A stretch of 64,000 nucleotides of DNA, taken from contig CAIXAE010000023.1 in the NCBI GenBank assembly GCA_903917345.1, positions 1 through 64,000 of the forward strand, given 5' to 3'. Numbering within the stretch: position 1 is the first letter of the stretch; each line of letters begins with the position of its first letter. Under the pieces are notes generated by a model that saw nothing but the letters and a program-made list of their open reading frames with translations, searched no databases and was not told the DNA's origin. A program made the translations under genes and the position numbers. Origin of the DNA: an uncultured Methylococcaceae bacterium. GTDB lineage: Bacteria > Pseudomonadota > Gammaproteobacteria > Methylococcales > Methylomonadaceae. Of the stretch, positions 1-64,000 are shown in pieces.

Positions 1-1
1 A

Positions 2-262
2 GCCGATACCAAGCCGCAATTAGAAATCTATGCGGATGATGTGAAGTGTGCGCATGGCGTAACGGTTGGGCAGTTAGATGAGAAATCAATTTTTTATCTT
101 CAATCTCGTTGTGTGGATGAAGAGACTGCGCGAAACATGCTCACCTTTGCCTTTGCAAATGAAATGGTTGATAAAGTTAAGATAAAAAGTTTACATGATG
201 TAATCTTAGGGCAAGTGTTATTGCGCTTTCCACAAGAAGGCGTCAATAAGGAATGGTTATGA
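2..262 (+). CDS. sufD: SufD C-terminal fragment (gene starts upstream of the window)
   Basis: Open frame from the window edge; SufB/D C-terminal motif CAHGVTVGQLDEKSIFYLQSRCVDEETARNMLTFAFANE; followed by sufS. Confidence 0.88.
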   Translation, partial: ADTKPQLEIYADDVKCAHGVTVGQLDEKSIFYLQSRCVDEETARNMLTFAFANEMVDKVKIKSLHDVILGQVLLRFPQEGVNKEWL

Positions 263-1479
263 CATTTGATGTAGAAAAAATACGCCAAGATTTTCCTATT
301 CTGAAGGAGAAGATTCGTGGGAAAGATTTAGTTTATTTAGATAATGCGGCGACATGTCAAAAGCCACAGTCTGTAATTGATAGCATCGTTCATGTTTATA
401 GTCATGATTATGCCAATGTACATCGGGGTGTGCATACTTTAAGTGTTCGTTCGACTGATAAATTTGAAGGGGCACGCACTAAAGTAAAAGACTTTATAAA
501 TGCAGCCAGTGATAAAGAAATCATTTTTGTTAAAGGTGCGACAGAGGCGATTAATTTAGTCGCGCAAACTTTTGGTAAAGCCAATATTAAAGCGGGTGAT
601 GAGATTGTAATTACTGCAATGGAGCATCATTCTAATATAGTGCCTTGGCAAATGCTGTGTGAGCAAACGGGCGCAATACTAAAGGTGGCGCCAATTAATC
701 AAGCGGGAGAATTAATTTTTGCTGAGTTTGAGCAGTTGTTGAATGATAAAACACGATTAGTATCAGTGGTGCACATGTCGAATGCCTTGGGAACTATTAA
801 TCCGGTTAAGGCGATTATTGAGGTTGCTCATGCTAAGAATATTCCGGTTTTATTAGATGGCGCTCAGGCTATTCCGCATATTCAAGTGGATGTGCAAGCA
901 TTAGATTGCGATTTTTATGTTTTCTCTGGTCACAAACTATATGGGCCAACAGGCACAGGTGTCTTATATGGAAAACAAGCCTTATTAGAAGCTATGCCAC
1001 CTTATCAAGGTGGTGGCGATATGATTCGTAAAGTGACCTTTACGGAAACTGAATACAATACTCTGCCCTATAAGTTTGAAGCCGGTACGCCGAATATAGC
1101 CGATGTTATAGGTTTGGGTGCTGCAATTGACTATATAAATAGTATAGGGATGGATGTTATTGCTGCACATGAGGCAGATTTGTTACATTACGCTACAGAA
1201 AAAGCGCAGGCAATTAAAGGCTTGAGAATTATTGGCGAGGCAGAAGAAAAAGGCGCTATCTTATCGTTTGTGTTGGATAAGATTCATCCTCACGATATTG
1301 GTACGATGTTAGATAGTTTAGGTATAGCTATTAGAGCGGGTCATCATTGTGCTATGCCTGTGATGGATTTTTATAATGTACCTGCAACTGCACGTGCATC
1401 ATTTGGTCTGTATAATACCCGTCAAGAAATTGATGTTTTAATGAATGGTATAGAATCTTTGATTGAGGTGTTTGGCTAA
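253..1479 (+). CDS. sufS: Cysteine desulfurase SufS
   Basis: 408 aa PLP fold; YLDNAATCQKPQ, SGHKLYGPTGTGVLYGK, RAGHHCAMPVM. Confidence 0.95.
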   Translation: MVMTFDVEKIRQDFPILKEKIRGKDLVYLDNAATCQKPQSVIDSIVHVYSHDYANVHRGVHTLSVRSTDKFEGARTKVKDFINAASDKEIIFVKGATEAINLVAQTFGKANIKAGDEIVITAMEHHSNIVPWQMLCEQTGAILKVAPINQAGELIFAEFEQLLNDKTRLVSVVHMSNALGTINPVKAIIEVAHAKNIPVLLDGAQAIPHIQVDVQALDCDFYVFSGHKLYGPTGTGVLYGKQALLEAMPPYQGGGDMIRKVTFTETEYNTLPYKFEAGTPNIADVIGLGAAIDYINSIGMDVIAAHEADLLHYATEKAQAIKGLRIIGEAEEKGAILSFVLDKIHPHDIGTMLDSLGIAIRAGHHCAMPVMDFYNVPATARASFGLYNTRQEIDVLMNGIESLIEVFG

Positions 1480-1931
1480 TGTTTGATGATTTACGAGATT
1501 TATATCAAGAAGTTATTTTTGACCATAATCGTAATCCACGTAATTTTCGAATAATAGAAGATGCGGATAGAAAAGTAGAAGGCTTTAATCCCTTGTGCGG
1601 AGATCGCTTAACCTTGTATCTTAAAATGGCGGGTAATGTTATTACGGATGCTAGTTTTCAAGGTTCAGGTTGCGCAATCTCAACAGCTTCTGTTTCTTTA
1701 ATGACGGAAATTGTTAAAGGTAAAACAGAACAAGAGGCAGATACGTTATTTAAGCAGTTTCATGAAATGACCACTGGTAAAGATGAGCGTTTTAATCTTG
1801 AAGCGGTAGGTAAATTAGCGGTATTAGCCGGTGTGCGAGAGTATCCAGCCCGCGTTAAATGCGCAACATTGGCGTGGCATACGCTTGATGCGGCTTTGAA
1901 GAATCAACAAGAAGCAATTTCAACTGAATAG
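1479..1931 (+). CDS. sufU: SUF system NifU/SufU-type scaffold/sulfur transfer protein
   Basis: DHNRNPRNFR, GDRLTLYLK, GSGCAISTASVSLMTE, CATLAWHTL; start overlaps the sufS stop. Confidence 0.9.
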   Translation: MFDDLRDLYQEVIFDHNRNPRNFRIIEDADRKVEGFNPLCGDRLTLYLKMAGNVITDASFQGSGCAISTASVSLMTEIVKGKTEQEADTLFKQFHEMTTGKDERFNLEAVGKLAVLAGVREYPARVKCATLAWHTLDAALKNQQEAISTE

Positions 1932-1947
1932 AAAGTCCTAATAAATA

Positions 1948-2715
1948 GTGCATCAATATACCGGAAAATTAGCGGTACTCCATCAAGGCGCAGAACATAA
2001 GCAGCAGTCACAAGACTTAGCAGAAAGGTTATCTGTGCCATTCTATGAAAAAATCGATAAAGAGTGTCCTGAAAGCTTTTTTTTAAGTTGGCGCGAGGGT
2101 TGTTTAAAGTTACTGGATAAAGAGCTGCTTAAAAAGGGTGGTTTAGTCGTAGATATCGAGCCGCGTAACGGTGAACAACGATCTTGGCCTGCACCTAAAC
2201 AAGATGCATTGGCTCACGCATTAGGTAAAAAAACGAAAACAGTTATAGATGCAACGACTGGTTGGGGGCAAGATAGCTTACATATATTTCGTATGGGTTA
2301 CGAATTAACGTGTATTGAAAGATCTCCAGTAATGGCTGAGTTGCTAGCAGATGGTTTTAATCGATTAGCCGAATTAGATTGGATGCAGAACTTGAAATTG
2401 CAATCACCGAAATTGATAAAAGGTAATGCAATTGATTTATTGGCAGCATTTGACTCTCCTCCCGATTGTATTTATTTAGATCCTATGTTTCCTCCAAAGC
2501 GGAAGAAGTCGGCTTTACCAAAAAAATCAATGGTAGTACTGCGAGATTTGTTAGGCGATGATCAGGATAAGGTGATGTTGTTTGATGCTGCTTTAAAAGC
2601 AACAGGTAAAAGAGTAGTTGTTAAAAGCCCAGATTATGCCGAGCCATTGGGAGGTAAGCCTAGCGAAAGCTATCAAGGTAAGTTGTTGCGTTACGATGTG
2701 TACCTTAAAAATTAA
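1948..2715 (+). CDS. rsmJ: 16S rRNA (guanine1516-N2)-methyltransferase RsmJ, GTG start
   Basis: SAM motif VIDATTGWGQDSLHI; DCIYLDPMFPPKRKKSALPKK; VVVKSPDYAEPL. Confidence 0.88.
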   Translation: MHQYTGKLAVLHQGAEHKQQSQDLAERLSVPFYEKIDKECPESFFLSWREGCLKLLDKELLKKGGLVVDIEPRNGEQRSWPAPKQDALAHALGKKTKTVIDATTGWGQDSLHIFRMGYELTCIERSPVMAELLADGFNRLAELDWMQNLKLQSPKLIKGNAIDLLAAFDSPPDCIYLDPMFPPKRKKSALPKKSMVVLRDLLGDDQDKVMLFDAALKATGKRVVVKSPDYAEPLGGKPSESYQGKLLRYDVYLKN

Positions 2716-2736
2716 TCTGATGTGGGGAAAAGTAGT

Positions 2737-3048
2737 ATGTCTGAATGGGTTGATGTTGTTGCAGAGTCGGCTTTAGCAATCGGTGAGAATGTTGTTGTAG
2801 ATGTTGATGGTGTTGATGTGGCAATATTTAATATCGATGGCGAGTTTTACGCGATACAAGATATGTGCACGCATGACGGTGGAGAAATCGTAAGCGGTAT
2901 TTTAGACGGGGATGAAATAATATGTCCAAGGCATGGTGCGCGATTTTGTATTAAAACAGGGAAGGTAAAATCGCCACCAGCCTATGAAGATATAGCTTGT
3001 TATGAAATAAGATTAAATAACGAACGTATAGAAGTTAAGGAAAGCTAA
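2737..3048 (+). CDS. Rieske-type [2Fe-2S] ferredoxin
   Basis: CTHDGGEIVSG...CPRHGARFCIKTGKV (CxH...CxxH). Confidence 0.88.
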   Translation: MSEWVDVVAESALAIGENVVVDVDGVDVAIFNIDGEFYAIQDMCTHDGGEIVSGILDGDEIICPRHGARFCIKTGKVKSPPAYEDIACYEIRLNNERIEVKES

Positions 3049-3123
3049 GCTAAGTACCAAAATTATCTGCTGACCAAGTTAAATTTTAGATCAGCAGATA
3101 ATAATTATTCAAACTATTTAGTC

Positions 3124-3558
3124 TTAATCTTTAAGACCAGATACACCAATGATAGACCAGTTAGAAAAATCATTTATACCGGCTTGGTCATCTCCATTAT
3201 TGTAAGTAATACGGCAAGCGTATTTCTTATTAGTACTTTCAGCTTCAGGCCCCGTAATTGTAATTTCAGCACTGATTAAGTATTGATAATTACCAAGAGT
3301 CCAAGCATTAGTAGGTTTATCAGGGAAAATGACGCTAGTTTCAGCACCAAGGTCACTCTTTATAAAATCGTTACAATAGTGAAAAGCAATATTAGTTAAT
3401 GGTGTAGAGATGGCTAATTGACTAGCTTGGTCATTACTCTGAACTAAAAAAAGGTCAGAAGAGATTACCTTATAAACGAAGGGCATAACCAATTTGTATT
3501 GAGTTAATAATAATGCAATAAAAGCAATGACAAAAATAAAGTTTCGGTATTTTTTCAT
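3124..3558 (-). CDS. Hypothetical protein with N-terminal membrane segment
   Basis: 144 aa ORF with hydrophobic N-terminus; no family recognised. Confidence 0.5.
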   Translation of the reverse strand: MKKYRNFIFVIAFIALLLTQYKLVMPFVYKVISSDLFLVQSNDQASQLAISTPLTNIAFHYCNDFIKSDLGAETSVIFPDKPTNAWTLGNYQYLISAEITITGPEAESTNKKYACRITYNNGDDQAGINDFSNWSIIGVSGLKD

Positions 3559-3697
3559 AAATATATAGTGTTGTAAGTTGTAAGAAAAATTGAGTTATCC
3601 AAAAATAATACTAACAGAAATCAAACTATTAAGAATAGTCGATTTAGACTGAATATAACTGAAATAAGAAAAAAACAAAGAGAGGTATTTTTTTGAC

Positions 3698-3725
3698 TTG
3701 ACAAGGTTTTATGAGCTGGTAGACT
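3698..3725 (+). promoter_or_regulatory. Candidate sigma70-type promoter upstream of pmoC (TTGACA-N16-TAGACT)
   Basis: Exact -35 consensus with a suboptimal -10 at 16-bp spacing, upstream of the pmo operon. Confidence 0.45.
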
Positions 3726-3856
3726 GATTGCTCACTAAATTGACTTGGTGGTATTTCGAAGAATCATATTTGATTTTTTTGAAGTAGGAAAATGGAGTTA
3801 AACTAAAGAGTCCTGGCCATAAGGCTGGGGATTTTGTTAATTTTTAGGAGGTAGAA

Positions 3857-4609
3857 ATGGCAGCTACAACTGAATCAGTAAAAACTGATGCTGCGGAAGC
3901 ACCGCTATTAAACATAAGAAACTTAGTACTAGGTTCACTAGTATATGTTCTTTTTTATGGTTGGGTTCGTTGGTATGAAGGTGTATATGGATGGTCTGCA
4001 GGTCTTGACTCATTCGCACCTGAGTTTGAAACTTACTGGATGAACTTTTTGTACATTGAATTTGTATTAGAAGTATCAACTGCAGGTATCCTTTGGGGTT
4101 ATATCTGGAAATCTCGTGATCGTAAAGTGATGTCAATCACTCCAAGAGAAGAGTTAAGAAGACATTTCACTCACTGGGTTTGGTTAGTATGTTACGCATG
4201 GGCTATTTATTATGGCGCTAGCTACTTTACTGAGCAAGATGGTACATGGCATCAAACAATCGTTCGTGATACTGACTTTACACCAAGTCACATCATCGAA
4301 TTCTACTTGAGCTATCCTATCTACATCATCACTGGTGGTGCAGCTTTCTTATATGCTAAAACAAGATTACCAGCATATCAAAAAGGTTTGCCTCTTCAGT
4401 ACTTAGTATCAGTAGTTGGTCCTTTCATGATCTTACCAAATGTTGGTTTGAATGAATGGGGTCACACTTTCTGGTTTATGGAAGAGTTGTTTGTTGCTCC
4501 TTTACACTACGGTTTCGTATTCTTCGGATGGGCTGCTTTAGGTGTATTAGGTGTTGTAAACATAGAAGTTCAGTCTATATCTAAACTTCTTAAAAAAGAC
4601 CTAGCTTAA
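3857..4609 (+). CDS. pmoC: Particulate methane monooxygenase subunit C
   Basis: 250 aa PmoC-type membrane protein; RDTDFTPSHIIEFYLSYPIYI and NEWGHTFWFMEE; followed by pmoA and pmoB. Confidence 0.97.
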   Translation: MAATTESVKTDAAEAPLLNIRNLVLGSLVYVLFYGWVRWYEGVYGWSAGLDSFAPEFETYWMNFLYIEFVLEVSTAGILWGYIWKSRDRKVMSITPREELRRHFTHWVWLVCYAWAIYYGASYFTEQDGTWHQTIVRDTDFTPSHIIEFYLSYPIYIITGGAAFLYAKTRLPAYQKGLPLQYLVSVVGPFMILPNVGLNEWGHTFWFMEELFVAPLHYGFVFFGWAALGVLGVVNIEVQSISKLLKKDLA

Positions 4610-4635
4610 TTAATAAGCAAGTCTTGGCTGTAATA

Positions 4636-4691
4636 ACTATCTCCTAGCTGTCTCACCCCTTTTCAAGGTGAGGCAGCATAGAGAAGATAGT
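4636..4691 (+). promoter_or_regulatory. Extended hairpin in the pmoC-pmoA intergenic region
   Basis: ACTATCTCcTAGCTGTCTCACC ... GGTGAGGCAGCATAGAGAAGATAGT; nested inverted repeat without a T tract. Confidence 0.7.
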
Positions 4692-4731
4692 CATTAATAA
4701 AAATAATTTAAATCCTTTAGGAGGTAAGCTA

Positions 4732-5475
4732 ATGAGCGCATCTCAATCAGCTGTACGTTCACGCGCAGAAGCAGTTAAAGTTTCACGCACGTTCGATTGG
4801 CTAATTTTGTTTACATTGTTCTTCGTTGTACTTGGTGGTTATCACATTCACTACATGTTAACTGGTGGTGACTGGGATTTCTGGACTGACTGGAAAGATC
4901 GTCGTCTATGGGTAACTGTAGCTCCAATCGTTTCAATCACCTTCCCTGCTGCTGTTCAAGCTTGCTTGTGGTGGCGTTACCGTTTGCCATTTGGCGCTGT
5001 AGTTTGTATTTTAGGTCTTCTTTTAGGTGAGTGGATCAACAGATACTTAAACTTCTGGGGCTGGACTTATTTCCCAGTAAACTTCTGCTTCCCTTCAAAC
5101 TTATTCCCAGGTGCTATCGTACTTGATGCAGTATTGTTATTGACTGGTAGTATGACTGTTACTGCAGTTTTAGGTGGAATGGCTTATGGTTTATTATTCT
5201 ACCCAGGAAACTGGCCAATCATTGCTCCATTACACGTACCTGTTGAATACAATGGTATGGTAATGACTCTTGCTGATTTACAAGGTTACCACTACGTAAG
5301 AACTGGTACTCCTGAGTACATCAGAATGGTTGAAAAAGGTACATTAAGAACTTTCGGTAAAGACGTTGCTCCAGTATCAGCGTTCTTCTCTGCTTTCGTG
5401 AGTATCTTAATTTATTTCTTATGGCACTTCTTTGGTCAATGGTTCGCGTCAACTAAATTCGTTGAAGCAGCTTAA
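4732..5475 (+). CDS. pmoA: Particulate methane monooxygenase subunit A
   Basis: 247 aa; GGDWDFWTDWKDRRLWVTVAPI and NFWGWTYFPVNFCFPSNLFPGA are PmoA signatures. Confidence 0.98.
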   Translation: MSASQSAVRSRAEAVKVSRTFDWLILFTLFFVVLGGYHIHYMLTGGDWDFWTDWKDRRLWVTVAPIVSITFPAAVQACLWWRYRLPFGAVVCILGLLLGEWINRYLNFWGWTYFPVNFCFPSNLFPGAIVLDAVLLLTGSMTVTAVLGGMAYGLLFYPGNWPIIAPLHVPVEYNGMVMTLADLQGYHYVRTGTPEYIRMVEKGTLRTFGKDVAPVSAFFSAFVSILIYFLWHFFGQWFASTKFVEAA

Positions 5476-5580
5476 GACTCAAGTCTTAGTTGTATAGAAA
5501 AATAAAAAAGACTGGCGGCGATATTGTGTTGTCGTTAGATACTCAAAAAACAATAGATTCTCTATTATAGAGGAGGATAT

Positions 5581-6825
5581 ATGAATATATTAAAAGACAA
5601 AGTTGCTAAATTATCCTTTGTCGCACTGCTGATTACTTTAACAGCAGCGATGTTTTACACACCAACTGCTTCTGCACATGGTGAAAAGTCGCAAGCCGCT
5701 TTCATGCGTATGCGTACTATTCACTGGTTTGACCTGAACTGGTCAAAAGAAGAAGTTGCTGTTAACGATACAATGACAATTTCAGGTAAATTCTTCGTGT
5801 TTTCTGGCTGGCCGGAAACTGTTGATAAACCAGAAATTTCATTCTTAAACATTGGTATCCCAGGCCCTGTATTTATTCGTGCAGGATCTTGGATCGGTGG
5901 TCAATTAGTTCCACGTTCAGTATCTTTGGAATTAGGCGAAACTTATGAATTCAAAGTATTGTTAAAAGCTCGTCGTCCAGGTGACTGGCACGTTCACACA
6001 ATGTTGAACGTAAAAGGCGGTGGTCCAATCATCGGTCCTGGTAAATGGGTAACTGTTACTGGTTCTATGGGCTCTTTCGTTAACCCAATCACTACTTTGA
6101 CTGGCGAAACTTTAGACTTAGAAACTTATAACTTAAGCAACACTTACTTCTGGCATGCATTATGGTACGGTTTAGGCCTACTATGGGTAGCATACTGGGC
6201 ACGTAAACCATTGTTTATCCCACGTTCTATTGCTGTTGAAGCGGGTAAAGGTGATTCATTAATCACTCCACTAGACAAAAAAGTAACTTTGGGTTTTGCA
6301 GTTGGTACTATTTTGATTGTTGCAGTTTCTATGAGCAGCACAAACGAAAAATATCCAATTACTGTGCCTTTACAAGCTGGTTTGTTACGTGGTATCAAAT
6401 CTTTAGAATTACCTGCACCAACTGTTGCAGTTAAAATTGAAGATGCTACTTACCGTGTACCAGGTCGTGCTATGCAAATGACTATGACAATCACTAACAA
6501 TGGTGACTCACCTGTTCGTTTAGGTGAATTCAACACTGCTGGTGTTCGTTTCATGGATGCTGCTGTAGCTCAAGACGAAACTGGTTATCCAGATGACTTG
6601 TTGGCTGAAGAAGGTTTGACTTCAAGTGATAACAGTCCAATCGCACCGGGCCAATCAAAAACTATTCAAGTTACTGCATCTGATGCTGCTTGGGAAGTTT
6701 ACCGTTTAGCTGATTTGATTTACGATCCAGATAGCCGTTTTGCTGGTTTGTTATTCTTCTTTGATGCTGCTGGAAACCGTCAAATGGTAACAATTGACGC
6801 TCCATTAATTCCAACTTTCATCTAA
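5581..6825 (+). CDS. pmoB: Particulate methane monooxygenase subunit B
   Basis: 414 aa; signal peptide ending ...SAHGEKSQ; HWFDLNW; GDWHVHTMLNVKGGGPIIGPG. Confidence 0.97.
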   Translation: MNILKDKVAKLSFVALLITLTAAMFYTPTASAHGEKSQAAFMRMRTIHWFDLNWSKEEVAVNDTMTISGKFFVFSGWPETVDKPEISFLNIGIPGPVFIRAGSWIGGQLVPRSVSLELGETYEFKVLLKARRPGDWHVHTMLNVKGGGPIIGPGKWVTVTGSMGSFVNPITTLTGETLDLETYNLSNTYFWHALWYGLGLLWVAYWARKPLFIPRSIAVEAGKGDSLITPLDKKVTLGFAVGTILIVAVSMSSTNEKYPITVPLQAGLLRGIKSLELPAPTVAVKIEDATYRVPGRAMQMTMTITNNGDSPVRLGEFNTAGVRFMDAAVAQDETGYPDDLLAEEGLTSSDNSPIAPGQSKTIQVTASDAAWEVYRLADLIYDPDSRFAGLLFFFDAAGNRQMVTIDAPLIPTFI

Positions 6826-6869
6826 TGATTGTTAATTGACAATTTGATTGTCAATTAAGGAATTGAAAA

Positions 6870-6902
6870 ACCCTCGTTGCTTCGGTAACGAGGGTTTTTT
6901 TT
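6870..6902 (+). terminator. Rho-independent terminator of pmoCAB
   Basis: ACCCTCGTTGC-TTCG-GTAACGAGGGT stem with UUCG tetraloop, then a T run. Confidence 0.9.
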
Positions 6903-7064
6903 TGACTTAAATATACGTTTATGTTTGTAGCATAAGCAATAAGTTGTTGCGTTCTTAAACGAAAACGTACAAATATAGTGATAAGATAGTCTGTAACATA
7001 TTGAGTTGTATTAATAAACCACACAATGAGTGAGTAGTTGTAACTATTCAATTCAGGAGTAATA

Positions 7065-8231
7065 ATGAATATTCATGAATATCAGGCAAAGCAGTTATTC
7101 CAACAATATAAAATACCCGTTCCGCAAGGTAGACACGCAGAATCTGCAGATTCTGCAAAACAAATGGCACAAGAATTAGGAGGCAACGGCTGGGTTGTTA
7201 AAGCGCAGGTTCATGCGGGTGGGCGTGGTAAAGTCGGTGGTGTTAAAGTTGCAAAAAGTTTAACTGAGGTCGCAGAGATTAGTGAGAGTTTACTGGGCCA
7301 ACGCTTAGTGACCATTCAAACAGGCCACTTAGGCTTGCCGATTAATTCTTTATTAATCGAAAGTTTATATCCTATAAAACGTGAACTTTATTTAAGTATC
7401 TTAATGGATCGCAGTATAGAGCGAATTATTTTTATCGCCTCGGTTGCTGGCGGTATGAATATAGAAGCTGTTGCTCATGATACCCCAGAACAAATCATCT
7501 CCGTACCCATTCATCCTGCATCTGGATTGCAAGGCTTTCAGTGTCGTAAAGTGGCCTATAACTTAGGTCTTAAAGGTCCGCAAGTTAAAGCCCTTACCCA
7601 GATTATGCAAGGAATGTACGATCTGTTTTTAGAAAAAGATGCGACTCAAATAGAAATTAATCCTTTGATTGAAACAGACTCAGGCGACTTATTAGCCTTA
7701 GATGCTAAGATTAATTTTGATGATAATGCTTTAGCATTGCATGCTGATATTTCGGAAATGAAAGACCCTAGTCAAGAAGATGATAAAGAAAATTATGCGC
7801 AACAATACGGGCTCAACTACATTACCTTAGAAGGTAATATTGGCTGTATGGTTAACGGTGCTGGGTTAGCGATGGCGACTATGGATTTAGTCAAATTAAA
7901 AGGCGGACAACCGGCTAACTTTTTAGATGTAGGTGGTGGCACCAATGTTGAAAAAGTCTGCGAGGCTTTTAAATTAATTTTGTCAGATAAAAGTGTAAAA
8001 GCGGTTTTGGTAAATATTTTTGGTGGCATAGTGCAATGTGATGTTATTGCTGCCGGTATCTTAGCGGCCATAGAACAGATTCATGTTAGTGTGCCTGTGG
8101 TGGTGAGATTAGAAGGTACCAATGTGGAAGTGGGCAGAGCTTTATTAACCAATACGGGTTTAAGTATTTATCCTGCGGATGATTTAACACACGCCGCAGA
8201 ACAAGCAGTAGCATTAGCGGAGGCAGTATGA
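7065..8231 (+). CDS. sucC: Succinate-CoA (or malate-CoA) ligase beta subunit
   Basis: [14 protein letters not shown]-grasp [55 protein letters not shown]. Confidence 0.88.
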
Positions 8232-9094
8232 GTATTTTAATTAATAAAGATACTAAAGTTATATGCCAAGGCTTTACAGGTAAACAAGGTACCTTTCATT
8301 CAGAACAAACACTCGCTTATGGCACTCAATTAGTGGGTGGCGTTACACCCGAGCGTGGCGGTTCGGTGCATTTAGGCTTGCCTGTTTTTAATACCGTAGA
8401 TGACGCTGTTAAAACCACTGGCGCCACTGCCAGTGTTATTTATGTCCCGCCTTTTTATGCGGCAGATGCCATACTTGAAGCAGTTGATGCGGGTATTAAA
8501 TTAATAGTCTGTATCACCGAAGGTATTCCAGTTTTACAAATGCTTAAAGTTAAAGCCGCTATGGCGGGGACTGATGCCTTATTAATAGGCCCAAATTGCC
8601 CGGGTATTATCACGCCGGGTGAATGTAAGATTGGTATTATGCCGGGTAAAATTCATTTGCCGGGTTCTATTGGTATCGTCTCTCGATCCGGAACTTTAAC
8701 TTATGAGTCTGTGCATCAAACAACTCAACAAGGTTTAGGTCAAAGTACTTGTGTTGGCATCGGTGGTGATCCGATTCACGGGATGAATTTTATAGATGTG
8801 CTAAGCCGATTCCAAGCTGATGACGCTACAAAAGGTATTGTTATGGTGGGTGAGATTGGTGGTATTGAAGAAGAAGATGCCGCAGATTATATTAAAGCCC
8901 ATGTAACTAAACCCGTAGTCTCTTATATTGCCGGTCAAACGGCTCCAGCAGGTAAAAGAATGGGGCACGCCGGTGCTATTGTTACAGGTGGTAAAGGCAC
9001 TGCTAAAGGAAAAATTGCGGCATTAAAAGCAGCGGGTATTGAAGTGTGCACCTCGCCTTCTGATATTGGTGCAGCAATGAAGGCTTGTTTTTAA
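8228..9094 (+). CDS. sucD: Succinate-CoA (or malate-CoA) ligase alpha subunit
   Basis: [52 protein letters not shown]; overlaps sucC. Confidence 0.9.
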
Positions 9095-9224
9095 AAATTT
9101 TATATATCTACATGTACACATAGATGTCTACGCCTACCCACTTAGACTGTGTCCCAACTTAAGTTGATAGCCGATGTGTACATGCGAAGAGATTCATCAA
9201 AATAGATAATAAAGTTTAAGGTAT

Positions 9225-10202
9225 TTAAGCGTCCATCTGGGTCTTTAAATACGCTAATACTTGCGGTACTAAATCTACTTGCCCCGTTTCAAATTGCTTT
9301 GCATCCGTTTCTCTGCGTAACCAAGTAAACTGACGTTTTGCTAATTGTCGTGTAGCAATAATAGCTTTTTCAGTCATCGTCTCTAAATCATCCTCACCTT
9401 GAAGATAAGACCAGGCTTGCCGATAACCTACCGCTCTAATAGAGGTCATCTTTTCATTTAAGTCGCCTCGCTCATAAAGCTTTTTAACCTCTTCCATAAA
9501 ACCTTGTTCAAGCATTAGATGAAAGCGATGGGCGATAATATCATGCAAAACTTTTCGGTCAGCAGGTGCGATAATCAATTTGATAACTTGATACGGTAGA
9601 ACATCGGCCTCATCTTGTACAAAGAAATCAGATAAGGCTCTGCCGCTAATTTCATAAACTTCCAAAGCCCGTTGCACGCGTTGTGGGTCATTAGGATGAA
9701 TTCTGGCGGCGGCAAGCGGATCAACTGCGGCGAGTCTATTATGAAGAGATGCTTTGCCAAAGTTTTCTAATTCTAAATCTAACTGCGCTCTAATGTCAGG
9801 ATTGGCTGGAGGTAATACGGCTAGGCCATTGAGTAAGGCATTGAAATACAACATGGTACCGCCAACTAAAATGGGTAATTTGCCGCGTTGCGTAATATCT
9901 GCCATTAAAGCCAGTGTTTGGCTTCTAAACTGGCCAGTTGAATAGGATTCAGACGCATCAATAATGTCGATAAGATGATGCGGAATGCCGCCTCGTTGAG
10001 CTAGCGTCGGCTTTGCCGTGCCAATATCCATGCCTCTGTATACCAACGCAGAATCGACACTGATAATTTCTCCATTCAGCATTTGAGCTAAGTTAACCGC
10101 AAGAGCTGATTTACCGGAAGCGGTGGGGCCCATTAATATAATAACTGGCGGTAATGAACATGTCGGAGCGGAAGACAAAGTAAAGTGTGAAGAAGTAGCC
10201 AT
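9225..10202 (-). CDS. miaA: tRNA dimethylallyltransferase
   Basis: LMGPTASGKSALA; ISVDSALVYRGMDIGTAKP; GRPTMLY-like GGTMLYFNALLNGL; RAVGYRQAWSYL. Confidence 0.96.
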   Translation of the reverse strand: MATSSHFTLSSAPTCSLPPVIILMGPTASGKSALAVNLAQMLNGEIISVDSALVYRGMDIGTAKPTLAQRGGIPHHLIDIIDASESYSTGQFRSQTLALMADITQRGKLPILVGGTMLYFNALLNGLAVLPPANPDIRAQLDLELENFGKASLHNRLAAVDPLAAARIHPNDPQRVQRALEVYEISGRALSDFFVQDEADVLPYQVIKLIIAPADRKVLHDIIAHRFHLMLEQGFMEEVKKLYERGDLNEKMTSIRAVGYRQAWSYLQGEDDLETMTEKAIIATRQLAKRQFTWLRRETDAKQFETGQVDLVPQVLAYLKTQMDA

Positions 10203-10219
10203 GTAAAAGTTATTTTCTG

Positions 10220-12037
10220 TTACTGCCCACGCAGAAAGAATTTATCTAAATCTTGAGTTGATAATTCAATCCAAGTGGGTCTGCCATGATTGCATTGGCC
10301 GATGCGTTCGGTTTGTTCCATATCCCGCAATAAGGCATTCATTTCATCAATACTCAAACGCCGATGTGCACGTATCGAACCATGACAAGCCATAGACGCT
10401 AAAATAGAGTTAGTATGTTCTTCAATGCGTTGACTGACACCATTAACCGCTAAATCAGCCAATACATCTCTCACTAACTGTTCTTTATCCACATTGCGTA
10501 ACAAAGCGGGTGATGCGCGGAGTATTAAGGCTTCAGGGCCAGAACGCGTAATCTCAAAACCAAGTTGCGTAAAAAACGCTTGTTCTTGCTCCGCTAAATC
10601 AGCTTCTGCTGCCGTTACATTGAGTTTAATAGGTAACAATAATGGCTGACTAGGGATAGCCCCTTCAGCATGTTGCTGCTTTAAGCGCTCATAAGTGACG
10701 CGTTCATGTGCCGCATGCGTATCCACTAAAATAATGCCAGTCGCTGTTTCCGCTAAGATATAAATATTGTGTAAATGCGCAATGGCGTAGCCCAATGGCG
10801 GGGTAACAGGTGCAGGATCAGGTGTTAAATCTTCGGTTGAGTAGGCCGGCGTTTCTTGATACAACTTTGCATAGGCTTTAATCGATTCACCAACAGAATA
10901 GGGTAATGAACTTTGCTGTGCCGGTCTTGGATTATAAGATGACTGTCTATTTAAACTCCCTCCCATACTAAACGAAGTCTGAGAGCTAGGCTCATATTCC
11001 AAAGTTTCTGCTTCTAAAACAGTAACCGTTTGCCCCGGTCTTACATCAGCTAGAGACCGATGCAATGCAGAGAATAAAAAATCATGCACTAAGCGTCCTT
11101 CTCTAAAGCGCACTTCTGTTTTAGCAGGATGCGCATTAACATCCACTAAAGTGGGATCTAACGTTAGATATAAAACAAAGACCGGATGTCTGCCATGGTA
11201 CAGCACATCTTGATACGCTTGCTTAACCGCATGGGACACTAACTTATCTTTAACAAGTCTGCCATTTACGTAAAAGAATTGCATGTCTTGTTGGCTACGC
11301 GAAAAGGTCGGTAAGCCTACCCAACCACTCAGTTGCAAGCCAGAGGCAGAATAATCGATAGTCACTGAATTTTTAATAAACTCGGGCCCGCAAATGTCTG
11401 CGACTCGCTGTTCTTGGGCAGATGCTTCGTGGGCTTGTCTTAGGTTTAAGACTTCTTTTTGATTATGCGTTAACACAAAACTGATATCAAAACGACTTAA
11501 AGCCATGCGCTTGATGAGTGTCTCAATATGGGCAAATTCGGTTTTTTCGGCTTTTAAAAACTTGCGTCTAGCCGGGGTGTTATAAAACAAATCTTGCACA
11601 TCCACTGTGGTACCTAAGGGATGCGGATCGGGTTGTGGGTCAAAGTTTTTTTCAGTACCATCGGCACATACAGACCAAGCGCATTCTGCATCAGCCGTGC
11701 GGGATATTAACGTCAGTCTGGCTACAGAACTGATACTAGGCAAAGCCTCGCCTCTAAACCCCATGCTAGCCACTTGTTCTAAATCTTGCAAACTAGCAAT
11801 CTTGCTGGTGGCATGTCTTGATAAAGCTAAAGGTAAATCTTCTTTATCAATGCCGCAACCATCATCCCTAATTTTAATTAATCGGGCTCCACCTTGTTCA
11901 ATATCAATAATAATTTGTTGTGCGCCGGCATCAAAACAGTTTTCGACTAATTCTTTAACCACAGAGGAAGGTCGTTCTACTACCTCGCCCGCGGCAATTT
12001 GGTTAACTAATTGAATAGGAAGTGAATGGATGCGCAT
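10220..12037 (-). CDS. mutL: DNA mismatch repair protein MutL
   Basis: IAAGEVVERPSSVVKELVENCFDAGA; DDGCGI; GFRGEALPSI; CNHGRPTWIEL. Confidence 0.97.
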   Translation of the reverse strand: MRIHSLPIQLVNQIAAGEVVERPSSVVKELVENCFDAGAQQIIIDIEQGGARLIKIRDDGCGIDKEDLPLALSRHATSKIASLQDLEQVASMGFRGEALPSISSVARLTLISRTADAECAWSVCADGTEKNFDPQPDPHPLGTTVDVQDLFYNTPARRKFLKAEKTEFAHIETLIKRMALSRFDISFVLTHNQKEVLNLRQAHEASAQEQRVADICGPEFIKNSVTIDYSASGLQLSGWVGLPTFSRSQQDMQFFYVNGRLVKDKLVSHAVKQAYQDVLYHGRHPVFVLYLTLDPTLVDVNAHPAKTEVRFREGRLVHDFLFSALHRSLADVRPGQTVTVLEAETLEYEPSSQTSFSMGGSLNRQSSYNPRPAQQSSLPYSVGESIKAYAKLYQETPAYSTEDLTPDPAPVTPPLGYAIAHLHNIYILAETATGIILVDTHAAHERVTYERLKQQHAEGAIPSQPLLLPIKLNVTAAEADLAEQEQAFFTQLGFEITRSGPEALILRASPALLRNVDKEQLVRDVLADLAVNGVSQRIEEHTNSILASMACHGSIRAHRRLSIDEMNALLRDMEQTERIGQCNHGRPTWIELSTQDLDKFFLRGQ

Positions 12038-12321
12038 GTGAGTGGAGATGTTTTAAATGATTGCGGAAATTATACCTTAGATATAAAAGCGCAATTGTCC
12101 AAAGCAAAAATTAGGGACTAAATTTAGCGGATTAAACCTAGTTATAAAACACGAGATCTTAGAGTGTGGGTAATTTTGCTTACAGTAACGGACTTTAACG
12201 ATTAAAAGTTGATTAGTTGCAAAGAGTTGCAGTCGGTACTGGTATAATGTCCGTCTTTGTCGCTTAGTTTAAACATCCAATGTTTTATGATGTTTGAATG
12301 ATATTTACCAGAGGTTTTTAG

Positions 12322-13638
12322 ATGTCTTTTGTTCAACTCGGCTTAATCGAGGAACTCCTTAAGGCGGTAGCTGATCAAGGCTATACCACGCCAACTCCCA
12401 TACAACAAAAAGCAATCCCGCTTATTATAGAAGGTAGGGATGTTTTAGCCGGTGCGCAAACCGGTACCGGTAAAACTGCTAGTTTTACTTTGCCTTTATT
12501 GCAGCGTTTAGTTGCTACTCATAATCCTGAGCAAAATCCACGTCGTGTCCGCGCTTTAATATTAGTGCCTACGCGGGAATTGGCGGCGCAAGTTTATGAG
12601 AATGTGCTGGCTTATAGCAAATACTTGCCCTTGCAGGTTCAATCTGTCGTCGGTGGTGCGAGTGTAGGCATGCAAACCCGTGACCTAAAACGCGGCTGTG
12701 ATATTATCGTGGCAACGCCAGGGCGCTTAATTGATCATGTTAATCAACGCCATATTAATCTATCCAATATAGAAGTCTTGGTGCTAGACGAAGCAGATAG
12801 AATGTTGGATATGGGCTTTATGCCGGATATTAAACAGATTATGACGCTGGCGCCTAAAAAGCGTCAAAGCTTATTGTTTTCTGCAACTGTGCCCAATGCG
12901 ATTAAATCTTTAGCTAGCCAGTTATTAAATAACCCCATAGAAGTCGAAGTGGCTAAGCAAAATGCGACGGCCGAAAATGTTACAGAGTTGGTGTACGGTA
13001 TTGGACGTGAGTATAAACGCGAATTAATCTCGTATTTGATTGGTAGTAATAATTGGAAACAAGTGCTGATTTTTGTGCGTACTAAGCACGGTGCTGATCG
13101 TCTTGAGAAACAACTAATAGAAGATGGCATCCGCACGGCAGCTTTGCATGGCGATAAAACTCAAGGTGCGCGTAATAAAGCCTTAGAACAGTTTAAAACC
13201 GGTAAAGTGTCCGCTTTAGTGGCGACAGATATTGCGGCGCGCGGTTTAGATATTGATGATTTACCGCATGTGATTAACTTTGATTTACCGCAAGTGCCAG
13301 AAGATTATATCCATCGTATTGGTCGTACCGGTAGAGCCGGATCAAGTGGCGCGGCTATCTCATTAGTGTGCCCAGAAGAAGCTTGGCAGTTAGTGGAAAT
13401 AGAAAAACTACTTAAACGTCACATTCCACGGGTAGAAGATACCGGCTATGAACCGGTGTCTTTAAAAGTGATGGATGCCCCTAAAAAGAATGCGCCTAGT
13501 GCTAATGGTAAAAAAGATTTTCGGCATACCAAAAAACCAGGGGCTAAGGCAGCAAAAGCGCCTGCTGGCAGAGGTGCTGGGGGTCAACGAGCGGATTCTA
13601 GAGGTAAAGGACGATCTAATTCTAGAGGTAAATCTTAA
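12322..13638 (+). CDS. rhlE: DEAD-box RNA helicase (RhlE-like)
   Basis: AGAQTGTGKTASF, PTRELAAQV, VLDEADRMLDMGF, SAT, HRIGRTGRAG; basic Gly/Ser-rich tail. Confidence 0.92.
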   Translation: MSFVQLGLIEELLKAVADQGYTTPTPIQQKAIPLIIEGRDVLAGAQTGTGKTASFTLPLLQRLVATHNPEQNPRRVRALILVPTRELAAQVYENVLAYSKYLPLQVQSVVGGASVGMQTRDLKRGCDIIVATPGRLIDHVNQRHINLSNIEVLVLDEADRMLDMGFMPDIKQIMTLAPKKRQSLLFSATVPNAIKSLASQLLNNPIEVEVAKQNATAENVTELVYGIGREYKRELISYLIGSNNWKQVLIFVRTKHGADRLEKQLIEDGIRTAALHGDKTQGARNKALEQFKTGKVSALVATDIAARGLDIDDLPHVINFDLPQVPEDYIHRIGRTGRAGSSGAAISLVCPEEAWQLVEIEKLLKRHIPRVEDTGYEPVSLKVMDAPKKNAPSANGKKDFRHTKKPGAKAAKAPAGRGAGGQRADSRGKGRSNSRGKS

Positions 13639-13676
13639 AACAAAACTGATTAATGTTGAGTTGTTGTTTTTAAACA

Positions 13677-13707
13677 CTCAGGCTTAATTAATAAGATTAA
13701 GCCTGAG
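13677..13707. terminator. Hairpin between the convergent rhlE and 13772-14467 ORFs (possible bidirectional terminator)
   Basis: CTCAGGCTTAAT-N7-ATTAAGCCTGAG, 12-bp stem; no long T tract. Confidence 0.45.
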
Positions 13708-13771
13708 ATTGTTAATAGTTACATCGTTAATCAAACAATCAGATGCTATGTCAAATAGGCGTAGATGTTTA

Positions 13772-14467
13772 TTAATTGCCAACGGCGACACTAATCACAT
13801 CACTCCATTGCCCCACTTGGGCATCGTGGTAATGGTAAATAGCCTTATATTTCCAAGCGGCACTGGTCCCTATAGGGGGCAAAGGTGAGGCATCTGGGGT
13901 ATTGGGTTCGGTGTTCATCGTCAGTAACACAAAATTAGCGCCATCACCGCGATCAACCCATATTTCAATAGCGGTAGCATCCCCTTTAGTCCAGACAATA
14001 GTGGGGTGCCCTGCGTTATTTTGTAAGCTTAAAATGGGTTTCCATGTAGAAGGATCAATCGGGCTATGCGTACCCACCAACCATAAGTCTTGGCCAATAG
14101 CCGCCGTATAGTTTTTGTTGGTTTTAATGCGCGCCACTAACTTAGATAAGCGCGGAATAATACCCGGCACAACGGCCGCAGGTGTCGGTAAAACTAATAA
14201 AGGCGCCACTGGCCATGCGGCAGTAGAAAAGCCAAGAACACCATCGCGTGATAGATTTTTATATTCAGTCCATGCTTGCCCATACGCTTGCATATCGAAC
14301 ATAGATTGGAGTGTGTATCTAAAGCTCAGTGCATCCGCTAAGACACCTGCGATATCCTCAGCGCTAATGGCGAGTACGGTTTGATATTGGGTTAGATTAT
14401 TGGCTAAATGATCTAGTAAGTCAGCTTTGCCGCTGTCATTAGTCGGCATATAGTAAGTCGTGCTCAT
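13772..14467 (-). CDS. Hypothetical protein, possible fibronectin-like C-terminal region
   Basis: 231 aa uninterrupted ORF; family not recognised. Confidence 0.5.
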   Translation of the reverse strand: MSTTYYMPTNDSGKADLLDHLANNLTQYQTVLAISAEDIAGVLADALSFRYTLQSMFDMQAYGQAWTEYKNLSRDGVLGFSTAAWPVAPLLVLPTPAAVVPGIIPRLSKLVARIKTNKNYTAAIGQDLWLVGTHSPIDPSTWKPILSLQNNAGHPTIVWTKGDATAIEIWVDRGDGANFVLLTMNTEPNTPDASPLPPIGTSAAWKYKAIYHYHDAQVGQWSDVISVAVGN

Positions 14468-14833
14468 CGGTAATATCCTTAGAAAAGGGGCGTGCTATAC
14501 AAGAGTGGGCAGCTTAAAAGAGATAAACTGCAAAGAGGTGCCCATGTTTCTAAGGCCTTACGATGCATCCAGCCGAACATAAATCGTAATAGTGACTAAC
14601 GAGCTCACTCTAACACGTTATTTAAGCTCTAGTGTTAATTATAATTCAACTCTGCGCTTTTAATGGTTAAGCTGATGATTCTAATGGGTGTGTTTGGAAG
14701 TTATTCCGTATCTTTGGAGGCTTGATAAAGTGGTTAGGGATACTTGAGAGACGTCTCTGCTACAACTTAAGGCGATTTGTGCTGTTTAGTATGGAGTCTC
14801 AACGACTCGTTAACACGGTTCCACACTCTGTTG

Positions 14834-14862
14834 ACACATCTCGCAACCTTTGCGAGATGTGT
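14834..14862. repeat. Perfect 13-bp-stem hairpin within repeat array A
   Basis: ACACATCTCGCAA-CCT-TTGCGAGATGTGT. Confidence 0.85.
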
Positions 14863-14929
14863 TGAGCATATCGCTACACGCCATAAGAATATGTCGGCTT
14901 AAATTGTATGATGGCGAGACCTGTCGCAA

Positions 14930-15055
14930 GGCTTGCTAACCCTGTCTCAGACTACTCGACACGTGTCAGCAATTGCTCAAACCTTGTCAACAGATGCTCG
15001 AGACATGACGTCAGAGGGTTGAACCGTGTTATGAGAGTCGAGACACGCTGTAAAA
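14930..15055. repeat. Degenerate ~21-bp tandem repeat array A
   Basis: Consecutive units of 20-22 bp: CCTGTCGCAAGGCTTGCTAAC / CCTGTCTCAGACTACTCGACA / CGTGTCAGCAATTGCTCAAAC / CTTGTCAACAGATGCTCGAGAC / ATGACGTCAGAGGGTTGAAC / CGTGTTATGAGAGTCGAGACA. Confidence 0.6.
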
Positions 15056-15102
15056 TAGTAATAGTTGGTGGGGCGGGGTCATCAATTAAAGTTAGTTTTG
15101 AA

Positions 15103-15555
15103 CTATTCTGAAGACTGATTGGCTCTTGATTTCTGTCCTAAATAATCGCAACATTGTTTCAAAATAGTACGAACAAAGGTTTTATCTGAAGCGCTTAGAT
15201 CAGATATCCAAGATGTAAAAATTAATGCATCGTCATCAGCCATTTTTGGTTGCTCGGCTAACAAGTCAGCCACGGTAACCAACAATAAATCCGCTAATTT
15301 CTCAAGTGTACCTAGTGAAGGCAAATGTTTGCCTCGCTCAAATCTAGATAACGTTTCTGGCTCAATGCCCATTTTTTCAGCTAATTGCGCCTGGGTTAGA
15401 CCAAGTTCTCGCCGCCGATTCGAAATGTTTTTTGATAAACGTACTCCTATCGATTCTTGCGTTGAACTTGCTTTGTCTAATGGTGAAGTGTCTTTATCGG
15501 TCATAAATGTCGTATTTAAATTCGACATATATAGTTGACCTAAAAATAGTTTCAT
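15103..15555 (-). CDS. XRE-family HTH transcriptional regulator
   Basis: ISNRRRELGLTQAQLAEKMGIEPETLSRFERGKHLPSLGTLEKLADLL. Confidence 0.88.
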   Translation of the reverse strand: MKLFLGQLYMSNLNTTFMTDKDTSPLDKASSTQESIGVRLSKNISNRRRELGLTQAQLAEKMGIEPETLSRFERGKHLPSLGTLEKLADLLLVTVADLLAEQPKMADDDALIFTSWISDLSASDKTFVRTILKQCCDYLGQKSRANQSSE

Positions 15556-15713
15556 GAAAGAATCTGATATGTTGTTTTAAGAAGCAACAAATTATGCTGA
15601 TAAGTTGTGATCTGGCTGAGCAAATATATATTGGCTACTTCTACCTATGTTTTGATAACAATCTAATTTAAATAGAAAAATTTACTGCAATAACCAATTA
15701 AAAAAGAGGATTC

Positions 15714-16481
15714 ATGAAGAAGGCAATATTAGTTGTATTAGTTTTACTTAATTCGCTATTAATTGGTTGTAGTGTTGTTAAAACACCAGAAATTTCGGCA
15801 GTTAATCAAGAAGAGGGACTACTCAATTTATCTTACAGATACAGATCGTATCAAGTCCCTAAAGTCAACGTGGATGAGGCACAAGGTAAAGCTTCTGTGC
15901 AATGCTCAAGATGGGGCTTTTTAGCAGGAACCCAAAATGAAGGCCAATCTACTACTTGTGTGGAATATACCCAAAATCAACAAAGTTGTTTAGAGAACGA
16001 AGTCTCAATTAGGTTTAAATGTGGTTTGAGTCTTGAACAAAAAGCGGCTAAAGAGGCTAAGCGTCAAGAACAATTAAAACAAGAAGCAGTTCGACAAGAG
16101 CAAGCTAATAAAGAGGCGGCGGCAAGATCAGCAAATAATAGAAAAGAAAATGTAGATAAGACGAGTTGGTGTGCTAGCTCAACATTAGCGATGTCCGTTT
16201 TAATGGGTAAATTAGGCGAGCAAGATCTTAAATCTAAATTTGAAGGTTACTCGTTGGTTATGGCTAAAACTTCAATGGAATTAGGCTCAAATATAGGGCT
16301 AACAAATAAAGAGTTAGTGGCTATCAACCAAAAAAATACCAAATTAGTAGCTAATGGGATGCGAGGTAAAACAGCAGTCGGTATGAATGATTATTTAAAT
16401 GAAAATGTACATATCTGCACCAATTTGATTAAAGCTGATGATGAAGTGCATACCTTAGTCCAAAAATATACCAACCAATAA
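15714..16481 (+). CDS. Putative lipoprotein
   Basis: MKKAILVVLVLLNSLLIGCSVV signal/lipobox; ends 18 bp before the radical SAM gene. Confidence 0.7.
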   Translation: MKKAILVVLVLLNSLLIGCSVVKTPEISAVNQEEGLLNLSYRYRSYQVPKVNVDEAQGKASVQCSRWGFLAGTQNEGQSTTCVEYTQNQQSCLENEVSIRFKCGLSLEQKAAKEAKRQEQLKQEAVRQEQANKEAAARSANNRKENVDKTSWCASSTLAMSVLMGKLGEQDLKSKFEGYSLVMAKTSMELGSNIGLTNKELVAINQKNTKLVANGMRGKTAVGMNDYLNENVHICTNLIKADDEVHTLVQKYTNQ

Positions 16482-16499
16482 CTAATAATCTTCATATTT

Positions 16500-18278
16500 A
16501 TGAACAATACTCTTCTAAAACCGGCTCCTTGGACCGCTTGGCGCACCTACAAAACAGCAGCTAAAGAAACGCGATCCATTATTGCTAATGAACGCGATCA
16601 TACCAAGGTCTTCTTAGATGACTTATCGGCTGAACTTTGGCATGCCATTGAAAAAGGCATCAGCTACCAAAACTTATACACCTTAGCTGAAGAACTAGAA
16701 GTTGCAGAAGAATTAGATGGCTTATTAACTGAGTTTAAAGAATTAGGTTTATTAGTTGATCCTGATCATAACGGAAACAATAAACCTTTACCTGTGCCAA
16801 CAGCAAAGCCACTTGAATTCGCTGACAATATAAAACCTGAAAATGATTTTCAGTACTGGGTAATGTCGCAAGGTTTTATGTATGCAACGCATTGGGAATT
16901 AACCTATCGCTGTAATGAGCGCTGCGTGCATTGTTACAATCCTGGTGCCGCACATTCTGATTTAGAGAAACCCAGTCGTGATAATAATGAATTATCAACC
17001 GAACAAGTCATTGCCAGTCTTAAACGCTTAGCGGAGGGCGGCGTTTTTAATCTTACTTTATCGGGTGGCGAAATCATGCTACGCAAAGATTTCTTTGAAA
17101 TCGTTGCGGCCGCACGTCAATTAGGTATGGCGGTAAATATCTATACCAATGGCTTAAAGTTAGATGAGGTGGCGATTAATCGGTTATGTGATTTGTGGCC
17201 CTCTACCGTTAGCTTCTCTATTTATAGCCATGTGCCTAAAGTGCATGATGATATAACACGCGTATCTGGTTCGTTTGATAAAACGATTAAGGCGCTTAAA
17301 ACCATGAATGAACGCGGTGTGCGTACTAGTCTAAAATCGGTGCAAATGTCACATACCTTAAAAAGTTATGCCGGCACCTTGGAGTTAGCCAAAGAATTAA
17401 ATGCCTCGCCAGAAACTGAGATTGGCTTAAGTCCAGGAATAGATGGTGCCATTGCCCCCATGTTAATGTCTACCTCAAATCCACAAGAACTCATTCTGGC
17501 AGCCATGACAGAGGGCTTCCCTATCTTTGTCGGCACCGAAGAAAATAACTACGGTGAATTTATCAAAGATCAAAAAGCCACGGTCTGTGGTGCGGGCTAT
17601 GCAGGTTTAAATTTTTCAGCAAACGGCTCAATTTATCCTTGTAATTCACTCACTATCAATTCTGGCAATTTGCATAACGATGACCCTTTAGATATATGGC
17701 ATTCAGCCTTAAGTCAACGCGCAAAAATAACAGAAGCTCAAAAAAGTAATTTAAAAGAAACTGAGAAAACCGTCGCCTTAAATGAAACCACTAAAAATCT
17801 TGCTGCATGGCAGGATGTAAGACTTGAAGATTACGAAGAATGTAGTACCCATTTGCGTTGTCGCTGGTGTACTAAATGTCCAGGTATGTCTTTAATGGAA
17901 ACCGGTAGAGCCTTAGCGCCCTCTACGACTAATTGTCGCACTGCCAATGCCCGCATGTTTGCCGCTTTATTATTAAGAAGCGGTGAAACGAAGGAGTCTG
18001 TGGCAATAGCTTTTAACTTAGCTAAAGACTATGGCTCACAACCACCCTCAGAACGTCCTGAAATACCAGAGCCTGCGCGTGGAAAAGCCAATCATCTTGA
18101 CCCAAGAACATCCCTAGAAAGTTTAAAAAAAGCGGATGAAACTGATCAATCACAAACTTACATAACATCCAATGGAGAAACATGGCTTAAATATGGTTCC
18201 AAGTGGAATGTGGAATCGTTAAAAGCCTTTGAGCCGATCAGAGCCCAATTTACATCTTTACAAATAAAGATGGACTAA
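16500..18278 (+). CDS. Radical SAM/SPASM peptide maturase with PqqD/RRE-like N-terminal region
   Basis: TYRCNERCVHCYNPG (CxxxCxxC), LTLSGGEIMLRKDF; C-terminal Cys clusters CGAGYAGLNFSANGSIYPCNSL and CSTHLRCRWCTKCPG; N-terminal VFLDDLSAELWHAIEKG...LLTEFKELGLLV resembles PqqD-like folds. Confidence 0.88.
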   Translation: MNNTLLKPAPWTAWRTYKTAAKETRSIIANERDHTKVFLDDLSAELWHAIEKGISYQNLYTLAEELEVAEELDGLLTEFKELGLLVDPDHNGNNKPLPVPTAKPLEFADNIKPENDFQYWVMSQGFMYATHWELTYRCNERCVHCYNPGAAHSDLEKPSRDNNELSTEQVIASLKRLAEGGVFNLTLSGGEIMLRKDFFEIVAAARQLGMAVNIYTNGLKLDEVAINRLCDLWPSTVSFSIYSHVPKVHDDITRVSGSFDKTIKALKTMNERGVRTSLKSVQMSHTLKSYAGTLELAKELNASPETEIGLSPGIDGAIAPMLMSTSNPQELILAAMTEGFPIFVGTEENNYGEFIKDQKATVCGAGYAGLNFSANGSIYPCNSLTINSGNLHNDDPLDIWHSALSQRAKITEAQKSNLKETEKTVALNETTKNLAAWQDVRLEDYEECSTHLRCRWCTKCPGMSLMETGRALAPSTTNCRTANARMFAALLLRSGETKESVAIAFNLAKDYGSQPPSERPEIPEPARGKANHLDPRTSLESLKKADETDQSQTYITSNGETWLKYGSKWNVESLKAFEPIRAQFTSLQIKMD

Positions 18279-18349
18279 ATTCTTTTGCTAAAAGCAAAGA
18301 GTACGGAAACACTCACCGTTTATTGAGTGATGTTTATGAGATTTATCAC

Positions 18350-18454
18350 ATGAAAAAATTAGGCGTTACAAAAGTAGTATCTGTAGAACGTAAACCTTTA
18401 ACTGGTTGCCCTTCTTCTCAAGAAGCTTTTTGCGGCATTAACTACAGAAGCTAA
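18350..18454 (+). CDS. Candidate RiPP precursor peptide, 34 aa (not in the supplied ORF track)
   Basis: ATG...TAA translates to MKKLGVTKVVSVERKPLTGCPSSQEAFCGINYRS; 71 bp after the radical SAM gene and just before a terminator. Confidence 0.6.
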   Translation: MKKLGVTKVVSVERKPLTGCPSSQEAFCGINYRS

Positions 18455-18463
18455 TACCTTTGT

Positions 18464-18492
18464 GAAGCGACCTGTGGGTCGCTTCATTTTTA
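18464..18492 (+). terminator. Rho-independent terminator after the candidate precursor peptide
   Basis: GAAGCGACC-TGTG-GGTCGCTTC, 9-bp stem followed by ATTTTTAT. Confidence 0.8.
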
Positions 18493-18493
18493 T

Positions 18494-18733
18494 ATGTTTA
18501 TTATAAAAACTATTGAATATATGACATCCCAAGAAATAGAAAAAATAAATAAGCTTTCAAGATTACAAGGTAAAACGCAAATTTTGTTAAACGAGTGGGC
18601 TAATTATATGGCTGAGTATGTGGATACTAAAAATCCATCAGAAAAAGAAACGAAAATCTTATTTGATAAATGGAATTCTGTAAATGAACTGGTGCAACAA
18701 ATTGGTGTTGAATTGCAAAAAATGATCTCTTAA
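18494..18733 (+). CDS. Small hypothetical protein (start may be the internal ATG at 18521)
   Basis: 79 aa helical charged ORF within the candidate RiPP locus. Confidence 0.5.
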   Translation: MFIIKTIEYMTSQEIEKINKLSRLQGKTQILLNEWANYMAEYVDTKNPSEKETKILFDKWNSVNELVQQIGVELQKMIS

Positions 18734-18777
18734 TTAATTGGATATATTTTACTTTTGTTTATGACTATGCAGTAGTA

Positions 18778-19818
18778 ATGAATAATTTTTTAATTGCTTT
18801 ACCAAGTGGTATAGGTGATGCGATTCAAAGCCTTGTTGGCTTGTTTATAATTGACTCATATTATAAAGAAGCTACAAAAATTGCTTTAGTTGAACCTAAT
18901 ATAATTAACTTATTGTCAAAGCAGTTTCCAAAAATAAAGTTTGTATCGAATAGATCATTTAACTTCTTTGAACACAAGCAGCAGCATGATGTGCTAATAG
19001 ACTTCAATGGTTTACCTTGGTTAAGAGCTAAATTGCATCTTCATAAATTCAATAAAATCATTACACATACTTGTTTTATTGATAGCGCAATTATGGATGG
19101 TGCAGATTGTATTTATGTTAATGGCACTGCGGTAAAAAACAGTATTTTCTTTGATGCTAATGGTTATGAGCCAAAGCCGGCTTGGACGCTGTATGTCAAG
19201 ATGGCAATGTTGGCAGTGCCTGACGATGATGCGTGTGAATTACCGTTTACTACTCAGCCGTATTTAACGAATAAAAAATTACGTAAAAGAAGAAGTAATT
19301 GCTCAGGTAGATCTGTAATTGGAATATTTCCTGGAGGTGCTTCTAAAGATAAGCATTGGCCAATCAGTAAATATTTAATATTGATTGAATCATTTATAAG
19401 AACTGGCTTCGAAGTTCGCGTTTTTATTGGTAAGAAAGAATTATGTTATATGAAGCATTTTTCTCGAAAAGGTTGTGGTGTGGTGTTTAATAAGCGGATA
19501 GATAAATTAATCGAGCTGAATGCTGAATTGGACTTTGCAATAAGTAATGATACGGGGTTAATGCATATCATTGGGGCTTTAGGTATTGGTCTTTTAGGTA
19601 TTTTTCTTGATACTACTCCGCAGTCTTGGTTTACCTATAATGGAAATAACCAAGGATATATCACTAAAAAATATAGTAATTGTAGACGTTATCAGACATC
19701 TAGCTCAGTTTTTGATGTGTTCCGGTATGCCAAATTTTTATCACAAAGATCGATTACTTCGAGAGTTCGAAATAAGCAGTTTAAAAAACTAGGTCGAAAC
19801 ATAACGATTCGTTCTTAA
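18778..19818 (+). CDS. Glycosyltransferase family 9 (heptosyltransferase-like) protein
   Basis: ALPSGIGDAIQSL N-terminus; GIFPGGASKDKHWPISKY; ISNDTGLMHIIGALG. Confidence 0.75.
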   Translation: MNNFLIALPSGIGDAIQSLVGLFIIDSYYKEATKIALVEPNIINLLSKQFPKIKFVSNRSFNFFEHKQQHDVLIDFNGLPWLRAKLHLHKFNKIITHTCFIDSAIMDGADCIYVNGTAVKNSIFFDANGYEPKPAWTLYVKMAMLAVPDDDACELPFTTQPYLTNKKLRKRRSNCSGRSVIGIFPGGASKDKHWPISKYLILIESFIRTGFEVRVFIGKKELCYMKHFSRKGCGVVFNKRIDKLIELNAELDFAISNDTGLMHIIGALGIGLLGIFLDTTPQSWFTYNGNNQGYITKKYSNCRRYQTSSSVFDVFRYAKFLSQRSITSRVRNKQFKKLGRNITIRS

Positions 19819-19880
19819 GGTTTTTATCTGTTTTTCTGATAAAAAAATAATAGCTTGGTTTTAATAATAGGGTCAATTTA

Positions 19881-20459
19881 ATGATAAGTAAAATCATAAC
19901 TCCGTGTTTGACGACAAATTTAGAAAGGCAAATTATTCACCTTTATGGTGAAAATTCTGGTTTGTGTATATATGCAAAGAAAATAGGTAGTGAGCATATT
20001 AGAAGTGTTTTAGCTGAACGTATTTGCGAAATTGGAGATGTACAAAAAAGGGGTACTAATCTTAATGCTGATATGACAGATTGGTTTATGCAAGAAGATG
20101 ATGCCTTTCAAGCGATCGCGACTCTTGTTACAGATGAGGTTACTGATATATCAAAAGAATATTTTAATCGGCCCGATATAAAATGGAAGATTAAATCATG
20201 CTGGGGTGCTGTGTATGCAAAGGGTGACTCAGCTTTATTACATGATCATTATCCTGCCACTTGGAGTGCCGTTTATTATGTAGCGACTCCTCCAATGTCA
20301 TCAGTATTAAATTTTCCAAGTGCAGGCTTGTCAATTGAGCCATCTGAAGGGTTGCTTTTAATATTTCCTAGCAATGTTAAACATGAAGTCCCCGCGTCAA
20401 ATATAGAAAAAAAACGTATTGTAGTCTCAATGAATTTTTATCCAGAGTCATTAGTATAG
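19881..20459 (+). CDS. Putative 2OG-Fe(II) oxygenase (TIGR02466-like)
   Basis: LLHDHYPATWSAVYYV ... LLLIFPSNVKHEV ... KRIVVSMNF, double-stranded beta-helix oxygenase pattern. Confidence 0.72.
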   Translation: MISKIITPCLTTNLERQIIHLYGENSGLCIYAKKIGSEHIRSVLAERICEIGDVQKRGTNLNADMTDWFMQEDDAFQAIATLVTDEVTDISKEYFNRPDIKWKIKSCWGAVYAKGDSALLHDHYPATWSAVYYVATPPMSSVLNFPSAGLSIEPSEGLLLIFPSNVKHEVPASNIEKKRIVVSMNFYPESLV

Positions 20460-20489
20460 AAACGAATTGATGATTAATTTAGAAAGGAG

Positions 20490-20993
20490 TTGATTAAGAT
20501 GATTACTGAGTACCCTAATTTCTTGGCTAAGAACAAGTTTAATGCCTTAGTGAAGAAAATAACGGCTTCTGAGAGATGGGCTTTTACTGGGAAATCAACC
20601 AATCAGAGTAAACCTAGTTTCTGGTATTTAGAAATGTATGATGATCAAAAATTAGTTTCTATTATTAATGATGGTATTGAAAAGATTTTTGTACGCCCTA
20701 AAAAATTAAATGCTTGTTATGTAAATGGACAGTAACATGGGCAGTGTGGAGGGTGGCATCGTGATTCTCTCAATGAAGGTGATTACACCTTGCTTTTATA
20801 TTGTAACAATGAATGGCGAGCAGAATGGGGTGGGTTTACTGTTTTTCAGACAGACGATAATGAACAACAAGTTATCGTACCATTCCCAAATAAAGCAGTG
20901 CTTTTTCAATCCAATATATTGCACGTAGGATTAGAACCAACAAAACATTTTTCAGGCTTAAGAACTACATTGGCTTTTAAGTTCCAAGTCTGA
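20490..20993 (+). pseudogene. 2OG-Fe(II) oxygenase (prolyl-hydroxylase-like) interrupted by in-frame TAA at 20733-20735
   Basis: Same frame both sides: ...KLNACYVNGQ-TAA-HGQCGGWHRDSLNEGDYTLLLYCN...ILHVGLEPTKHFSGLRTTLAFKF; HxD, distal H and R are downstream of the stop. Confidence 0.75.
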
Positions 20994-21060
20994 CTTATAT
21001 AGGTATATTTACTAGCTATATCACTTAACTAATTCGATTTTTATACATTAAGGATAAAAC

Positions 21061-21393
21061 ATGTTACCAACACAAGAAATTGTTATCTCAACTAATAACG
21101 ATTCAACGCACAAAATTTATATCATAGAAGATAAGTCACAATTTTATAGTGAAATAGTTTTTTATGATGCGCTAACTGATAGTAAATACTTCATAGCAAA
21201 TTTAGGTTATTGTAATTCTATTTCTGATGCTTTTGATGTGGCATACAAGTGGGTTTTTGACTGCTCAACTAAAAAAAATCAATCAATATTAAAAATTAAT
21301 AATCCTTGCAACTGTGAACTTTTATCTCTAGATGAACAACAAAAAATTATTGATCACTATGGTATCAGTGTACAAGTCGAAGTAAATGCATAA
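21061..21393 (+). CDS. Hypothetical protein in the candidate RiPP locus
   Basis: 110 aa ORF; no family recognised. Confidence 0.5.
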   Translation: MLPTQEIVISTNNDSTHKIYIIEDKSQFYSEIVFYDALTDSKYFIANLGYCNSISDAFDVAYKWVFDCSTKKNQSILKINNPCNCELLSLDEQQKIIDHYGISVQVEVNA

Positions 21394-21515
21394 CTGAATC
21401 TGCTGAATGCAAAGGTGAATATTTCATCCAAGTGTTTACATCTATTTCAATAAATAATCAATAAATGATTTAAAGATTGCATGTATCCGAATGACGACTT
21501 TTTTGATATAAAACA

Positions 21516-23300
21516 ATGAAACAAAATTTAAATCAAATAAACCGTCAATTAATCATCTCAATTAAGGGTCAATTAAAGGATTTTAAAGGTGATATTGGCT
21601 TAGTGATAATCTGTTTGTTGTTGGCTAAAGTCGCAACCTTCGGTATCCCTTTTTTATTAAAGCAAATTATTGATGAGTTATCGCCACAAAGGTTGGATAG
21701 TGGATATGTCATTTTTGTTTTACCTGTTAGCTTAATAGTTGCTTATGGGTTGTTGAATATTTCCCATATTTTTTTTAAAGATTTAAAAGATTATTTATCA
21801 GCAAAAATCATTCAAAGTGTTATTAGAGCTATTGGTCAAAATATTTTTTTACACCTTAATTCTTTATCCTTGCACTTTCATGTATCAAAGAGAACGGGGG
21901 AGTTAATCAAAGATATTGATCGAGGCGTTAGAGGCATTCAGTCATTAACTGCCCTTTTACTAGACAATATAATGCCAACACTCATTGAATTTGGCTTGGT
22001 TATTATCTATTTTGCTTGGGCTTATGACATTTGGTTTTCAGTGATTTTGTGGGGTACATTAATTGTTTATATAGTCTACACAACGATAGCCACCAATCGA
22101 TGGGCTGATGCAAGGCGTTATATCAATATGGCTGATTCAGAGGCTAATCAGAAATTACTTGAAACGCTGCTAAATTACGAAACAGTCAAGTATTTTGGGC
22201 GTGAACAGTTAGAGTTTTCTCAGTATAAAAAACACTTGGAAGACTTTTGTGATAAATCAATTAACTCACAAAAAGCATCGTCTATTATTAGTATTGGTCA
22301 ACAGATTGTTGTTTCAGCGGGACTTACGCTAGTGATCTGGCGAACATCGTTGGGCATTGTTAATCACACTATGTCTATTGGCGATATGGTATTGATTAAT
22401 TCCTTGATGATTCAGGTTTATATTCCACTTTCTTATCTGGGGAGTTTTTATAAGCAAATTAAGCAAGGAGTCATTGATATAGAGCAATTGTTCTTATTGC
22501 TTGCTGAGAAAAATGAAGAACCTTCTACAGAAAACCTGCCCGCTATTGAATTGACTCTTACCAATAATGCACCAGAGATAAAGTTTGAATCCGTCAGCTT
22601 TGCTTATAGCTCTGATAAAAATACCCTAAATAAGATTAGCTTTATTGTTAAACCGGGGACTAGAACGGCGATAGTCGGCAGTACGGGATCGGGTAAAAGC
22701 ACTATTACAAAATTACTGCTGCGGTTTTATGAGCCCGATGCGGGGTGCATTAAGATCAATGATCAAGATATCAGCACCGTTAGCTTAGCAAGTCTTAGAA
22801 AGTGTATCGGCATTATCCCACAGGATATTTCCCTTTTTAACGGTACGATTTTATATAACATCGCTTATGGTGATCCTGATGCGACGTTTGAATCGGTGCA
22901 AAATGCCGCAAAAGCAGCGCAACTGCATGATTTTATTTTAACCCTGCCTTTACAATATGAAACAGTAATTGGTGAGCGAGGGTTAATGTTATCCGGTGGT
23001 GAAAGACAGCGTTTAGCAATTGCTAGAGCAGTCATAAAGAACCCCGCTATTTTTATTTTTGATGAAGCTACCTCTGCTTTGGATACCCATACCGAAAGCG
23101 CCTTGCAAGCCGAAATGGTTGAGTTATTTAAAAATAGAACCTCGATTGTGATAGCGCATCGCTTATCTACTATTGCCAATGCCGATCAGATTGTGGTGCT
23201 AAGTCAGGGTGAAATCATTGAGGTAGGTACGCATGAGTCATTAATGCAAGCTCAAGGCATTTACTACGGCATGTGGAGTGCTGATAAATCTCTTATTTAA
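21516..23300 (+). CDS. ABC transporter, fused permease/ATPase (ATM1/HMT1-like half transporter)
   Basis: IVGSTGSGKSTITKLL, LSGGERQRLAIARAVIKNPAIFIFDEATSALD; ETLLNYETVKYFGRE is typical of ATM1-type exporters. Confidence 0.92.
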   Translation: MKQNLNQINRQLIISIKGQLKDFKGDIGLVIICLLLAKVATFGIPFLLKQIIDELSPQRLDSGYVIFVLPVSLIVAYGLLNISHIFFKDLKDYLSAKIIQSVIRAIGQNIFLHLNSLSLHFHVSKRTGELIKDIDRGVRGIQSLTALLLDNIMPTLIEFGLVIIYFAWAYDIWFSVILWGTLIVYIVYTTIATNRWADARRYINMADSEANQKLLETLLNYETVKYFGREQLEFSQYKKHLEDFCDKSINSQKASSIISIGQQIVVSAGLTLVIWRTSLGIVNHTMSIGDMVLINSLMIQVYIPLSYLGSFYKQIKQGVIDIEQLFLLLAEKNEEPSTENLPAIELTLTNNAPEIKFESVSFAYSSDKNTLNKISFIVKPGTRTAIVGSTGSGKSTITKLLLRFYEPDAGCIKINDQDISTVSLASLRKCIGIIPQDISLFNGTILYNIAYGDPDATFESVQNAAKAAQLHDFILTLPLQYETVIGERGLMLSGGERQRLAIARAVIKNPAIFIFDEATSALDTHTESALQAEMVELFKNRTSIVIAHRLSTIANADQIVVLSQGEIIEVGTHESLMQAQGIYYGMWSADKSLI

Positions 23301-23311
23301 GGAGAGTCGAT

Positions 23312-23722
23312 ATGAAAGTGTTTATTTTAGTGATCTATTTATGGGGAACAAGTCTTCAAGCTGAAACGTTACAAGATGAGTTGCAGGGGATTAGTGCAAT
23401 TACTGATTTGTATGGATTGATGATTCAGTTTCAATTTGAATATGCTTCAAATAATTATGCTAAAGCTTGTCAAATAGGGCGAAAGATGACGGCGATAGCT
23501 GAGCGTTTTGGTGTAGATGCAAAAGATGCTTCTTGGCGTGAGAGTAAAGCAAAAATACAGGGTGTGTGTAACCAAGCTAAAAAAGTGGCGGCTGAGAACT
23601 TTGTAAACTGCACTAAATTTAAGGTGATTAAGTTCAGTTGTGCTGGCGTAGCAAACTTTGATAACTGCATGACGATTCGGTTTGGGGATAACTATGCTGA
23701 ATATGAGTCGATTTGTCTTTAG
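23312..23722 (+). CDS. Hypothetical secreted protein
   Basis: 136 aa; signal peptide-like N-terminus MKVFILVIYLWGTSLQAE. Confidence 0.5.
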   Translation: MKVFILVIYLWGTSLQAETLQDELQGISAITDLYGLMIQFQFEYASNNYAKACQIGRKMTAIAERFGVDAKDASWRESKAKIQGVCNQAKKVAAENFVNCTKFKVIKFSCAGVANFDNCMTIRFGDNYAEYESICL

Positions 23723-23785
23723 TTAGGATTAGTTAAAATTATTGTTCGTTGCTATAAATCATATAAATTTTAAGGGGTAGTTTAA

Positions 23786-24064
23786 ATGGCTAGAATGTTT
23801 TTGTTTTTAATTATATTTTTTTCTTTATTTATAACTTCGGCTTATGCAAAGGTTGTTGATTATGAAAATGAATGGGCGGGGGTTGCAACTGTAATTGCTG
23901 TTAATGGAAATATTGTATCTTTATCTATAAAAAGAGAGTCTGGCACAAGTACAACGATCATTGATTGTAAACGTGGGCTTACAATGGATAGCCGTTTTTC
24001 AGCTGATTTTGAGGAGCCAGATAGACAAAGTCCGGGACTGGCTTATATTGATGATTTTTGTTAA
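23786..24064 (+). CDS. Hypothetical secreted protein
   Basis: 92 aa; signal peptide MFLFLIIFFSLFITSAYAK. Confidence 0.5.
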   Translation: MARMFLFLIIFFSLFITSAYAKVVDYENEWAGVATVIAVNGNIVSLSIKRESGTSTTIIDCKRGLTMDSRFSADFEEPDRQSPGLAYIDDFC

Positions 24065-24164
24065 AAGTTTATCAATCATCCTATAAGGAAGAGAATATAA
24101 AAGCCCCGCTCAATTAGTGTGTTAAGGTGGTTACGCCACATCACTCTTAATTGATTTTATAATC

Positions 24165-24813
24165 ATGAAAACGGATACCCTGTTTTACCGCTTATTTCTG
24201 CGACAGCCGAAACTAGCGCTGGAGTTATTAGGGCTAGATTATCCTAATGATAGTTATCAATTTAGTTCAGAAGAAATAAAACAAACAGCGTTTAGAATCG
24301 ACGGTTTATTTAAACCTGTTACCGATAATCCAAATCAGCCACTCATCTTTGTTGAAGTACAATATCAAGCGGACAATGATTTTTATGGCCGCTTATTTAG
24401 TGAGATCACTTTATATCTTTATCAAAATAAGCCAAGCTAAAGCTTTAGCAGAACGGCTTGATAAAATAGACTTAGATGGTTTGGATCTTATTGAAACAAT
24501 ATTGGTTTATAAGTTACCGCACTTAAACCGCGAGGAGATTAGAAAGATGTTATCAGTATACGAAATCAAATTACAAGATACCCGTTTTTATCAAGAAATA
24601 GCTGAAGAAGAGCGTAAAGTGGGCAAACAAGAAGAATGTGTCAGCTTGCTGAGTCGCCTATTAAGACGTAAATTTGGTGTTCAGCCTCAACTTGAAAATA
24701 GTTTGCAAGCATTAACCGGTTTGCCTTTAGAAACACTCGAAAACCTAGCCGATGATTTACTAGACTTTAATGCTATTGCAGATTTAGAAGCCTGGTTAGT
24801 TAATCATCGTTAA
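24165..24813 (+). pseudogene. Rpn-like (DUF2887/DUF4351-type) nuclease gene, frameshifted and internally deleted
   Basis: N-terminal DTLFYRLFLRQPKLALELLGL...FVEVQYQADNDFYGRLFSEI in one frame; C-terminal EECVSLLSRLLRRKFGV...LPLETLENLADDLLDF in another; expected middle missing. Confidence 0.72.
24241..24359 (+). repeat. 119-bp segment duplicated at 24988-25106 (copy 1)
   Basis: atcctaatgatagttatcaatttagttcagaagaaataaaacaaac... near-identical to copy 2. Confidence 0.9.
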
Positions 24814-24987
24814 TAATTAAAGTTAATGCAGATTGAAAACAAGAGATAAGGTGCTATTTTTAATGTGCTTTGAAGTGTAAACAAATGGATTTATTGCCGA
24901 TCCATTTTACGTTACCATTATAAACTAGCAACCTTGAACCAATATCCACGGTTTAACTACTACCGCCCAGCAATTCTCATTATGAAA

Positions 24988-25106
24988 ATCCTAATGATAG
25001 TTATCAATTTAGTTCAGAAGAAATAAAACAAACGGCTTTTAGGATAGATGGTTTATTCAAGCCCGTTTCCGATAATCCAAATCAGCCACTCATCTTTGTT
25101 GAAGTA
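24988..25106 (+). repeat. 119-bp fragment of the Rpn-like gene (copy 2)
   Basis: Near-identical to 24241-24359 with scattered substitutions. Confidence 0.9.
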
Positions 25107-25152
25107 TTAATACAATCGCTTAGTTTAGTTAATGAGGATGTTGACTTTTTTT

Positions 25153-25575
25153 TTATAAGCAAGACATGCCTAGCAACTTGGCCGCTTTGTTCAAGCGTGT
25201 ATCAAAGCAAGCAAAAAATATGGGTAACTGTGAAATACGGCCAGTATCAAAAGCTGAAGCAAGCTGAACGCTATCATAGCCACGTAAGGCAAACAGGTCA
25301 GCATATTCACCTGCACGTTCTACTAAAGATTGGTTAATGTCCAATACTAAAAAATGTGGCCAATCTTTTGCAAGAGCCATCTTGGCCTGATCTATGATAG
25401 TGTTGTCTGCTGGGACTTCGCGAGCGCGTCTTGATAATGCCGCATGCGCTTCTGCCCAAGCAATTCGAGATACGGCGACTGCTTCAGTTTCCTGTACTAG
25501 CTGTTTTAAAGTTTCACTCCCTTCTTCTACAATGTACAGTTTAATTAATGCTGAGGTGTCGCAAAACAAAATCAT
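25153..25575 (-). CDS. PIN-domain (VapC-like) toxin
   Basis: MILFCDTSALIKLYIVEEGSE ... AEAHAAL ... GYDSVQLASA ... FACFDTRL. Confidence 0.82.
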   Translation of the reverse strand: MILFCDTSALIKLYIVEEGSETLKQLVQETEAVAVSRIAWAEAHAALSRRAREVPADNTIIDQAKMALAKDWPHFLVLDINQSLVERAGEYADLFALRGYDSVQLASAFDTGRISQLPIFFACFDTRLNKAAKLLGMSCL

Positions 25576-25835
25576 CCTCGATCTTCCAATATCAATGTAG
25601 AAATAGTCTTGCCAGAATCTTGTAATTTAAAGCTGGCGCCTACTGGTTTTCCTCCTTGCCAACTTGCAATGCCTGATGAAATTAAGCGTGAGGCACCGGT
25701 ATTGTCGATTGATTGCACACCAATAATTTTTGCTACCACTTTGCGATGTGATGTTAGCTCAATTTGTTGTCCGGATTGTGCTTTAGAGATATAGTTGGAT
25801 AAATGAGACTTGAATTCACGCATTGAAACCTGCAT
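25572..25835 (-). CDS. Phd/YefM-family antitoxin
   Basis: MQVSMREFKSHLSNYISKAQSGQQIELTSHRKVVAKII; overlaps the toxin start by 4 bp. Confidence 0.82.
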   Translation of the reverse strand: MQVSMREFKSHLSNYISKAQSGQQIELTSHRKVVAKIIGVQSIDNTGASRLISSGIASWQGGKPVGASFKLQDSGKTISTLILEDRG

Positions 25836-25921
25836 TTTAGACCTCTTTTTGATTAAAATAAGTTAATTGTGGTCTTTTTATGCGTTTAAAGCAAGGTTAA
25901 TGTGGTCGGTTAGCAATTTGA

Positions 25922-26224
25922 CTAGACATTCTGCACCAATATCCAGGGTTTAACGACCACCGCCCAGACATCGGCATCGGCTTCTAACCAAGCGAGTGCT
26001 TGTGCATCAGAGACTAAACCCACTTGTTGGTTTTGCATCCATGCGGCGACTTGGTCTTTATTATCGATAGAAAACTGATGCGCCACTTCTACCAAATCAA
26101 GTTCGGCAGTTACAAATACGGCGGAACCACTGGCAAAAAAGCGTTGTAATTCTTGCCACGCAATTTTAGATGTCTCAAGATTTACTTTGTCTTTAGTAAG
26201 CGTGTCGATGTTTGGATCGATCAT
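25922..26224 (-). CDS. DUF2288 family protein
   Basis: TSKIAWQELQRFFASGSAVFVTAELDLVEVAHQF...VVVKPWILVQ. Confidence 0.72.
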   Translation of the reverse strand: MIDPNIDTLTKDKVNLETSKIAWQELQRFFASGSAVFVTAELDLVEVAHQFSIDNKDQVAAWMQNQQVGLVSDAQALAWLEADADVWAVVVKPWILVQNV

Positions 26225-26315
26225 AATGATTTTAATATTTAATGTTGTCGTTATGCAGAGTGCTGGTATTCTATAATAATAACGATAATTACAATTTAGT
26301 CAGGAGTAAAATTTA

Positions 26316-27146
26316 ATGTCTTTGCTTGCACCGTTTACCAAGAAATCAAAACTCAATAATAGTATTAAGCATACAAATCAGGCGCGTAAAAGTGAGGGCA
26401 CTACGGCTGATGGCTTATTTAATAAGGCCTATGAAGGCTATGCAGACGTTTTATTAGATGATCCTATTCGTGCTGAAGCTTTATATAATTGGGGCTTTGC
26501 CTTGTTTCATCAGGCAAAAACAAAAACAGGTGATGAAGCGGCAAAGTTGTTTCAAGATGCGATTGATAAATTTGCTTTCTGTTTACTAATTAATCCAAAT
26601 TATTTGGCGGCTGCAATTGATAGCGGTGTGGCTTATATGGACTTTGCTAGACTTAAAAAAGCCATGCCACACGATAAGTTGTATGAGGCCGCTAAAGGCC
26701 AATTTGAGAGAGCTAATGCTATCCAAGCGGGAACTGCTTCTTATAACTTGGCTTGTATTTATGGTTTACGGGGTAATAAAGACGCGTGTTTGGAAGCATT
26801 AGAAGTAGCTAGAACTAAGGTTACGTTGCCAGATCAAGGAGATATTTTAGCTGATTTGGATATGGCCAATGTGATTGGTCAAGATTGGTTCTTGGCATTT
26901 TTAGAAGAGTTAAATAAACAACCTGAGCCAGAGCCAGAAGAAGTGGCGGCGGCGGCTGCTGCAAATCCAAGAGGATCAAAGTGGCGTGTCGTAGAAAGAA
27001 ATTTTGATGAAGATCGTACAGAGGTTGAAGAAGAATCAGTGGCAGAAGTAGAAGCGGTTACTGAAGCAGAACCGATTGCAGAGTCAGCAGCAGTTGAAAC
27101 AGAAGAGACTGCTGAATCATCTGCCGAAAAAGAAGTAGAAAAATAA
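26316..27146 (+). CDS. TPR-containing protein with Glu/Ala-rich C-terminus
   Basis: Helical repeats ALYNWGFALFHQAKT, NPNYLAAAIDSGVAYMDFA, ASYNLACIYGLRG; acidic tail. Confidence 0.7.
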   Translation: MSLLAPFTKKSKLNNSIKHTNQARKSEGTTADGLFNKAYEGYADVLLDDPIRAEALYNWGFALFHQAKTKTGDEAAKLFQDAIDKFAFCLLINPNYLAAAIDSGVAYMDFARLKKAMPHDKLYEAAKGQFERANAIQAGTASYNLACIYGLRGNKDACLEALEVARTKVTLPDQGDILADLDMANVIGQDWFLAFLEELNKQPEPEPEEVAAAAAANPRGSKWRVVERNFDEDRTEVEEESVAEVEAVTEAEPIAESAAVETEETAESSAEKEVEK

Positions 27147-27153
27147 AGGGTAG

Positions 27154-27711
27154 TTATCCTAGTTTAGGATAACAAGCCGCTAATAGGGTTTGCACTTTTG
27201 CAAGCCCTAGTGCTTGCATCAACTCGATATTACGTTGCGGTATATGTTCAGGATTTGGATAGCTAGCTACGGCATTTTCGATGCTAGTTTCACGTAGTAA
27301 ATGCAGCGTAGGATAAGGTGAACGATTAGTATAGTTTGCAGGGTCATCTTGTGCTGCGCCTTCAAAACAATAATCGGGATGAAAGCTGGCTAGCTGGTAG
27401 ATGCCTTCGTAATCTTGATCTATTAATACGGCTTCTGCCAACTCAATAAAGTCTAAATAGTCGTCAAAGTCAGCAAAAGCTTTTGCATAAATCAGTAAAC
27501 TAGTTTCTATACTGTCATCGGTGTTTAAACGATCACATTCTGTTAATAAGTCCACTAAACAACGTTCAATATCGGTTTCTCGATTAACGCTAAAATATAT
27601 ACGGCCTCGATCGAGTTCGCGTTTTGCAAAAGGACACAAGCTGTAGACAATAATGATGGTTTTTAACCAAGTTTGGGTGGCAGAGATTAAAGGTTGATCG
27701 GTATCAGGCAT
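27154..27711 (-). CDS. DUF1415 family protein
   Basis: TWLKTIIIVYSLCPFAKRE ... FHPDYCFEGAAQDDPANYTNRSPYPTLHLLRE. Confidence 0.8.
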   Translation of the reverse strand: MPDTDQPLISATQTWLKTIIIVYSLCPFAKRELDRGRIYFSVNRETDIERCLVDLLTECDRLNTDDSIETSLLIYAKAFADFDDYLDFIELAEAVLIDQDYEGIYQLASFHPDYCFEGAAQDDPANYTNRSPYPTLHLLRETSIENAVASYPNPEHIPQRNIELMQALGLAKVQTLLAACYPKLG

Positions 27712-27796
27712 GTATTAAGGGATTTGTTAGTGAGGCAAGAGAGCTTGCCATTATAATAGGGCATTTTAAGTTATTCACCTTTGTATAGATAAACAA

Positions 27797-28162
27797 ATGC
27801 CCATTTTATTATTTCCCATGCGTGGCGTGCCAGAAGATGAAGCCGATGAAGTGCGCGCTTTATTAGACGAGCATCATATTGATTATTATGAAACTTATGC
27901 CGGTAATTGGGGTGTGTCTACCCCGGGTTTATGGTTAAGAGATGATTCTGCGTATATTGAAGCGAAAGCTTTATTAAATATTTATCAGGCACAGCGATAT
28001 CAAAATGCTCATGCTCAATATCAGGAATTAAGGCAACTAGGTCAACACGCTACTTTTTGGCGTGGTTTTAAAGAAAGGCCTGGGGTCTATTTGAGTTATT
28101 TTTTTGTGATGGGTTTGGTGATTTATGCGTCTATTAAATTACTGTTTGAAATAGGCTTGTAG
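27797..28162 (+). CDS. Conserved small membrane protein (DUF6164-like)
   Basis: MPILLFPMRGVPEDEADEVRALLDEHHIDYYETYAGNWGVSTPGLWL; C-terminal TM. Confidence 0.65.
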   Translation: MPILLFPMRGVPEDEADEVRALLDEHHIDYYETYAGNWGVSTPGLWLRDDSAYIEAKALLNIYQAQRYQNAHAQYQELRQLGQHATFWRGFKERPGVYLSYFFVMGLVIYASIKLLFEIGL

Positions 28163-28279
28163 CAGAGGGTTAGTGGCGACAGAAAGCCTATTTAAGGTTA
28201 GAATATTGGCACAAATAGTGGGCATTTGGGCGGCTACAAATGTCAGATGAGTGATTGATGATAATAAAAGGGCAACTGA

Positions 28280-29539
28280 ATGACTGAGATAACTGAAGTA
28301 CCGAGTCCTTTTTGCGGTATTGGCACGGATGATTTAACCATTAAGGTCGATGGTGTATTGCTGAAAGTAATTGAAAATGGATGTGCGGTGAATACCCCTG
28401 CTTTTGAACAACCGATTACCGATACTCATGCCCGGGTATCCGGCCAAGAAGTGAGTCTAGAAGTCGCTGTGGCTAAAGCGGCTGAATTATTAAAAGATAC
28501 TAAGTTACCGCTCATTGGTGGTTGCGCGACCGATGTTAATGGTATGCGTGGCTTGTTGGCTTTGGCCGATAAAGCCGGTGCGGTGATCGATAATATGAAT
28601 TTTACCGGTGCCCGTAATAACTTTTTAGCCTTGCAAGATTCTGGTTGGATGAATACCACCTTAGCGGAAGTTAAAAATCGTTGTGATTTGTTATTAGTCG
28701 TTGGTACTGATGTAGAGGCTTTTGCCCCCCGTTTCTTTGAGCGTTATTTATGGAACAAAGAATCTATGTTCCTTGATGATACGTCCTCGCGTGAGGTGAT
28801 TTATTTAGGCAGAGCACCTTCAGGAACTGCGTCTACTTCACCTACCGGTAAAGCCGCGCAAGTGTTACCTTGTGCTATAGAGGATTTACCAGAAGTGATC
28901 GCTGTTTTAAGAGCCTTGGTAAAAAAACAACCGATCCGCGTGACGTCAGTGGCCGGTATTGCCGTAGCAGATTTACAAGCCATTGCGGATAAATTATTAG
29001 CGGCTACTTATGGGGTAGTAACTTGGGGTGCGGGTGCTCTAGCGTTTAGACAAGCGGAGTTAACGGTGCAAACTTTGTCAGAAATGATTAAAGATATAAA
29101 TAATCAAAATACCCGATGTTCTGGTTTACCCTTAGCCGGTAAAGAAGGCGATCAAACAGCGAATCAGGTGTGTGGTTGGACAACAGGTTATCCGGCACGT
29201 ACTCGATTCTCAAGTGGTTATCCAGAGTACGATCCCTTCCTAAATGAAACTAAAGTTTTGTTAGAAAATGGCGAAGTGGATGCTTTAGTTTGGGTGCAAG
29301 CGTTTAATGTGAATGCGGTGCCTCCTGAAACATCTTTACCTACGATTGTGGTGGGGCGTTCTGGCATGACGTTTACTAAAGAACCCGATGTTTTTATTCC
29401 TGTGGGTACTCCGGGGATTGATCATGCGGGTCATGCGTATCGTATGGATAACGTGGTTGCGATTCGATTAAAAAAGCTCAGAGATTCTGGATTACCCAGT
29501 ACGGCAGAAGTACTTAATGCCATTGAACACGCTTTGTAG
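28280..29539 (+). CDS. fhcB: Formyltransferase/hydrolase complex, FhcB (formylmethanofuran dehydrogenase subunit B-like)
   Basis: CGIGTDDLTIKV; LPLIGGCATDVNGMRGLLALADKAGAV; operon context B-A-D-C. Confidence 0.9.
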   Translation: MTEITEVPSPFCGIGTDDLTIKVDGVLLKVIENGCAVNTPAFEQPITDTHARVSGQEVSLEVAVAKAAELLKDTKLPLIGGCATDVNGMRGLLALADKAGAVIDNMNFTGARNNFLALQDSGWMNTTLAEVKNRCDLLLVVGTDVEAFAPRFFERYLWNKESMFLDDTSSREVIYLGRAPSGTASTSPTGKAAQVLPCAIEDLPEVIAVLRALVKKQPIRVTSVAGIAVADLQAIADKLLAATYGVVTWGAGALAFRQAELTVQTLSEMIKDINNQNTRCSGLPLAGKEGDQTANQVCGWTTGYPARTRFSSGYPEYDPFLNETKVLLENGEVDALVWVQAFNVNAVPPETSLPTIVVGRSGMTFTKEPDVFIPVGTPGIDHAGHAYRMDNVVAIRLKKLRDSGLPSTAEVLNAIEHAL

Positions 29540-29547
29540 GAAAGATA

Positions 29548-31212
29548 ATGTTGATAAAATTAACGGGTGGAATTGTCTATGATCCTGCATCTGGGATTGA
29601 TGGCCAGCAGCAAGATATTTATATAAGAGACGGTCGTATTATCGCAAAGCCAGCGGATGCGGTAGTTGATAAAGAATATGATTTAAAAGGTAAAGTGGTC
29701 ATGTCGGGTGCTATCGATATGCACACGCATATTGGTGGCGGTAAAGGAAATATTGCTAGAACCTTATTGCCAGAAGATCATCGTCAAGATCCTGTACATC
29801 GTAGTGATATTACGCGTTCGGGTTGTGGACACGCGATGCCAAGTACGTTTGTAACGGGTTATCGTTATGCCGAGATGGGTTATACCGCAGGTTTTGAACC
29901 GGCTGTTTTACCTAATAATGCCCGTCAAGCACACATGGAAATGGGGGATATTCCCATTCTAGATAAAGGCGGTTATGTCATGTTGGGCAGTGATGATTAT
30001 TTACTGCGTATGCTTACCGCTAAAAAAGATCAAAAGGCCATTAATGATTATGTTGCTTGGACTATGACAAGTGCCAAAGCGATTGGGGTTAAGGTGGTTA
30101 ATCCTGGTGGTATTAATGCGTTTAAATTTAATCAACGAAAATTAGATTTAGATGAGCAAAATAGTCATTATGGTGTAACCCCTCGTGAAATATTACGCGT
30201 TTTAGCAACGGCTGTTAAAGAGATTGGTGTATCACATCCTTTACATGTACATGGTTGTAATCTGGGTGTGCCGGGTAATGTGCAAACGACGCTTGATACC
30301 ATTCAAGGTATTGGGGGTTTGCCGATGCATTTAACCCATATCCAGTTCCATAGTTATGGTACAGAAGGGGATTTTAAATTCTCTTCCGGTGCGGCACAGA
30401 TAGCAGAAGCCATCAATAGAAACAAAAATATCACTATTGATGTGGGCCAAATTTTGTTTGGTCAAACCGTGACTGCGTCTGGCGATAACATGCGTCAACA
30501 TGCGAATCATAAATTTGCCAGCCCTAATAAATGGGTGACAATGGATATTGAGTGTGATGCGGGTTGTGGTGTGGTGCCTTTCAAATATAAAGATCAAAAC
30601 TTTGTTAATGCTTTGCAGTGGGCCATTGGTTTAGAAACTTTCTTATTGGTTGATGACCCATGGCGTATTTTCTTAACCACTGATCATCCTAATGGCGCGC
30701 CATTTACCAGCTATCCGCATTTAATTCGTTTGTTAATGGATAGAAGTTTTAGAAATGATGTGTTGGCAACGATTCATCCAGAAGCGCAAAAGATGACTAC
30801 TTTAGCGTCTATTGAGCGTGAATATACTTTGCAAGAAATTGCGATTATGACGCGTGCAGGTGCTGCTAAATTGATTGGCTTAAAAGATCGTGGTGGTTTA
30901 AGTGCGGGCAATTGGGCAGATATTACTGTTTATACGGATAATGTTGATCGTCAAAAAATGTTCGAAAAACCAGATTATGTATTTAAAGATGGTCAGTTAG
31001 TGGTGGTTGATGGCAAAGTGGTCTCTACTAAGTGGGGCACTACGCATGTCGTTAAACCTCAGTTTGATGCATCGGTAGAAAAAGGTTTAAAAGATTATTT
31101 TGATCGTTATCTGACTATGAAATTGGGTAACTTTAGAATTAGCGATGATGAGATCACTGAAGATGGGCGTGGAAGTATTTCCGTACATCCATTGCAAGGA
31201 GATGTAGCATGA
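29548..31212 (+). CDS. fhcA: Formyltransferase/hydrolase complex, FhcA (amidohydrolase family)
   Basis: GAIDMHTHIGGGKGNIARTLLPEDHR; HVHGCNLGVPGN; FLTTDHPNGAPFTSYP. Confidence 0.93.
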   Translation: MLIKLTGGIVYDPASGIDGQQQDIYIRDGRIIAKPADAVVDKEYDLKGKVVMSGAIDMHTHIGGGKGNIARTLLPEDHRQDPVHRSDITRSGCGHAMPSTFVTGYRYAEMGYTAGFEPAVLPNNARQAHMEMGDIPILDKGGYVMLGSDDYLLRMLTAKKDQKAINDYVAWTMTSAKAIGVKVVNPGGINAFKFNQRKLDLDEQNSHYGVTPREILRVLATAVKEIGVSHPLHVHGCNLGVPGNVQTTLDTIQGIGGLPMHLTHIQFHSYGTEGDFKFSSGAAQIAEAINRNKNITIDVGQILFGQTVTASGDNMRQHANHKFASPNKWVTMDIECDAGCGVVPFKYKDQNFVNALQWAIGLETFLLVDDPWRIFLTTDHPNGAPFTSYPHLIRLLMDRSFRNDVLATIHPEAQKMTTLASIEREYTLQEIAIMTRAGAAKLIGLKDRGGLSAGNWADITVYTDNVDRQKMFEKPDYVFKDGQLVVVDGKVVSTKWGTTHVVKPQFDASVEKGLKDYFDRYLTMKLGNFRISDDEITEDGRGSISVHPLQGDVA

Positions 31213-32105
31213 TTATTAACGGTGTCAGCATAGATGCAACGTTCGCTGAAGCGTTCCCTATGAAAGCAACGCGCGCTATTATTACTGCGCAAAATGAAAA
31301 ATGGGCGATGATTTCTGCTCAAGCCATGACTGGCTTTGCTACCTCTGTTATTGCCTGCGGTTGTGAAGGAGCTATTGAACGCGTATTAGATCCCTCAGAA
31401 ACACCTGATGGTCGTCCTGGTGTAGCGATTATGATCTTTGCCATGGGCGGCAAGGGTTTGGCAAAACAATTAGAAACTAGGGCGGGGCAGTGTGTATTAA
31501 CATCACCCACTTCTGCATTATTTTCAGGTATTGATGGCGGCATTAGAATTCCTTTAGGAAAGAATCTGCGTTATTTCGGTGATGGCTTTCAAGTCTCTAA
31601 ACAAATCAGTGGTAAACGTTATTGGCGTATCCCTGTCATGGATGGTGAATTTTTAGCCGAAGCAACCACTGGTCAAGTCGATGCAATTGGGGGGGGTAAC
31701 TTTTTAGTGTTAGCGGAATCTCAACCGCAAGCTTTGGCAGCCTGTGAAGCCGCGATTGAAGAAATGCGTAAAATTCCGAATGTGATTATGCCATTTCCTG
31801 GTGGTGTAGTGCGCTCAGGCTCTAAAGTGGGTTCTAAGTACAAATCATTGGGAGCCTCTACTAATGATGCATTTTGCCCAACCTTAAAAGGGATGACTAA
31901 GACAGATTTATCACCAGAAATTGAATCAGTGATGGAAATTGTTATTGATGGTTTAACCAAAGAAGATATTGATAAAGCGATGAAAGTCGGTATTCAAGCG
32001 GTTTGTGATTTGGGCGCGGCTAATGGTATTAAACGTATTAGTGCGGGTAATTACGGCGGTAAATTAGGCCCATTCCACTTTCATTTACAGGAGATTATGG
32101 CATGA
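31209..32105 (+). CDS. fhcD: Formylmethanofuran:tetrahydromethanopterin formyltransferase, FhcD
   Basis: DATFAEAFPMKATRAIITAQNEKWA; Ftr-type length and motifs; overlaps fhcA and fhcC. Confidence 0.94.
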   Translation: MIINGVSIDATFAEAFPMKATRAIITAQNEKWAMISAQAMTGFATSVIACGCEGAIERVLDPSETPDGRPGVAIMIFAMGGKGLAKQLETRAGQCVLTSPTSALFSGIDGGIRIPLGKNLRYFGDGFQVSKQISGKRYWRIPVMDGEFLAEATTGQVDAIGGGNFLVLAESQPQALAACEAAIEEMRKIPNVIMPFPGGVVRSGSKVGSKYKSLGASTNDAFCPTLKGMTKTDLSPEIESVMEIVIDGLTKEDIDKAMKVGIQAVCDLGAANGIKRISAGNYGGKLGPFHFHLQEIMA

Positions 32106-32914
32106 GTGCTTTAACCTTTACATTAAAGTATAAATCGGCTCAGCGCGTGGATATGTCGCCTTTGGTTTGTCAGCACTTGTCTGGCATGTCGATTACTGAA
32201 ATAAGTGCACTTACTTTGCAAAGTGGCAAATTGAAATTGCGGGTGGATGAGTTATTTACAATTTCAGGCTCTGACGCACAAGAAATCGTTATTAATAACA
32301 GTGTGGATAATCTTGATTTTATAGGCAAAGATTTGGATGGGGGAAGTATTACCGTTAATGGCGATGCCGGTGCTTATTTAGCCTTTGGCTTGAAGTCTGG
32401 AGAGATTAAAGTGTCTGGTAATGCGGGACTTTATGCGGCTTGTGAAATGAAGAAAGGCTATTTAGAAATCGCTGGTAATGCCGGAGATTTTTTAGGTGCA
32501 GCCTTGCCAGGTAATAAAATGGGTATGAAAGGTGGCACTATTTTAGTGAAAGGTAATGTTGGTGAGCGAGCAGGGGATCATATGCGTCGCGGTAATATCT
32601 TAATTGAAGGTAATGCGGGTGATTATTGTGGCTCAAGGATGACTGCAGGTACTATTGCAGTGATGGGCCAAACGGGTCGTTATTTAGGTTATGCGATGCG
32701 TCGTGGTACTTTACTGTTATGGAATCAACCTAAACTATCCGCCAGTTTTAATGATTGTGGTGCACATACGTTAGCGTTTTTACCTATTTTATTTGGATCG
32801 TTTAAAACCTTAAACTCTCGATTTGCTGATGCTTCTGAGGCTTTTAATCGTGTACAAAGGTATGCGGGTGATATGTCTGAAATGGGGCGTGGTGAGGTTT
32901 TAGTTAAATTATAA
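32102..32914 (+). CDS. fhcC: Formyltransferase/hydrolase complex, FhcC
   Basis: GltB C-terminal-like beta helix (GDAGAYLAFGLKSGEIKVSGNAG, VKGNVGERAGDHMRRGNILIEGNAGDYCGSRM). Confidence 0.92.
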   Translation: MSALTFTLKYKSAQRVDMSPLVCQHLSGMSITEISALTLQSGKLKLRVDELFTISGSDAQEIVINNSVDNLDFIGKDLDGGSITVNGDAGAYLAFGLKSGEIKVSGNAGLYAACEMKKGYLEIAGNAGDFLGAALPGNKMGMKGGTILVKGNVGERAGDHMRRGNILIEGNAGDYCGSRMTAGTIAVMGQTGRYLGYAMRRGTLLLWNQPKLSASFNDCGAHTLAFLPILFGSFKTLNSRFADASEAFNRVQRYAGDMSEMGRGEVLVKL

Positions 32915-33016
32915 AGTTTGTTATTTTGTTAGAAAGATCTCTATAAGGACGTTTAGTTTCTAAATGATTAGTTAGATTTAGATTGGGTTTAACGTGACAA
33001 AATGAGCAATACAAAC

Positions 33017-33048
33017 AAAAAAGCCGATGCTAAAACATCGGCTTTTTT
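33017..33048. terminator. Bidirectional Rho-independent terminator between fhcC and fba
   Basis: AAAAAAGCCGATG-N6-CATCGGCTTTTTT between convergent genes. Confidence 0.9.
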
Positions 33049-33069
33049 GTTAATTAGAACGCGGTTTAC

Positions 33070-34149
33070 TTATAAAGTATTAACAGCGTTTAATTCTTTG
33101 AATGCTTGTTCTAAACGAACAACCATTCCAACTTCACCTTCACGTTGCCAAACGCGTGGATCGTAGAATTTTTTGTTTGGTTTATCATCGCCTTCTGGGT
33201 TACCGATTTGACCTTGTAAATAACCTTCATTTTTCTTGTAATAGTTCATGATACCTTCCCAAGTTGCCCATTGAGTATCAGTATCGATGTTCATTTTTAC
33301 AACACCGTAGCTAATTGATTCTTCAATTTCAGCAGCTGTTGAACCTGAACCGCCGTGGAATACGAAGTTTAATGTATTAGCAGGAACACCATACTTTTCA
33401 GACACATACTTTTGTGAGTTGTCTAAAATAGTTGGCGTTAATTTAACATTACCTGGTTTATAAACACCGTGTACGTTACCGAAAGATGCTGCGATAGTAA
33501 AGTTAGGGCTAATTTTGCTTAATTCTTCATAAGCATAAGCCACATCTTCTGGTTGAGTGTAAAGCAATGAGTGATCTAAGTTACTGTTATCAACACCATC
33601 TTCTTCACCACCGGTTACACCTAATTCAATTTCTAGTGTCATGCCCATTTTAGACATGCGCGCTAAATATTGACCACAAATTTCGATGTTTTCTTTTAGA
33701 CTTTCTTCAGACAAATCTAACATGTGTGAGCTGAACAATGGTTTGCCAGTTTCTGCGAAGTGTTTTTCACCTGCATCTAATAAACCGTCAATCCATGGTA
33801 ATAATTTTTTAGCTGCGTGGTCAGTATGTAAAATAACTGGTACGCCATAAGCTTCAGCGATTAGGTGTACGTGTTTAGCACCTGATATAGCACCTAAGAT
33901 TGCTGCTTGTTGACCTTCAGCTTTTAGGCCTTTACCAGCAACAAATGCTGCGCCACCATTTGAAAATTGAACAAACACAGCTGATTTAACTTTAGCAGCT
34001 GCTTCTAAAACAGCATTGATTGAATCAGTGTTAATTACGTTTACAGCAGGTAATGCAAATTTATTGGCTTTGCATATTTCGAATACTTTTTGTACATCTG
34101 CACCAGTAACAACACCTGGTTTTACTACGTCTAATATTTTTTGTGACAT
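33070..34149 (-). CDS. fba: Class II fructose-bisphosphate aldolase
   Basis: FALPAVNVINTDSINAVLEAA; HTDHAAKKLLPWIDGLLD; NFVFHGGSGST. Confidence 0.95.
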   Translation of the reverse strand: MSQKILDVVKPGVVTGADVQKVFEICKANKFALPAVNVINTDSINAVLEAAAKVKSAVFVQFSNGGAAFVAGKGLKAEGQQAAILGAISGAKHVHLIAEAYGVPVILHTDHAAKKLLPWIDGLLDAGEKHFAETGKPLFSSHMLDLSEESLKENIEICGQYLARMSKMGMTLEIELGVTGGEEDGVDNSNLDHSLLYTQPEDVAYAYEELSKISPNFTIAASFGNVHGVYKPGNVKLTPTILDNSQKYVSEKYGVPANTLNFVFHGGSGSTAAEIEESISYGVVKMNIDTDTQWATWEGIMNYYKKNEGYLQGQIGNPEGDDKPNKKFYDPRVWQREGEVGMVVRLEQAFKELNAVNTL

Positions 34150-34198
34150 GTTGAGTCCTATTGATGGTTATAGCTGTTAAAAGAAAATTAAAGCAATA

Positions 34199-34227
34199 AA
34201 AAAGGTGGTTATGAAATCATAACCACC
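34199..34227 (-). terminator. Terminator between tal and fba
   Basis: On the minus strand: GGTGGTTATGATTTCATAACCACC stem followed by TTTTT. Confidence 0.75.
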
Positions 34228-34245
34228 ATTATTGATTGCTTAAGA

Positions 34246-35232
34246 TTAGCCTTCTAAGCTAGCTAAACGATTTGCAAGTAATTCTTCTAGTGCTTCTAAA
34301 GCTGTTGCGAAGCCGCTGATGCCTTCTGCCAATTTGTCAGTAGCCATACGGTTTGCAGCGTGCATGCTTTCAAATGTTGCTTTATCAATTGATAGTTTTT
34401 CAATAGATAAACTTGCAGCGTTTTCTGGATCCAATTTACGTGGTAATTCACCTTCAGTCGCTTGTAGTTCTGCTAATAAAGAAGGAGCAATGGTTAATAA
34501 GTCGCTACCCGCTAGTTCAGTGATTTCACCTACGTTACGGAAGCTTGCGCCCATAACTTCAGTTTTGTAACCGAATTTTTTGTAGTAGTTATAGATTTCA
34601 GTAACAGAAACAACACCTGGATCTTCAGCAGGAGCATAAGATTCTTTACCAGTATCTTTTTTGTACCAGTCAAGAATACGACCTACGAAAGGTGAGATCA
34701 ATGTGATGCCGTTTTCAGCACATGCAACCGCTTGGTGTAAGCCAAACAATAAAGTTAAGTTAGTGTGAATGCCTTCTTTTTCTAATACTGCAGCCGCTTG
34801 AATCCCTTCCCAAGTTGCAGCAATTTTGATTAAGATACGGTCACGTGATACGTTAGCTGCTTCGTATTGAGCAATTAAATCACGACCTTTGGCTATAGTA
34901 GCATCAGTGTCGAACGATAGGCGCGCATCAACTTCAGTTGAAACACGACCAGGAATGATTTCAAGAATTTTTAGACCGAAAGAAACAGCTAGACGATCAA
35001 AGGCTAAGGTAACAACTTCTGCAGCAGATGCAGCTGCACCTAAAGTTTCACGCGCAGCTTTTAAAGTATCATCAACGATACCTTGGTATTGTGGCATTTG
35101 AGCAGCAGCAGTAATCAAAGATGGATTAGTTGTCGCATCACGTGGAGTAAAAGTTTCAATCGCCTGAATGTCGCCAGTATCAGCAACAACCACTGTTACT
35201 TCTTTTAATTGTTCTAGTAAGTTTTTTCCCAT
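34246..35232 (-). CDS. tal: Transaldolase
   Basis: [52 protein letters not shown]. Confidence 0.95.
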
Positions 35233-35342
35233 GAGAGGTACCTATTTAAGTTGAAATTAAAAAATTATTTAACGGTTATACGTAATGGTATAAGCAATGT
35301 TGAGTTAGGCGGGTGTTGTTGTTTTTATGAGCCTAAATTAGA

Positions 35343-35380
35343 GAGAAATAGGCCTTAATTTTAATTAATGCCTATTTCTC
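35343..35380 (-). promoter_or_regulatory. Hairpin between the 11-copy repeat-motif gene and tal
   Basis: GAGAAATAGGC-N16-GCCTATTTCTC, 11-bp stem, no T tract. Confidence 0.6.
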
Positions 35381-35388
35381 AGAGGTTT

Positions 35389-36183
35389 TTAAGCTTGAAG
35401 ACGCATGTATTTTTCAACACTTGTTTCAATTACAGCAGGTTGTTTTCGTTCATTTAATGCTTGTCTAGCCATATACTTAGCAACGTTACTAAGCTGTGGC
35501 TGCTTAGCTTGTTCATCTAAATATTTAGCGACACCTGTTAAAGCAACTTCTGGAATTACTAATTTAGCAGCCAAAGCGGATATTGCTTCTTGTTTAGCCA
35601 TATATCTAGCAACTCTACTAGGCTGTGGCAAACTTTCTTGAATTTCAAGATACTTAGCAACGCCAGATAAACTAGGTTTAACTGTTTTAGGTGTTAAAGC
35701 AGATATTGCCGCTTGTTTAGCTAGATATTTAGCAACATTACTGGGTTGGGGTTGATTTGCTTGCGCTTTTAAATATTTGGCAACACCTGATAACTCAGGT
35801 GTTGGTTTCAATGTTTTTAAATATTTTTCAACGCCAGTCGCTTCAGGAATACCCAATAGCTGATTTTTTTGTTTCTCTGCAATGTTCTGTCTTAAAACAT
35901 ATTTACTAACTCCACTTGTTGGAGCTTTGTCTAGGCCTTCTAAATATTTCTCTACACCACTTAGTGGTTGCAACGTTTGATCAGATTCTGATATTTCAGT
36001 TAACAATAAAGCATTTTGATGATCTAAATATTTTGCTACCCCTGTTTTCCCTGATTCATCAGCAGTATAAACAGGATAGTTTGCTTCAGTTTTATAAATG
36101 TTCTCAGATTTGGACTGATTCAAGAAAAAGAACAAGCCTGCTATAGCAGGGAAAAAAAAACCATTTGAGTTTTCCTTGTTCAT
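35389..36183 (-). CDS. Repeat-motif protein with 11 copies of [TS]-x-V-x-[KR]-Y-[LVM] and an N-terminal hydrophobic segment (novel family candidate)
   Basis: GVAKYLDHQ, GVEKYLEGL, GVSKYVLRQ, GVEKYLKTL, GVAKYLKAQ, NVAKYLAKQ, GVAKYLEIQ, RVARYMAKQ, GVAKYLDEQ, NVAKYMARQ, SVEKYMRLQ. MNKE start chosen because it abuts the upstream stop (TAAAATG). Confidence 0.85.
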   Translation of the reverse strand: MNKENSNGFFFPAIAGLFFFLNQSKSENIYKTEANYPVYTADESGKTGVAKYLDHQNALLLTEISESDQTLQPLSGVEKYLEGLDKAPTSGVSKYVLRQNIAEKQKNQLLGIPEATGVEKYLKTLKPTPELSGVAKYLKAQANQPQPSNVAKYLAKQAAISALTPKTVKPSLSGVAKYLEIQESLPQPSRVARYMAKQEAISALAAKLVIPEVALTGVAKYLDEQAKQPQLSNVAKYMARQALNERKQPAVIETSVEKYMRLQA

Positions 36184-36184
36184 T

Positions 36185-36889
36185 TTAGCCTCTATCGCGC
36201 ACGTATTTATCAACACCAGTTACCGCTTTTGCAGAACTTTGTTGTGGTTGATTTGCTACATATTTATCAACACCGGTAAGTTTAGTAGATTCACTTACTT
36301 TTTCTTGGGTGTTAATGTATCTAGAAACACCTGTTCCAGTGATCTTATGCAAATATTTAGCAACACCTGTGTTTACAGCGTAAGATTTAGTTGTATTAGC
36401 AGTCCCACTATTTTGTGTTTTAGCAGAACTTGATTTTTTAACTAAAAAGAAACCAGCTAATCCAAGACCTAATAAACCCAATATATAAGTTGTCATAGTG
36501 GAGCTTTCTTCTTTTGTAGCTGATGCTGCCGGCGTATCTACTTCAATTACACTAGTACTTGATTGGACTTTAACAGGCGATGGTTTTAGAGCTGCTGCTG
36601 ATGGTTTGTAGTTTGTATCGTGATACAAGACTTCAGGTTTAAAATCAGCTGCAGGATATTTTGAATCAGCTTCTGTACTAGCGCTTGCTGAAACTTTAGC
36701 TACAGGCGCGGTTGCTTTAGCAGGAGCATTTTTTGGTGCTTCTTTAGCTATGTAATCACTGTTTTGGTATAAAACTTCTGGTTGGAAGTCTGCAGCAGGG
36801 TACTGTTGGTCTGCACATACAACGGTACTTGATAATAGTAATACCGCTAATGAACCTTTGGTTAAATTATTCTTTTTCACGTTGCTCAC
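36185..36889 (-). CDS. Signal-peptide and TM protein with 4 GVxKY(L/I/V) motifs and two YPAADFxPEVLY repeats (novel family candidate)
   Basis: N-terminal SLAVLLLSSTVVCADQQ; QYPAADFQPEVLYQNSDY and KYPAADFKPEVLYHDTNY; TM TTYILGLLGLGLAGFFLVKK; then TGVAKYLHKI, TGVSRYINTQ, TGVDKYVANQ, TGVDKYVRDRG. Confidence 0.85.
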   Translation of the reverse strand: MSNVKKNNLTKGSLAVLLLSSTVVCADQQYPAADFQPEVLYQNSDYIAKEAPKNAPAKATAPVAKVSASASTEADSKYPAADFKPEVLYHDTNYKPSAAALKPSPVKVQSSTSVIEVDTPAASATKEESSTMTTYILGLLGLGLAGFFLVKKSSSAKTQNSGTANTTKSYAVNTGVAKYLHKITGTGVSRYINTQEKVSESTKLTGVDKYVANQPQQSSAKAVTGVDKYVRDRG

Positions 36890-36990
36890 CTAAAAGTCGT
36901 AAGAAGTGGTTTGATATTCCCTCATTATTGTTTTTTATAAAATAACGAGGCAATATCTCTCCAAATTTAATGTGTATAACTACTCTATAT

Positions 36991-38985
36991 TTAAAGTACT
37001 GCTTCTACGTGCTTAATTACATTTTCAACGGTGAAGCCAAATTCTTTGAAAAGTAATCCAGCAGGTGCAGATTCGCCAAATCGATCAAGTCCTACAACTT
37101 TACCGTTGGTGCCCACATATTTCCACCATAGATCAGTAACACCCGCTTCAACAGCTACGCGTTTTGTAACAGCAGAAGGAAGAACAGATTCACGATATGC
37201 AACATCTTGTGCATCGAAAATGTTAGTCGATGGCATAGAAACTACACGTATATTTTTACCAGCCGCTCTTAACTCATCAGCTGCTTTTAAAGCAAGTTCA
37301 ACTTCAGAGCCTGTCGCAATAATTATTGCATCTGGTTGGCCTTCGCTATCACTTAATACATAGCCACCACGTGAGATATTAGCAATTTGTGCATCAGTAC
37401 GTGGAACATGTGGTAAGTTTTGACGAGAGAAGACCAAAATAGAAGGTCCATCTTGTCTTTCAAACGCTGTTTTCCAAGAAATAGTGGTTTCAACCGCATC
37501 ACATGGACGCCAAACTTGAATACCTGGAATTAGTCGTAATGTTGCTGTTTGTTCAATAGGTTGATGAGTTGGGCCATCTTCACCTAGACCGATAGAGTCA
37601 TGAGTGTAAACAAAGATAGATCTAATCTTCATCAAAGATGCCATACGTAATGCATTTCTAGCATATTCTGAGAACATTAAGAATGTTGCGCCGAATGGAA
37701 TTAATCCACCATGTAAAGCAACACCATTCATAATAGCAGACATACCAAATTCACGTACGCCGTAGTTGATGTAGTTAGCATCTGGCTTATCAGCTCGCAT
37801 AGGTCTGTAAGTTGACCATTCAGTCATGTTTGAACAGCCCAAATCAGCTGAACCACCAAAGATTTCAGGTAAAATTTTAGCAAAACCTTCAATAGCTGCT
37901 AATGAAGATAAACGAGTTGCAGTTGTTTTCTCTTCTGCAACAACTGATTTTACAAAGGTATCGGCTTTTTCTTTCCAATCACTCGGTAATTCACCTGCAA
38001 TACGACGTTGATATTCTGACGCTAATTCAGGATAAGCGGCTTGATAAGCTGCAAATTTTGCATTCCAAGTACTTTCTGCATGAGCGCCTTTTGCCTTTGC
38101 GTCCCAAGCTCCGTAAACGTCAGCAGGAATAACGAAAGCTTCATGATCCCAACCTAAAGCAGCTTTAGTTAAATCAATTTCATCTTGACCTAAGGCTGCA
38201 CCATGACATGCATGACTACCAGACTTATTTGGTGAGCCAAAACCAATAATAGTTTTGCAGCAGATTAAAGTAGGTTTATCCGATACTGATTTTGCTGACT
38301 TAATTGCATTTGAAATAGCCACAGGGTCGTGACCATCAACATCAGCAATTACATGCCAGCCATACGCTTCAAAGCGTAGTGGTGTATTGTCAGTAAACCA
38401 ACCTTCAACGTGACCGTCAATAGAAATTCCATTGTCGTCCCAGAAAGCGATTAATTTACCTAAACCCAAAGTACCTGCTAAGGAACATGCCTCATGTGAA
38501 ATACCTTCCATCAAACAACCATCGCCTAAAAACGCGTAGGTGTTATGATCGACAATTTCGTGTCCATCTCTGTTAAATTGACCTGCCAATGCTTTTTCTG
38601 CAATAGCCATACCTACAGCATTAGTGATGCCTTGACCTAAAGGACCTGTTGTTGTTTCAACACCTTCGGTGTAACCATATTCTGGATGACCCGGAGTTTT
38701 TGAGTGCAGTTGTCTGAATTTTTTAAGTTCTTCGATAGGTAGGTCATAACCAGCTAGGTGCAATAATGAATAGATCAACATAGATCCGTGACCATTAGAT
38801 AGCACGAAACGATCCCGATTAGACCATTTTGGATTTGTAGGATTGTGGCTTAAGAAATCATTCCACAAAACTTCGGCTATGTCAGCCATTCCCATTGGTG
38901 CACCTGGATGTCCAGAGTTTGCTTTTTGAACGGCATCCATGCTCAAAGCGCGTATGGCGTTCGCTAATTCTCGGCGCGAAGTCAT
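36991..38985 (-). CDS. tkt: Transketolase
   Basis: [60 protein letters not shown]. Confidence 0.97.
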
Positions 38986-39089
38986 ATTATTCTCCTTTAT
39001 TATTTTTATATATTATGTTTAGTGACTTCTATCAGCTTAAGCGATCTTGTCACGAAAATTCTTTAAATTGCTATTCTTATAATACAAAC

Positions 39090-39119
39090 AAGAACGAGTG
39101 GCATAAGCCACTCGTTCTT
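39090..39119. terminator. Terminator/hairpin downstream of hxlB
   Basis: AAGAACGAGTGGC-ATAA-GCCACTCGTTCTT, 13-bp perfect stem. Confidence 0.75.
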
Positions 39120-39125
39120 TTGTTT

Positions 39126-39659
39126 TTATTCTAAATTAGCGTGTCTTTCTCTCATTATTTCTTCAGGAATTCCTTTTTCATGAATAATATGAGAAATAGT
39201 AGCTTCCAAAAATAACAATGTTGATAGCTCAAATACCGTACCCATTGGCATGCCATATACTTTACCGTATTGATCACTTTTGCCAATTTGAAATACACCG
39301 TCAGCCATGTCACCTATTGTTGACTCGCCTTTAGCTGAAATCAGTACAATTTTGGCGCCTACTTTTTTTGCGCTTTTAGTGAATGCTATTAGTTGCTCTG
39401 TCTCTCCAGATCCAGAGATTATAATTAACAAATCACCATTTTTAATGCTTGGTGTAACAATTTCACCTACTACGCTGACATCATAGCCGCCGTGCACTAA
39501 TCTCATTGCAAAAAAATTACCGACTAATTTCGAACGACCTGCACCCGCAATATAAATGCGTTTTGCACCATCGAGTAATTCGGTCAGCTTTGCATCATAC
39601 GTATCATCTGTAGCTTCAAGAATACCTGAAATCTTGTCTATGATAAGTTGCTGATGCAT
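39126..39659 (-). CDS. hxlB: 6-phospho-3-hexuloisomerase
   Basis: SIS domain: IYIAGAGRSKLVGNFFAMRLVHGGYDVSVVGEIVTPSI...LLIIISGSGETEQL. Confidence 0.95.
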   Translation of the reverse strand: MHQQLIIDKISGILEATDDTYDAKLTELLDGAKRIYIAGAGRSKLVGNFFAMRLVHGGYDVSVVGEIVTPSIKNGDLLIIISGSGETEQLIAFTKSAKKVGAKIVLISAKGESTIGDMADGVFQIGKSDQYGKVYGMPMGTVFELSTLLFLEATISHIIHEKGIPEEIMRERHANLE

Positions 39660-39660
39660 A

Positions 39661-40302
39661 TTATACCGCGTCTACTAATTCACGAATTTCACGAGCTGCG
39701 TCAGCAGGAGAAGCAGCGCCATAGATTGCTGCGCCAACAACGATGATGTTTGCACCTGCTCTTACTACGTCTTGTACAGTTGATGGTTTAATGCCGCCAG
39801 CAACAGAAATACGTACTGGTAAACCTAAAGCAGCAATAGCATTTAAATCAGCAAATGGAGTGTGTCCTGCTGCTTGAGCGTCAAGACCTGTGTGGATGCC
39901 CATGATTTGAGCGCCAGCTTCAGCAGTTGCTCTTGCACAAGCTACTTTGTCTTCAACGTTAATTAAGTCAATTTGAGCTTCTGCGCCGTGTGCGTTAGCC
40001 GCTTTGATAACACCTTGGCAAGTTGCTAAACCAGATACGCCCAATACTGTAACGATATCTGCGCCAGCTGCGTAAAAAGGAGTTGCCTCGTACTCGCCAG
40101 CATCCATAGTTTTTAAGTCAACTAAAAGTAATTTTTCAGGGAATTTTGCTCTTAACTCTCTTACTAAGTTGATGCCGTTGTGTTTAATGCATGGAGTTCC
40201 AATTTCGAAAATATCAACATAAGGTGCTACTAAAGTAGCTAAGCCAACTGTTGCGTCGAAATCTAGTGAATCTAATGCCATTTGAATTAATGGTTTTGCC
40301 AT
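39661..40302 (-). CDS. hxlA: 3-hexulose-6-phosphate synthase
   Basis: IFEIGTPCIKHNGINLVRELR; LLVDLKTMDAGEYEA; VAGGIKPSTVQDVVRAGANIIVVGAAIYGA. Confidence 0.96.
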   Translation of the reverse strand: MAKPLIQMALDSLDFDATVGLATLVAPYVDIFEIGTPCIKHNGINLVRELRAKFPEKLLLVDLKTMDAGEYEATPFYAAGADIVTVLGVSGLATCQGVIKAANAHGAEAQIDLINVEDKVACARATAEAGAQIMGIHTGLDAQAAGHTPFADLNAIAALGLPVRISVAGGIKPSTVQDVVRAGANIIVVGAAIYGAASPADAAREIRELVDAV

Positions 40303-40581
40303 GATATGTGCTCCGAAGGGTTTTATTAATAGTTATAGTTGGTTACATACTTGTTTTGCGGACATAACTGTAAAGTAGAATGGGGACGCATGTCAATGCT
40401 ATTTGACACAGATCTACAACGCCTTAATCAGCATGTCCGTAAAATGCAGTCAATTATAATATAAAACAATAGATTAATTGTCGATTATTTATTTTCTATA
40501 TTTTTATTATTTTATTATCGTTATTTTATGGGTAATATGTGACAATCCCTAATCGTATAAATATTAAGAGTTTTTTGCCTT

Positions 40582-41358
40582 TTAGGCATTTAGCTTGAAT
40601 AATTCGTAAAAATTATTTGTGGTTGATTCTGCAATATTATCGATTGACACGCTTCTTATAGTGGCTAATTGTTCTGCAACATATTTCACATAAAGTGGAT
40701 AATTTGGTTTGCCTCTAAATGGAATAGGTGCAAGATAAGGAGAGTCCGTTTCTATTAATATTCTATTGGCGGGCATCTTTTTTGCAACCTCCTTAATAGT
40801 ATCCGTCTTATTAAAAGTAACAATCCCTGAAAAAGATATGTAAAAGTTCATATCCATTGCCGCTTTTGCAAAATTCCAGTCTTCCGTAAAACAGTGGATA
40901 ACACCACCTACTTGTTCTGCGTTCTCTTCTTTTAATATTTTTAGAGTATCGACTTTGGCTTCTCTTGTATGAATGATAATTGGTTTGCTTAGAGCTTTAG
41001 CTACTTCAATATGATCTCTAAATCGTTGTTTTTGCCATTCAAGGTTTCCTTCACTCCGAAAGTAATCTAATCCAGTTTCACCAATACCAACAACTTTGCT
41101 GCTATTAGCAAAATTAATTAGTTCATCTATACTTGGGTTTACTCCTTCTTGAGCATTAGGATGCACTCCAACAGTAACTGAGATGTTTTTATAATCTTCA
41201 ACTAAACTCAGCATCTTCGGGTAAGTTTCTAGATCGATTGAAATACAGAGGAGATGCTCGATTTGTTTTGCCTTTACATCAAGCATGAAATTATTGAAAT
41301 CATTTTCATACGGTTTTAGATCAATACGATCAAGATGGCAGTGTGAGTCAATTAACAT
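40582..41358 (-). CDS. tatD: TatD-family DNase/hydrolase
   Basis: LIDSHCHLDRIDL; VGIGETGLDYFRSEG; PIIIHTREA; ILIETDSPYLAPIPFRGKPNYP. Confidence 0.93.
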   Translation of the reverse strand: MLIDSHCHLDRIDLKPYENDFNNFMLDVKAKQIEHLLCISIDLETYPKMLSLVEDYKNISVTVGVHPNAQEGVNPSIDELINFANSSKVVGIGETGLDYFRSEGNLEWQKQRFRDHIEVAKALSKPIIIHTREAKVDTLKILKEENAEQVGGVIHCFTEDWNFAKAAMDMNFYISFSGIVTFNKTDTIKEVAKKMPANRILIETDSPYLAPIPFRGKPNYPLYVKYVAEQLATIRSVSIDNIAESTTNNFYELFKLNA

Positions 41359-41372
41359 GTTCTTATATTAAA

Positions 41373-41741
41373 TTATAAATGTTGGTCTTTTAGCTTTAAG
41401 TTATTGTCAAAGTGACTTTCTATGCTAGCTTTTGTTTCGCCATTATCTTCTTTCATAAACTGGATACCAATTCCACAAGTTTTCTGATTTTCTGATTTTA
41501 CAGGTGTTTTCCAGATTACTTTACCTAAAAAGCTTAATTCGGCTAGTTCACCAAATATCTTAAGTCTTACGTTTAATAGTTCACCCATTTTGAAGTTTTG
41601 GGTGGTTGGTATCAATATCCCTCCATTGCGTATAAAAGGCATATAAGCAGCATACAATTCGTCTAGGTCTTTAATTATTATTTTTAATGGATCATCTATC
41701 GACATAGACATTAATTCTGATGTTGATTGAGTGAATGCCAT
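41373..41741 (-). CDS. PilZ-domain protein
   Basis: YMPFIRNGGILIPTTQNFKMGELLNVRLKIFGE...GKVIWKTP...GIGIQFM; located between holB and tatD. Confidence 0.82.
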   Translation of the reverse strand: MAFTQSTSELMSMSIDDPLKIIIKDLDELYAAYMPFIRNGGILIPTTQNFKMGELLNVRLKIFGELAELSFLGKVIWKTPVKSENQKTCGIGIQFMKEDNGETKASIESHFDNNLKLKDQHL

Positions 41742-42703
41742 TTTATTAATATTTCTTCTAGTATGGATTGTTTATTAATTTGCGTGTCAGCTCTTTGTTT
41801 GCTTAATAAGACCAAGTCATATAGTTCAAAAATGTCTTTCAGTCTTGTTTTGGTCGCAAGATATATTAATGATTTTTGTAAATCTGGGTTGTGTAAAGTA
41901 TGTGAGTTTGTTTGGTAATTACATTTAATAATGTCTGTGATCCAAGTAGTTATCCAATTGATTATAGGTGACGATTGAAGCTTATGCCAATTTTCTGCAA
42001 TAACTATAGGATGTTGCGCTAGTCTTGCGATTTCTAACCACGCGTTAAAACACTCATTGCGCAAAGGTAACATTTCATTGTTACTGAACTCTAGCGCTTG
42101 AAATGGTGATCGTTGCGTAATGTGATATAACGATTCTGCCTCAGTTATTGATAGTTTCGGATTTTGAATTATTAACCAATCAATCACTTTTTTCTGATCA
42201 GGCTGTGGAATGTTTATCCTTTGGCAACGACTTAGTATAGTTGCAGGTATATTTGATGGGTTATTACTAACTAATATTATGCTCGTTTTTTCGGAGGGTT
42301 CTTCTAGGCATTTTAAGAAGGCATTGGCTGACGAGTTATTTAATTGTTCTGCAGGATGAATTATTACAACTCGATGAGTATCAAATTGTCTTTTTAAGGT
42401 TAGCTGAGTTAATAAATTGCGGATTTGTCCTATTGCAATGGCTTTTCCAAATTCTTCTGTTGTTATTCTGATGAAATCAGGGTGTGATTCTGCTTCAATT
42501 AATATACATGGTGCACAGTTTCCACAATTTATTCCGTTATCATTTGGTTTTAGACAAAGCAAGGAATAGGCGAATTTTTCTGCTAAGTTTAATTTTCCAA
42601 GACCATTTGCACCTGAGATGAGCAAGGCTTGAGGAATACGATTTTGATTTTTATATTGGTATAACTGTTGCCACTGATCAAACTGCCAAGGTAGTAATGT
42701 CAT
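41711..42703 (-). CDS. holB: DNA polymerase III delta' subunit
   Basis: QALLISGANGLGKLNLAEKFA; CGNCAPCILIEAESHPDF; NAFLKCLEEPSEKTSIILVSNNPS. Confidence 0.92.
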   Translation of the reverse strand: MTLLPWQFDQWQQLYQYKNQNRIPQALLISGANGLGKLNLAEKFAYSLLCLKPNDNGINCGNCAPCILIEAESHPDFIRITTEEFGKAIAIGQIRNLLTQLTLKRQFDTHRVVIIHPAEQLNNSSANAFLKCLEEPSEKTSIILVSNNPSNIPATILSRCQRINIPQPDQKKVIDWLIIQNPKLSITEAESLYHITQRSPFQALEFSNNEMLPLRNECFNAWLEIARLAQHPIVIAENWHKLQSSPIINWITTWITDIIKCNYQTNSHTLHNPDLQKSLIYLATKTRLKDIFELYDLVLLSKQRADTQINKQSILEEILIKWHSLNQHQN

Positions 42704-43323
42704 CGTAGGAAGTTTCCAATCACATTAATTAGTTCGTTTTCTACATCTATAAGGGCCTGATTTGCTTTGATAACTTTAATGCGATTTGGATGTAATTCTG
42801 CTTGTAATAAATAGGCGCGTCGGACTTGTTCAAAGAAATTAATTTTTTCTGACTCAAATCTATCTAAATTGCTTCTTAATTTAGCTCTTTCTAAGCCAAT
42901 TTCTACTGGAGCGTCTAATAATAGAGTTAGATCAGGCCTTAAAATTCCTTGTACTAAATTCTCTAACCATTCGATAGTGCTGTTTTTCATATTTCTGCCT
43001 CCGCCTTGATAGGCATAGGTGGCATCTGTAAATCGATCACAAAGTACCCATGTGCCGTTGGCTAATGTGGGTTCTATGACATGTTTAATATGCTGTGCCC
43101 GTGCGGCAAAAACCATTAATAACTCAGCATGTTCTGATATGGCCTCACTGTCTTTATCTAATAGTAATTTACGTATTTTCTCAGCTAATGCTGTTCCACC
43201 GGGCTCTCGAGTGACACTTACAGGAATGTTATGAAGTTTTAAGTAGTTTTCTATGAAAGCCAAATTGGTCGTTTTCCCAACGCCTTCACCACCTTCTAGT
43301 GTGATAAATTTACCACGAGGCAT
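42700..43323 (-). CDS. tmk: Thymidylate kinase
   Basis: FITLEGGEGVGKTTNL; VTREPGGTALAEKIR; DRFTDATYAYQGGGR. Confidence 0.95.
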   Translation of the reverse strand: MPRGKFITLEGGEGVGKTTNLAFIENYLKLHNIPVSVTREPGGTALAEKIRKLLLDKDSEAISEHAELLMVFAARAQHIKHVIEPTLANGTWVLCDRFTDATYAYQGGGRNMKNSTIEWLENLVQGILRPDLTLLLDAPVEIGLERAKLRSNLDRFESEKINFFEQVRRAYLLQAELHPNRIKVIKANQALIDVENELINVIGNFLR

Positions 43324-44386
43324 TTTTGCTCCTTTGAAAGTTGTTTACCGCCAAATTATGTTCCGCTAAGGTCGGTGAGAATTGATGTGTACCATCACCT
43401 TTAGCTACAAAATATAGATTATTACTCTGATTAGGATGAAGCGCAGCTTTTAGTGCTTCAAGTCCTGGCATAGCTATCGGTGTTGGAGGTAATCCTTTAA
43501 TGGTATAAGTATTGTATGCAGTTTGGGTTAGTAAATCTTGATGGCTAATATTACCCTTATAGTGTTCTCCCATACCATAAATGACGGTTGGGTCAGTTTG
43601 CAATAACATGCCGGATTGGAGTCTGCGAGTAAAAACTCCCGCTATTAATGACCTCTCAGAAGGTTGGGCTGTTTCTTTCTCGATTATTGATGCAAGAATG
43701 AGTGCCTCATAAGGCGTTGTTAAAGGTAAATTGGCTGCTTTATTCTGCCATTGTTCTGCAAGTACGCTTTGCATTTTGTCGTATGCTCTTTTAAGTAATT
43801 CTTTGTCAGTAGTGTGTTTTTCAAAAAAGTAGGTATCTGGAAATATCAATCCTTCAAGTTTTTGTATTGATGATGTGTCATTATTTTTATTAGAAATAGT
43901 ACTAAAATTATTTGTATTGTTGCTGATTTCATCGGCTATCTGAGCTATGTTAGATTGTTGGATGGAATGTTCAATGATTAGATTATCATTAATAATTTGT
44001 AATATTTCTTTAAAGTTCCGGCCCTCGGGAAATGTGATGCTGTATTGCTTTCTTTTTCCGTAGGTTAAATGATCCAATACTTGAGGTAGAGTCATGCCTG
44101 GTGTTAATTCAAACTCTCCGGTTTTAATTTTCTGGGCGACTTTCTTTTGAAGGGCTAAAGATTTAAACCAGATGGGTTTAAAAGTTACATGGTTGGTAAG
44201 GAGTTTATTGGTTATTTGATCGAATGACTCCCCTTTATGTATTTCTATAGTGACTGTATTGCCAAAAACTACTGGTGATATTAGTGATCTTTGAAACTCT
44301 ATCCAGGCCCAAATGAATAGAAAAATTAAGCTGATTGGCGAGAAATAGACAACTTTAAGAATTATTGATGATGTCTTTTTGTTCAT
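43310..44386 (-). CDS. mltG: Endolytic murein transglycosylase MltG
   Basis: FPEGRNFKEIL; EGLIFPDTYFF; ALILASIIEKETA; LQTDPTVIYGMG; YNTYTIKGLPPTPIAMPG. Confidence 0.95.
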   Translation of the reverse strand: MNKKTSSIILKVVYFSPISLIFLFIWAWIEFQRSLISPVVFGNTVTIEIHKGESFDQITNKLLTNHVTFKPIWFKSLALQKKVAQKIKTGEFELTPGMTLPQVLDHLTYGKRKQYSITFPEGRNFKEILQIINDNLIIEHSIQQSNIAQIADEISNNTNNFSTISNKNNDTSSIQKLEGLIFPDTYFFEKHTTDKELLKRAYDKMQSVLAEQWQNKAANLPLTTPYEALILASIIEKETAQPSERSLIAGVFTRRLQSGMLLQTDPTVIYGMGEHYKGNISHQDLLTQTAYNTYTIKGLPPTPIAMPGLEALKAALHPNQSNNLYFVAKGDGTHQFSPTLAEHNLAVNNFQRSKNASW

Positions 44387-45188
44387 ATTCAGAGAGCAAA
44401 TATTGTAATTTCCTTGTCATCATTCCAATGCCAAACCGCGTCGTGTTTATTGAATTGATAGGCCAAATCCCAATGATTGAATTGCATAAAAAAGCTTCGT
44501 CAGCAGTCAATAGGTCGTATTCTTTGTAATCTCTTACAGTTAAAGAGTAACCATGAGCAATAGCTAATTCCATAATAATCCCCCTCATAATACCAGCGAC
44601 ACCAGAATAAAGTAGAGGTGAGGTGAAGATCATATTATTTTTGACATAGAAAAGGTTGGTCATTGTTCCTTCAATAATGTGGCCATTCAGGTCTTGCATA
44701 ATGCCTTCTTGAATATTTATGTCTGACCATTCCGCTCTCGCTAAAACTTGTTCAAGCCTATTTAGATGTTTAATACCGCTAAGGGATGGGCTTAGACCAA
44801 GTCTTGTTTCGCAGAATCGTGCCGTAACACCCTGTTCTTTATATGATGTAGCATAGCTGGGAAAAGGATGAATGCTTAAAATTCTATTTGGCTTTATGGC
44901 TTCAGGTTGGCGATAGCCCCGGCCTCCTGTACCTCGAGTAACAATAATTTTGAGTATGGCATTGTCTAAATCTTTAGCAAGTGAAAATGTTTCACTATTA
45001 AGCAATTTAGAACATGGGGTTGGGATTTGGAGTTTAAGACAGGAATTATGAAGTCTTTCTAGATGTCTTTCAAAAAAACAGGGAATTCCTTTTTTAATAG
45101 CGATGGTTTCAAATAAACCATCGCCGTATTGAAAGCCCCTATCTGATAATTCAATCAGCTCCTGAATTGAACCATTTACCAAGGCCAT
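44355..45188 (-). CDS. pabC: Aminodeoxychorismate lyase
   Basis: DRGFQYGDGLFETIAIKKG; KHLNRLEQVLARAEW; EGTMTNLFYV. Confidence 0.93.
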   Translation of the reverse strand: MALVNGSIQELIELSDRGFQYGDGLFETIAIKKGIPCFFERHLERLHNSCLKLQIPTPCSKLLNSETFSLAKDLDNAILKIIVTRGTGGRGYRQPEAIKPNRILSIHPFPSYATSYKEQGVTARFCETRLGLSPSLSGIKHLNRLEQVLARAEWSDINIQEGIMQDLNGHIIEGTMTNLFYVKNNMIFTSPLLYSGVAGIMRGIIMELAIAHGYSLTVRDYKEYDLLTADEAFLCNSIIGIWPINSINTTRFGIGMMTRKLQYLLSEYEQKDIINNS

Positions 45189-45213
45189 GATTTTCTAGGA
45201 GTTTATTAAAGTT

Positions 45214-46458
45214 TTATTGATAGCGTTTAAAAATTAAAGTTCCATTGGTGCCGCCAAATCCAAAGGAGTTTGACATTGCCACTTCAATTTTCATATTTCT
45301 TGCTATTTTTGGTACGTAGTCCAGATCACATTCTGGGTCAGGGTTATCCAAGTTAATAGTTGGAGGTGCAATTTGTTCTTTAATGCTTAAGGCTGAAATA
45401 ACGGCTTCAATTCCACCTGCTGCTCCAAGCATGTGACCAATCATTGATTTTGTAGAACTAATAGCGACTTTATAAGCATGATCGCCTAATGCGGCTTTCA
45501 TTGCTTGTGTCTCACCCACATCGCCAGCAGGTGTTGAAGTGCCGTGAGCATTTATATAGTCTACATCTTCTTTATTTAGTCCGGCATCTTTAAGAGCGTT
45601 TCTCATGCATCGAGCAGCGCCTTCGCCCCCTTCAGAAGGTGTTGTAATGTGGTAAGCATCACCACTCATGCCATAACCTACTAATTCAGCATAAATTTTT
45701 GCACCGCGAGCTTTTGCGTGTTCGAGTTCTTCCAGTACTACAACGCCAGCTCCATCACTTAATACAAAGCCATCACGATCTTTATCCCATGGGCGACTGG
45801 CTCTTTGTGGGTCATCATTGCGACGAGACAGCGCTTTAGCCGAAGCAAAGCCACCCATCGCAGTCGGAGATGTTGTACAGCGTTCCGCTCCACCTGCTAT
45901 CATGACGTCTGCGTCGCCGTAGGAAATCAAGCGCGCGGCATCACCAATATTGTGGGTGCCTGTTGCACAAGCAGTGACAATAGCAAAGTTGGGTCCTTTC
46001 AGACCATATTTAATCGAAAGGTTGCCAGAAATCATGTTAATAATGTTACCTGGTACAAAGAATGGAGATATTCTTCGTGGACCACCTTTTTCATAGGTGG
46101 CGTAGCATTCTTCAATACCTGTAATACCGCCTATACCCGCTCCAATGGCTACGCCAATTCGTTCTGCGTTCGCTTCTGTTACTTCAATACCAGAATCCTC
46201 AAAAGCTTGGCAACCTGCAGCAAGACCGTAGTGGACAAAACCATCCATACGTTTAGCGTCTTTTTCAGGTATGTATTGGGATATATCAAGATTTCTTATC
46301 ACTCCGCCAAATGTAGTGGCAAAAGGGGATATATCAAAAGAATCAATTGGACTTATGCCGCTTTTGGCATTGATAATGCCATTCCATGTTTCAGCGACGG
46401 TGTTAGCTAAGCATGTAACAGCACCCAATCCAGTTATTACAACTCGACGTTTACTCAA
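45214..46458 (-). CDS. fabF: Beta-ketoacyl-ACP synthase II
   Basis: RRVVITGLGAVTCL; ACATGTHNIGDA; NAHGTSTPAGDVGET; SNSFGFGGTN. Confidence 0.96.
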   Translation of the reverse strand: MSKRRVVITGLGAVTCLANTVAETWNGIINAKSGISPIDSFDISPFATTFGGVIRNLDISQYIPEKDAKRMDGFVHYGLAAGCQAFEDSGIEVTEANAERIGVAIGAGIGGITGIEECYATYEKGGPRRISPFFVPGNIINMISGNLSIKYGLKGPNFAIVTACATGTHNIGDAARLISYGDADVMIAGGAERCTTSPTAMGGFASAKALSRRNDDPQRASRPWDKDRDGFVLSDGAGVVVLEELEHAKARGAKIYAELVGYGMSGDAYHITTPSEGGEGAARCMRNALKDAGLNKEDVDYINAHGTSTPAGDVGETQAMKAALGDHAYKVAISSTKSMIGHMLGAAGGIEAVISALSIKEQIAPPTINLDNPDPECDLDYVPKIARNMKIEVAMSNSFGFGGTNGTLIFKRYQ

Positions 46459-46601
46459 TGTAATGTACCGTAAGAAAGGTGAAGATGAGGGTAACTAAAG
46501 TCTGTGGTATATACCATAACAAACTGTGTTTTTGTTTTGGAACAGGCTAGTTTTAATGTCAAATTAGTGGATGAGTATGCCTCATCCACTTAAAATCAGT
46601 T

Positions 46602-46847
46602 TTACGCGTTTTTATTTACGTAATCGATGGCTTGCTGAACAGTAGTGATTTTTTCAGCTTCATCATCAGGAATTTCGCATTCGAATTCTTCTTCAAGAGC
46701 CATAACGAGTTCAACTGTATCCAGAGAATCGGCACCAAGATCGTCAACAAATGAAGCATCATTAGCGATGTCTTCTTTTACACCTAGTTGCTCTGCAACA
46801 ATTTTTTTAACTCGTTCTTCAATGTTACTCATAATTTTTTTCCTCAA
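46602..46847 (-). CDS. acpP: Acyl carrier protein
   Basis: [32 protein letters not shown]. Confidence 0.97.
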
Positions 46848-46970
46848 ACAACGTAAGTCTATAATTTTCTGACTTAAATTGATATTGTTATTAGTTTTTA
46901 CTGAAACCGCGTGTCTAGTAAATTTAGACAGCGTGGCAATTATACTTAATATTACGACAAAGTCACCATA

Positions 46971-47699
46971 TTAAGGCATAAACATGCCGCCATTGACATG
47001 TAAAGTCTCGCCTGTAATATAACTTGCACCGGGTGAAGCAAGAAATCCAACGGCATGAGCAATTTCTTTAGCATCGCCTAATCTGTTGAGTGGGATAGAT
47101 GCTAATAGATTGTTTTTAATATCATCATTAAGCTCCTTAGTCATATCAGTGTCGATAAAACCGGGTGCAACAGTGTTAATGGTGATATTACGTGAGCCGA
47201 CTTCTTTGGCCATTGATTTTGCGAATCCAACCATGCCTGCTTTGGCTGCTGCATAGTTAGCTTGGCCCGCATTTCCTGTAGATCCAACTACTGAAGAAAT
47301 ATTAATAATGCGGCCGTATTTAGCTTTCATCATGCCACGTAGCACTGCTTTACTCATTCTAAATACAGATGTTAAGTTGGTGTTGATAATATCATCCCAC
47401 TCTTCATCTTTCATGCGCATTAACAAGTTATCTCTGGTTATCCCGGCGTTATTGACTAATACAGCGGGTGCACCAAATTCATCATTAATTGTTTTGAGTA
47501 CTTCTTCAATCGATTCGGCATTAGATACATCTAATTTAAAGCCTTTGCCGCTGTCGCCTAAATAAAATGAAATAGCCTCTGCGCCAGCATCAGAAGTTGC
47601 TGTACCGAGTACAAAAAAACCATCTTCAGCTAATTTTTCGGCAATTGCTTTACCAATGCCACGACTTGCGCCGGTTACTAAAGCTATTTGTTTAGTCAT
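46971..47699 (-). CDS. fabG: 3-oxoacyl-ACP reductase
   Basis: ALVTGASRGIGKAIAEKL; NNAGITRDNLLMRMKDEEW; YAAAKAGMVGFAKSMAKE. Confidence 0.96.
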   Translation of the reverse strand: MTKQIALVTGASRGIGKAIAEKLAEDGFFVLGTATSDAGAEAISFYLGDSGKGFKLDVSNAESIEEVLKTINDEFGAPAVLVNNAGITRDNLLMRMKDEEWDDIINTNLTSVFRMSKAVLRGMMKAKYGRIINISSVVGSTGNAGQANYAAAKAGMVGFAKSMAKEVGSRNITINTVAPGFIDTDMTKELNDDIKNNLLASIPLNRLGDAKEIAHAVGFLASPGASYITGETLHVNGGMFMP

Positions 47700-48642
47700 T
47701 GAGTTGCTCCAATAGCGTATTTATTGTTTCTGAATTATAGATAGAGAAATGCTCGGCGTCTTTAGCGATCCGCTTGTTAAGACCAATAAGAACTTTTCCA
47801 GGACCACATTCAACAAAACGCGTAACACCCTGTTCGTGCATGTGATTGATGCTATCAACCCAACGAACGGGTTTAAAAAGTTGTTCTTTTAGAATGTTAC
47901 AAATGGCATCAGGTGTATCGTGTGAAGCAACGTCTACATTGTGAACCAGTTTAATCGTAGGCGTTACAATCTCAATTTCATTTAGATAGGCATCTAGTTT
48001 ATCGGCCGCGGATTGCATCAAGGCACAATGAGAGGGCACGCTAACGGGTAATAAAAGAGCGCGTTTGGCACCGGCTTCTTTTGCTCTAGACATAGCTCTT
48101 TCAACAGCGGTTTTATTGCCTGCAATAACGACTTGTCCAGGGGAATTAAAATTGACTGCTGAGACAATTTCTTTTTCAGCGGCTTGCGCGCAAATATCTA
48201 TAATTATTTGATCTTCAAGCCCTAAGATAGCTGCCATAGCGCCCACTCCAGGCGGAACGGCTTCTTGCATTAAGCGACCACGGGCAGCAACTAATTTTAT
48301 GCCGTCTTCAAACGTTAAAGCGCCGGAACAAACTAGCGCGGTATATTCGCCTAAGCTGTGTCCTGCCATCCAGGTGGGTTGAATAGGGCTTTGTTTGCGC
48401 CAAATATCCCATACTGCAAAGCCAGCGGCTAACATAGCTGGTTGCGTATTTTGTGTTTGGTTTAGTTCTTCATCAGGGCCTTGAGTTATTAAAGACCACA
48501 AGTTCAAACTTAAAACATCAGAGGCTCTTTCAAACGTGTATTTTACTTCTGGGTGACTAGAGGTTAATTCTGCCAGCATGCCGACTGACTGGGAGCCTTG
48601 TCCAGGAAAGACAAATGCTAAATTATCGATGTGTGTGCTCAT
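47692..48642 (-). CDS. fabD: Malonyl-CoA:ACP transacylase
   Basis: AFVFPGQGSQSVGM; AGHSLGEYTALVCSGAL; FVECGPGKVLIGL. Confidence 0.96.
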   Translation of the reverse strand: MSTHIDNLAFVFPGQGSQSVGMLAELTSSHPEVKYTFERASDVLSLNLWSLITQGPDEELNQTQNTQPAMLAAGFAVWDIWRKQSPIQPTWMAGHSLGEYTALVCSGALTFEDGIKLVAARGRLMQEAVPPGVGAMAAILGLEDQIIIDICAQAAEKEIVSAVNFNSPGQVVIAGNKTAVERAMSRAKEAGAKRALLLPVSVPSHCALMQSAADKLDAYLNEIEIVTPTIKLVHNVDVASHDTPDAICNILKEQLFKPVRWVDSINHMHEQGVTRFVECGPGKVLIGLNKRIAKDAEHFSIYNSETINTLLEQLND

Positions 48643-48661
48643 GTTACTGTATTATTTTTTA

Positions 48662-49633
48662 TTAATATTTAATAAGAGCCGAGCCCCAAGTAAAGCCAGC
48701 ACCAAAGGCTTCAAGGAGCACGACTTGTCCACGCTTAATTCTTCCATCTCGCACTGCTTCATTAAAAGCTAATAATACCGATGCAGAAGAAGTGTTACCT
48801 TGATTTTCAAGGGTAACCACGACTTGATCCATAGACATTTTTAATTTTTTGGCGGTTGCCATGATAATTCTAATATTGGCTTGATGCGGCACTAGCCAAT
48901 CAATTTCTTCTTTAGCCATGTTATTGGCTTCAAGTGTTTCATCAACAATTCGGCCTAGAGTATTAACGGCTACTTTGAAAACTTCATTGCCACGCATATT
49001 GATAAAGCCGATTTCTTCATTCTGTATGTCGGCGTTTGATAGTTGGGGATTGCGGCAATACAAAAGCTCTTCAAACTCACCATCAGCATGAATATGGGTT
49101 GATAAGACACCTGCTTCATCAGATGAACCTATTAATAAAGCCCCTGCGCCATCTCCAAATAAGATACACGTGCCACGGTCTGTCCAATCTACAATGCGTG
49201 AGCAAATTTCAGTACCAACAATAAGGGCCTTTTTCGCGGCGCCTGATTTAATAAATTGATCAGCAATACTAAGTGCATAAATAGAACCAGAGCAAGCGGC
49301 TTGAACATCAAAGGCAGCTGCATTTTTATTGCCTAGTCGTTGTTGTAATAAACAAGCGGTGCTGGGATAAACATATTCGGGTGTGCCAGTGGCAACGATA
49401 ATTAAATCAATGTCATTGGGGTCGCAGTTAGCAACTTCTAATGCTTGTCTTGCCGCAATTTCAGCCATGCTTGCGGCTGATTCATTAGGAGCAGCAATGC
49501 GTCGGCTTTTTATACCCGTGCGTTCAAAAATCCAGCTATCTGAAGTGTCAACGGTTTGTGATATTTGTTCATTGGTGCGAATCTCGGCGGGCAAGTATCC
49601 GCCAGTGCCCAGAACTTTTGAATAACGAATCAT
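48662..49633 (-). CDS. fabH: Beta-ketoacyl-ACP synthase III
   Basis: [57 protein letters not shown]. Confidence 0.96.
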
Positions 49634-50670
49634 CTGATGTCTCTAAGAGCTAAGGTTTTTTCTACTTGCTCACTTATTTTTTTTATAACATCTTGTTGCG
49701 CTTCAACTATGGCTAATTGAATTGCCGTTTTAAATGCAAGACTATCTGCGCCACCGTGACTTTTGATGACCAAGCCTTTAAGGCCTAGAAAACTAGCGCC
49801 ATTATATAAGCGTGGATCAATGCGTTGCTTAAAGGATTTAAGTACAGGATAAGCAATGATCGCCACCATCTTTGTAAAAATGTTTCTACTAAACGCTTCT
49901 TTAAGCGCGGTACCTATCATTTTTGCAGCACCTTCAATTGACTTAAGCGCAACATTGCCTACAAACCCGTCGGTGACAATTAGGTCCACTTTAATAGGGC
50001 CGGCATTTAAAGAATTACCTTCTACATAGCCGATATAGTTTAAGGAGGATGATTCTAATAGTTTTGCGGCGGCTTTAACCTGCTCATTCCCTTTGGTGTC
50101 TTCTTCGCCAATATTTAAGAGGCCTACTTTGGGGTTTTCTATTCCTTCAACAGCTTTAACGAGTTCGTTGCCCATAATGGCAAATTGAAATAGGTGTTCC
50201 GCAGAGCAATCAACATTAGCGCCTAGATCAAGTACATGCGTATGGCCGTGAATAGAAGGTAAAGTTGAAATGATAGCGGGGCGATCTATACCTGGAATCA
50301 TTTTCAAAACAAATCGAGCTGTTGCCATTAATGCGCCGGTGTTACCTGCGCTCACACATGCATCTGCTTGGCCTTCTTTGACCAAATTAATGGCTACCCG
50401 CATAGAAGAGTCTTTTTTGTTTTTTAAAGCTTTAGAGGGTGATTCATCCATTTCAACACTTTGCGAAGCATGGTGAATAGAGAGTCTATCTTGATAAGGA
50501 CCTAATCCATTTGGCAAGAGGCCTTTTATGATTAGTTCATCTCCAACTAAGATTAATTTTAAGTTTGGATTGTGTTTTAGACAGTCCAGAGAAGCTGGAA
50601 TAGTGACTTGAGGACCTTGATCCCCGCCCATTGCGTCAATTGAAATTGTTAAACTCACGCTGATGAACAA
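49630..50670 (-). CDS. plsX: Phosphate acyltransferase PlsX
   Basis: [65 protein letters not shown]. Confidence 0.96.
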
Positions 50671-50742
50671 CTCCGAGGTTATTGAAGGGCGCCGAGCCCT
50701 TTGGGTGGGTTCGGCATGGGGTCATCTCAGAACGAAAGGTTA

Positions 50743-50922
50743 TTATTCGTCTGCAGTAGTCACTATTTGGCGACCTTTGAAAAAGCCACCTGGGGTAACG
50801 TGATGACGCAAGTGCATTTCACCTGTTATAGCATCTTGAGATAATGCTTTTGATGTTAACGCGTCATGTGAACGACGTTGACCGCGTCTTGAGCGCGTTA
50901 CTTTACTTTTTTGTACAGCCAT
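50743..50922 (-). CDS. rpmF: 50S ribosomal protein L32 (59 aa, below the supplied ORF cut-off)
   Basis: Reverse complement translates to [59 protein letters not shown]. Confidence 0.96.
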
Positions 50923-51458
50923 TATGAATCTCCAGTTTTTTTAAGTTTGGCTAAAATTGCAAAAGGGTTTTCACGTGAAGGAATTTCTTCATTCACTACT
51001 TGTTCGTCTATGTTTGTGTTAATTTCCACTGCAAAACATTCATGTTCATGCTTAGGGAACGCAGGCAATGTAAGAAGTATTTCATCCTCAATAATGCTCT
51101 TAAGAAGAATTTTTTCTTCTTCAATCATGAGTGGTTCTAATTCTTCTGGAAGTCTATTGGCTTGTTCAATTGTGGTAACAATGCCTAATTTGATGGTTTC
51201 ATCAAAAGACCACTCTACTGCTTCTAGGCAATTTTGGCACTGTAAATGCAGTATTGCCTTAATACGCCCTTCAACTTTGGGTACTCTACCTTCACGACTA
51301 AAATAAAGATCAACATCGACTGATCCTGAGTCGCCCACAAGCATCGTGGTTAAACGATCCAAGTGGCTTATAGGTACTTGTCCCTTTAATTCTCCCCGAG
51401 TATCAGCTAGGTGAGTAGGATCTATAGTTTCGGGTAGTCTGCTTAACATAACTGACAA
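50922..51458 (-). CDS. yceD: YceD family (DUF177) protein
   Basis: Directly upstream of rpm[27 protein letters not shown]...[16 protein letters not shown]. Confidence 0.9.
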
Positions 51459-51590
51459 ATAATATAGAGAAATACTAAAATCGTCAAATTCTAAATAAAA
51501 TTCTACAGAAAATCTTATTAAAGCTTTAGATATGAGGTTAATATCTTTTAAATATAACTAAGTAAACTTTTTATACACAACAATAGATTT

Positions 51591-52475
51591 ATGACTGGAA
51601 CAAAACAAACGCTGGGTTTTATTGGTATTGGTTTAATGGGTAAGCCTATGGTGTATCGCTTATTAAGCGCTGGTTTTAAGGTTAACGTATGGAATCGTAG
51701 CCCTGAGAAAATTATAGATGTGACTAGTGCTGGAGCTAAAGCTTATGATGCTATAGAACAATTAGTCGCAGCTTCAGATGTTATCATCCTATGTTTAAAA
51801 GATACCGAAGTTGTTGAAGATATTGTGCTTAAGCATGTTTTTGGCAGTGGCAGAGCAGGGCAGTTATTGATAGATCTCTCCAGTATTGATCCACAAAAAA
51901 CCCGAAATTTAGCAATGACTCTCTATGAAAACTGTGGCATGGCGTGGGTAGATGCGCCGGTGTCCGGTGGTGTGTATGGGGCAGAACTAGGTTGTTTAGC
52001 AATTATGGCTGGTGGTGCGGAAAAGGATATTACGATTGCTAGATGCGTCTTGGCTCCACTTTATAAGCAATTAACGCATATGGGTGATGTTGGCTGTGGA
52101 CAGATTACTAAAATATGTAATCAGATGATCGTCAGTTGTAATGTGATGGTGATTGCAGAAATGATTGCTTTAGCTAAGTCAGTCGGAGTTAATGCAGAGA
52201 AAATAGCCGAGGCTTTAGCGGGCGGCTTCGCAGATTCAAAACCCCTGCAAATACTGGTCCCAGAAATGGCTACAGAGACCTTTGAGCCGATTAAGTGGCG
52301 TGTTCAAACATTGCTAAAAGATTTAAAGATGGCTCAGGTCTTGGCTGAAAAACAAGGTAATCCGATTCCTATGTCTGATTTAGCGGCTGAATTAATGCAA
52401 TTACATGCTTCAAATGGTTATGCGATGCAAGATCCATCCACATTGATTAAGCTGTTTGGGTTAAATAATGCTTAA
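51591..52475 (+). CDS. glxR: NAD(P)-dependent beta-hydroxyacid dehydrogenase (tartronate semialdehyde reductase-like)
   Basis: LGFIGIGLMGKPMVYRLLSAGF; WVDAPVSGGVYGAELGCLAIMAGG; KICNQMIVSCNVMVIAEMIALAKSVGV. Confidence 0.8.
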   Translation: MTGTKQTLGFIGIGLMGKPMVYRLLSAGFKVNVWNRSPEKIIDVTSAGAKAYDAIEQLVAASDVIILCLKDTEVVEDIVLKHVFGSGRAGQLLIDLSSIDPQKTRNLAMTLYENCGMAWVDAPVSGGVYGAELGCLAIMAGGAEKDITIARCVLAPLYKQLTHMGDVGCGQITKICNQMIVSCNVMVIAEMIALAKSVGVNAEKIAEALAGGFADSKPLQILVPEMATETFEPIKWRVQTLLKDLKMAQVLAEKQGNPIPMSDLAAELMQLHASNGYAMQDPSTLIKLFGLNNA

Positions 52476-53235
52476 ATTTACTGCTAATATAAGTATGTTA
52501 TTTACAGAGGTCGATTTAATTGATCGATTTGCGATGGCTAAAAAAGCGGGATTTAGTGCGGTAGAAATGCAATTCCCCTACGGTCTTTCTACAGAGAAAA
52601 TTAAAACGCTTTTGGATGACAATCAATTAAATTTAGTGCTCTTTAATGTAGATGCAGGTGATTTGCTACAGGGTGGAGAGGGGCTTGCGGCTGTGCCAGA
52701 AAAACAAACTCAATTTCATTTAGCAGTGGCGCAAGCATTAAGTTATGCGCAAATATTAGAACCTGAAGTGATTAATGTTTTGCCGGGTCGTTGTTACGAT
52801 TTATCTCGAGAATCTGAATATCTAACAACATTTAAAGAAAACTTGGCTTATGCTGTTGATGTCTTTACGCCTTTAGGTATAAAGATAGTTTTCGAAGCGA
52901 TTAATATTCATGACATGCCTGGTTTTATTATTAACACGAGTGAAGATGTGTTGAAAATATTGTCTGAGTTATCGCTGGATAATCTATATGCTCAGTACGA
53001 TATTTATCATAGGACCCGAATGGGTGAATGTGTTGTTGACTTTATCCGTGAGCATGTTGATAAGATAGGCCATATCCAATTTGCTGATTGCCCGGGTAGG
53101 CATCAGCCTGGCACCGGATTAATTGATTATAAGCAAATTTTTTCAATCATAGATGCTTCTGCCTACTCTGGTTGGGTAGGCGCGGAATATAAGCCATTGG
53201 GAGATACGCAAAATAGTTTGGATTGGTTGCAGTAA
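52468..53235 (+). CDS. hyi: Hydroxypyruvate isomerase
   Basis: FTANISMLFTEVDLIDRFAMAKKAGFSAVEMQFPY; EAINIHDMPGFIINT; GHIQFADCPGRHQPGTGLIDY. Confidence 0.9.
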   Translation: MLKFTANISMLFTEVDLIDRFAMAKKAGFSAVEMQFPYGLSTEKIKTLLDDNQLNLVLFNVDAGDLLQGGEGLAAVPEKQTQFHLAVAQALSYAQILEPEVINVLPGRCYDLSRESEYLTTFKENLAYAVDVFTPLGIKIVFEAINIHDMPGFIINTSEDVLKILSELSLDNLYAQYDIYHRTRMGECVVDFIREHVDKIGHIQFADCPGRHQPGTGLIDYKQIFSIIDASAYSGWVGAEYKPLGDTQNSLDWLQ

Positions 53236-53316
53236 ATTATTTTGTACTTGATTTAAGGTTCGCTTAAGACTTGTAATTTAGAATCTAACCTAAGTTAATA
53301 AAAAAGGGTTTGGTTT

Positions 53317-53775
53317 ATGAGTAAGCTGTCGTTAGCAGTAATTGTTATTGCAAGCAGTTATTTTTTTAATCTTGTAGGTGTTGTAGAAGCAGCTCCACGT
53401 CATGCTAAACAAATGCATGAGAATAAAAATCATCAAAAAGCAAATAAGCCGATGACGGCTTCTTGGTATGGCGCTCAATTCCACGGTAAAAAAACAGCGA
53501 GTGGCGAAGTTTTCAATATGTATGAGATGACGGCTGCTCATAAATCATTGCCATTATCATCTTATGTTGAAGTAACTAATCTTAAAAATCATCGCTCTAT
53601 CGTAGTACGCATCAATGACCGTGGTCCTTTCCACTCGTCGAGATCTATGGATTTATCTTTAGCAGCAGCTAAAGAGTTAGGTATGAATGGCACTACACCC
53701 ATAGATATAACGCCTGTTGCTTACAATCCATTATCTACACAAGCAAATCGTAATAAACTAAATAAACGCGGTTAA
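53317..53775 (+). CDS. rlpA: RlpA-like septal ring lytic transglycosylase family protein
   Basis: [43 protein letters not shown]...[19 protein letters not shown]. Confidence 0.88.
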
Positions 53776-53989
53776 TTTTTATTCCCCATAGTTTCACTAT
53801 TTAGAATAAAATTCTCATAGCACCTGATGGTGTTTTCTTTGGTAAGTATATGATTCTAATCTTACCTGTCTGATATTTATTTTATAAAATCCTTTAGCTA
53901 TCCTTCATTAAAGCCATTAAGTTTGCCGAAAGGCATCTAAATTGCTGTTATAGTGACCCATTTTTTACCAAGATATAGATAAGGTTATA

Positions 53990-54802
53990 GTGATGAATTT
54001 AGGTTATACACTATCCGGGTTAGCCGTAGGATTACTAGTGGGTATTACTGGCGTGGGCGGTGGTTCTTTAATGACACCATTGCTAGTTTTTTTATTTGGC
54101 TTTAATCCAGCAGTTGCTGTAGGCACCGATCTTTTGTTTGCGTCTATTACAAAAGTTGGCGGTGTATGGGTCCATCACGGAAAGCATGGGTCTGTTGATT
54201 GGAAAATTGTTGGCTGGATGGCTGTAGGTAGCCTTCCTGTCGCTATTGCGACATTATTTGTCCTGAAATATTTTATGTCTGTGGGTAAGGAAACCACAGG
54301 GGTAATAACTTATACTCTGGGTATCGCACTTATCCTGACGGCCTTCGCATTATTAGTTCGTAGTGTTTTATTAAGCAAAGCAAAAAATCAAAGAACCATG
54401 GATGATGCAGAAAGTAATCTTCAGAATTCAGCGCGGTTTAAGCATTTACAAATACCCGTCACCATACTTATTGGGGCTGTTTTAGGGGTTTTAGTTACGC
54501 TTTCTTCTGTAGGTGCAGGGGCTTTGGGTACTGTTGCTTTATTGTTTCTTTATCCTCGGATGACGACCTTAAAAATAGTAGGAACTGATTTAGCTCATGC
54601 AATTCCTTTGACGGCAATTGCGGGTATCGGTCATCTGAGTTTAGGCAATGTTGATTTAGTGCTATTGGGTAGTCTCTTGGTTGGTTCTTTGCCGGGCATT
54701 TGGATTGGTAGTCATTTAAGCGCAAAAATCCCCGAGAAATATTTACGACCTTTTTTGGCACTCATTTTGTTACTTATTGGTTTGAAGTTCGTGCTTCACT
54801 AA
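53990..54802 (+). CDS. TauE/SafE-family permease
   Basis: GLLVGITGVGGGSLMTPLLVFLFGFNPAVAVGTDLLFASITK; multiple TM segments. Confidence 0.85.
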   Translation: MMNLGYTLSGLAVGLLVGITGVGGGSLMTPLLVFLFGFNPAVAVGTDLLFASITKVGGVWVHHGKHGSVDWKIVGWMAVGSLPVAIATLFVLKYFMSVGKETTGVITYTLGIALILTAFALLVRSVLLSKAKNQRTMDDAESNLQNSARFKHLQIPVTILIGAVLGVLVTLSSVGAGALGTVALLFLYPRMTTLKIVGTDLAHAIPLTAIAGIGHLSLGNVDLVLLGSLLVGSLPGIWIGSHLSAKIPEKYLRPFLALILLLIGLKFVLH

Positions 54803-55058
54803 GGATTTTTTAAGATTTTCACAAAAATATAGTGTGGTTTTTAAAGTTTTAAAATTCAATAGATTAGAGGTTTTATTTTTTAATTTTGAAAACAATTATA
54901 AGTTTTTTTATTTATAGCTTTGACATTGCCTACTAAGTCATGATAAAAATTACAACATTGCTAGAGCATTTTTTGGCAATCAATTCATAATTTATTTTTG
55001 AATTGCTCTTTTGAGGAAAAGAGAATAATAATTATTAATAACAATAGAGGATTTTAAA

Positions 55059-55268
55059 ATGGCTGAAGAACAAGAAAAAGACAATACATGGGTAATCGTT
55101 GGTGTATCTATCGCTGCAATCGTACTTTTAGTTGTTTTGTTGAAAAAAGACGAAACTAAACATTTAGAAAGTGGTGCAGTTGCTCAGCTTCAAACTGAAA
55201 CTTTCACTAAAATAGATAAAAGAAAAACATCTAATAACAGCTCTGCAGAACAAATCTCAGGCAAATAA
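55059..55268 (+). CDS. Small single-pass membrane protein
   Basis: 69 aa; TWVIVGVSIAAIVLLVVLLKKDE; upstream AGAGGA and a strong downstream terminator. Confidence 0.7.
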   Translation: MAEEQEKDNTWVIVGVSIAAIVLLVVLLKKDETKHLESGAVAQLQTETFTKIDKRKTSNNSSAEQISGK

Positions 55269-55277
55269 GTTATTAGA

Positions 55278-55313
55278 CTTCCCTCGCCACTGTGTGGCGG
55301 GGGGAGTTTTTTT
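55278..55313 (+). terminator. Rho-independent terminator
   Basis: CTTCCCTCGCCAC-TGT-GTGGCGGGGGGAG (13 bp with GU pairs), then T7. Confidence 0.85.
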
Positions 55314-55565
55314 AGTCATCCTCGCAGTATTTCAAGCCGTAATTTTCAAATTTAATTCTCTACCCTCTCTTATCAATTTAATTAAAAAAATTGTAAGCTA
55401 AAGAAATAATCAATAAAAATTATTCTAGATTTTAAGTAGATTTGATTAGATATCAATTCTTATATGCAGGTGACATATTGTCTTAGGAACCTGACATCAT
55501 TTGACGCCAGGTTTAGTTGAATTGCTTTTGTTGAATAGTTTTACTGAACAATTGCTTCATTAATA

Positions 55566-55970
55566 TTATTGATTAGCGACTTTAATTAGCCACCCTGTTT
55601 TGTCCTCACAACCTAAAATAGCCTTCGCGCTGACATCAAGTCTTACAAATTCACCGTTTAAAGAAGCTGGAAGTTTCGCTTTAATTTTATGAAATGTACT
55701 TGTGCTTTCGGTAGTGAATGCTAAAGGTGCTTTTTTTGCGGTTAATTTAATGGTGGTTGGATCTACCCAAGCAGATACTTTAATAATGAACTCTGCTTCT
55801 GCAGGTGTTTCTATATTGCTAGGGGCTTTATATTCAGGGAGATTGAAATCTGTAAAGCGGGGTTTTTTACACATTTTTTCTGATTCTTCTGGGCTATATG
55901 CTGATGCGGCGCCAATATTTAAAAGGATTGCCATGCATAAGGTAGATTTAACTATTTTTATTATTTTCAT
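55566..55970 (-). CDS. Hypothetical secreted protein
   Basis: 134 aa; signal peptide KSTLCMAILLNIGAASAYS. Confidence 0.55.
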   Translation of the reverse strand: MKIIKIVKSTLCMAILLNIGAASAYSPEESEKMCKKPRFTDFNLPEYKAPSNIETPAEAEFIIKVSAWVDPTTIKLTAKKAPLAFTTESTSTFHKIKAKLPASLNGEFVRLDVSAKAILGCEDKTGWLIKVANQ

Positions 55971-56175
55971 ATTAATTCCTCAATTAATAAATGGTTTTCT
56001 CTCGTTGGAATAACCCACTATTCCACTAGGTCACTTTAGTTTTTTTTCGATTTAAATTCAAGTATTTCTATTCTTTATACTGACAGAGAAATAACCCCCG
56101 CTCTGCTTTCTGTATATCTTTCACAAAAAGGCATGATGCTTGTACAATATCCACAGTTTAAATTTTGAAGAGAGC

Positions 56176-57225
56176 ATGACTTTGAGCGACAAAAACCAAG
56201 AAAGCTTAAATTATAAAAGTGCTGGCGTAGATATTGCGGCAGGAAATGCATTAGTTGAGCGAATTAAGCCAATAGCGGCTAGAACTCGTACACCAGGTGT
56301 TATGGCGGGGTTAGGTGGTTTTGGTTCGATGTTCGAACTACCGTTAGATCGTTATAAAAATCCAATTTTAGTGTCAGGTACCGATGGCGTAGGTACGAAG
56401 CTCAAATTAGCGATTGATTTAGGTATTCATGATTCCGTGGGTATTGATTTAGTTGCAATGTGTGTCAATGATATTATCGTTCAAGGTGCTGAGCCTTTAT
56501 TCTTCTTAGATTATTTTGCTACCGGTAAATTAGACGTAGAAACGGCTGCTTCAGTTATAAAGGGTATTGGGCAGGGTTGTGAATTAGCTGGCGCTGCTTT
56601 AGTTGGCGGCGAAACTGCGGAAATGCCCGGTATGTATCCGGATGGTGAATATGATTTGGCTGGTTTTTGTGTTGGTATCGTCGAAAAAAGTAAAGTATTG
56701 GATGGGGCTAAAGTTAGCATAGGTGATAAGTTGATTGGTATTGCCTCATCTGGCCCACATTCGAATGGCTACTCTTTGATTAGAAAAATTATTGCACATA
56801 GCGGCTCGTCACTCGATGATTCATTTGGTGATAAGACGTTAGGAGAGGCGTTATTAGAGCCAACTCGTATCTATGTAAAATCGCTATTAACTTTATTAGA
56901 TAAAGTACCTGTGCACGCCTTTGCACATATTACAGGTGGCGGATTAACAGAAAATTTACCTCGTGTTTTACCCAATGGTATTCAAGCAAATATTGATCTT
57001 TCTTCTTGGGCATTGCCAGATGTTTTTGTGTGGTTAAAAGAGCAAGGTAACGTGGCATTGGCAGATATGTTGATCACTTTTAATTGTGGTATAGGCATGA
57101 TTGTTTGTGTTGCTCCAGAAGACGAGCAGGCAACAATTGATAGTTTAAAATCTTCAGGTGAATCGGCCTTCGTTATTGGCGAATTAGTGGCCTCTGAAGG
57201 CAAACCTGAAGTGAATTATATTTAG
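56176..57225 (+). CDS. purM: Phosphoribosylformylglycinamidine cyclo-ligase
   Basis: [58 protein letters not shown]. Start set at the internal MTLSDKN. Confidence 0.96.
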
Positions 57226-57238
57226 TCTTTTTGATTAA

Positions 57239-58708
57239 ATGGATTCGCTTCCTCATAAGCTTTATAAAGTCGCTCAAATTAGAGAGTTTGAGCGATCTGC
57301 TATAGAGGATTATGGTATTTCTAGTTTTGAATTGATGCGCTTAGCAGGCGCGGAAGTTTTCCAATCTCTACGGCAACAATGGCCAAATGCTACGTCTATC
57401 GTTATATTTTGTGGGTCGGGCAATAATGCAGGTGATGGCTATGTTGTAGCGAGTCTTGCTTTGCAGGCCAATTTAACGGTAACCGTTTATAGTCTAGTTG
57501 ATCCTGACTGCTTAGCTGATGATGCCTTAATAGCTTATCAGCTCTATCAAAATCAATTCGGTGTTGTTATCCCTTTTGAAGATCAATCTATTGATGATGT
57601 AGATCTTATTGTTGATGCTCTACTGGGGACAGGCTTAAATCGACCTGTCACTGGGCTTTTTGAGCGGGCTATTAATAAGATTAATCTCTCACCTTCATCT
57701 GTTGTTTCAGTTGATAGCCCTTCGGGTTTGAATGCAGATACGGGTACAGTCATGGGGTGTGCTGTAAAAGCCCATGCAACGGTTACTTTTATTGCGCTAA
57801 AGCAGGGGCTTTTTACTGGCCAAGCGGCAGAGTATTGTGGGGACATTATTTACAGCTCATTAAAGATACCTGATGTTGTTTTAAAGAGCTCGTTACCCTC
57901 TAGTACTCGGGTCTACAAAAAATCATGGCAACCAAGAAATCGTTGTGCTCATAAAGGGTCTTATGGACATGTGCTTATTATTGGGGGTGATGTCGGTTAT
58001 TCTGGTGCTGTTAAGTTAGCTGGGGAAGCAGCATTACGCATAGGGGCTGGTTTAGTTTCAATAGCCACTCATAACACGCATGCGGCCTTTCTGAATGTAA
58101 ATAGGCCCGAATTAATGTGTCATGGAGTTTCTAATATCCAAGATTTATCGTTATTAATTGATAAGGCAACGGTTGTCGTTATTGGACCTGGTTTAGGTCA
58201 AAGTTTATGGGCAAAAGCCTTATTCGATTTCACATTAACCATTAATAAACCTTTAATTATTGATGCGGATGCTTTAAATCTTTTAGCAAAGTCCCAGAAA
58301 AGTAACTCAAACTGGGTTTTAACCCCTCATCCTGGTGAGGCCGCTCGTTTATTAAATTTCACAACTGCAGATATTCAGCACGATAGATATACCGCTGCAT
58401 TGTCACTTCAATCTAAGTATAAAGGCGTTGTAGTTCTTAAAGGCGCGGGTACTTTAATCGCTTCAGATCATGAATGTATAGTCTCTTCAACAGGAAACCC
58501 AGGAATGGCCACAGGAGGCATGGGCGACGTATTGGCAGGTCTGATAGCTGGATTGGTTGCGCAAGGTGAATCCTTGATAGATGCTGCTCAACATGGTGTT
58601 TATGGCCATGGTTACGCTGCTGATAGGGCGGTGGAATACAATGGAGAAAGAGGCTTGTTAGCTACTGATTTAATGCCTTATCTAAGAAACTGGGTAAATA
58701 ATATTTAA
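57239..58708 (+). CDS. nnr: Bifunctional NAD(P)H-hydrate epimerase/ADP-dependent dehydratase
   Basis: FCGSGNNAGDGYVVASLAL; SVDSPSGLNADTG; AHKGSYGHVLIIGGDVGYSGAVKLAGEAALRIGAG; GNPGMATGGMGDVLAG. Confidence 0.95.
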   Translation: MDSLPHKLYKVAQIREFERSAIEDYGISSFELMRLAGAEVFQSLRQQWPNATSIVIFCGSGNNAGDGYVVASLALQANLTVTVYSLVDPDCLADDALIAYQLYQNQFGVVIPFEDQSIDDVDLIVDALLGTGLNRPVTGLFERAINKINLSPSSVVSVDSPSGLNADTGTVMGCAVKAHATVTFIALKQGLFTGQAAEYCGDIIYSSLKIPDVVLKSSLPSSTRVYKKSWQPRNRCAHKGSYGHVLIIGGDVGYSGAVKLAGEAALRIGAGLVSIATHNTHAAFLNVNRPELMCHGVSNIQDLSLLIDKATVVVIGPGLGQSLWAKALFDFTLTINKPLIIDADALNLLAKSQKSNSNWVLTPHPGEAARLLNFTTADIQHDRYTAALSLQSKYKGVVVLKGAGTLIASDHECIVSSTGNPGMATGGMGDVLAGLIAGLVAQGESLIDAAQHGVYGHGYAADRAVEYNGERGLLATDLMPYLRNWVNNI

Positions 58709-59115
58709 TGCAGATCTATTTAGACAGCATGGAGCAAACAGAAAAGTTTGGCGCAGATCTCTTTAATAAGTTGTCTGGCAAAGTGCTTATATTTTTGGAG
58801 GGCGATTTAGGGGTTGGTAAAACAACATTAGTGCGTGGTTTTTTAAGGGCCGCTGGTTATAGGGGTATCGTTAAAAGCCCTACGTATAATTTAGTTGAGG
58901 AATATTGTGTCGATGAGCTAAAAATATTTCATTTCGATTTGTATAGACTCACTGACCCAGAAGAATTGGAGTGGATAGGAATAAGGGATTATTTCGATCA
59001 GGATGCGATATGTTTTATTGAATGGCCTGATAAAGGTAAAGGCTTTTTGCCGGCACCTGATAAAGTTATCAGGTTAGCCGTTAAGAATAGCGGTCGAGAG
59101 CTTCGTTTCGATTAA
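58708..59115 (+). CDS. tsaE: tRNA threonylcarbamoyladenosine biosynthesis protein TsaE
   Basis: FLEGDLGVGKTTLVRGFLRA; SPTYNLVEEY; IFHFDLYRLTDPEELEWIG; FIEWPDKG. Confidence 0.95.
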   Translation: MQIYLDSMEQTEKFGADLFNKLSGKVLIFLEGDLGVGKTTLVRGFLRAAGYRGIVKSPTYNLVEEYCVDELKIFHFDLYRLTDPEELEWIGIRDYFDQDAICFIEWPDKGKGFLPAPDKVIRLAVKNSGRELRFD

Positions 59116-59136
59116 TTTGTTTTTTAGAGTTGAATT

Positions 59137-60300
59137 ATGCGTGTTCGGATAAAAGTATTATTGTTTTTAGTATTGCATTTAGTGTCTGTATGCATAAGTG
59201 CAAAACAGATTGGTGTTAAATCTTTAGCTTTTTTAACGACGGAAAATCAGAACAAATTAATCTTTGATCTAACCGAGTCGGCAAAACACCGGGTGTACGT
59301 TACAGATAAGCCAGCTCGTTTAGTGATTGATATTAATAATGCCCAATTAGCCAAATCCATTAGTCACCCCAATCTAATAAATCCACTATTTGCACGCGTA
59401 ACTACCTTAACAGTAAATGATACTGATTTAAGAGTAATGATTGATTTGAAGGCCGCTGTTAACGCTAAAGAGTTCAGTTTAAAATCTAATAATGTAGCTA
59501 ATCAATTGATAGTTGAATTAAACTCAAAGAGTACGACTAAGTTAGATAAATCATCGAACCTGAGTTTTGATAAAGAGAAAAAAAATCAACGCCCCCCTTT
59601 TATTATAGCTATAGATTCTGGACACGGAGGAAATGATCCAGGTGCGCGTGGCGTTGCAGGAACAGAAGAGAAGGATGTTACTTTTCAAATCTCCAAAAAA
59701 CTTGAGGCATTTGTTAATGCTCAACAAGGTATGCGGGCGGTCATGGTGCGAACAGGTGATTACTATGTTGGGCTACGGGAGCGTATGAAAATTGCTCGAG
59801 AAGCTAAGGCAGAATTATTTATTTCAATACATGCTGATGCTGTTCAAGATACCCTTATTAGGGGAGCATCAGTTTATACCCTATCGACGAATGGTGCTTC
59901 AAGTGAGGCGGCTCGTTGGTTGGCGGATTCAGAAAATGCCTCAGATATGGTTGGAGTGAGTCTTCATGATAAAGAAGATGATTTAGCCTCTACTTTATTT
60001 GATTTGACGCAAAAAGATACTCGTGAAGAAAGTGTAGTGCTTGCAAATCAAGTTTTAAAAAGTTTTATAAATATTTCTCCCCTACATAAAGATACCGTAC
60101 AAAAAGCCGGATTTATGGTGCTGAAATCGCCAGATATCCCTTCAATATTAGTAGAAACCGCTTTTATTTCAAACCCATCAGAAGAACAAAATTTATTAAG
60201 TCAGACATTTCAAACAAAAATAGCAAAAGCTATATTTAAAGGTCTATATGCCTATTTTGAAAAAATGAATAAAGGAAATAATCGCTTAGCAGGGGGGTGA
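59137..60300 (+). CDS. amiC: N-acetylmuramoyl-L-alanine amidase with AMIN domain
   Basis: AMIN-like N-terminus; IAIDSGHGGNDPGARGVAGTEEKDVT; LFISIHADAV; SILVETAFISNPSEE. Confidence 0.93.
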   Translation: MRVRIKVLLFLVLHLVSVCISAKQIGVKSLAFLTTENQNKLIFDLTESAKHRVYVTDKPARLVIDINNAQLAKSISHPNLINPLFARVTTLTVNDTDLRVMIDLKAAVNAKEFSLKSNNVANQLIVELNSKSTTKLDKSSNLSFDKEKKNQRPPFIIAIDSGHGGNDPGARGVAGTEEKDVTFQISKKLEAFVNAQQGMRAVMVRTGDYYVGLRERMKIAREAKAELFISIHADAVQDTLIRGASVYTLSTNGASSEAARWLADSENASDMVGVSLHDKEDDLASTLFDLTQKDTREESVVLANQVLKSFINISPLHKDTVQKAGFMVLKSPDIPSILVETAFISNPSEEQNLLSQTFQTKIAKAIFKGLYAYFEKMNKGNNRLAGG

Positions 60301-60372
60301 TTTATAGTCGAATTATGGGTTGGTTTGTCTTTTCTAGGCTCTAGATAATCCTATACTTGGAGCAGTTAACAC

Positions 60373-60579
60373 CTTGTTTACTCTAAACCGGCTCTGTTTA
60401 GAGCAGATCACTACCGAGTCACGTCAAACCACCCTCTGTTTATAACAGATGGTGCGCGTTTATCGTAAACCTGCACCGTTTAAAATAAATCAGATCTTGT
60501 TTGCTCTAAACGCGCTCCATTTCAAATAGACAAGGCCTTGTTAGCCCCTAACTAGATCTTGTCTTTCGCAGATGCGCAC
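60373..60579. repeat. Degenerate 20-21-bp tandem repeat array B (10 units) with internal mini-palindromes
   Basis: CTTGTTTACTCTAAACCGGCT / CTGTTTAGAGCAGATCACTAC / CGAGTCACGTCAAACCACCCT / CTGTTTATAACAGATGGTGCG / CGTTTATCGTAAACCTGCAC / CGTTTAAAATAAATCAGATCT / TGTTTGCTCTAAACGCGCTC / CATTTCAAATAGACAAGGCCT / TGTTAGCCCCTAACTAGATCT / TGTCTTTCGCAGATGCGCAC. Confidence 0.7.
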
Positions 60580-60844
60580 AATTCAACCGAGAAAAACTTT
60601 ATTTTGCTTAAGCCGTGCTTACTTTATAGAGGATCTTTGATATCGTGCGCCACAACCTTTTTTCTGAGTTATTTTAAATATGTGTCCTTGTGATTGTAGC
60701 TATATCAGTCTGTTTAGTTGAACTATAAAATTCATTAATTAGGATTAAGTTTGTGCGGTTTTATTGTAAAGATGTGCTTTGAGTGTGATAGCATTTAACT
60801 TACCTTGCTGTTTAAGGTAAACAAGAACAATTATAAAAATAATT

Positions 60845-61063
60845 ATGAGGAGAATAACAATGAAAATTAAAATAATAGTGGTATCAGGTTTATTAATTTT
60901 AGGTTTATTAACGGCTTGTGATAAAGCCGCAGAACAAACTGCAGAAAATAAGGCACCAGAAACAACCGTTACAACTGAGGCGCCTGTGGCAGCTCCAGCA
61001 GCTGAGACTACTCCAAGTGCACCAGCAACTGAAGCTGTTACTGCTCCAGCAACAACTAATTAA
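60845..61063 (+). CDS. Small Ala/Pro/Thr/Glu-rich lipoprotein
   Basis: Lipobox GLLTACDKAAEQ; low-complexity tail; terminator downstream. Confidence 0.65.
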   Translation: MRRITMKIKIIVVSGLLILGLLTACDKAAEQTAENKAPETTVTTEAPVAAPAAETTPSAPATEAVTAPATTN

Positions 61064-61077
61064 AACACCCTTTATTG

Positions 61078-61104
61078 ACGCCCGATTCTATATCGGGCGT
61101 TTTT
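61078..61104 (+). terminator. Rho-independent terminator
   Basis: ACGCCCGAT-TCTAT-ATCGGGCGT followed by TTTT. Confidence 0.85.
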
Positions 61105-61233
61105 GTTTGTTAGTGTGAGCATAAAGCGGTTTGTTTTAATCATCTCTTAAAATATCACTTATTATTTGAACCCAACCAGTAAGACTAAGCAGATTTAGAT
61201 ATTTGAGTGTAATCCATTTTATTTTGAGCCTTA

Positions 61234-63117
61234 ATGTTAAATTTTAAAAATATTGCCTTGCGTCGCGGCGTTAGGGTGCTGTTTTCTAACTCGTCTTTTA
61301 CTATTCACAAAGGTCAAAAAGTTGGATTTACGGGCGCCAATGGCGCTGGAAAATCTAGTTTATTTGCGCTTGTTAAAAATGAAATGCATTTAGATGAAGG
61401 TGATTTTTCTATGCCGCCTAATCTTGAGATTGCTCATGTGGCACAAGAAACTCCAGCCGTTGCTTGTTCTGCAATCGATTACGTTATTGATGGTGATCGA
61501 GAATATCGTCGTTTACAAGAGCAATTAAGACAAGCTGAGTTGGTGGATGATGGTTTAAAACAAGCTGAATATCATGCGGCATTAGATATTATTGGTGGCT
61601 ATACAGCACAAGCGCGTGCTTCACGTTTGATGAATGGCTTGGGGTTTAGTGCTGAACAAGAACATAACACAGTGGCGTCATTTTCGGGTGGTTGGAGAAT
61701 GCGACTTAATTTAGCACAAGCGTTAATGTGCCGATCTGATGTGCTTTTATTGGATGAGCCAACTAACCATTTAGATTTAGATGCTGTCATTTGGTTACAA
61801 GACTGGTTATGTAAGTACCCCGGTACATTAATGTTGATATCACATGATAGGGATTTTCTAGATACTATTACTGATCATATTGTGCATATAGAGCAGGGAA
61901 AAGCAGAGATTTATACGGGTAATTATTCAGCTTTTGAGCGTATGCGTGCAGAAAAGTTAGCCCAACAGCAATCTGCTTATTTAAAACAACAGCGTGAAAT
62001 GGCGCATATTCAAAGCTTTGTTGATCGTTTTAAAGCTCAAGCAACTAAAGCTAGGCAGGCTCAAAGTCGAATTAAGGCGCTTGAGAGGATGGAGTTAATT
62101 GCAATGGCGCATGTGGATTCCCCCTTTGATTTTAGTTTTGCTAAGCCAGATAAGATGCCCAATCCTCTGTTGTCGTTAGATAAAACAGATATTGGATATG
62201 GTTCAACGTGCATACTTAAAAGTGCTGGGTTATCTATTTCTCCAGGTGATCGTATAGGATTGTTAGGCCCTAATGGTGCAGGCAAGTCGAGTTTAATTAA
62301 AGTATTAGCGGGTGATATGCAGCCTTTGTCAGGGATGAGATATGAGGCCGAAGCATTAAAGATAGGGTATTTTGCCCAGCATCAATTAGAGCAATTACAG
62401 CTTGATGAAACACCTTTATGGCATTTACAAAAACTGGATAAACAAGCCACAGAGAAAGATCTACGAAACTTTTTAGGGGGTTTTGATTTTCAGGGGGATA
62501 AAGTATTAGAGCCCGTTAGGCCCTTTTCAGGTGGGGAAAAAGCCCGTCTAGTTTTGGCACTATTGGTCTATCAAAATCCTAATTTACTTTTATTAGATGA
62601 GCCAACTAACCATTTAGATTTGGAGATGCGGCATGCTTTAAGTGTCGCTTTGCAAGATTATCAAGGTGCTATTGTGGTGGTTTCACATGACCGTCATTTA
62701 TTACGCTCAGTGACGGATCAATTGTTGTTAGTATCGGGTGGAAAAGTGCAGTCGTTTGATGGGGATTTAGACGACTATCGTCTGTGGTTAGCTGAACAAA
62801 AAAAAGCCGAAGATAAAGGCGCAGATGAAGTGGTTACCACTATCTCTAAAAAGGATCAGCGTAAATTAGATGCTGAGCGTAGGCAAAGAAACAAACCATT
62901 ATATGATACGCTTAAAAAGGCCGAATTAGCGGTTGAAAAACATCATAACGAACAGCGTCAATTAGAGCAGCAATTGGCAGATCCTGATATTTATCTTGAA
63001 TCCTCTAAAGCTATTTTGAAACAGGTGTTAGATAAAAAAGTTCAAGTTGATAAGGCTTTAGAAGAGGCTGAAACAGCTTGGATGTTAGCGGAAGAAGCTG
63101 TTGAAAATGCACACTAG
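61234..63117 (+). CDS. yheS: ABC-F family ATPase (YheS/Uup-like)
   Basis: Two ABC domains: GANGAGKSSLFAL, LLLDEPTNHLDLDAVIWLQDWL, GPNGAGKSSLIKVLAGD, LLLDEPTNHLDLEMRHAL. Confidence 0.92.
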   Translation: MLNFKNIALRRGVRVLFSNSSFTIHKGQKVGFTGANGAGKSSLFALVKNEMHLDEGDFSMPPNLEIAHVAQETPAVACSAIDYVIDGDREYRRLQEQLRQAELVDDGLKQAEYHAALDIIGGYTAQARASRLMNGLGFSAEQEHNTVASFSGGWRMRLNLAQALMCRSDVLLLDEPTNHLDLDAVIWLQDWLCKYPGTLMLISHDRDFLDTITDHIVHIEQGKAEIYTGNYSAFERMRAEKLAQQQSAYLKQQREMAHIQSFVDRFKAQATKARQAQSRIKALERMELIAMAHVDSPFDFSFAKPDKMPNPLLSLDKTDIGYGSTCILKSAGLSISPGDRIGLLGPNGAGKSSLIKVLAGDMQPLSGMRYEAEALKIGYFAQHQLEQLQLDETPLWHLQKLDKQATEKDLRNFLGGFDFQGDKVLEPVRPFSGGEKARLVLALLVYQNPNLLLLDEPTNHLDLEMRHALSVALQDYQGAIVVVSHDRHLLRSVTDQLLLVSGGKVQSFDGDLDDYRLWLAEQKKAEDKGADEVVTTISKKDQRKLDAERRQRNKPLYDTLKKAELAVEKHHNEQRQLEQQLADPDIYLESSKAILKQVLDKKVQVDKALEEAETAWMLAEEAVENAH

Positions 63118-63118
63118 C

Positions 63119-63631
63119 TTATAAGCAATCTCCATATTCCATGACTAAAAGCCGGCAATCAAAAAGTGTGTTCGGATATTGTGTGCTGATAATAAAACGT
63201 AAGATATAGTCTAAAAACAAATAAATAGTTAAGGTCCTAGCGGCAGCGCTATAGATTTTATAATGCGTGTGTTGTGAGCATCGCCAAACTGAATTTGTCC
63301 ACCATACAATTGGAAGTAGTAGCATGCCGTGGACAGTTTTCCAGCTTGCAATGGTATAAGTCACATTTAATACCCGGTAATCAATATAGAATAAAATAAT
63401 ATTAACGAGTAAGAAAAAAGGCCAAAATGCTTGCCACAATAGGGCTTTTCCTAGCCATGCGGAACGTAAAGTTTCATATATGTTTATGTCGGGTTGTTTG
63501 CTCCAGTTTTTAGTAACGCCAGGAGTATAGAAGTATACGAGAAAGTATAAAGCGATTAAAAAGATACTGGCTTCAACTATCGAAAATAGGTGAGTGTAGG
63601 TAAAAATAATGGGGAATGTATTGATAAACAT
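63119..63631 (-). CDS. Hypothetical multi-pass membrane protein
   Basis: 170 aa with several hydrophobic segments. Confidence 0.6.
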   Translation of the reverse strand: MFINTFPIIFTYTHLFSIVEASIFLIALYFLVYFYTPGVTKNWSKQPDINIYETLRSAWLGKALLWQAFWPFFLLVNIILFYIDYRVLNVTYTIASWKTVHGMLLLPIVWWTNSVWRCSQHTHYKIYSAAARTLTIYLFLDYILRFIISTQYPNTLFDCRLLVMEYGDCL

Positions 63632-63713
63632 GTCAGCAACTCTTTAAATTTAATAATATATCGCCTAAGAACAGTCTACATAATTCTAACAAAACACGCC
63701 ACACCTCTCGATA

Positions 63714-64000
63714 ATGATTCATCAATATACGCATACACTATATATCTATGTGGCATTGCCTTGTGAAGCTAAGCCTTTAGTTGAGTACTTTAACTTGAAG
63801 AAACAGTTGGCAATTAAGCCATTCGATGTTTATTTAAATAAAGATATTTGCTTAACTGTAACAGGTTTAGGGAAGAGCGCAATGGCGGCGGGAGTTGCTT
63901 ATACACAGGCTTTATTGAGTTCAAATAAGCCAGTATTTTTACTTAATTTAGGGGTTGCTGGGCATCATAGTTTTGCTTTAGGTGATTTGTATTTAATAAC
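63714..64000 (+). CDS. Phosphorylase/nucleosidase-superfamily protein, N-terminal fragment running off the window
   Basis: MIHQYTHTLYIYVALPCEAKPLVEYFN...LTVTGLGKSAMAAGVAYTQALL...FLLNLGVAGHHSFALGDLYLI. Confidence 0.65.
   Translation, partial: MIHQYTHTLYIYVALPCEAKPLVEYFNLKKQLAIKPFDVYLNKDICLTVTGLGKSAMAAGVAYTQALLSSNKPVFLLNLGVAGHHSFALGDLYLI

Follow-up and report, generated by a model that had tools for sequence, protein, structure and literature searches.

Two adjacent genes of the ribulose monophosphate (RuMP) operon, here called A and B, encode proteins in which several copies of one short motif are strung along low-complexity linkers rich in Pro, Ala and Gln. We propose A and B as candidate membrane-anchored multivalent scaffold proteins for the RuMP pathway, a reading that we place only slightly on the probable side. 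The two belong to a conserved motif family that is genomically linked to RuMP genes and co-occurs with 3-hexulose-6-phosphate synthase (HPS). How methanotrophs confine toxic formaldehyde while producing it in large amounts is a long-standing question. If A and B are indeed scaffolds, they would constitute a native, conserved and so far undescribed organiser of the RuMP pathway, and would make the containment of formaldehyde directly testable.

Operon context and architecture of A and B

The window, by which we mean the whole 64-kb stretch of DNA analysed here, holds pmoCAB (3857-6825), the fhc formaldehyde-oxidation cluster (28280-32914) and the RuMP operon (33070-40302). A sequence-only reading had delimited two open reading frames joined as TAAAATG within the minus-strand order hxlA-hxlB-tkt-A-B-tal-fba; both frames stand at the positions listed in Table 1, and the order is correct. 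B starts with ATG and A with GTG at 36889, a start supported by the homologues, which begin VNNVKKNN. The A-B pair is bracketed by hairpins, and many of the named loci described below are likewise strongly folded at both sites. Possibly, these hairpins are mRNA processing or stability elements that set the scaffold-to-enzyme ratio; no Rfam family was found at them. A search of a plasmid collection returned no match. For Methylococcus capsulatus, a CRISPRi screen is reported in which guides targeting two RuMP operons, MCA3040-45 and MCA3046-50, had negative fitness (PMC13108547); the part of it considered here speaks to the importance of the operons only and singles out no A gene.

Table 1. Positions of the operon genes, hairpins and features of A and B in the window
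Feature	Positions	Strand	Remarks
hxlA, 3-hexulose-6-phosphate synthase	39661..40302	-	TIGR03128 above cut-off; proposed main client
hxlB, 6-phospho-3-hexuloisomerase	39126..39659	-	operon context
tkt, transketolase	36991..38985	-	operon context
Hairpin, tkt/A gap	36913..36957	-	z ~ -2.8 vs shuffles
Gene A	36185..36889	-	234 aa; predicted signal peptide, two predicted periplasmic repeats, TM helix, four GVxKY motifs
A, signal peptide, residues 1-26, ends VVCA/DQ	36812..36889	-	predicted from hydropathy; conserved in all homologues
A, predicted periplasmic repeat 1, YPAADFQPEVLYQNSDYI	36749..36802	-	Y, P, F, P columns invariant across families
A, predicted periplasmic repeat 2, YPAADFKPEVLYHDTNY	36608..36658	-	homologue comparison
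A, TM helix MTTYILGLLGLGLAGFFLV, then KK	36440..36496	-	19 residues; hydropathy 1.92
A, tail, predicted cytoplasmic	36191..36370	-	motifs at residues 174, 186, 205, 224; motif scan
Gene B	35389..36183	-	264 aa; hydrophobic stretch at N-terminus, then eleven motifs
B, residues 8-21, GFFFPAIAGLFFFL	36121..36162	-	hydrophobic; possible membrane-associating segment
B, motif chain	35395..36045	-	T/S at 47, 75, 90, 116, 132, 148, 173, 189, 216, 232, 254
Hairpin, 18-bp inverted repeat, B/tal gap	35343..35380	-	z ~ -7 vs shuffles
tal, transaldolase	34246..35232	-	operon context
fba, fructose-bisphosphate aldolase	33070..34149	-	operon context

With a strict pattern in which GV is required, A has 3 copies of the motif and B has 7; with the loose pattern [TS].V.[KR]Y[LVMI], the numbers rise to 4 and 11. 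The earlier counts of 4 and 11 are correct for a motif written as [TS]-G-V-x-[KR]-Y-[LMV]-x-x-Q. In 20,000 shuffles per protein, the loose pattern occurred on average 0.006 (A) and 0.003 (B) times and never more than once. In the organism's own genome, a DNA pattern of the motif gave clustered sites at the A and B ORFs only. Family-wide, we collected 1,376 instances across 182 non-redundant proteins, which yield the consensus [TS]-G-V-[AS]-[KR]-Y-[LM]-x-[KR]-Q; at the third residue N-terminal of the T/S, proline is enriched. The number of copies varies from 3 to 18 per protein.

The simplest reading of the motif is that of a short helix capped by T/S at its N-terminus and presenting V, Y and L on the same side. 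In the AF2 model of B a helix begins one residue past the T/S at all eleven motifs (residues 48, 76, 91, 117, 133, 149, 174, 190, 217, 233 and 255), with a low confidence (pLDDT ~45-66). As input served B together with its natural in-frame extension into tal (mean pLDDT 48); in this chain, as in the HxlB-Tkt-A read-through of locus L185 (pLDDT 41), the enzymes themselves were badly modelled.

Protein A carries two copies of a YPAADFxPEVLY repeat, a Ser/Ala/Lys-rich stretch and a transmembrane (TM) helix that AF2 also modelled, at low confidence, in a homologous chain. By the usual topology rules, the repeats would be periplasmic and the motifs cytoplasmic. The basic residues that follow the TM helix recall PEP-CTERM and LPXTG sorting tails; however, the conserved motif tail of A extends ~80 residues past the helix and no PEP or LPXTG motif is present. 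Such an anchor was rejected, as the matches were weak, under the curated cut-off, and the TM helix is internal. Beyond its N-terminal stretch, B consists of motifs and linkers only. This hydrophobic N-terminus is present in most other genera and is weaker in family f3. In families f3 and f5, proteins of type B start with MAKNLL or MAKNLF, which resembles the transaldolase start MAKNLLEQL of these organisms (L022 1429-1863, L070 7442, window 35232). The sequence-only reading had given both proteins hydrophobic segments; this is accurate for A, with its signal peptide and single TM helix, and for B it comes down to the N-terminal stretch. Its broader view of multivalent motif chains joined to membrane anchors is confirmed from the sequences.

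Neither A nor B matched anything above the curated cut-offs in Pfam-A and NCBIfam, and B had no match among PDB sequences, in agreement with the earlier reading, which recognised no described family for the motif. Matches to U1snRNP70_N, XopAD and DPC2 were discarded as below cut-off and due to low complexity. A search of the open-access literature on the motif, on RuMP scaffolds and on membrane-bound HPS returned no description of A/B proteins.

Linkage to RuMP genes and distribution among genomes

Loci were gathered by similarity to B or A, with the exception of nine that were fetched around HPS genes. In 44 of 48 loci the motif ORF has a RuMP gene no further than 6 kb away, and hxlA is found in 42 of these 44, the remaining two being truncated at contig ends. 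Of the four unlinked loci, two hold proteins of a further kind (type C, see below), one lies at a contig end and includes masked bases, and one is that of the A gene in G034. A search with A alone returned 80 named loci, all titled Methylococcales or its genera, nearly all of which have the order hxlA-hxlB-tkt-A-B-tal(-fba); the rest are mostly truncated by contig ends.

Several variants of this order were seen. In several f4 genomes A lies directly upstream of hxlA-hxlB; among these is G063, whose cassette is duplicated and shows this arrangement twice. The cassettes of L091 and L092 are split into hxlA-hxlB-B and hxlA-hxlB-tkt-A-tal, and in L098 and L099 a repeated hxlA-hxlB-tkt-B adjoins hxlA-hxlB-tkt-A-tal-fba. 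L099 (G205) has the hxlA-hxlB-tkt cassette three times in tandem, with B after two of them and A-tal-fba after one. L094 and L095 read hxlA-tkt-A-B, without hxlB and tal, and L140 reads hxlA-M-hxlA-hxlB, where M is the motif gene. Finally, linkage extends beyond one lineage and one gene order, as family f10 (three genomes), which lies outside the order, has hxlA-M-tal-hxlA-hxlB. The only gene common to all these arrangements is hxlA, which leads us to propose HPS as the main client. As most loci come from one order, the linkage is partly inherited, and co-regulation alone could have maintained it.

Within the order, the B profile matched 219 of 274 genomes, and HPS (TIGR03128) was above cut-off in 235. 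In a sample of the class (369 genomes), HPS was above cut-off in six (G000, G205, G027, G279, G430 and G621); a B-profile match was obtained for five of them, the exception being G027, and for no genome among the remaining 363. In G027, an A-type gene lies immediately upstream of a fragmented-looking hxlA. As most genomes come from one order, these counts are not independent. Family f2 has neither HPS nor a B-profile match, and throughout the class sample and families f2, f7 and f8 the motif protein is present only with HPS. A prevalence of motif proteins in organisms lacking RuMP genes would have spoken against the sequence-only reading. Instead, their distribution follows that of the HPS genomes, with linkage to RuMP genes in nearly all cases. 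No motif protein was seen in the HPS-bearing family f6 nor in the f4 genomes G057, G070, G074, G077 and G080; a scaffold is thus not required for RuMP. One motif locus, L022, is assigned to an f6 genome (G040), and its ORFs are identical to those of L023 from f3 (G026); the 11-kb contig of G040 that holds it may be contamination.

Methane oxidation and RuMP can be told apart in several families. In family f10, two HPS genes and a motif protein are present and a match to PF02461 (pMMO/AMO) is missing; PF02461 proteins, in turn, occur in the f8 genomes and in G036 and G046 of f7, none of which has HPS above cut-off or the motif protein. The motif therefore follows RuMP and not methane oxidation, and a role for it in pMMO only is contradicted by these three families.

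Protein A is modular, its predicted periplasmic repeats and TM helix being separable from the motif tail. Family f6 has both HPS and pMMO, and no motif gene lies beside its hxlAB; distant from hxlAB, an A-like protein retains the signal peptide, YPAxxFxPEVxYQ repeats and TM helix, and in place of the motif tail it ends in a basic tail preceded by an acidic linker. Similarly, the A-like protein of G032 (f2; pMMO, no HPS) has the repeats and TM helix without the motif tail. The A-like proteins of L271-L277 keep the YPAxxFxPEVxY repeats and TM helix, and their cytoplasmic tail is different and often basic. In several f6 genomes the ORF adjoining the A-like gene resembles mutS. The YPAADF module was seen in the pMMO-bearing families f1, f3, f4 and f6 and in G032, and not in f10. 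A link between this module and pMMO is suggestive only: the module occurs in the f5 genome G028, for which PF02461 gave no match, and is missing from f7 and f8, which do have PF02461 proteins. The intracytoplasmic membrane, proposed earlier as a possible site of action, fits A only; the motif protein also occurs in f10, with no pMMO match.

The motif also occurs outside RuMP loci. In L077 (G430:C10), the ORF 4745-10852 encodes a 2,035-aa ChpA/PilL-like chemotaxis kinase with several TGVxRYL-type motifs between its domains, and type C motif proteins (L070, L081, L127 and L147) are not beside RuMP genes. These occurrences suggest that the partner of the motif may be more general. Three type C proteins (L070 7442-8272, L081 7478-8374 and L147 1411-2187) have a C-terminal CxxxTxxGxxC...C/H domain that looks zinc-binding.

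Proposed function and alternative readings

We infer the following mechanism. Each TGVAKYLxxQ helix would dock on a RuMP enzyme through its sticky V, Y, L face, most likely on the oligomeric HPS HxlA and perhaps on other RuMP enzymes. The many motifs, on flexible linkers, would cross-link enzyme oligomers into a cluster, which would be held at the cytoplasmic face of the membrane by the hydrophobic N-terminus of B and the TM helix of A. In methanotrophs, the periplasmic repeats of A would bind a separate partner on the formaldehyde-producing side. The formaldehyde-fixing enzymes would thereby be concentrated at the point of formaldehyde entry into the cytoplasm. The HPS of Methylococcus capsulatus was reportedly a particulate enzyme with a very high mass (Ferenci, Strom and Quayle, 1974), which we take as a lead and not as evidence. 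A comparison of HxlA and HxlB between motif-bearing and motif-free lineages gave 11 and 9 scattered positions, respectively, and no clear docking patch. We also put forward, tentatively and as a rather unlikely reading, that A is a transmembrane adaptor whose periplasmic repeats grip the methane/methanol oxidation machinery, its cytoplasmic motifs and B holding the HPS/RuMP cluster beneath. If true, formaldehyde would be captured on cell entry and type I methanotrophs would have a native two-sided metabolon.

The signal peptide, periplasmic repeats and TM helix of A and the hydrophobic N-terminus of B would also suit proteins that organise the methanotroph membrane or the pMMO apparatus, by membrane shaping or by spacing of pMMO arrays, and that sit in the RuMP operon only from a shared need for high levels during growth on methane. 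The recurrence of the same periplasmic repeats in pMMO-bearing f6 and in G032, which lack the motif tail or HPS, points in this direction. However, the motif lies beside RuMP genes in f10, is absent from f7 and f8 despite their PF02461 proteins, and neither B nor the f10 proteins have a periplasmic part; we hold such a role to be unlikely. The kinase of G430 and the type C proteins raise another prospect, that of a general organiser, cytoplasmic or polar and based on protein or membrane, serving as one hub for these proteins and for the copies at RuMP loci, with RuMP enzymes not being direct clients. A general hub would not be expected to leave the HPS-less genomes of the class sample without a B-profile match, and the genomes that carry the type C and kinase copies also have RuMP, so that we find this distinctly improbable.

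The tight operon linkage and the variable copy number would also accord with regulation in place of clustering, for which a docking helix would be equally fitting. The motif helices would then dock at an HPS/PHI or Tkt interface and tune oligomeric state or activity, for example by inhibition in a formaldehyde-dependent manner. We give this only a slim chance, as up to 18 copies on one chain, together with membrane anchors, are better suited to cross-linking and tethering, that is, to the scaffold that we favour.

Comparison with known systems

In outline, A and B would resemble EPYC1 of the algal pyrenoid and CsoS2 of the alpha-carboxysome, and we claim membership in neither system. All are disordered chains with repeated short motifs in variable copy number, co-encoded or co-expressed with the carbon-fixing enzyme that they are presumed to gather. 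The motifs of EPYC1 and CsoS2 are helical, and that of A and B is predicted to be so by the low-confidence AF2 model. In contrast, the motif of A and B is a different one, the proteins are membrane-anchored, the pathway is RuMP and not Rubisco, and no shell genes were seen in the operon. Searches for CsoS2 or EPYC1 homology in A and B gave no match in Pfam-A or NCBIfam at E values up to 10, and none in the PDB for B.

Formaldehyde fixation has been brought near the formaldehyde source by HPS-PHI fusion enzymes and by engineered Mdh-Hps-Phi complexes, and the performance of synthetic methylotrophy is limited by formaldehyde channelling (PMC8879981). If A and B are scaffolds, their motifs would offer ready-made tags for this purpose. 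No motif gene adjoins the natural HPS-PHI fusion genes that we examined (L262, L263 and L265). These fusions and complexes share their presumed purpose with A and B, and differ from them in being a covalent fusion or a synthetic complex.
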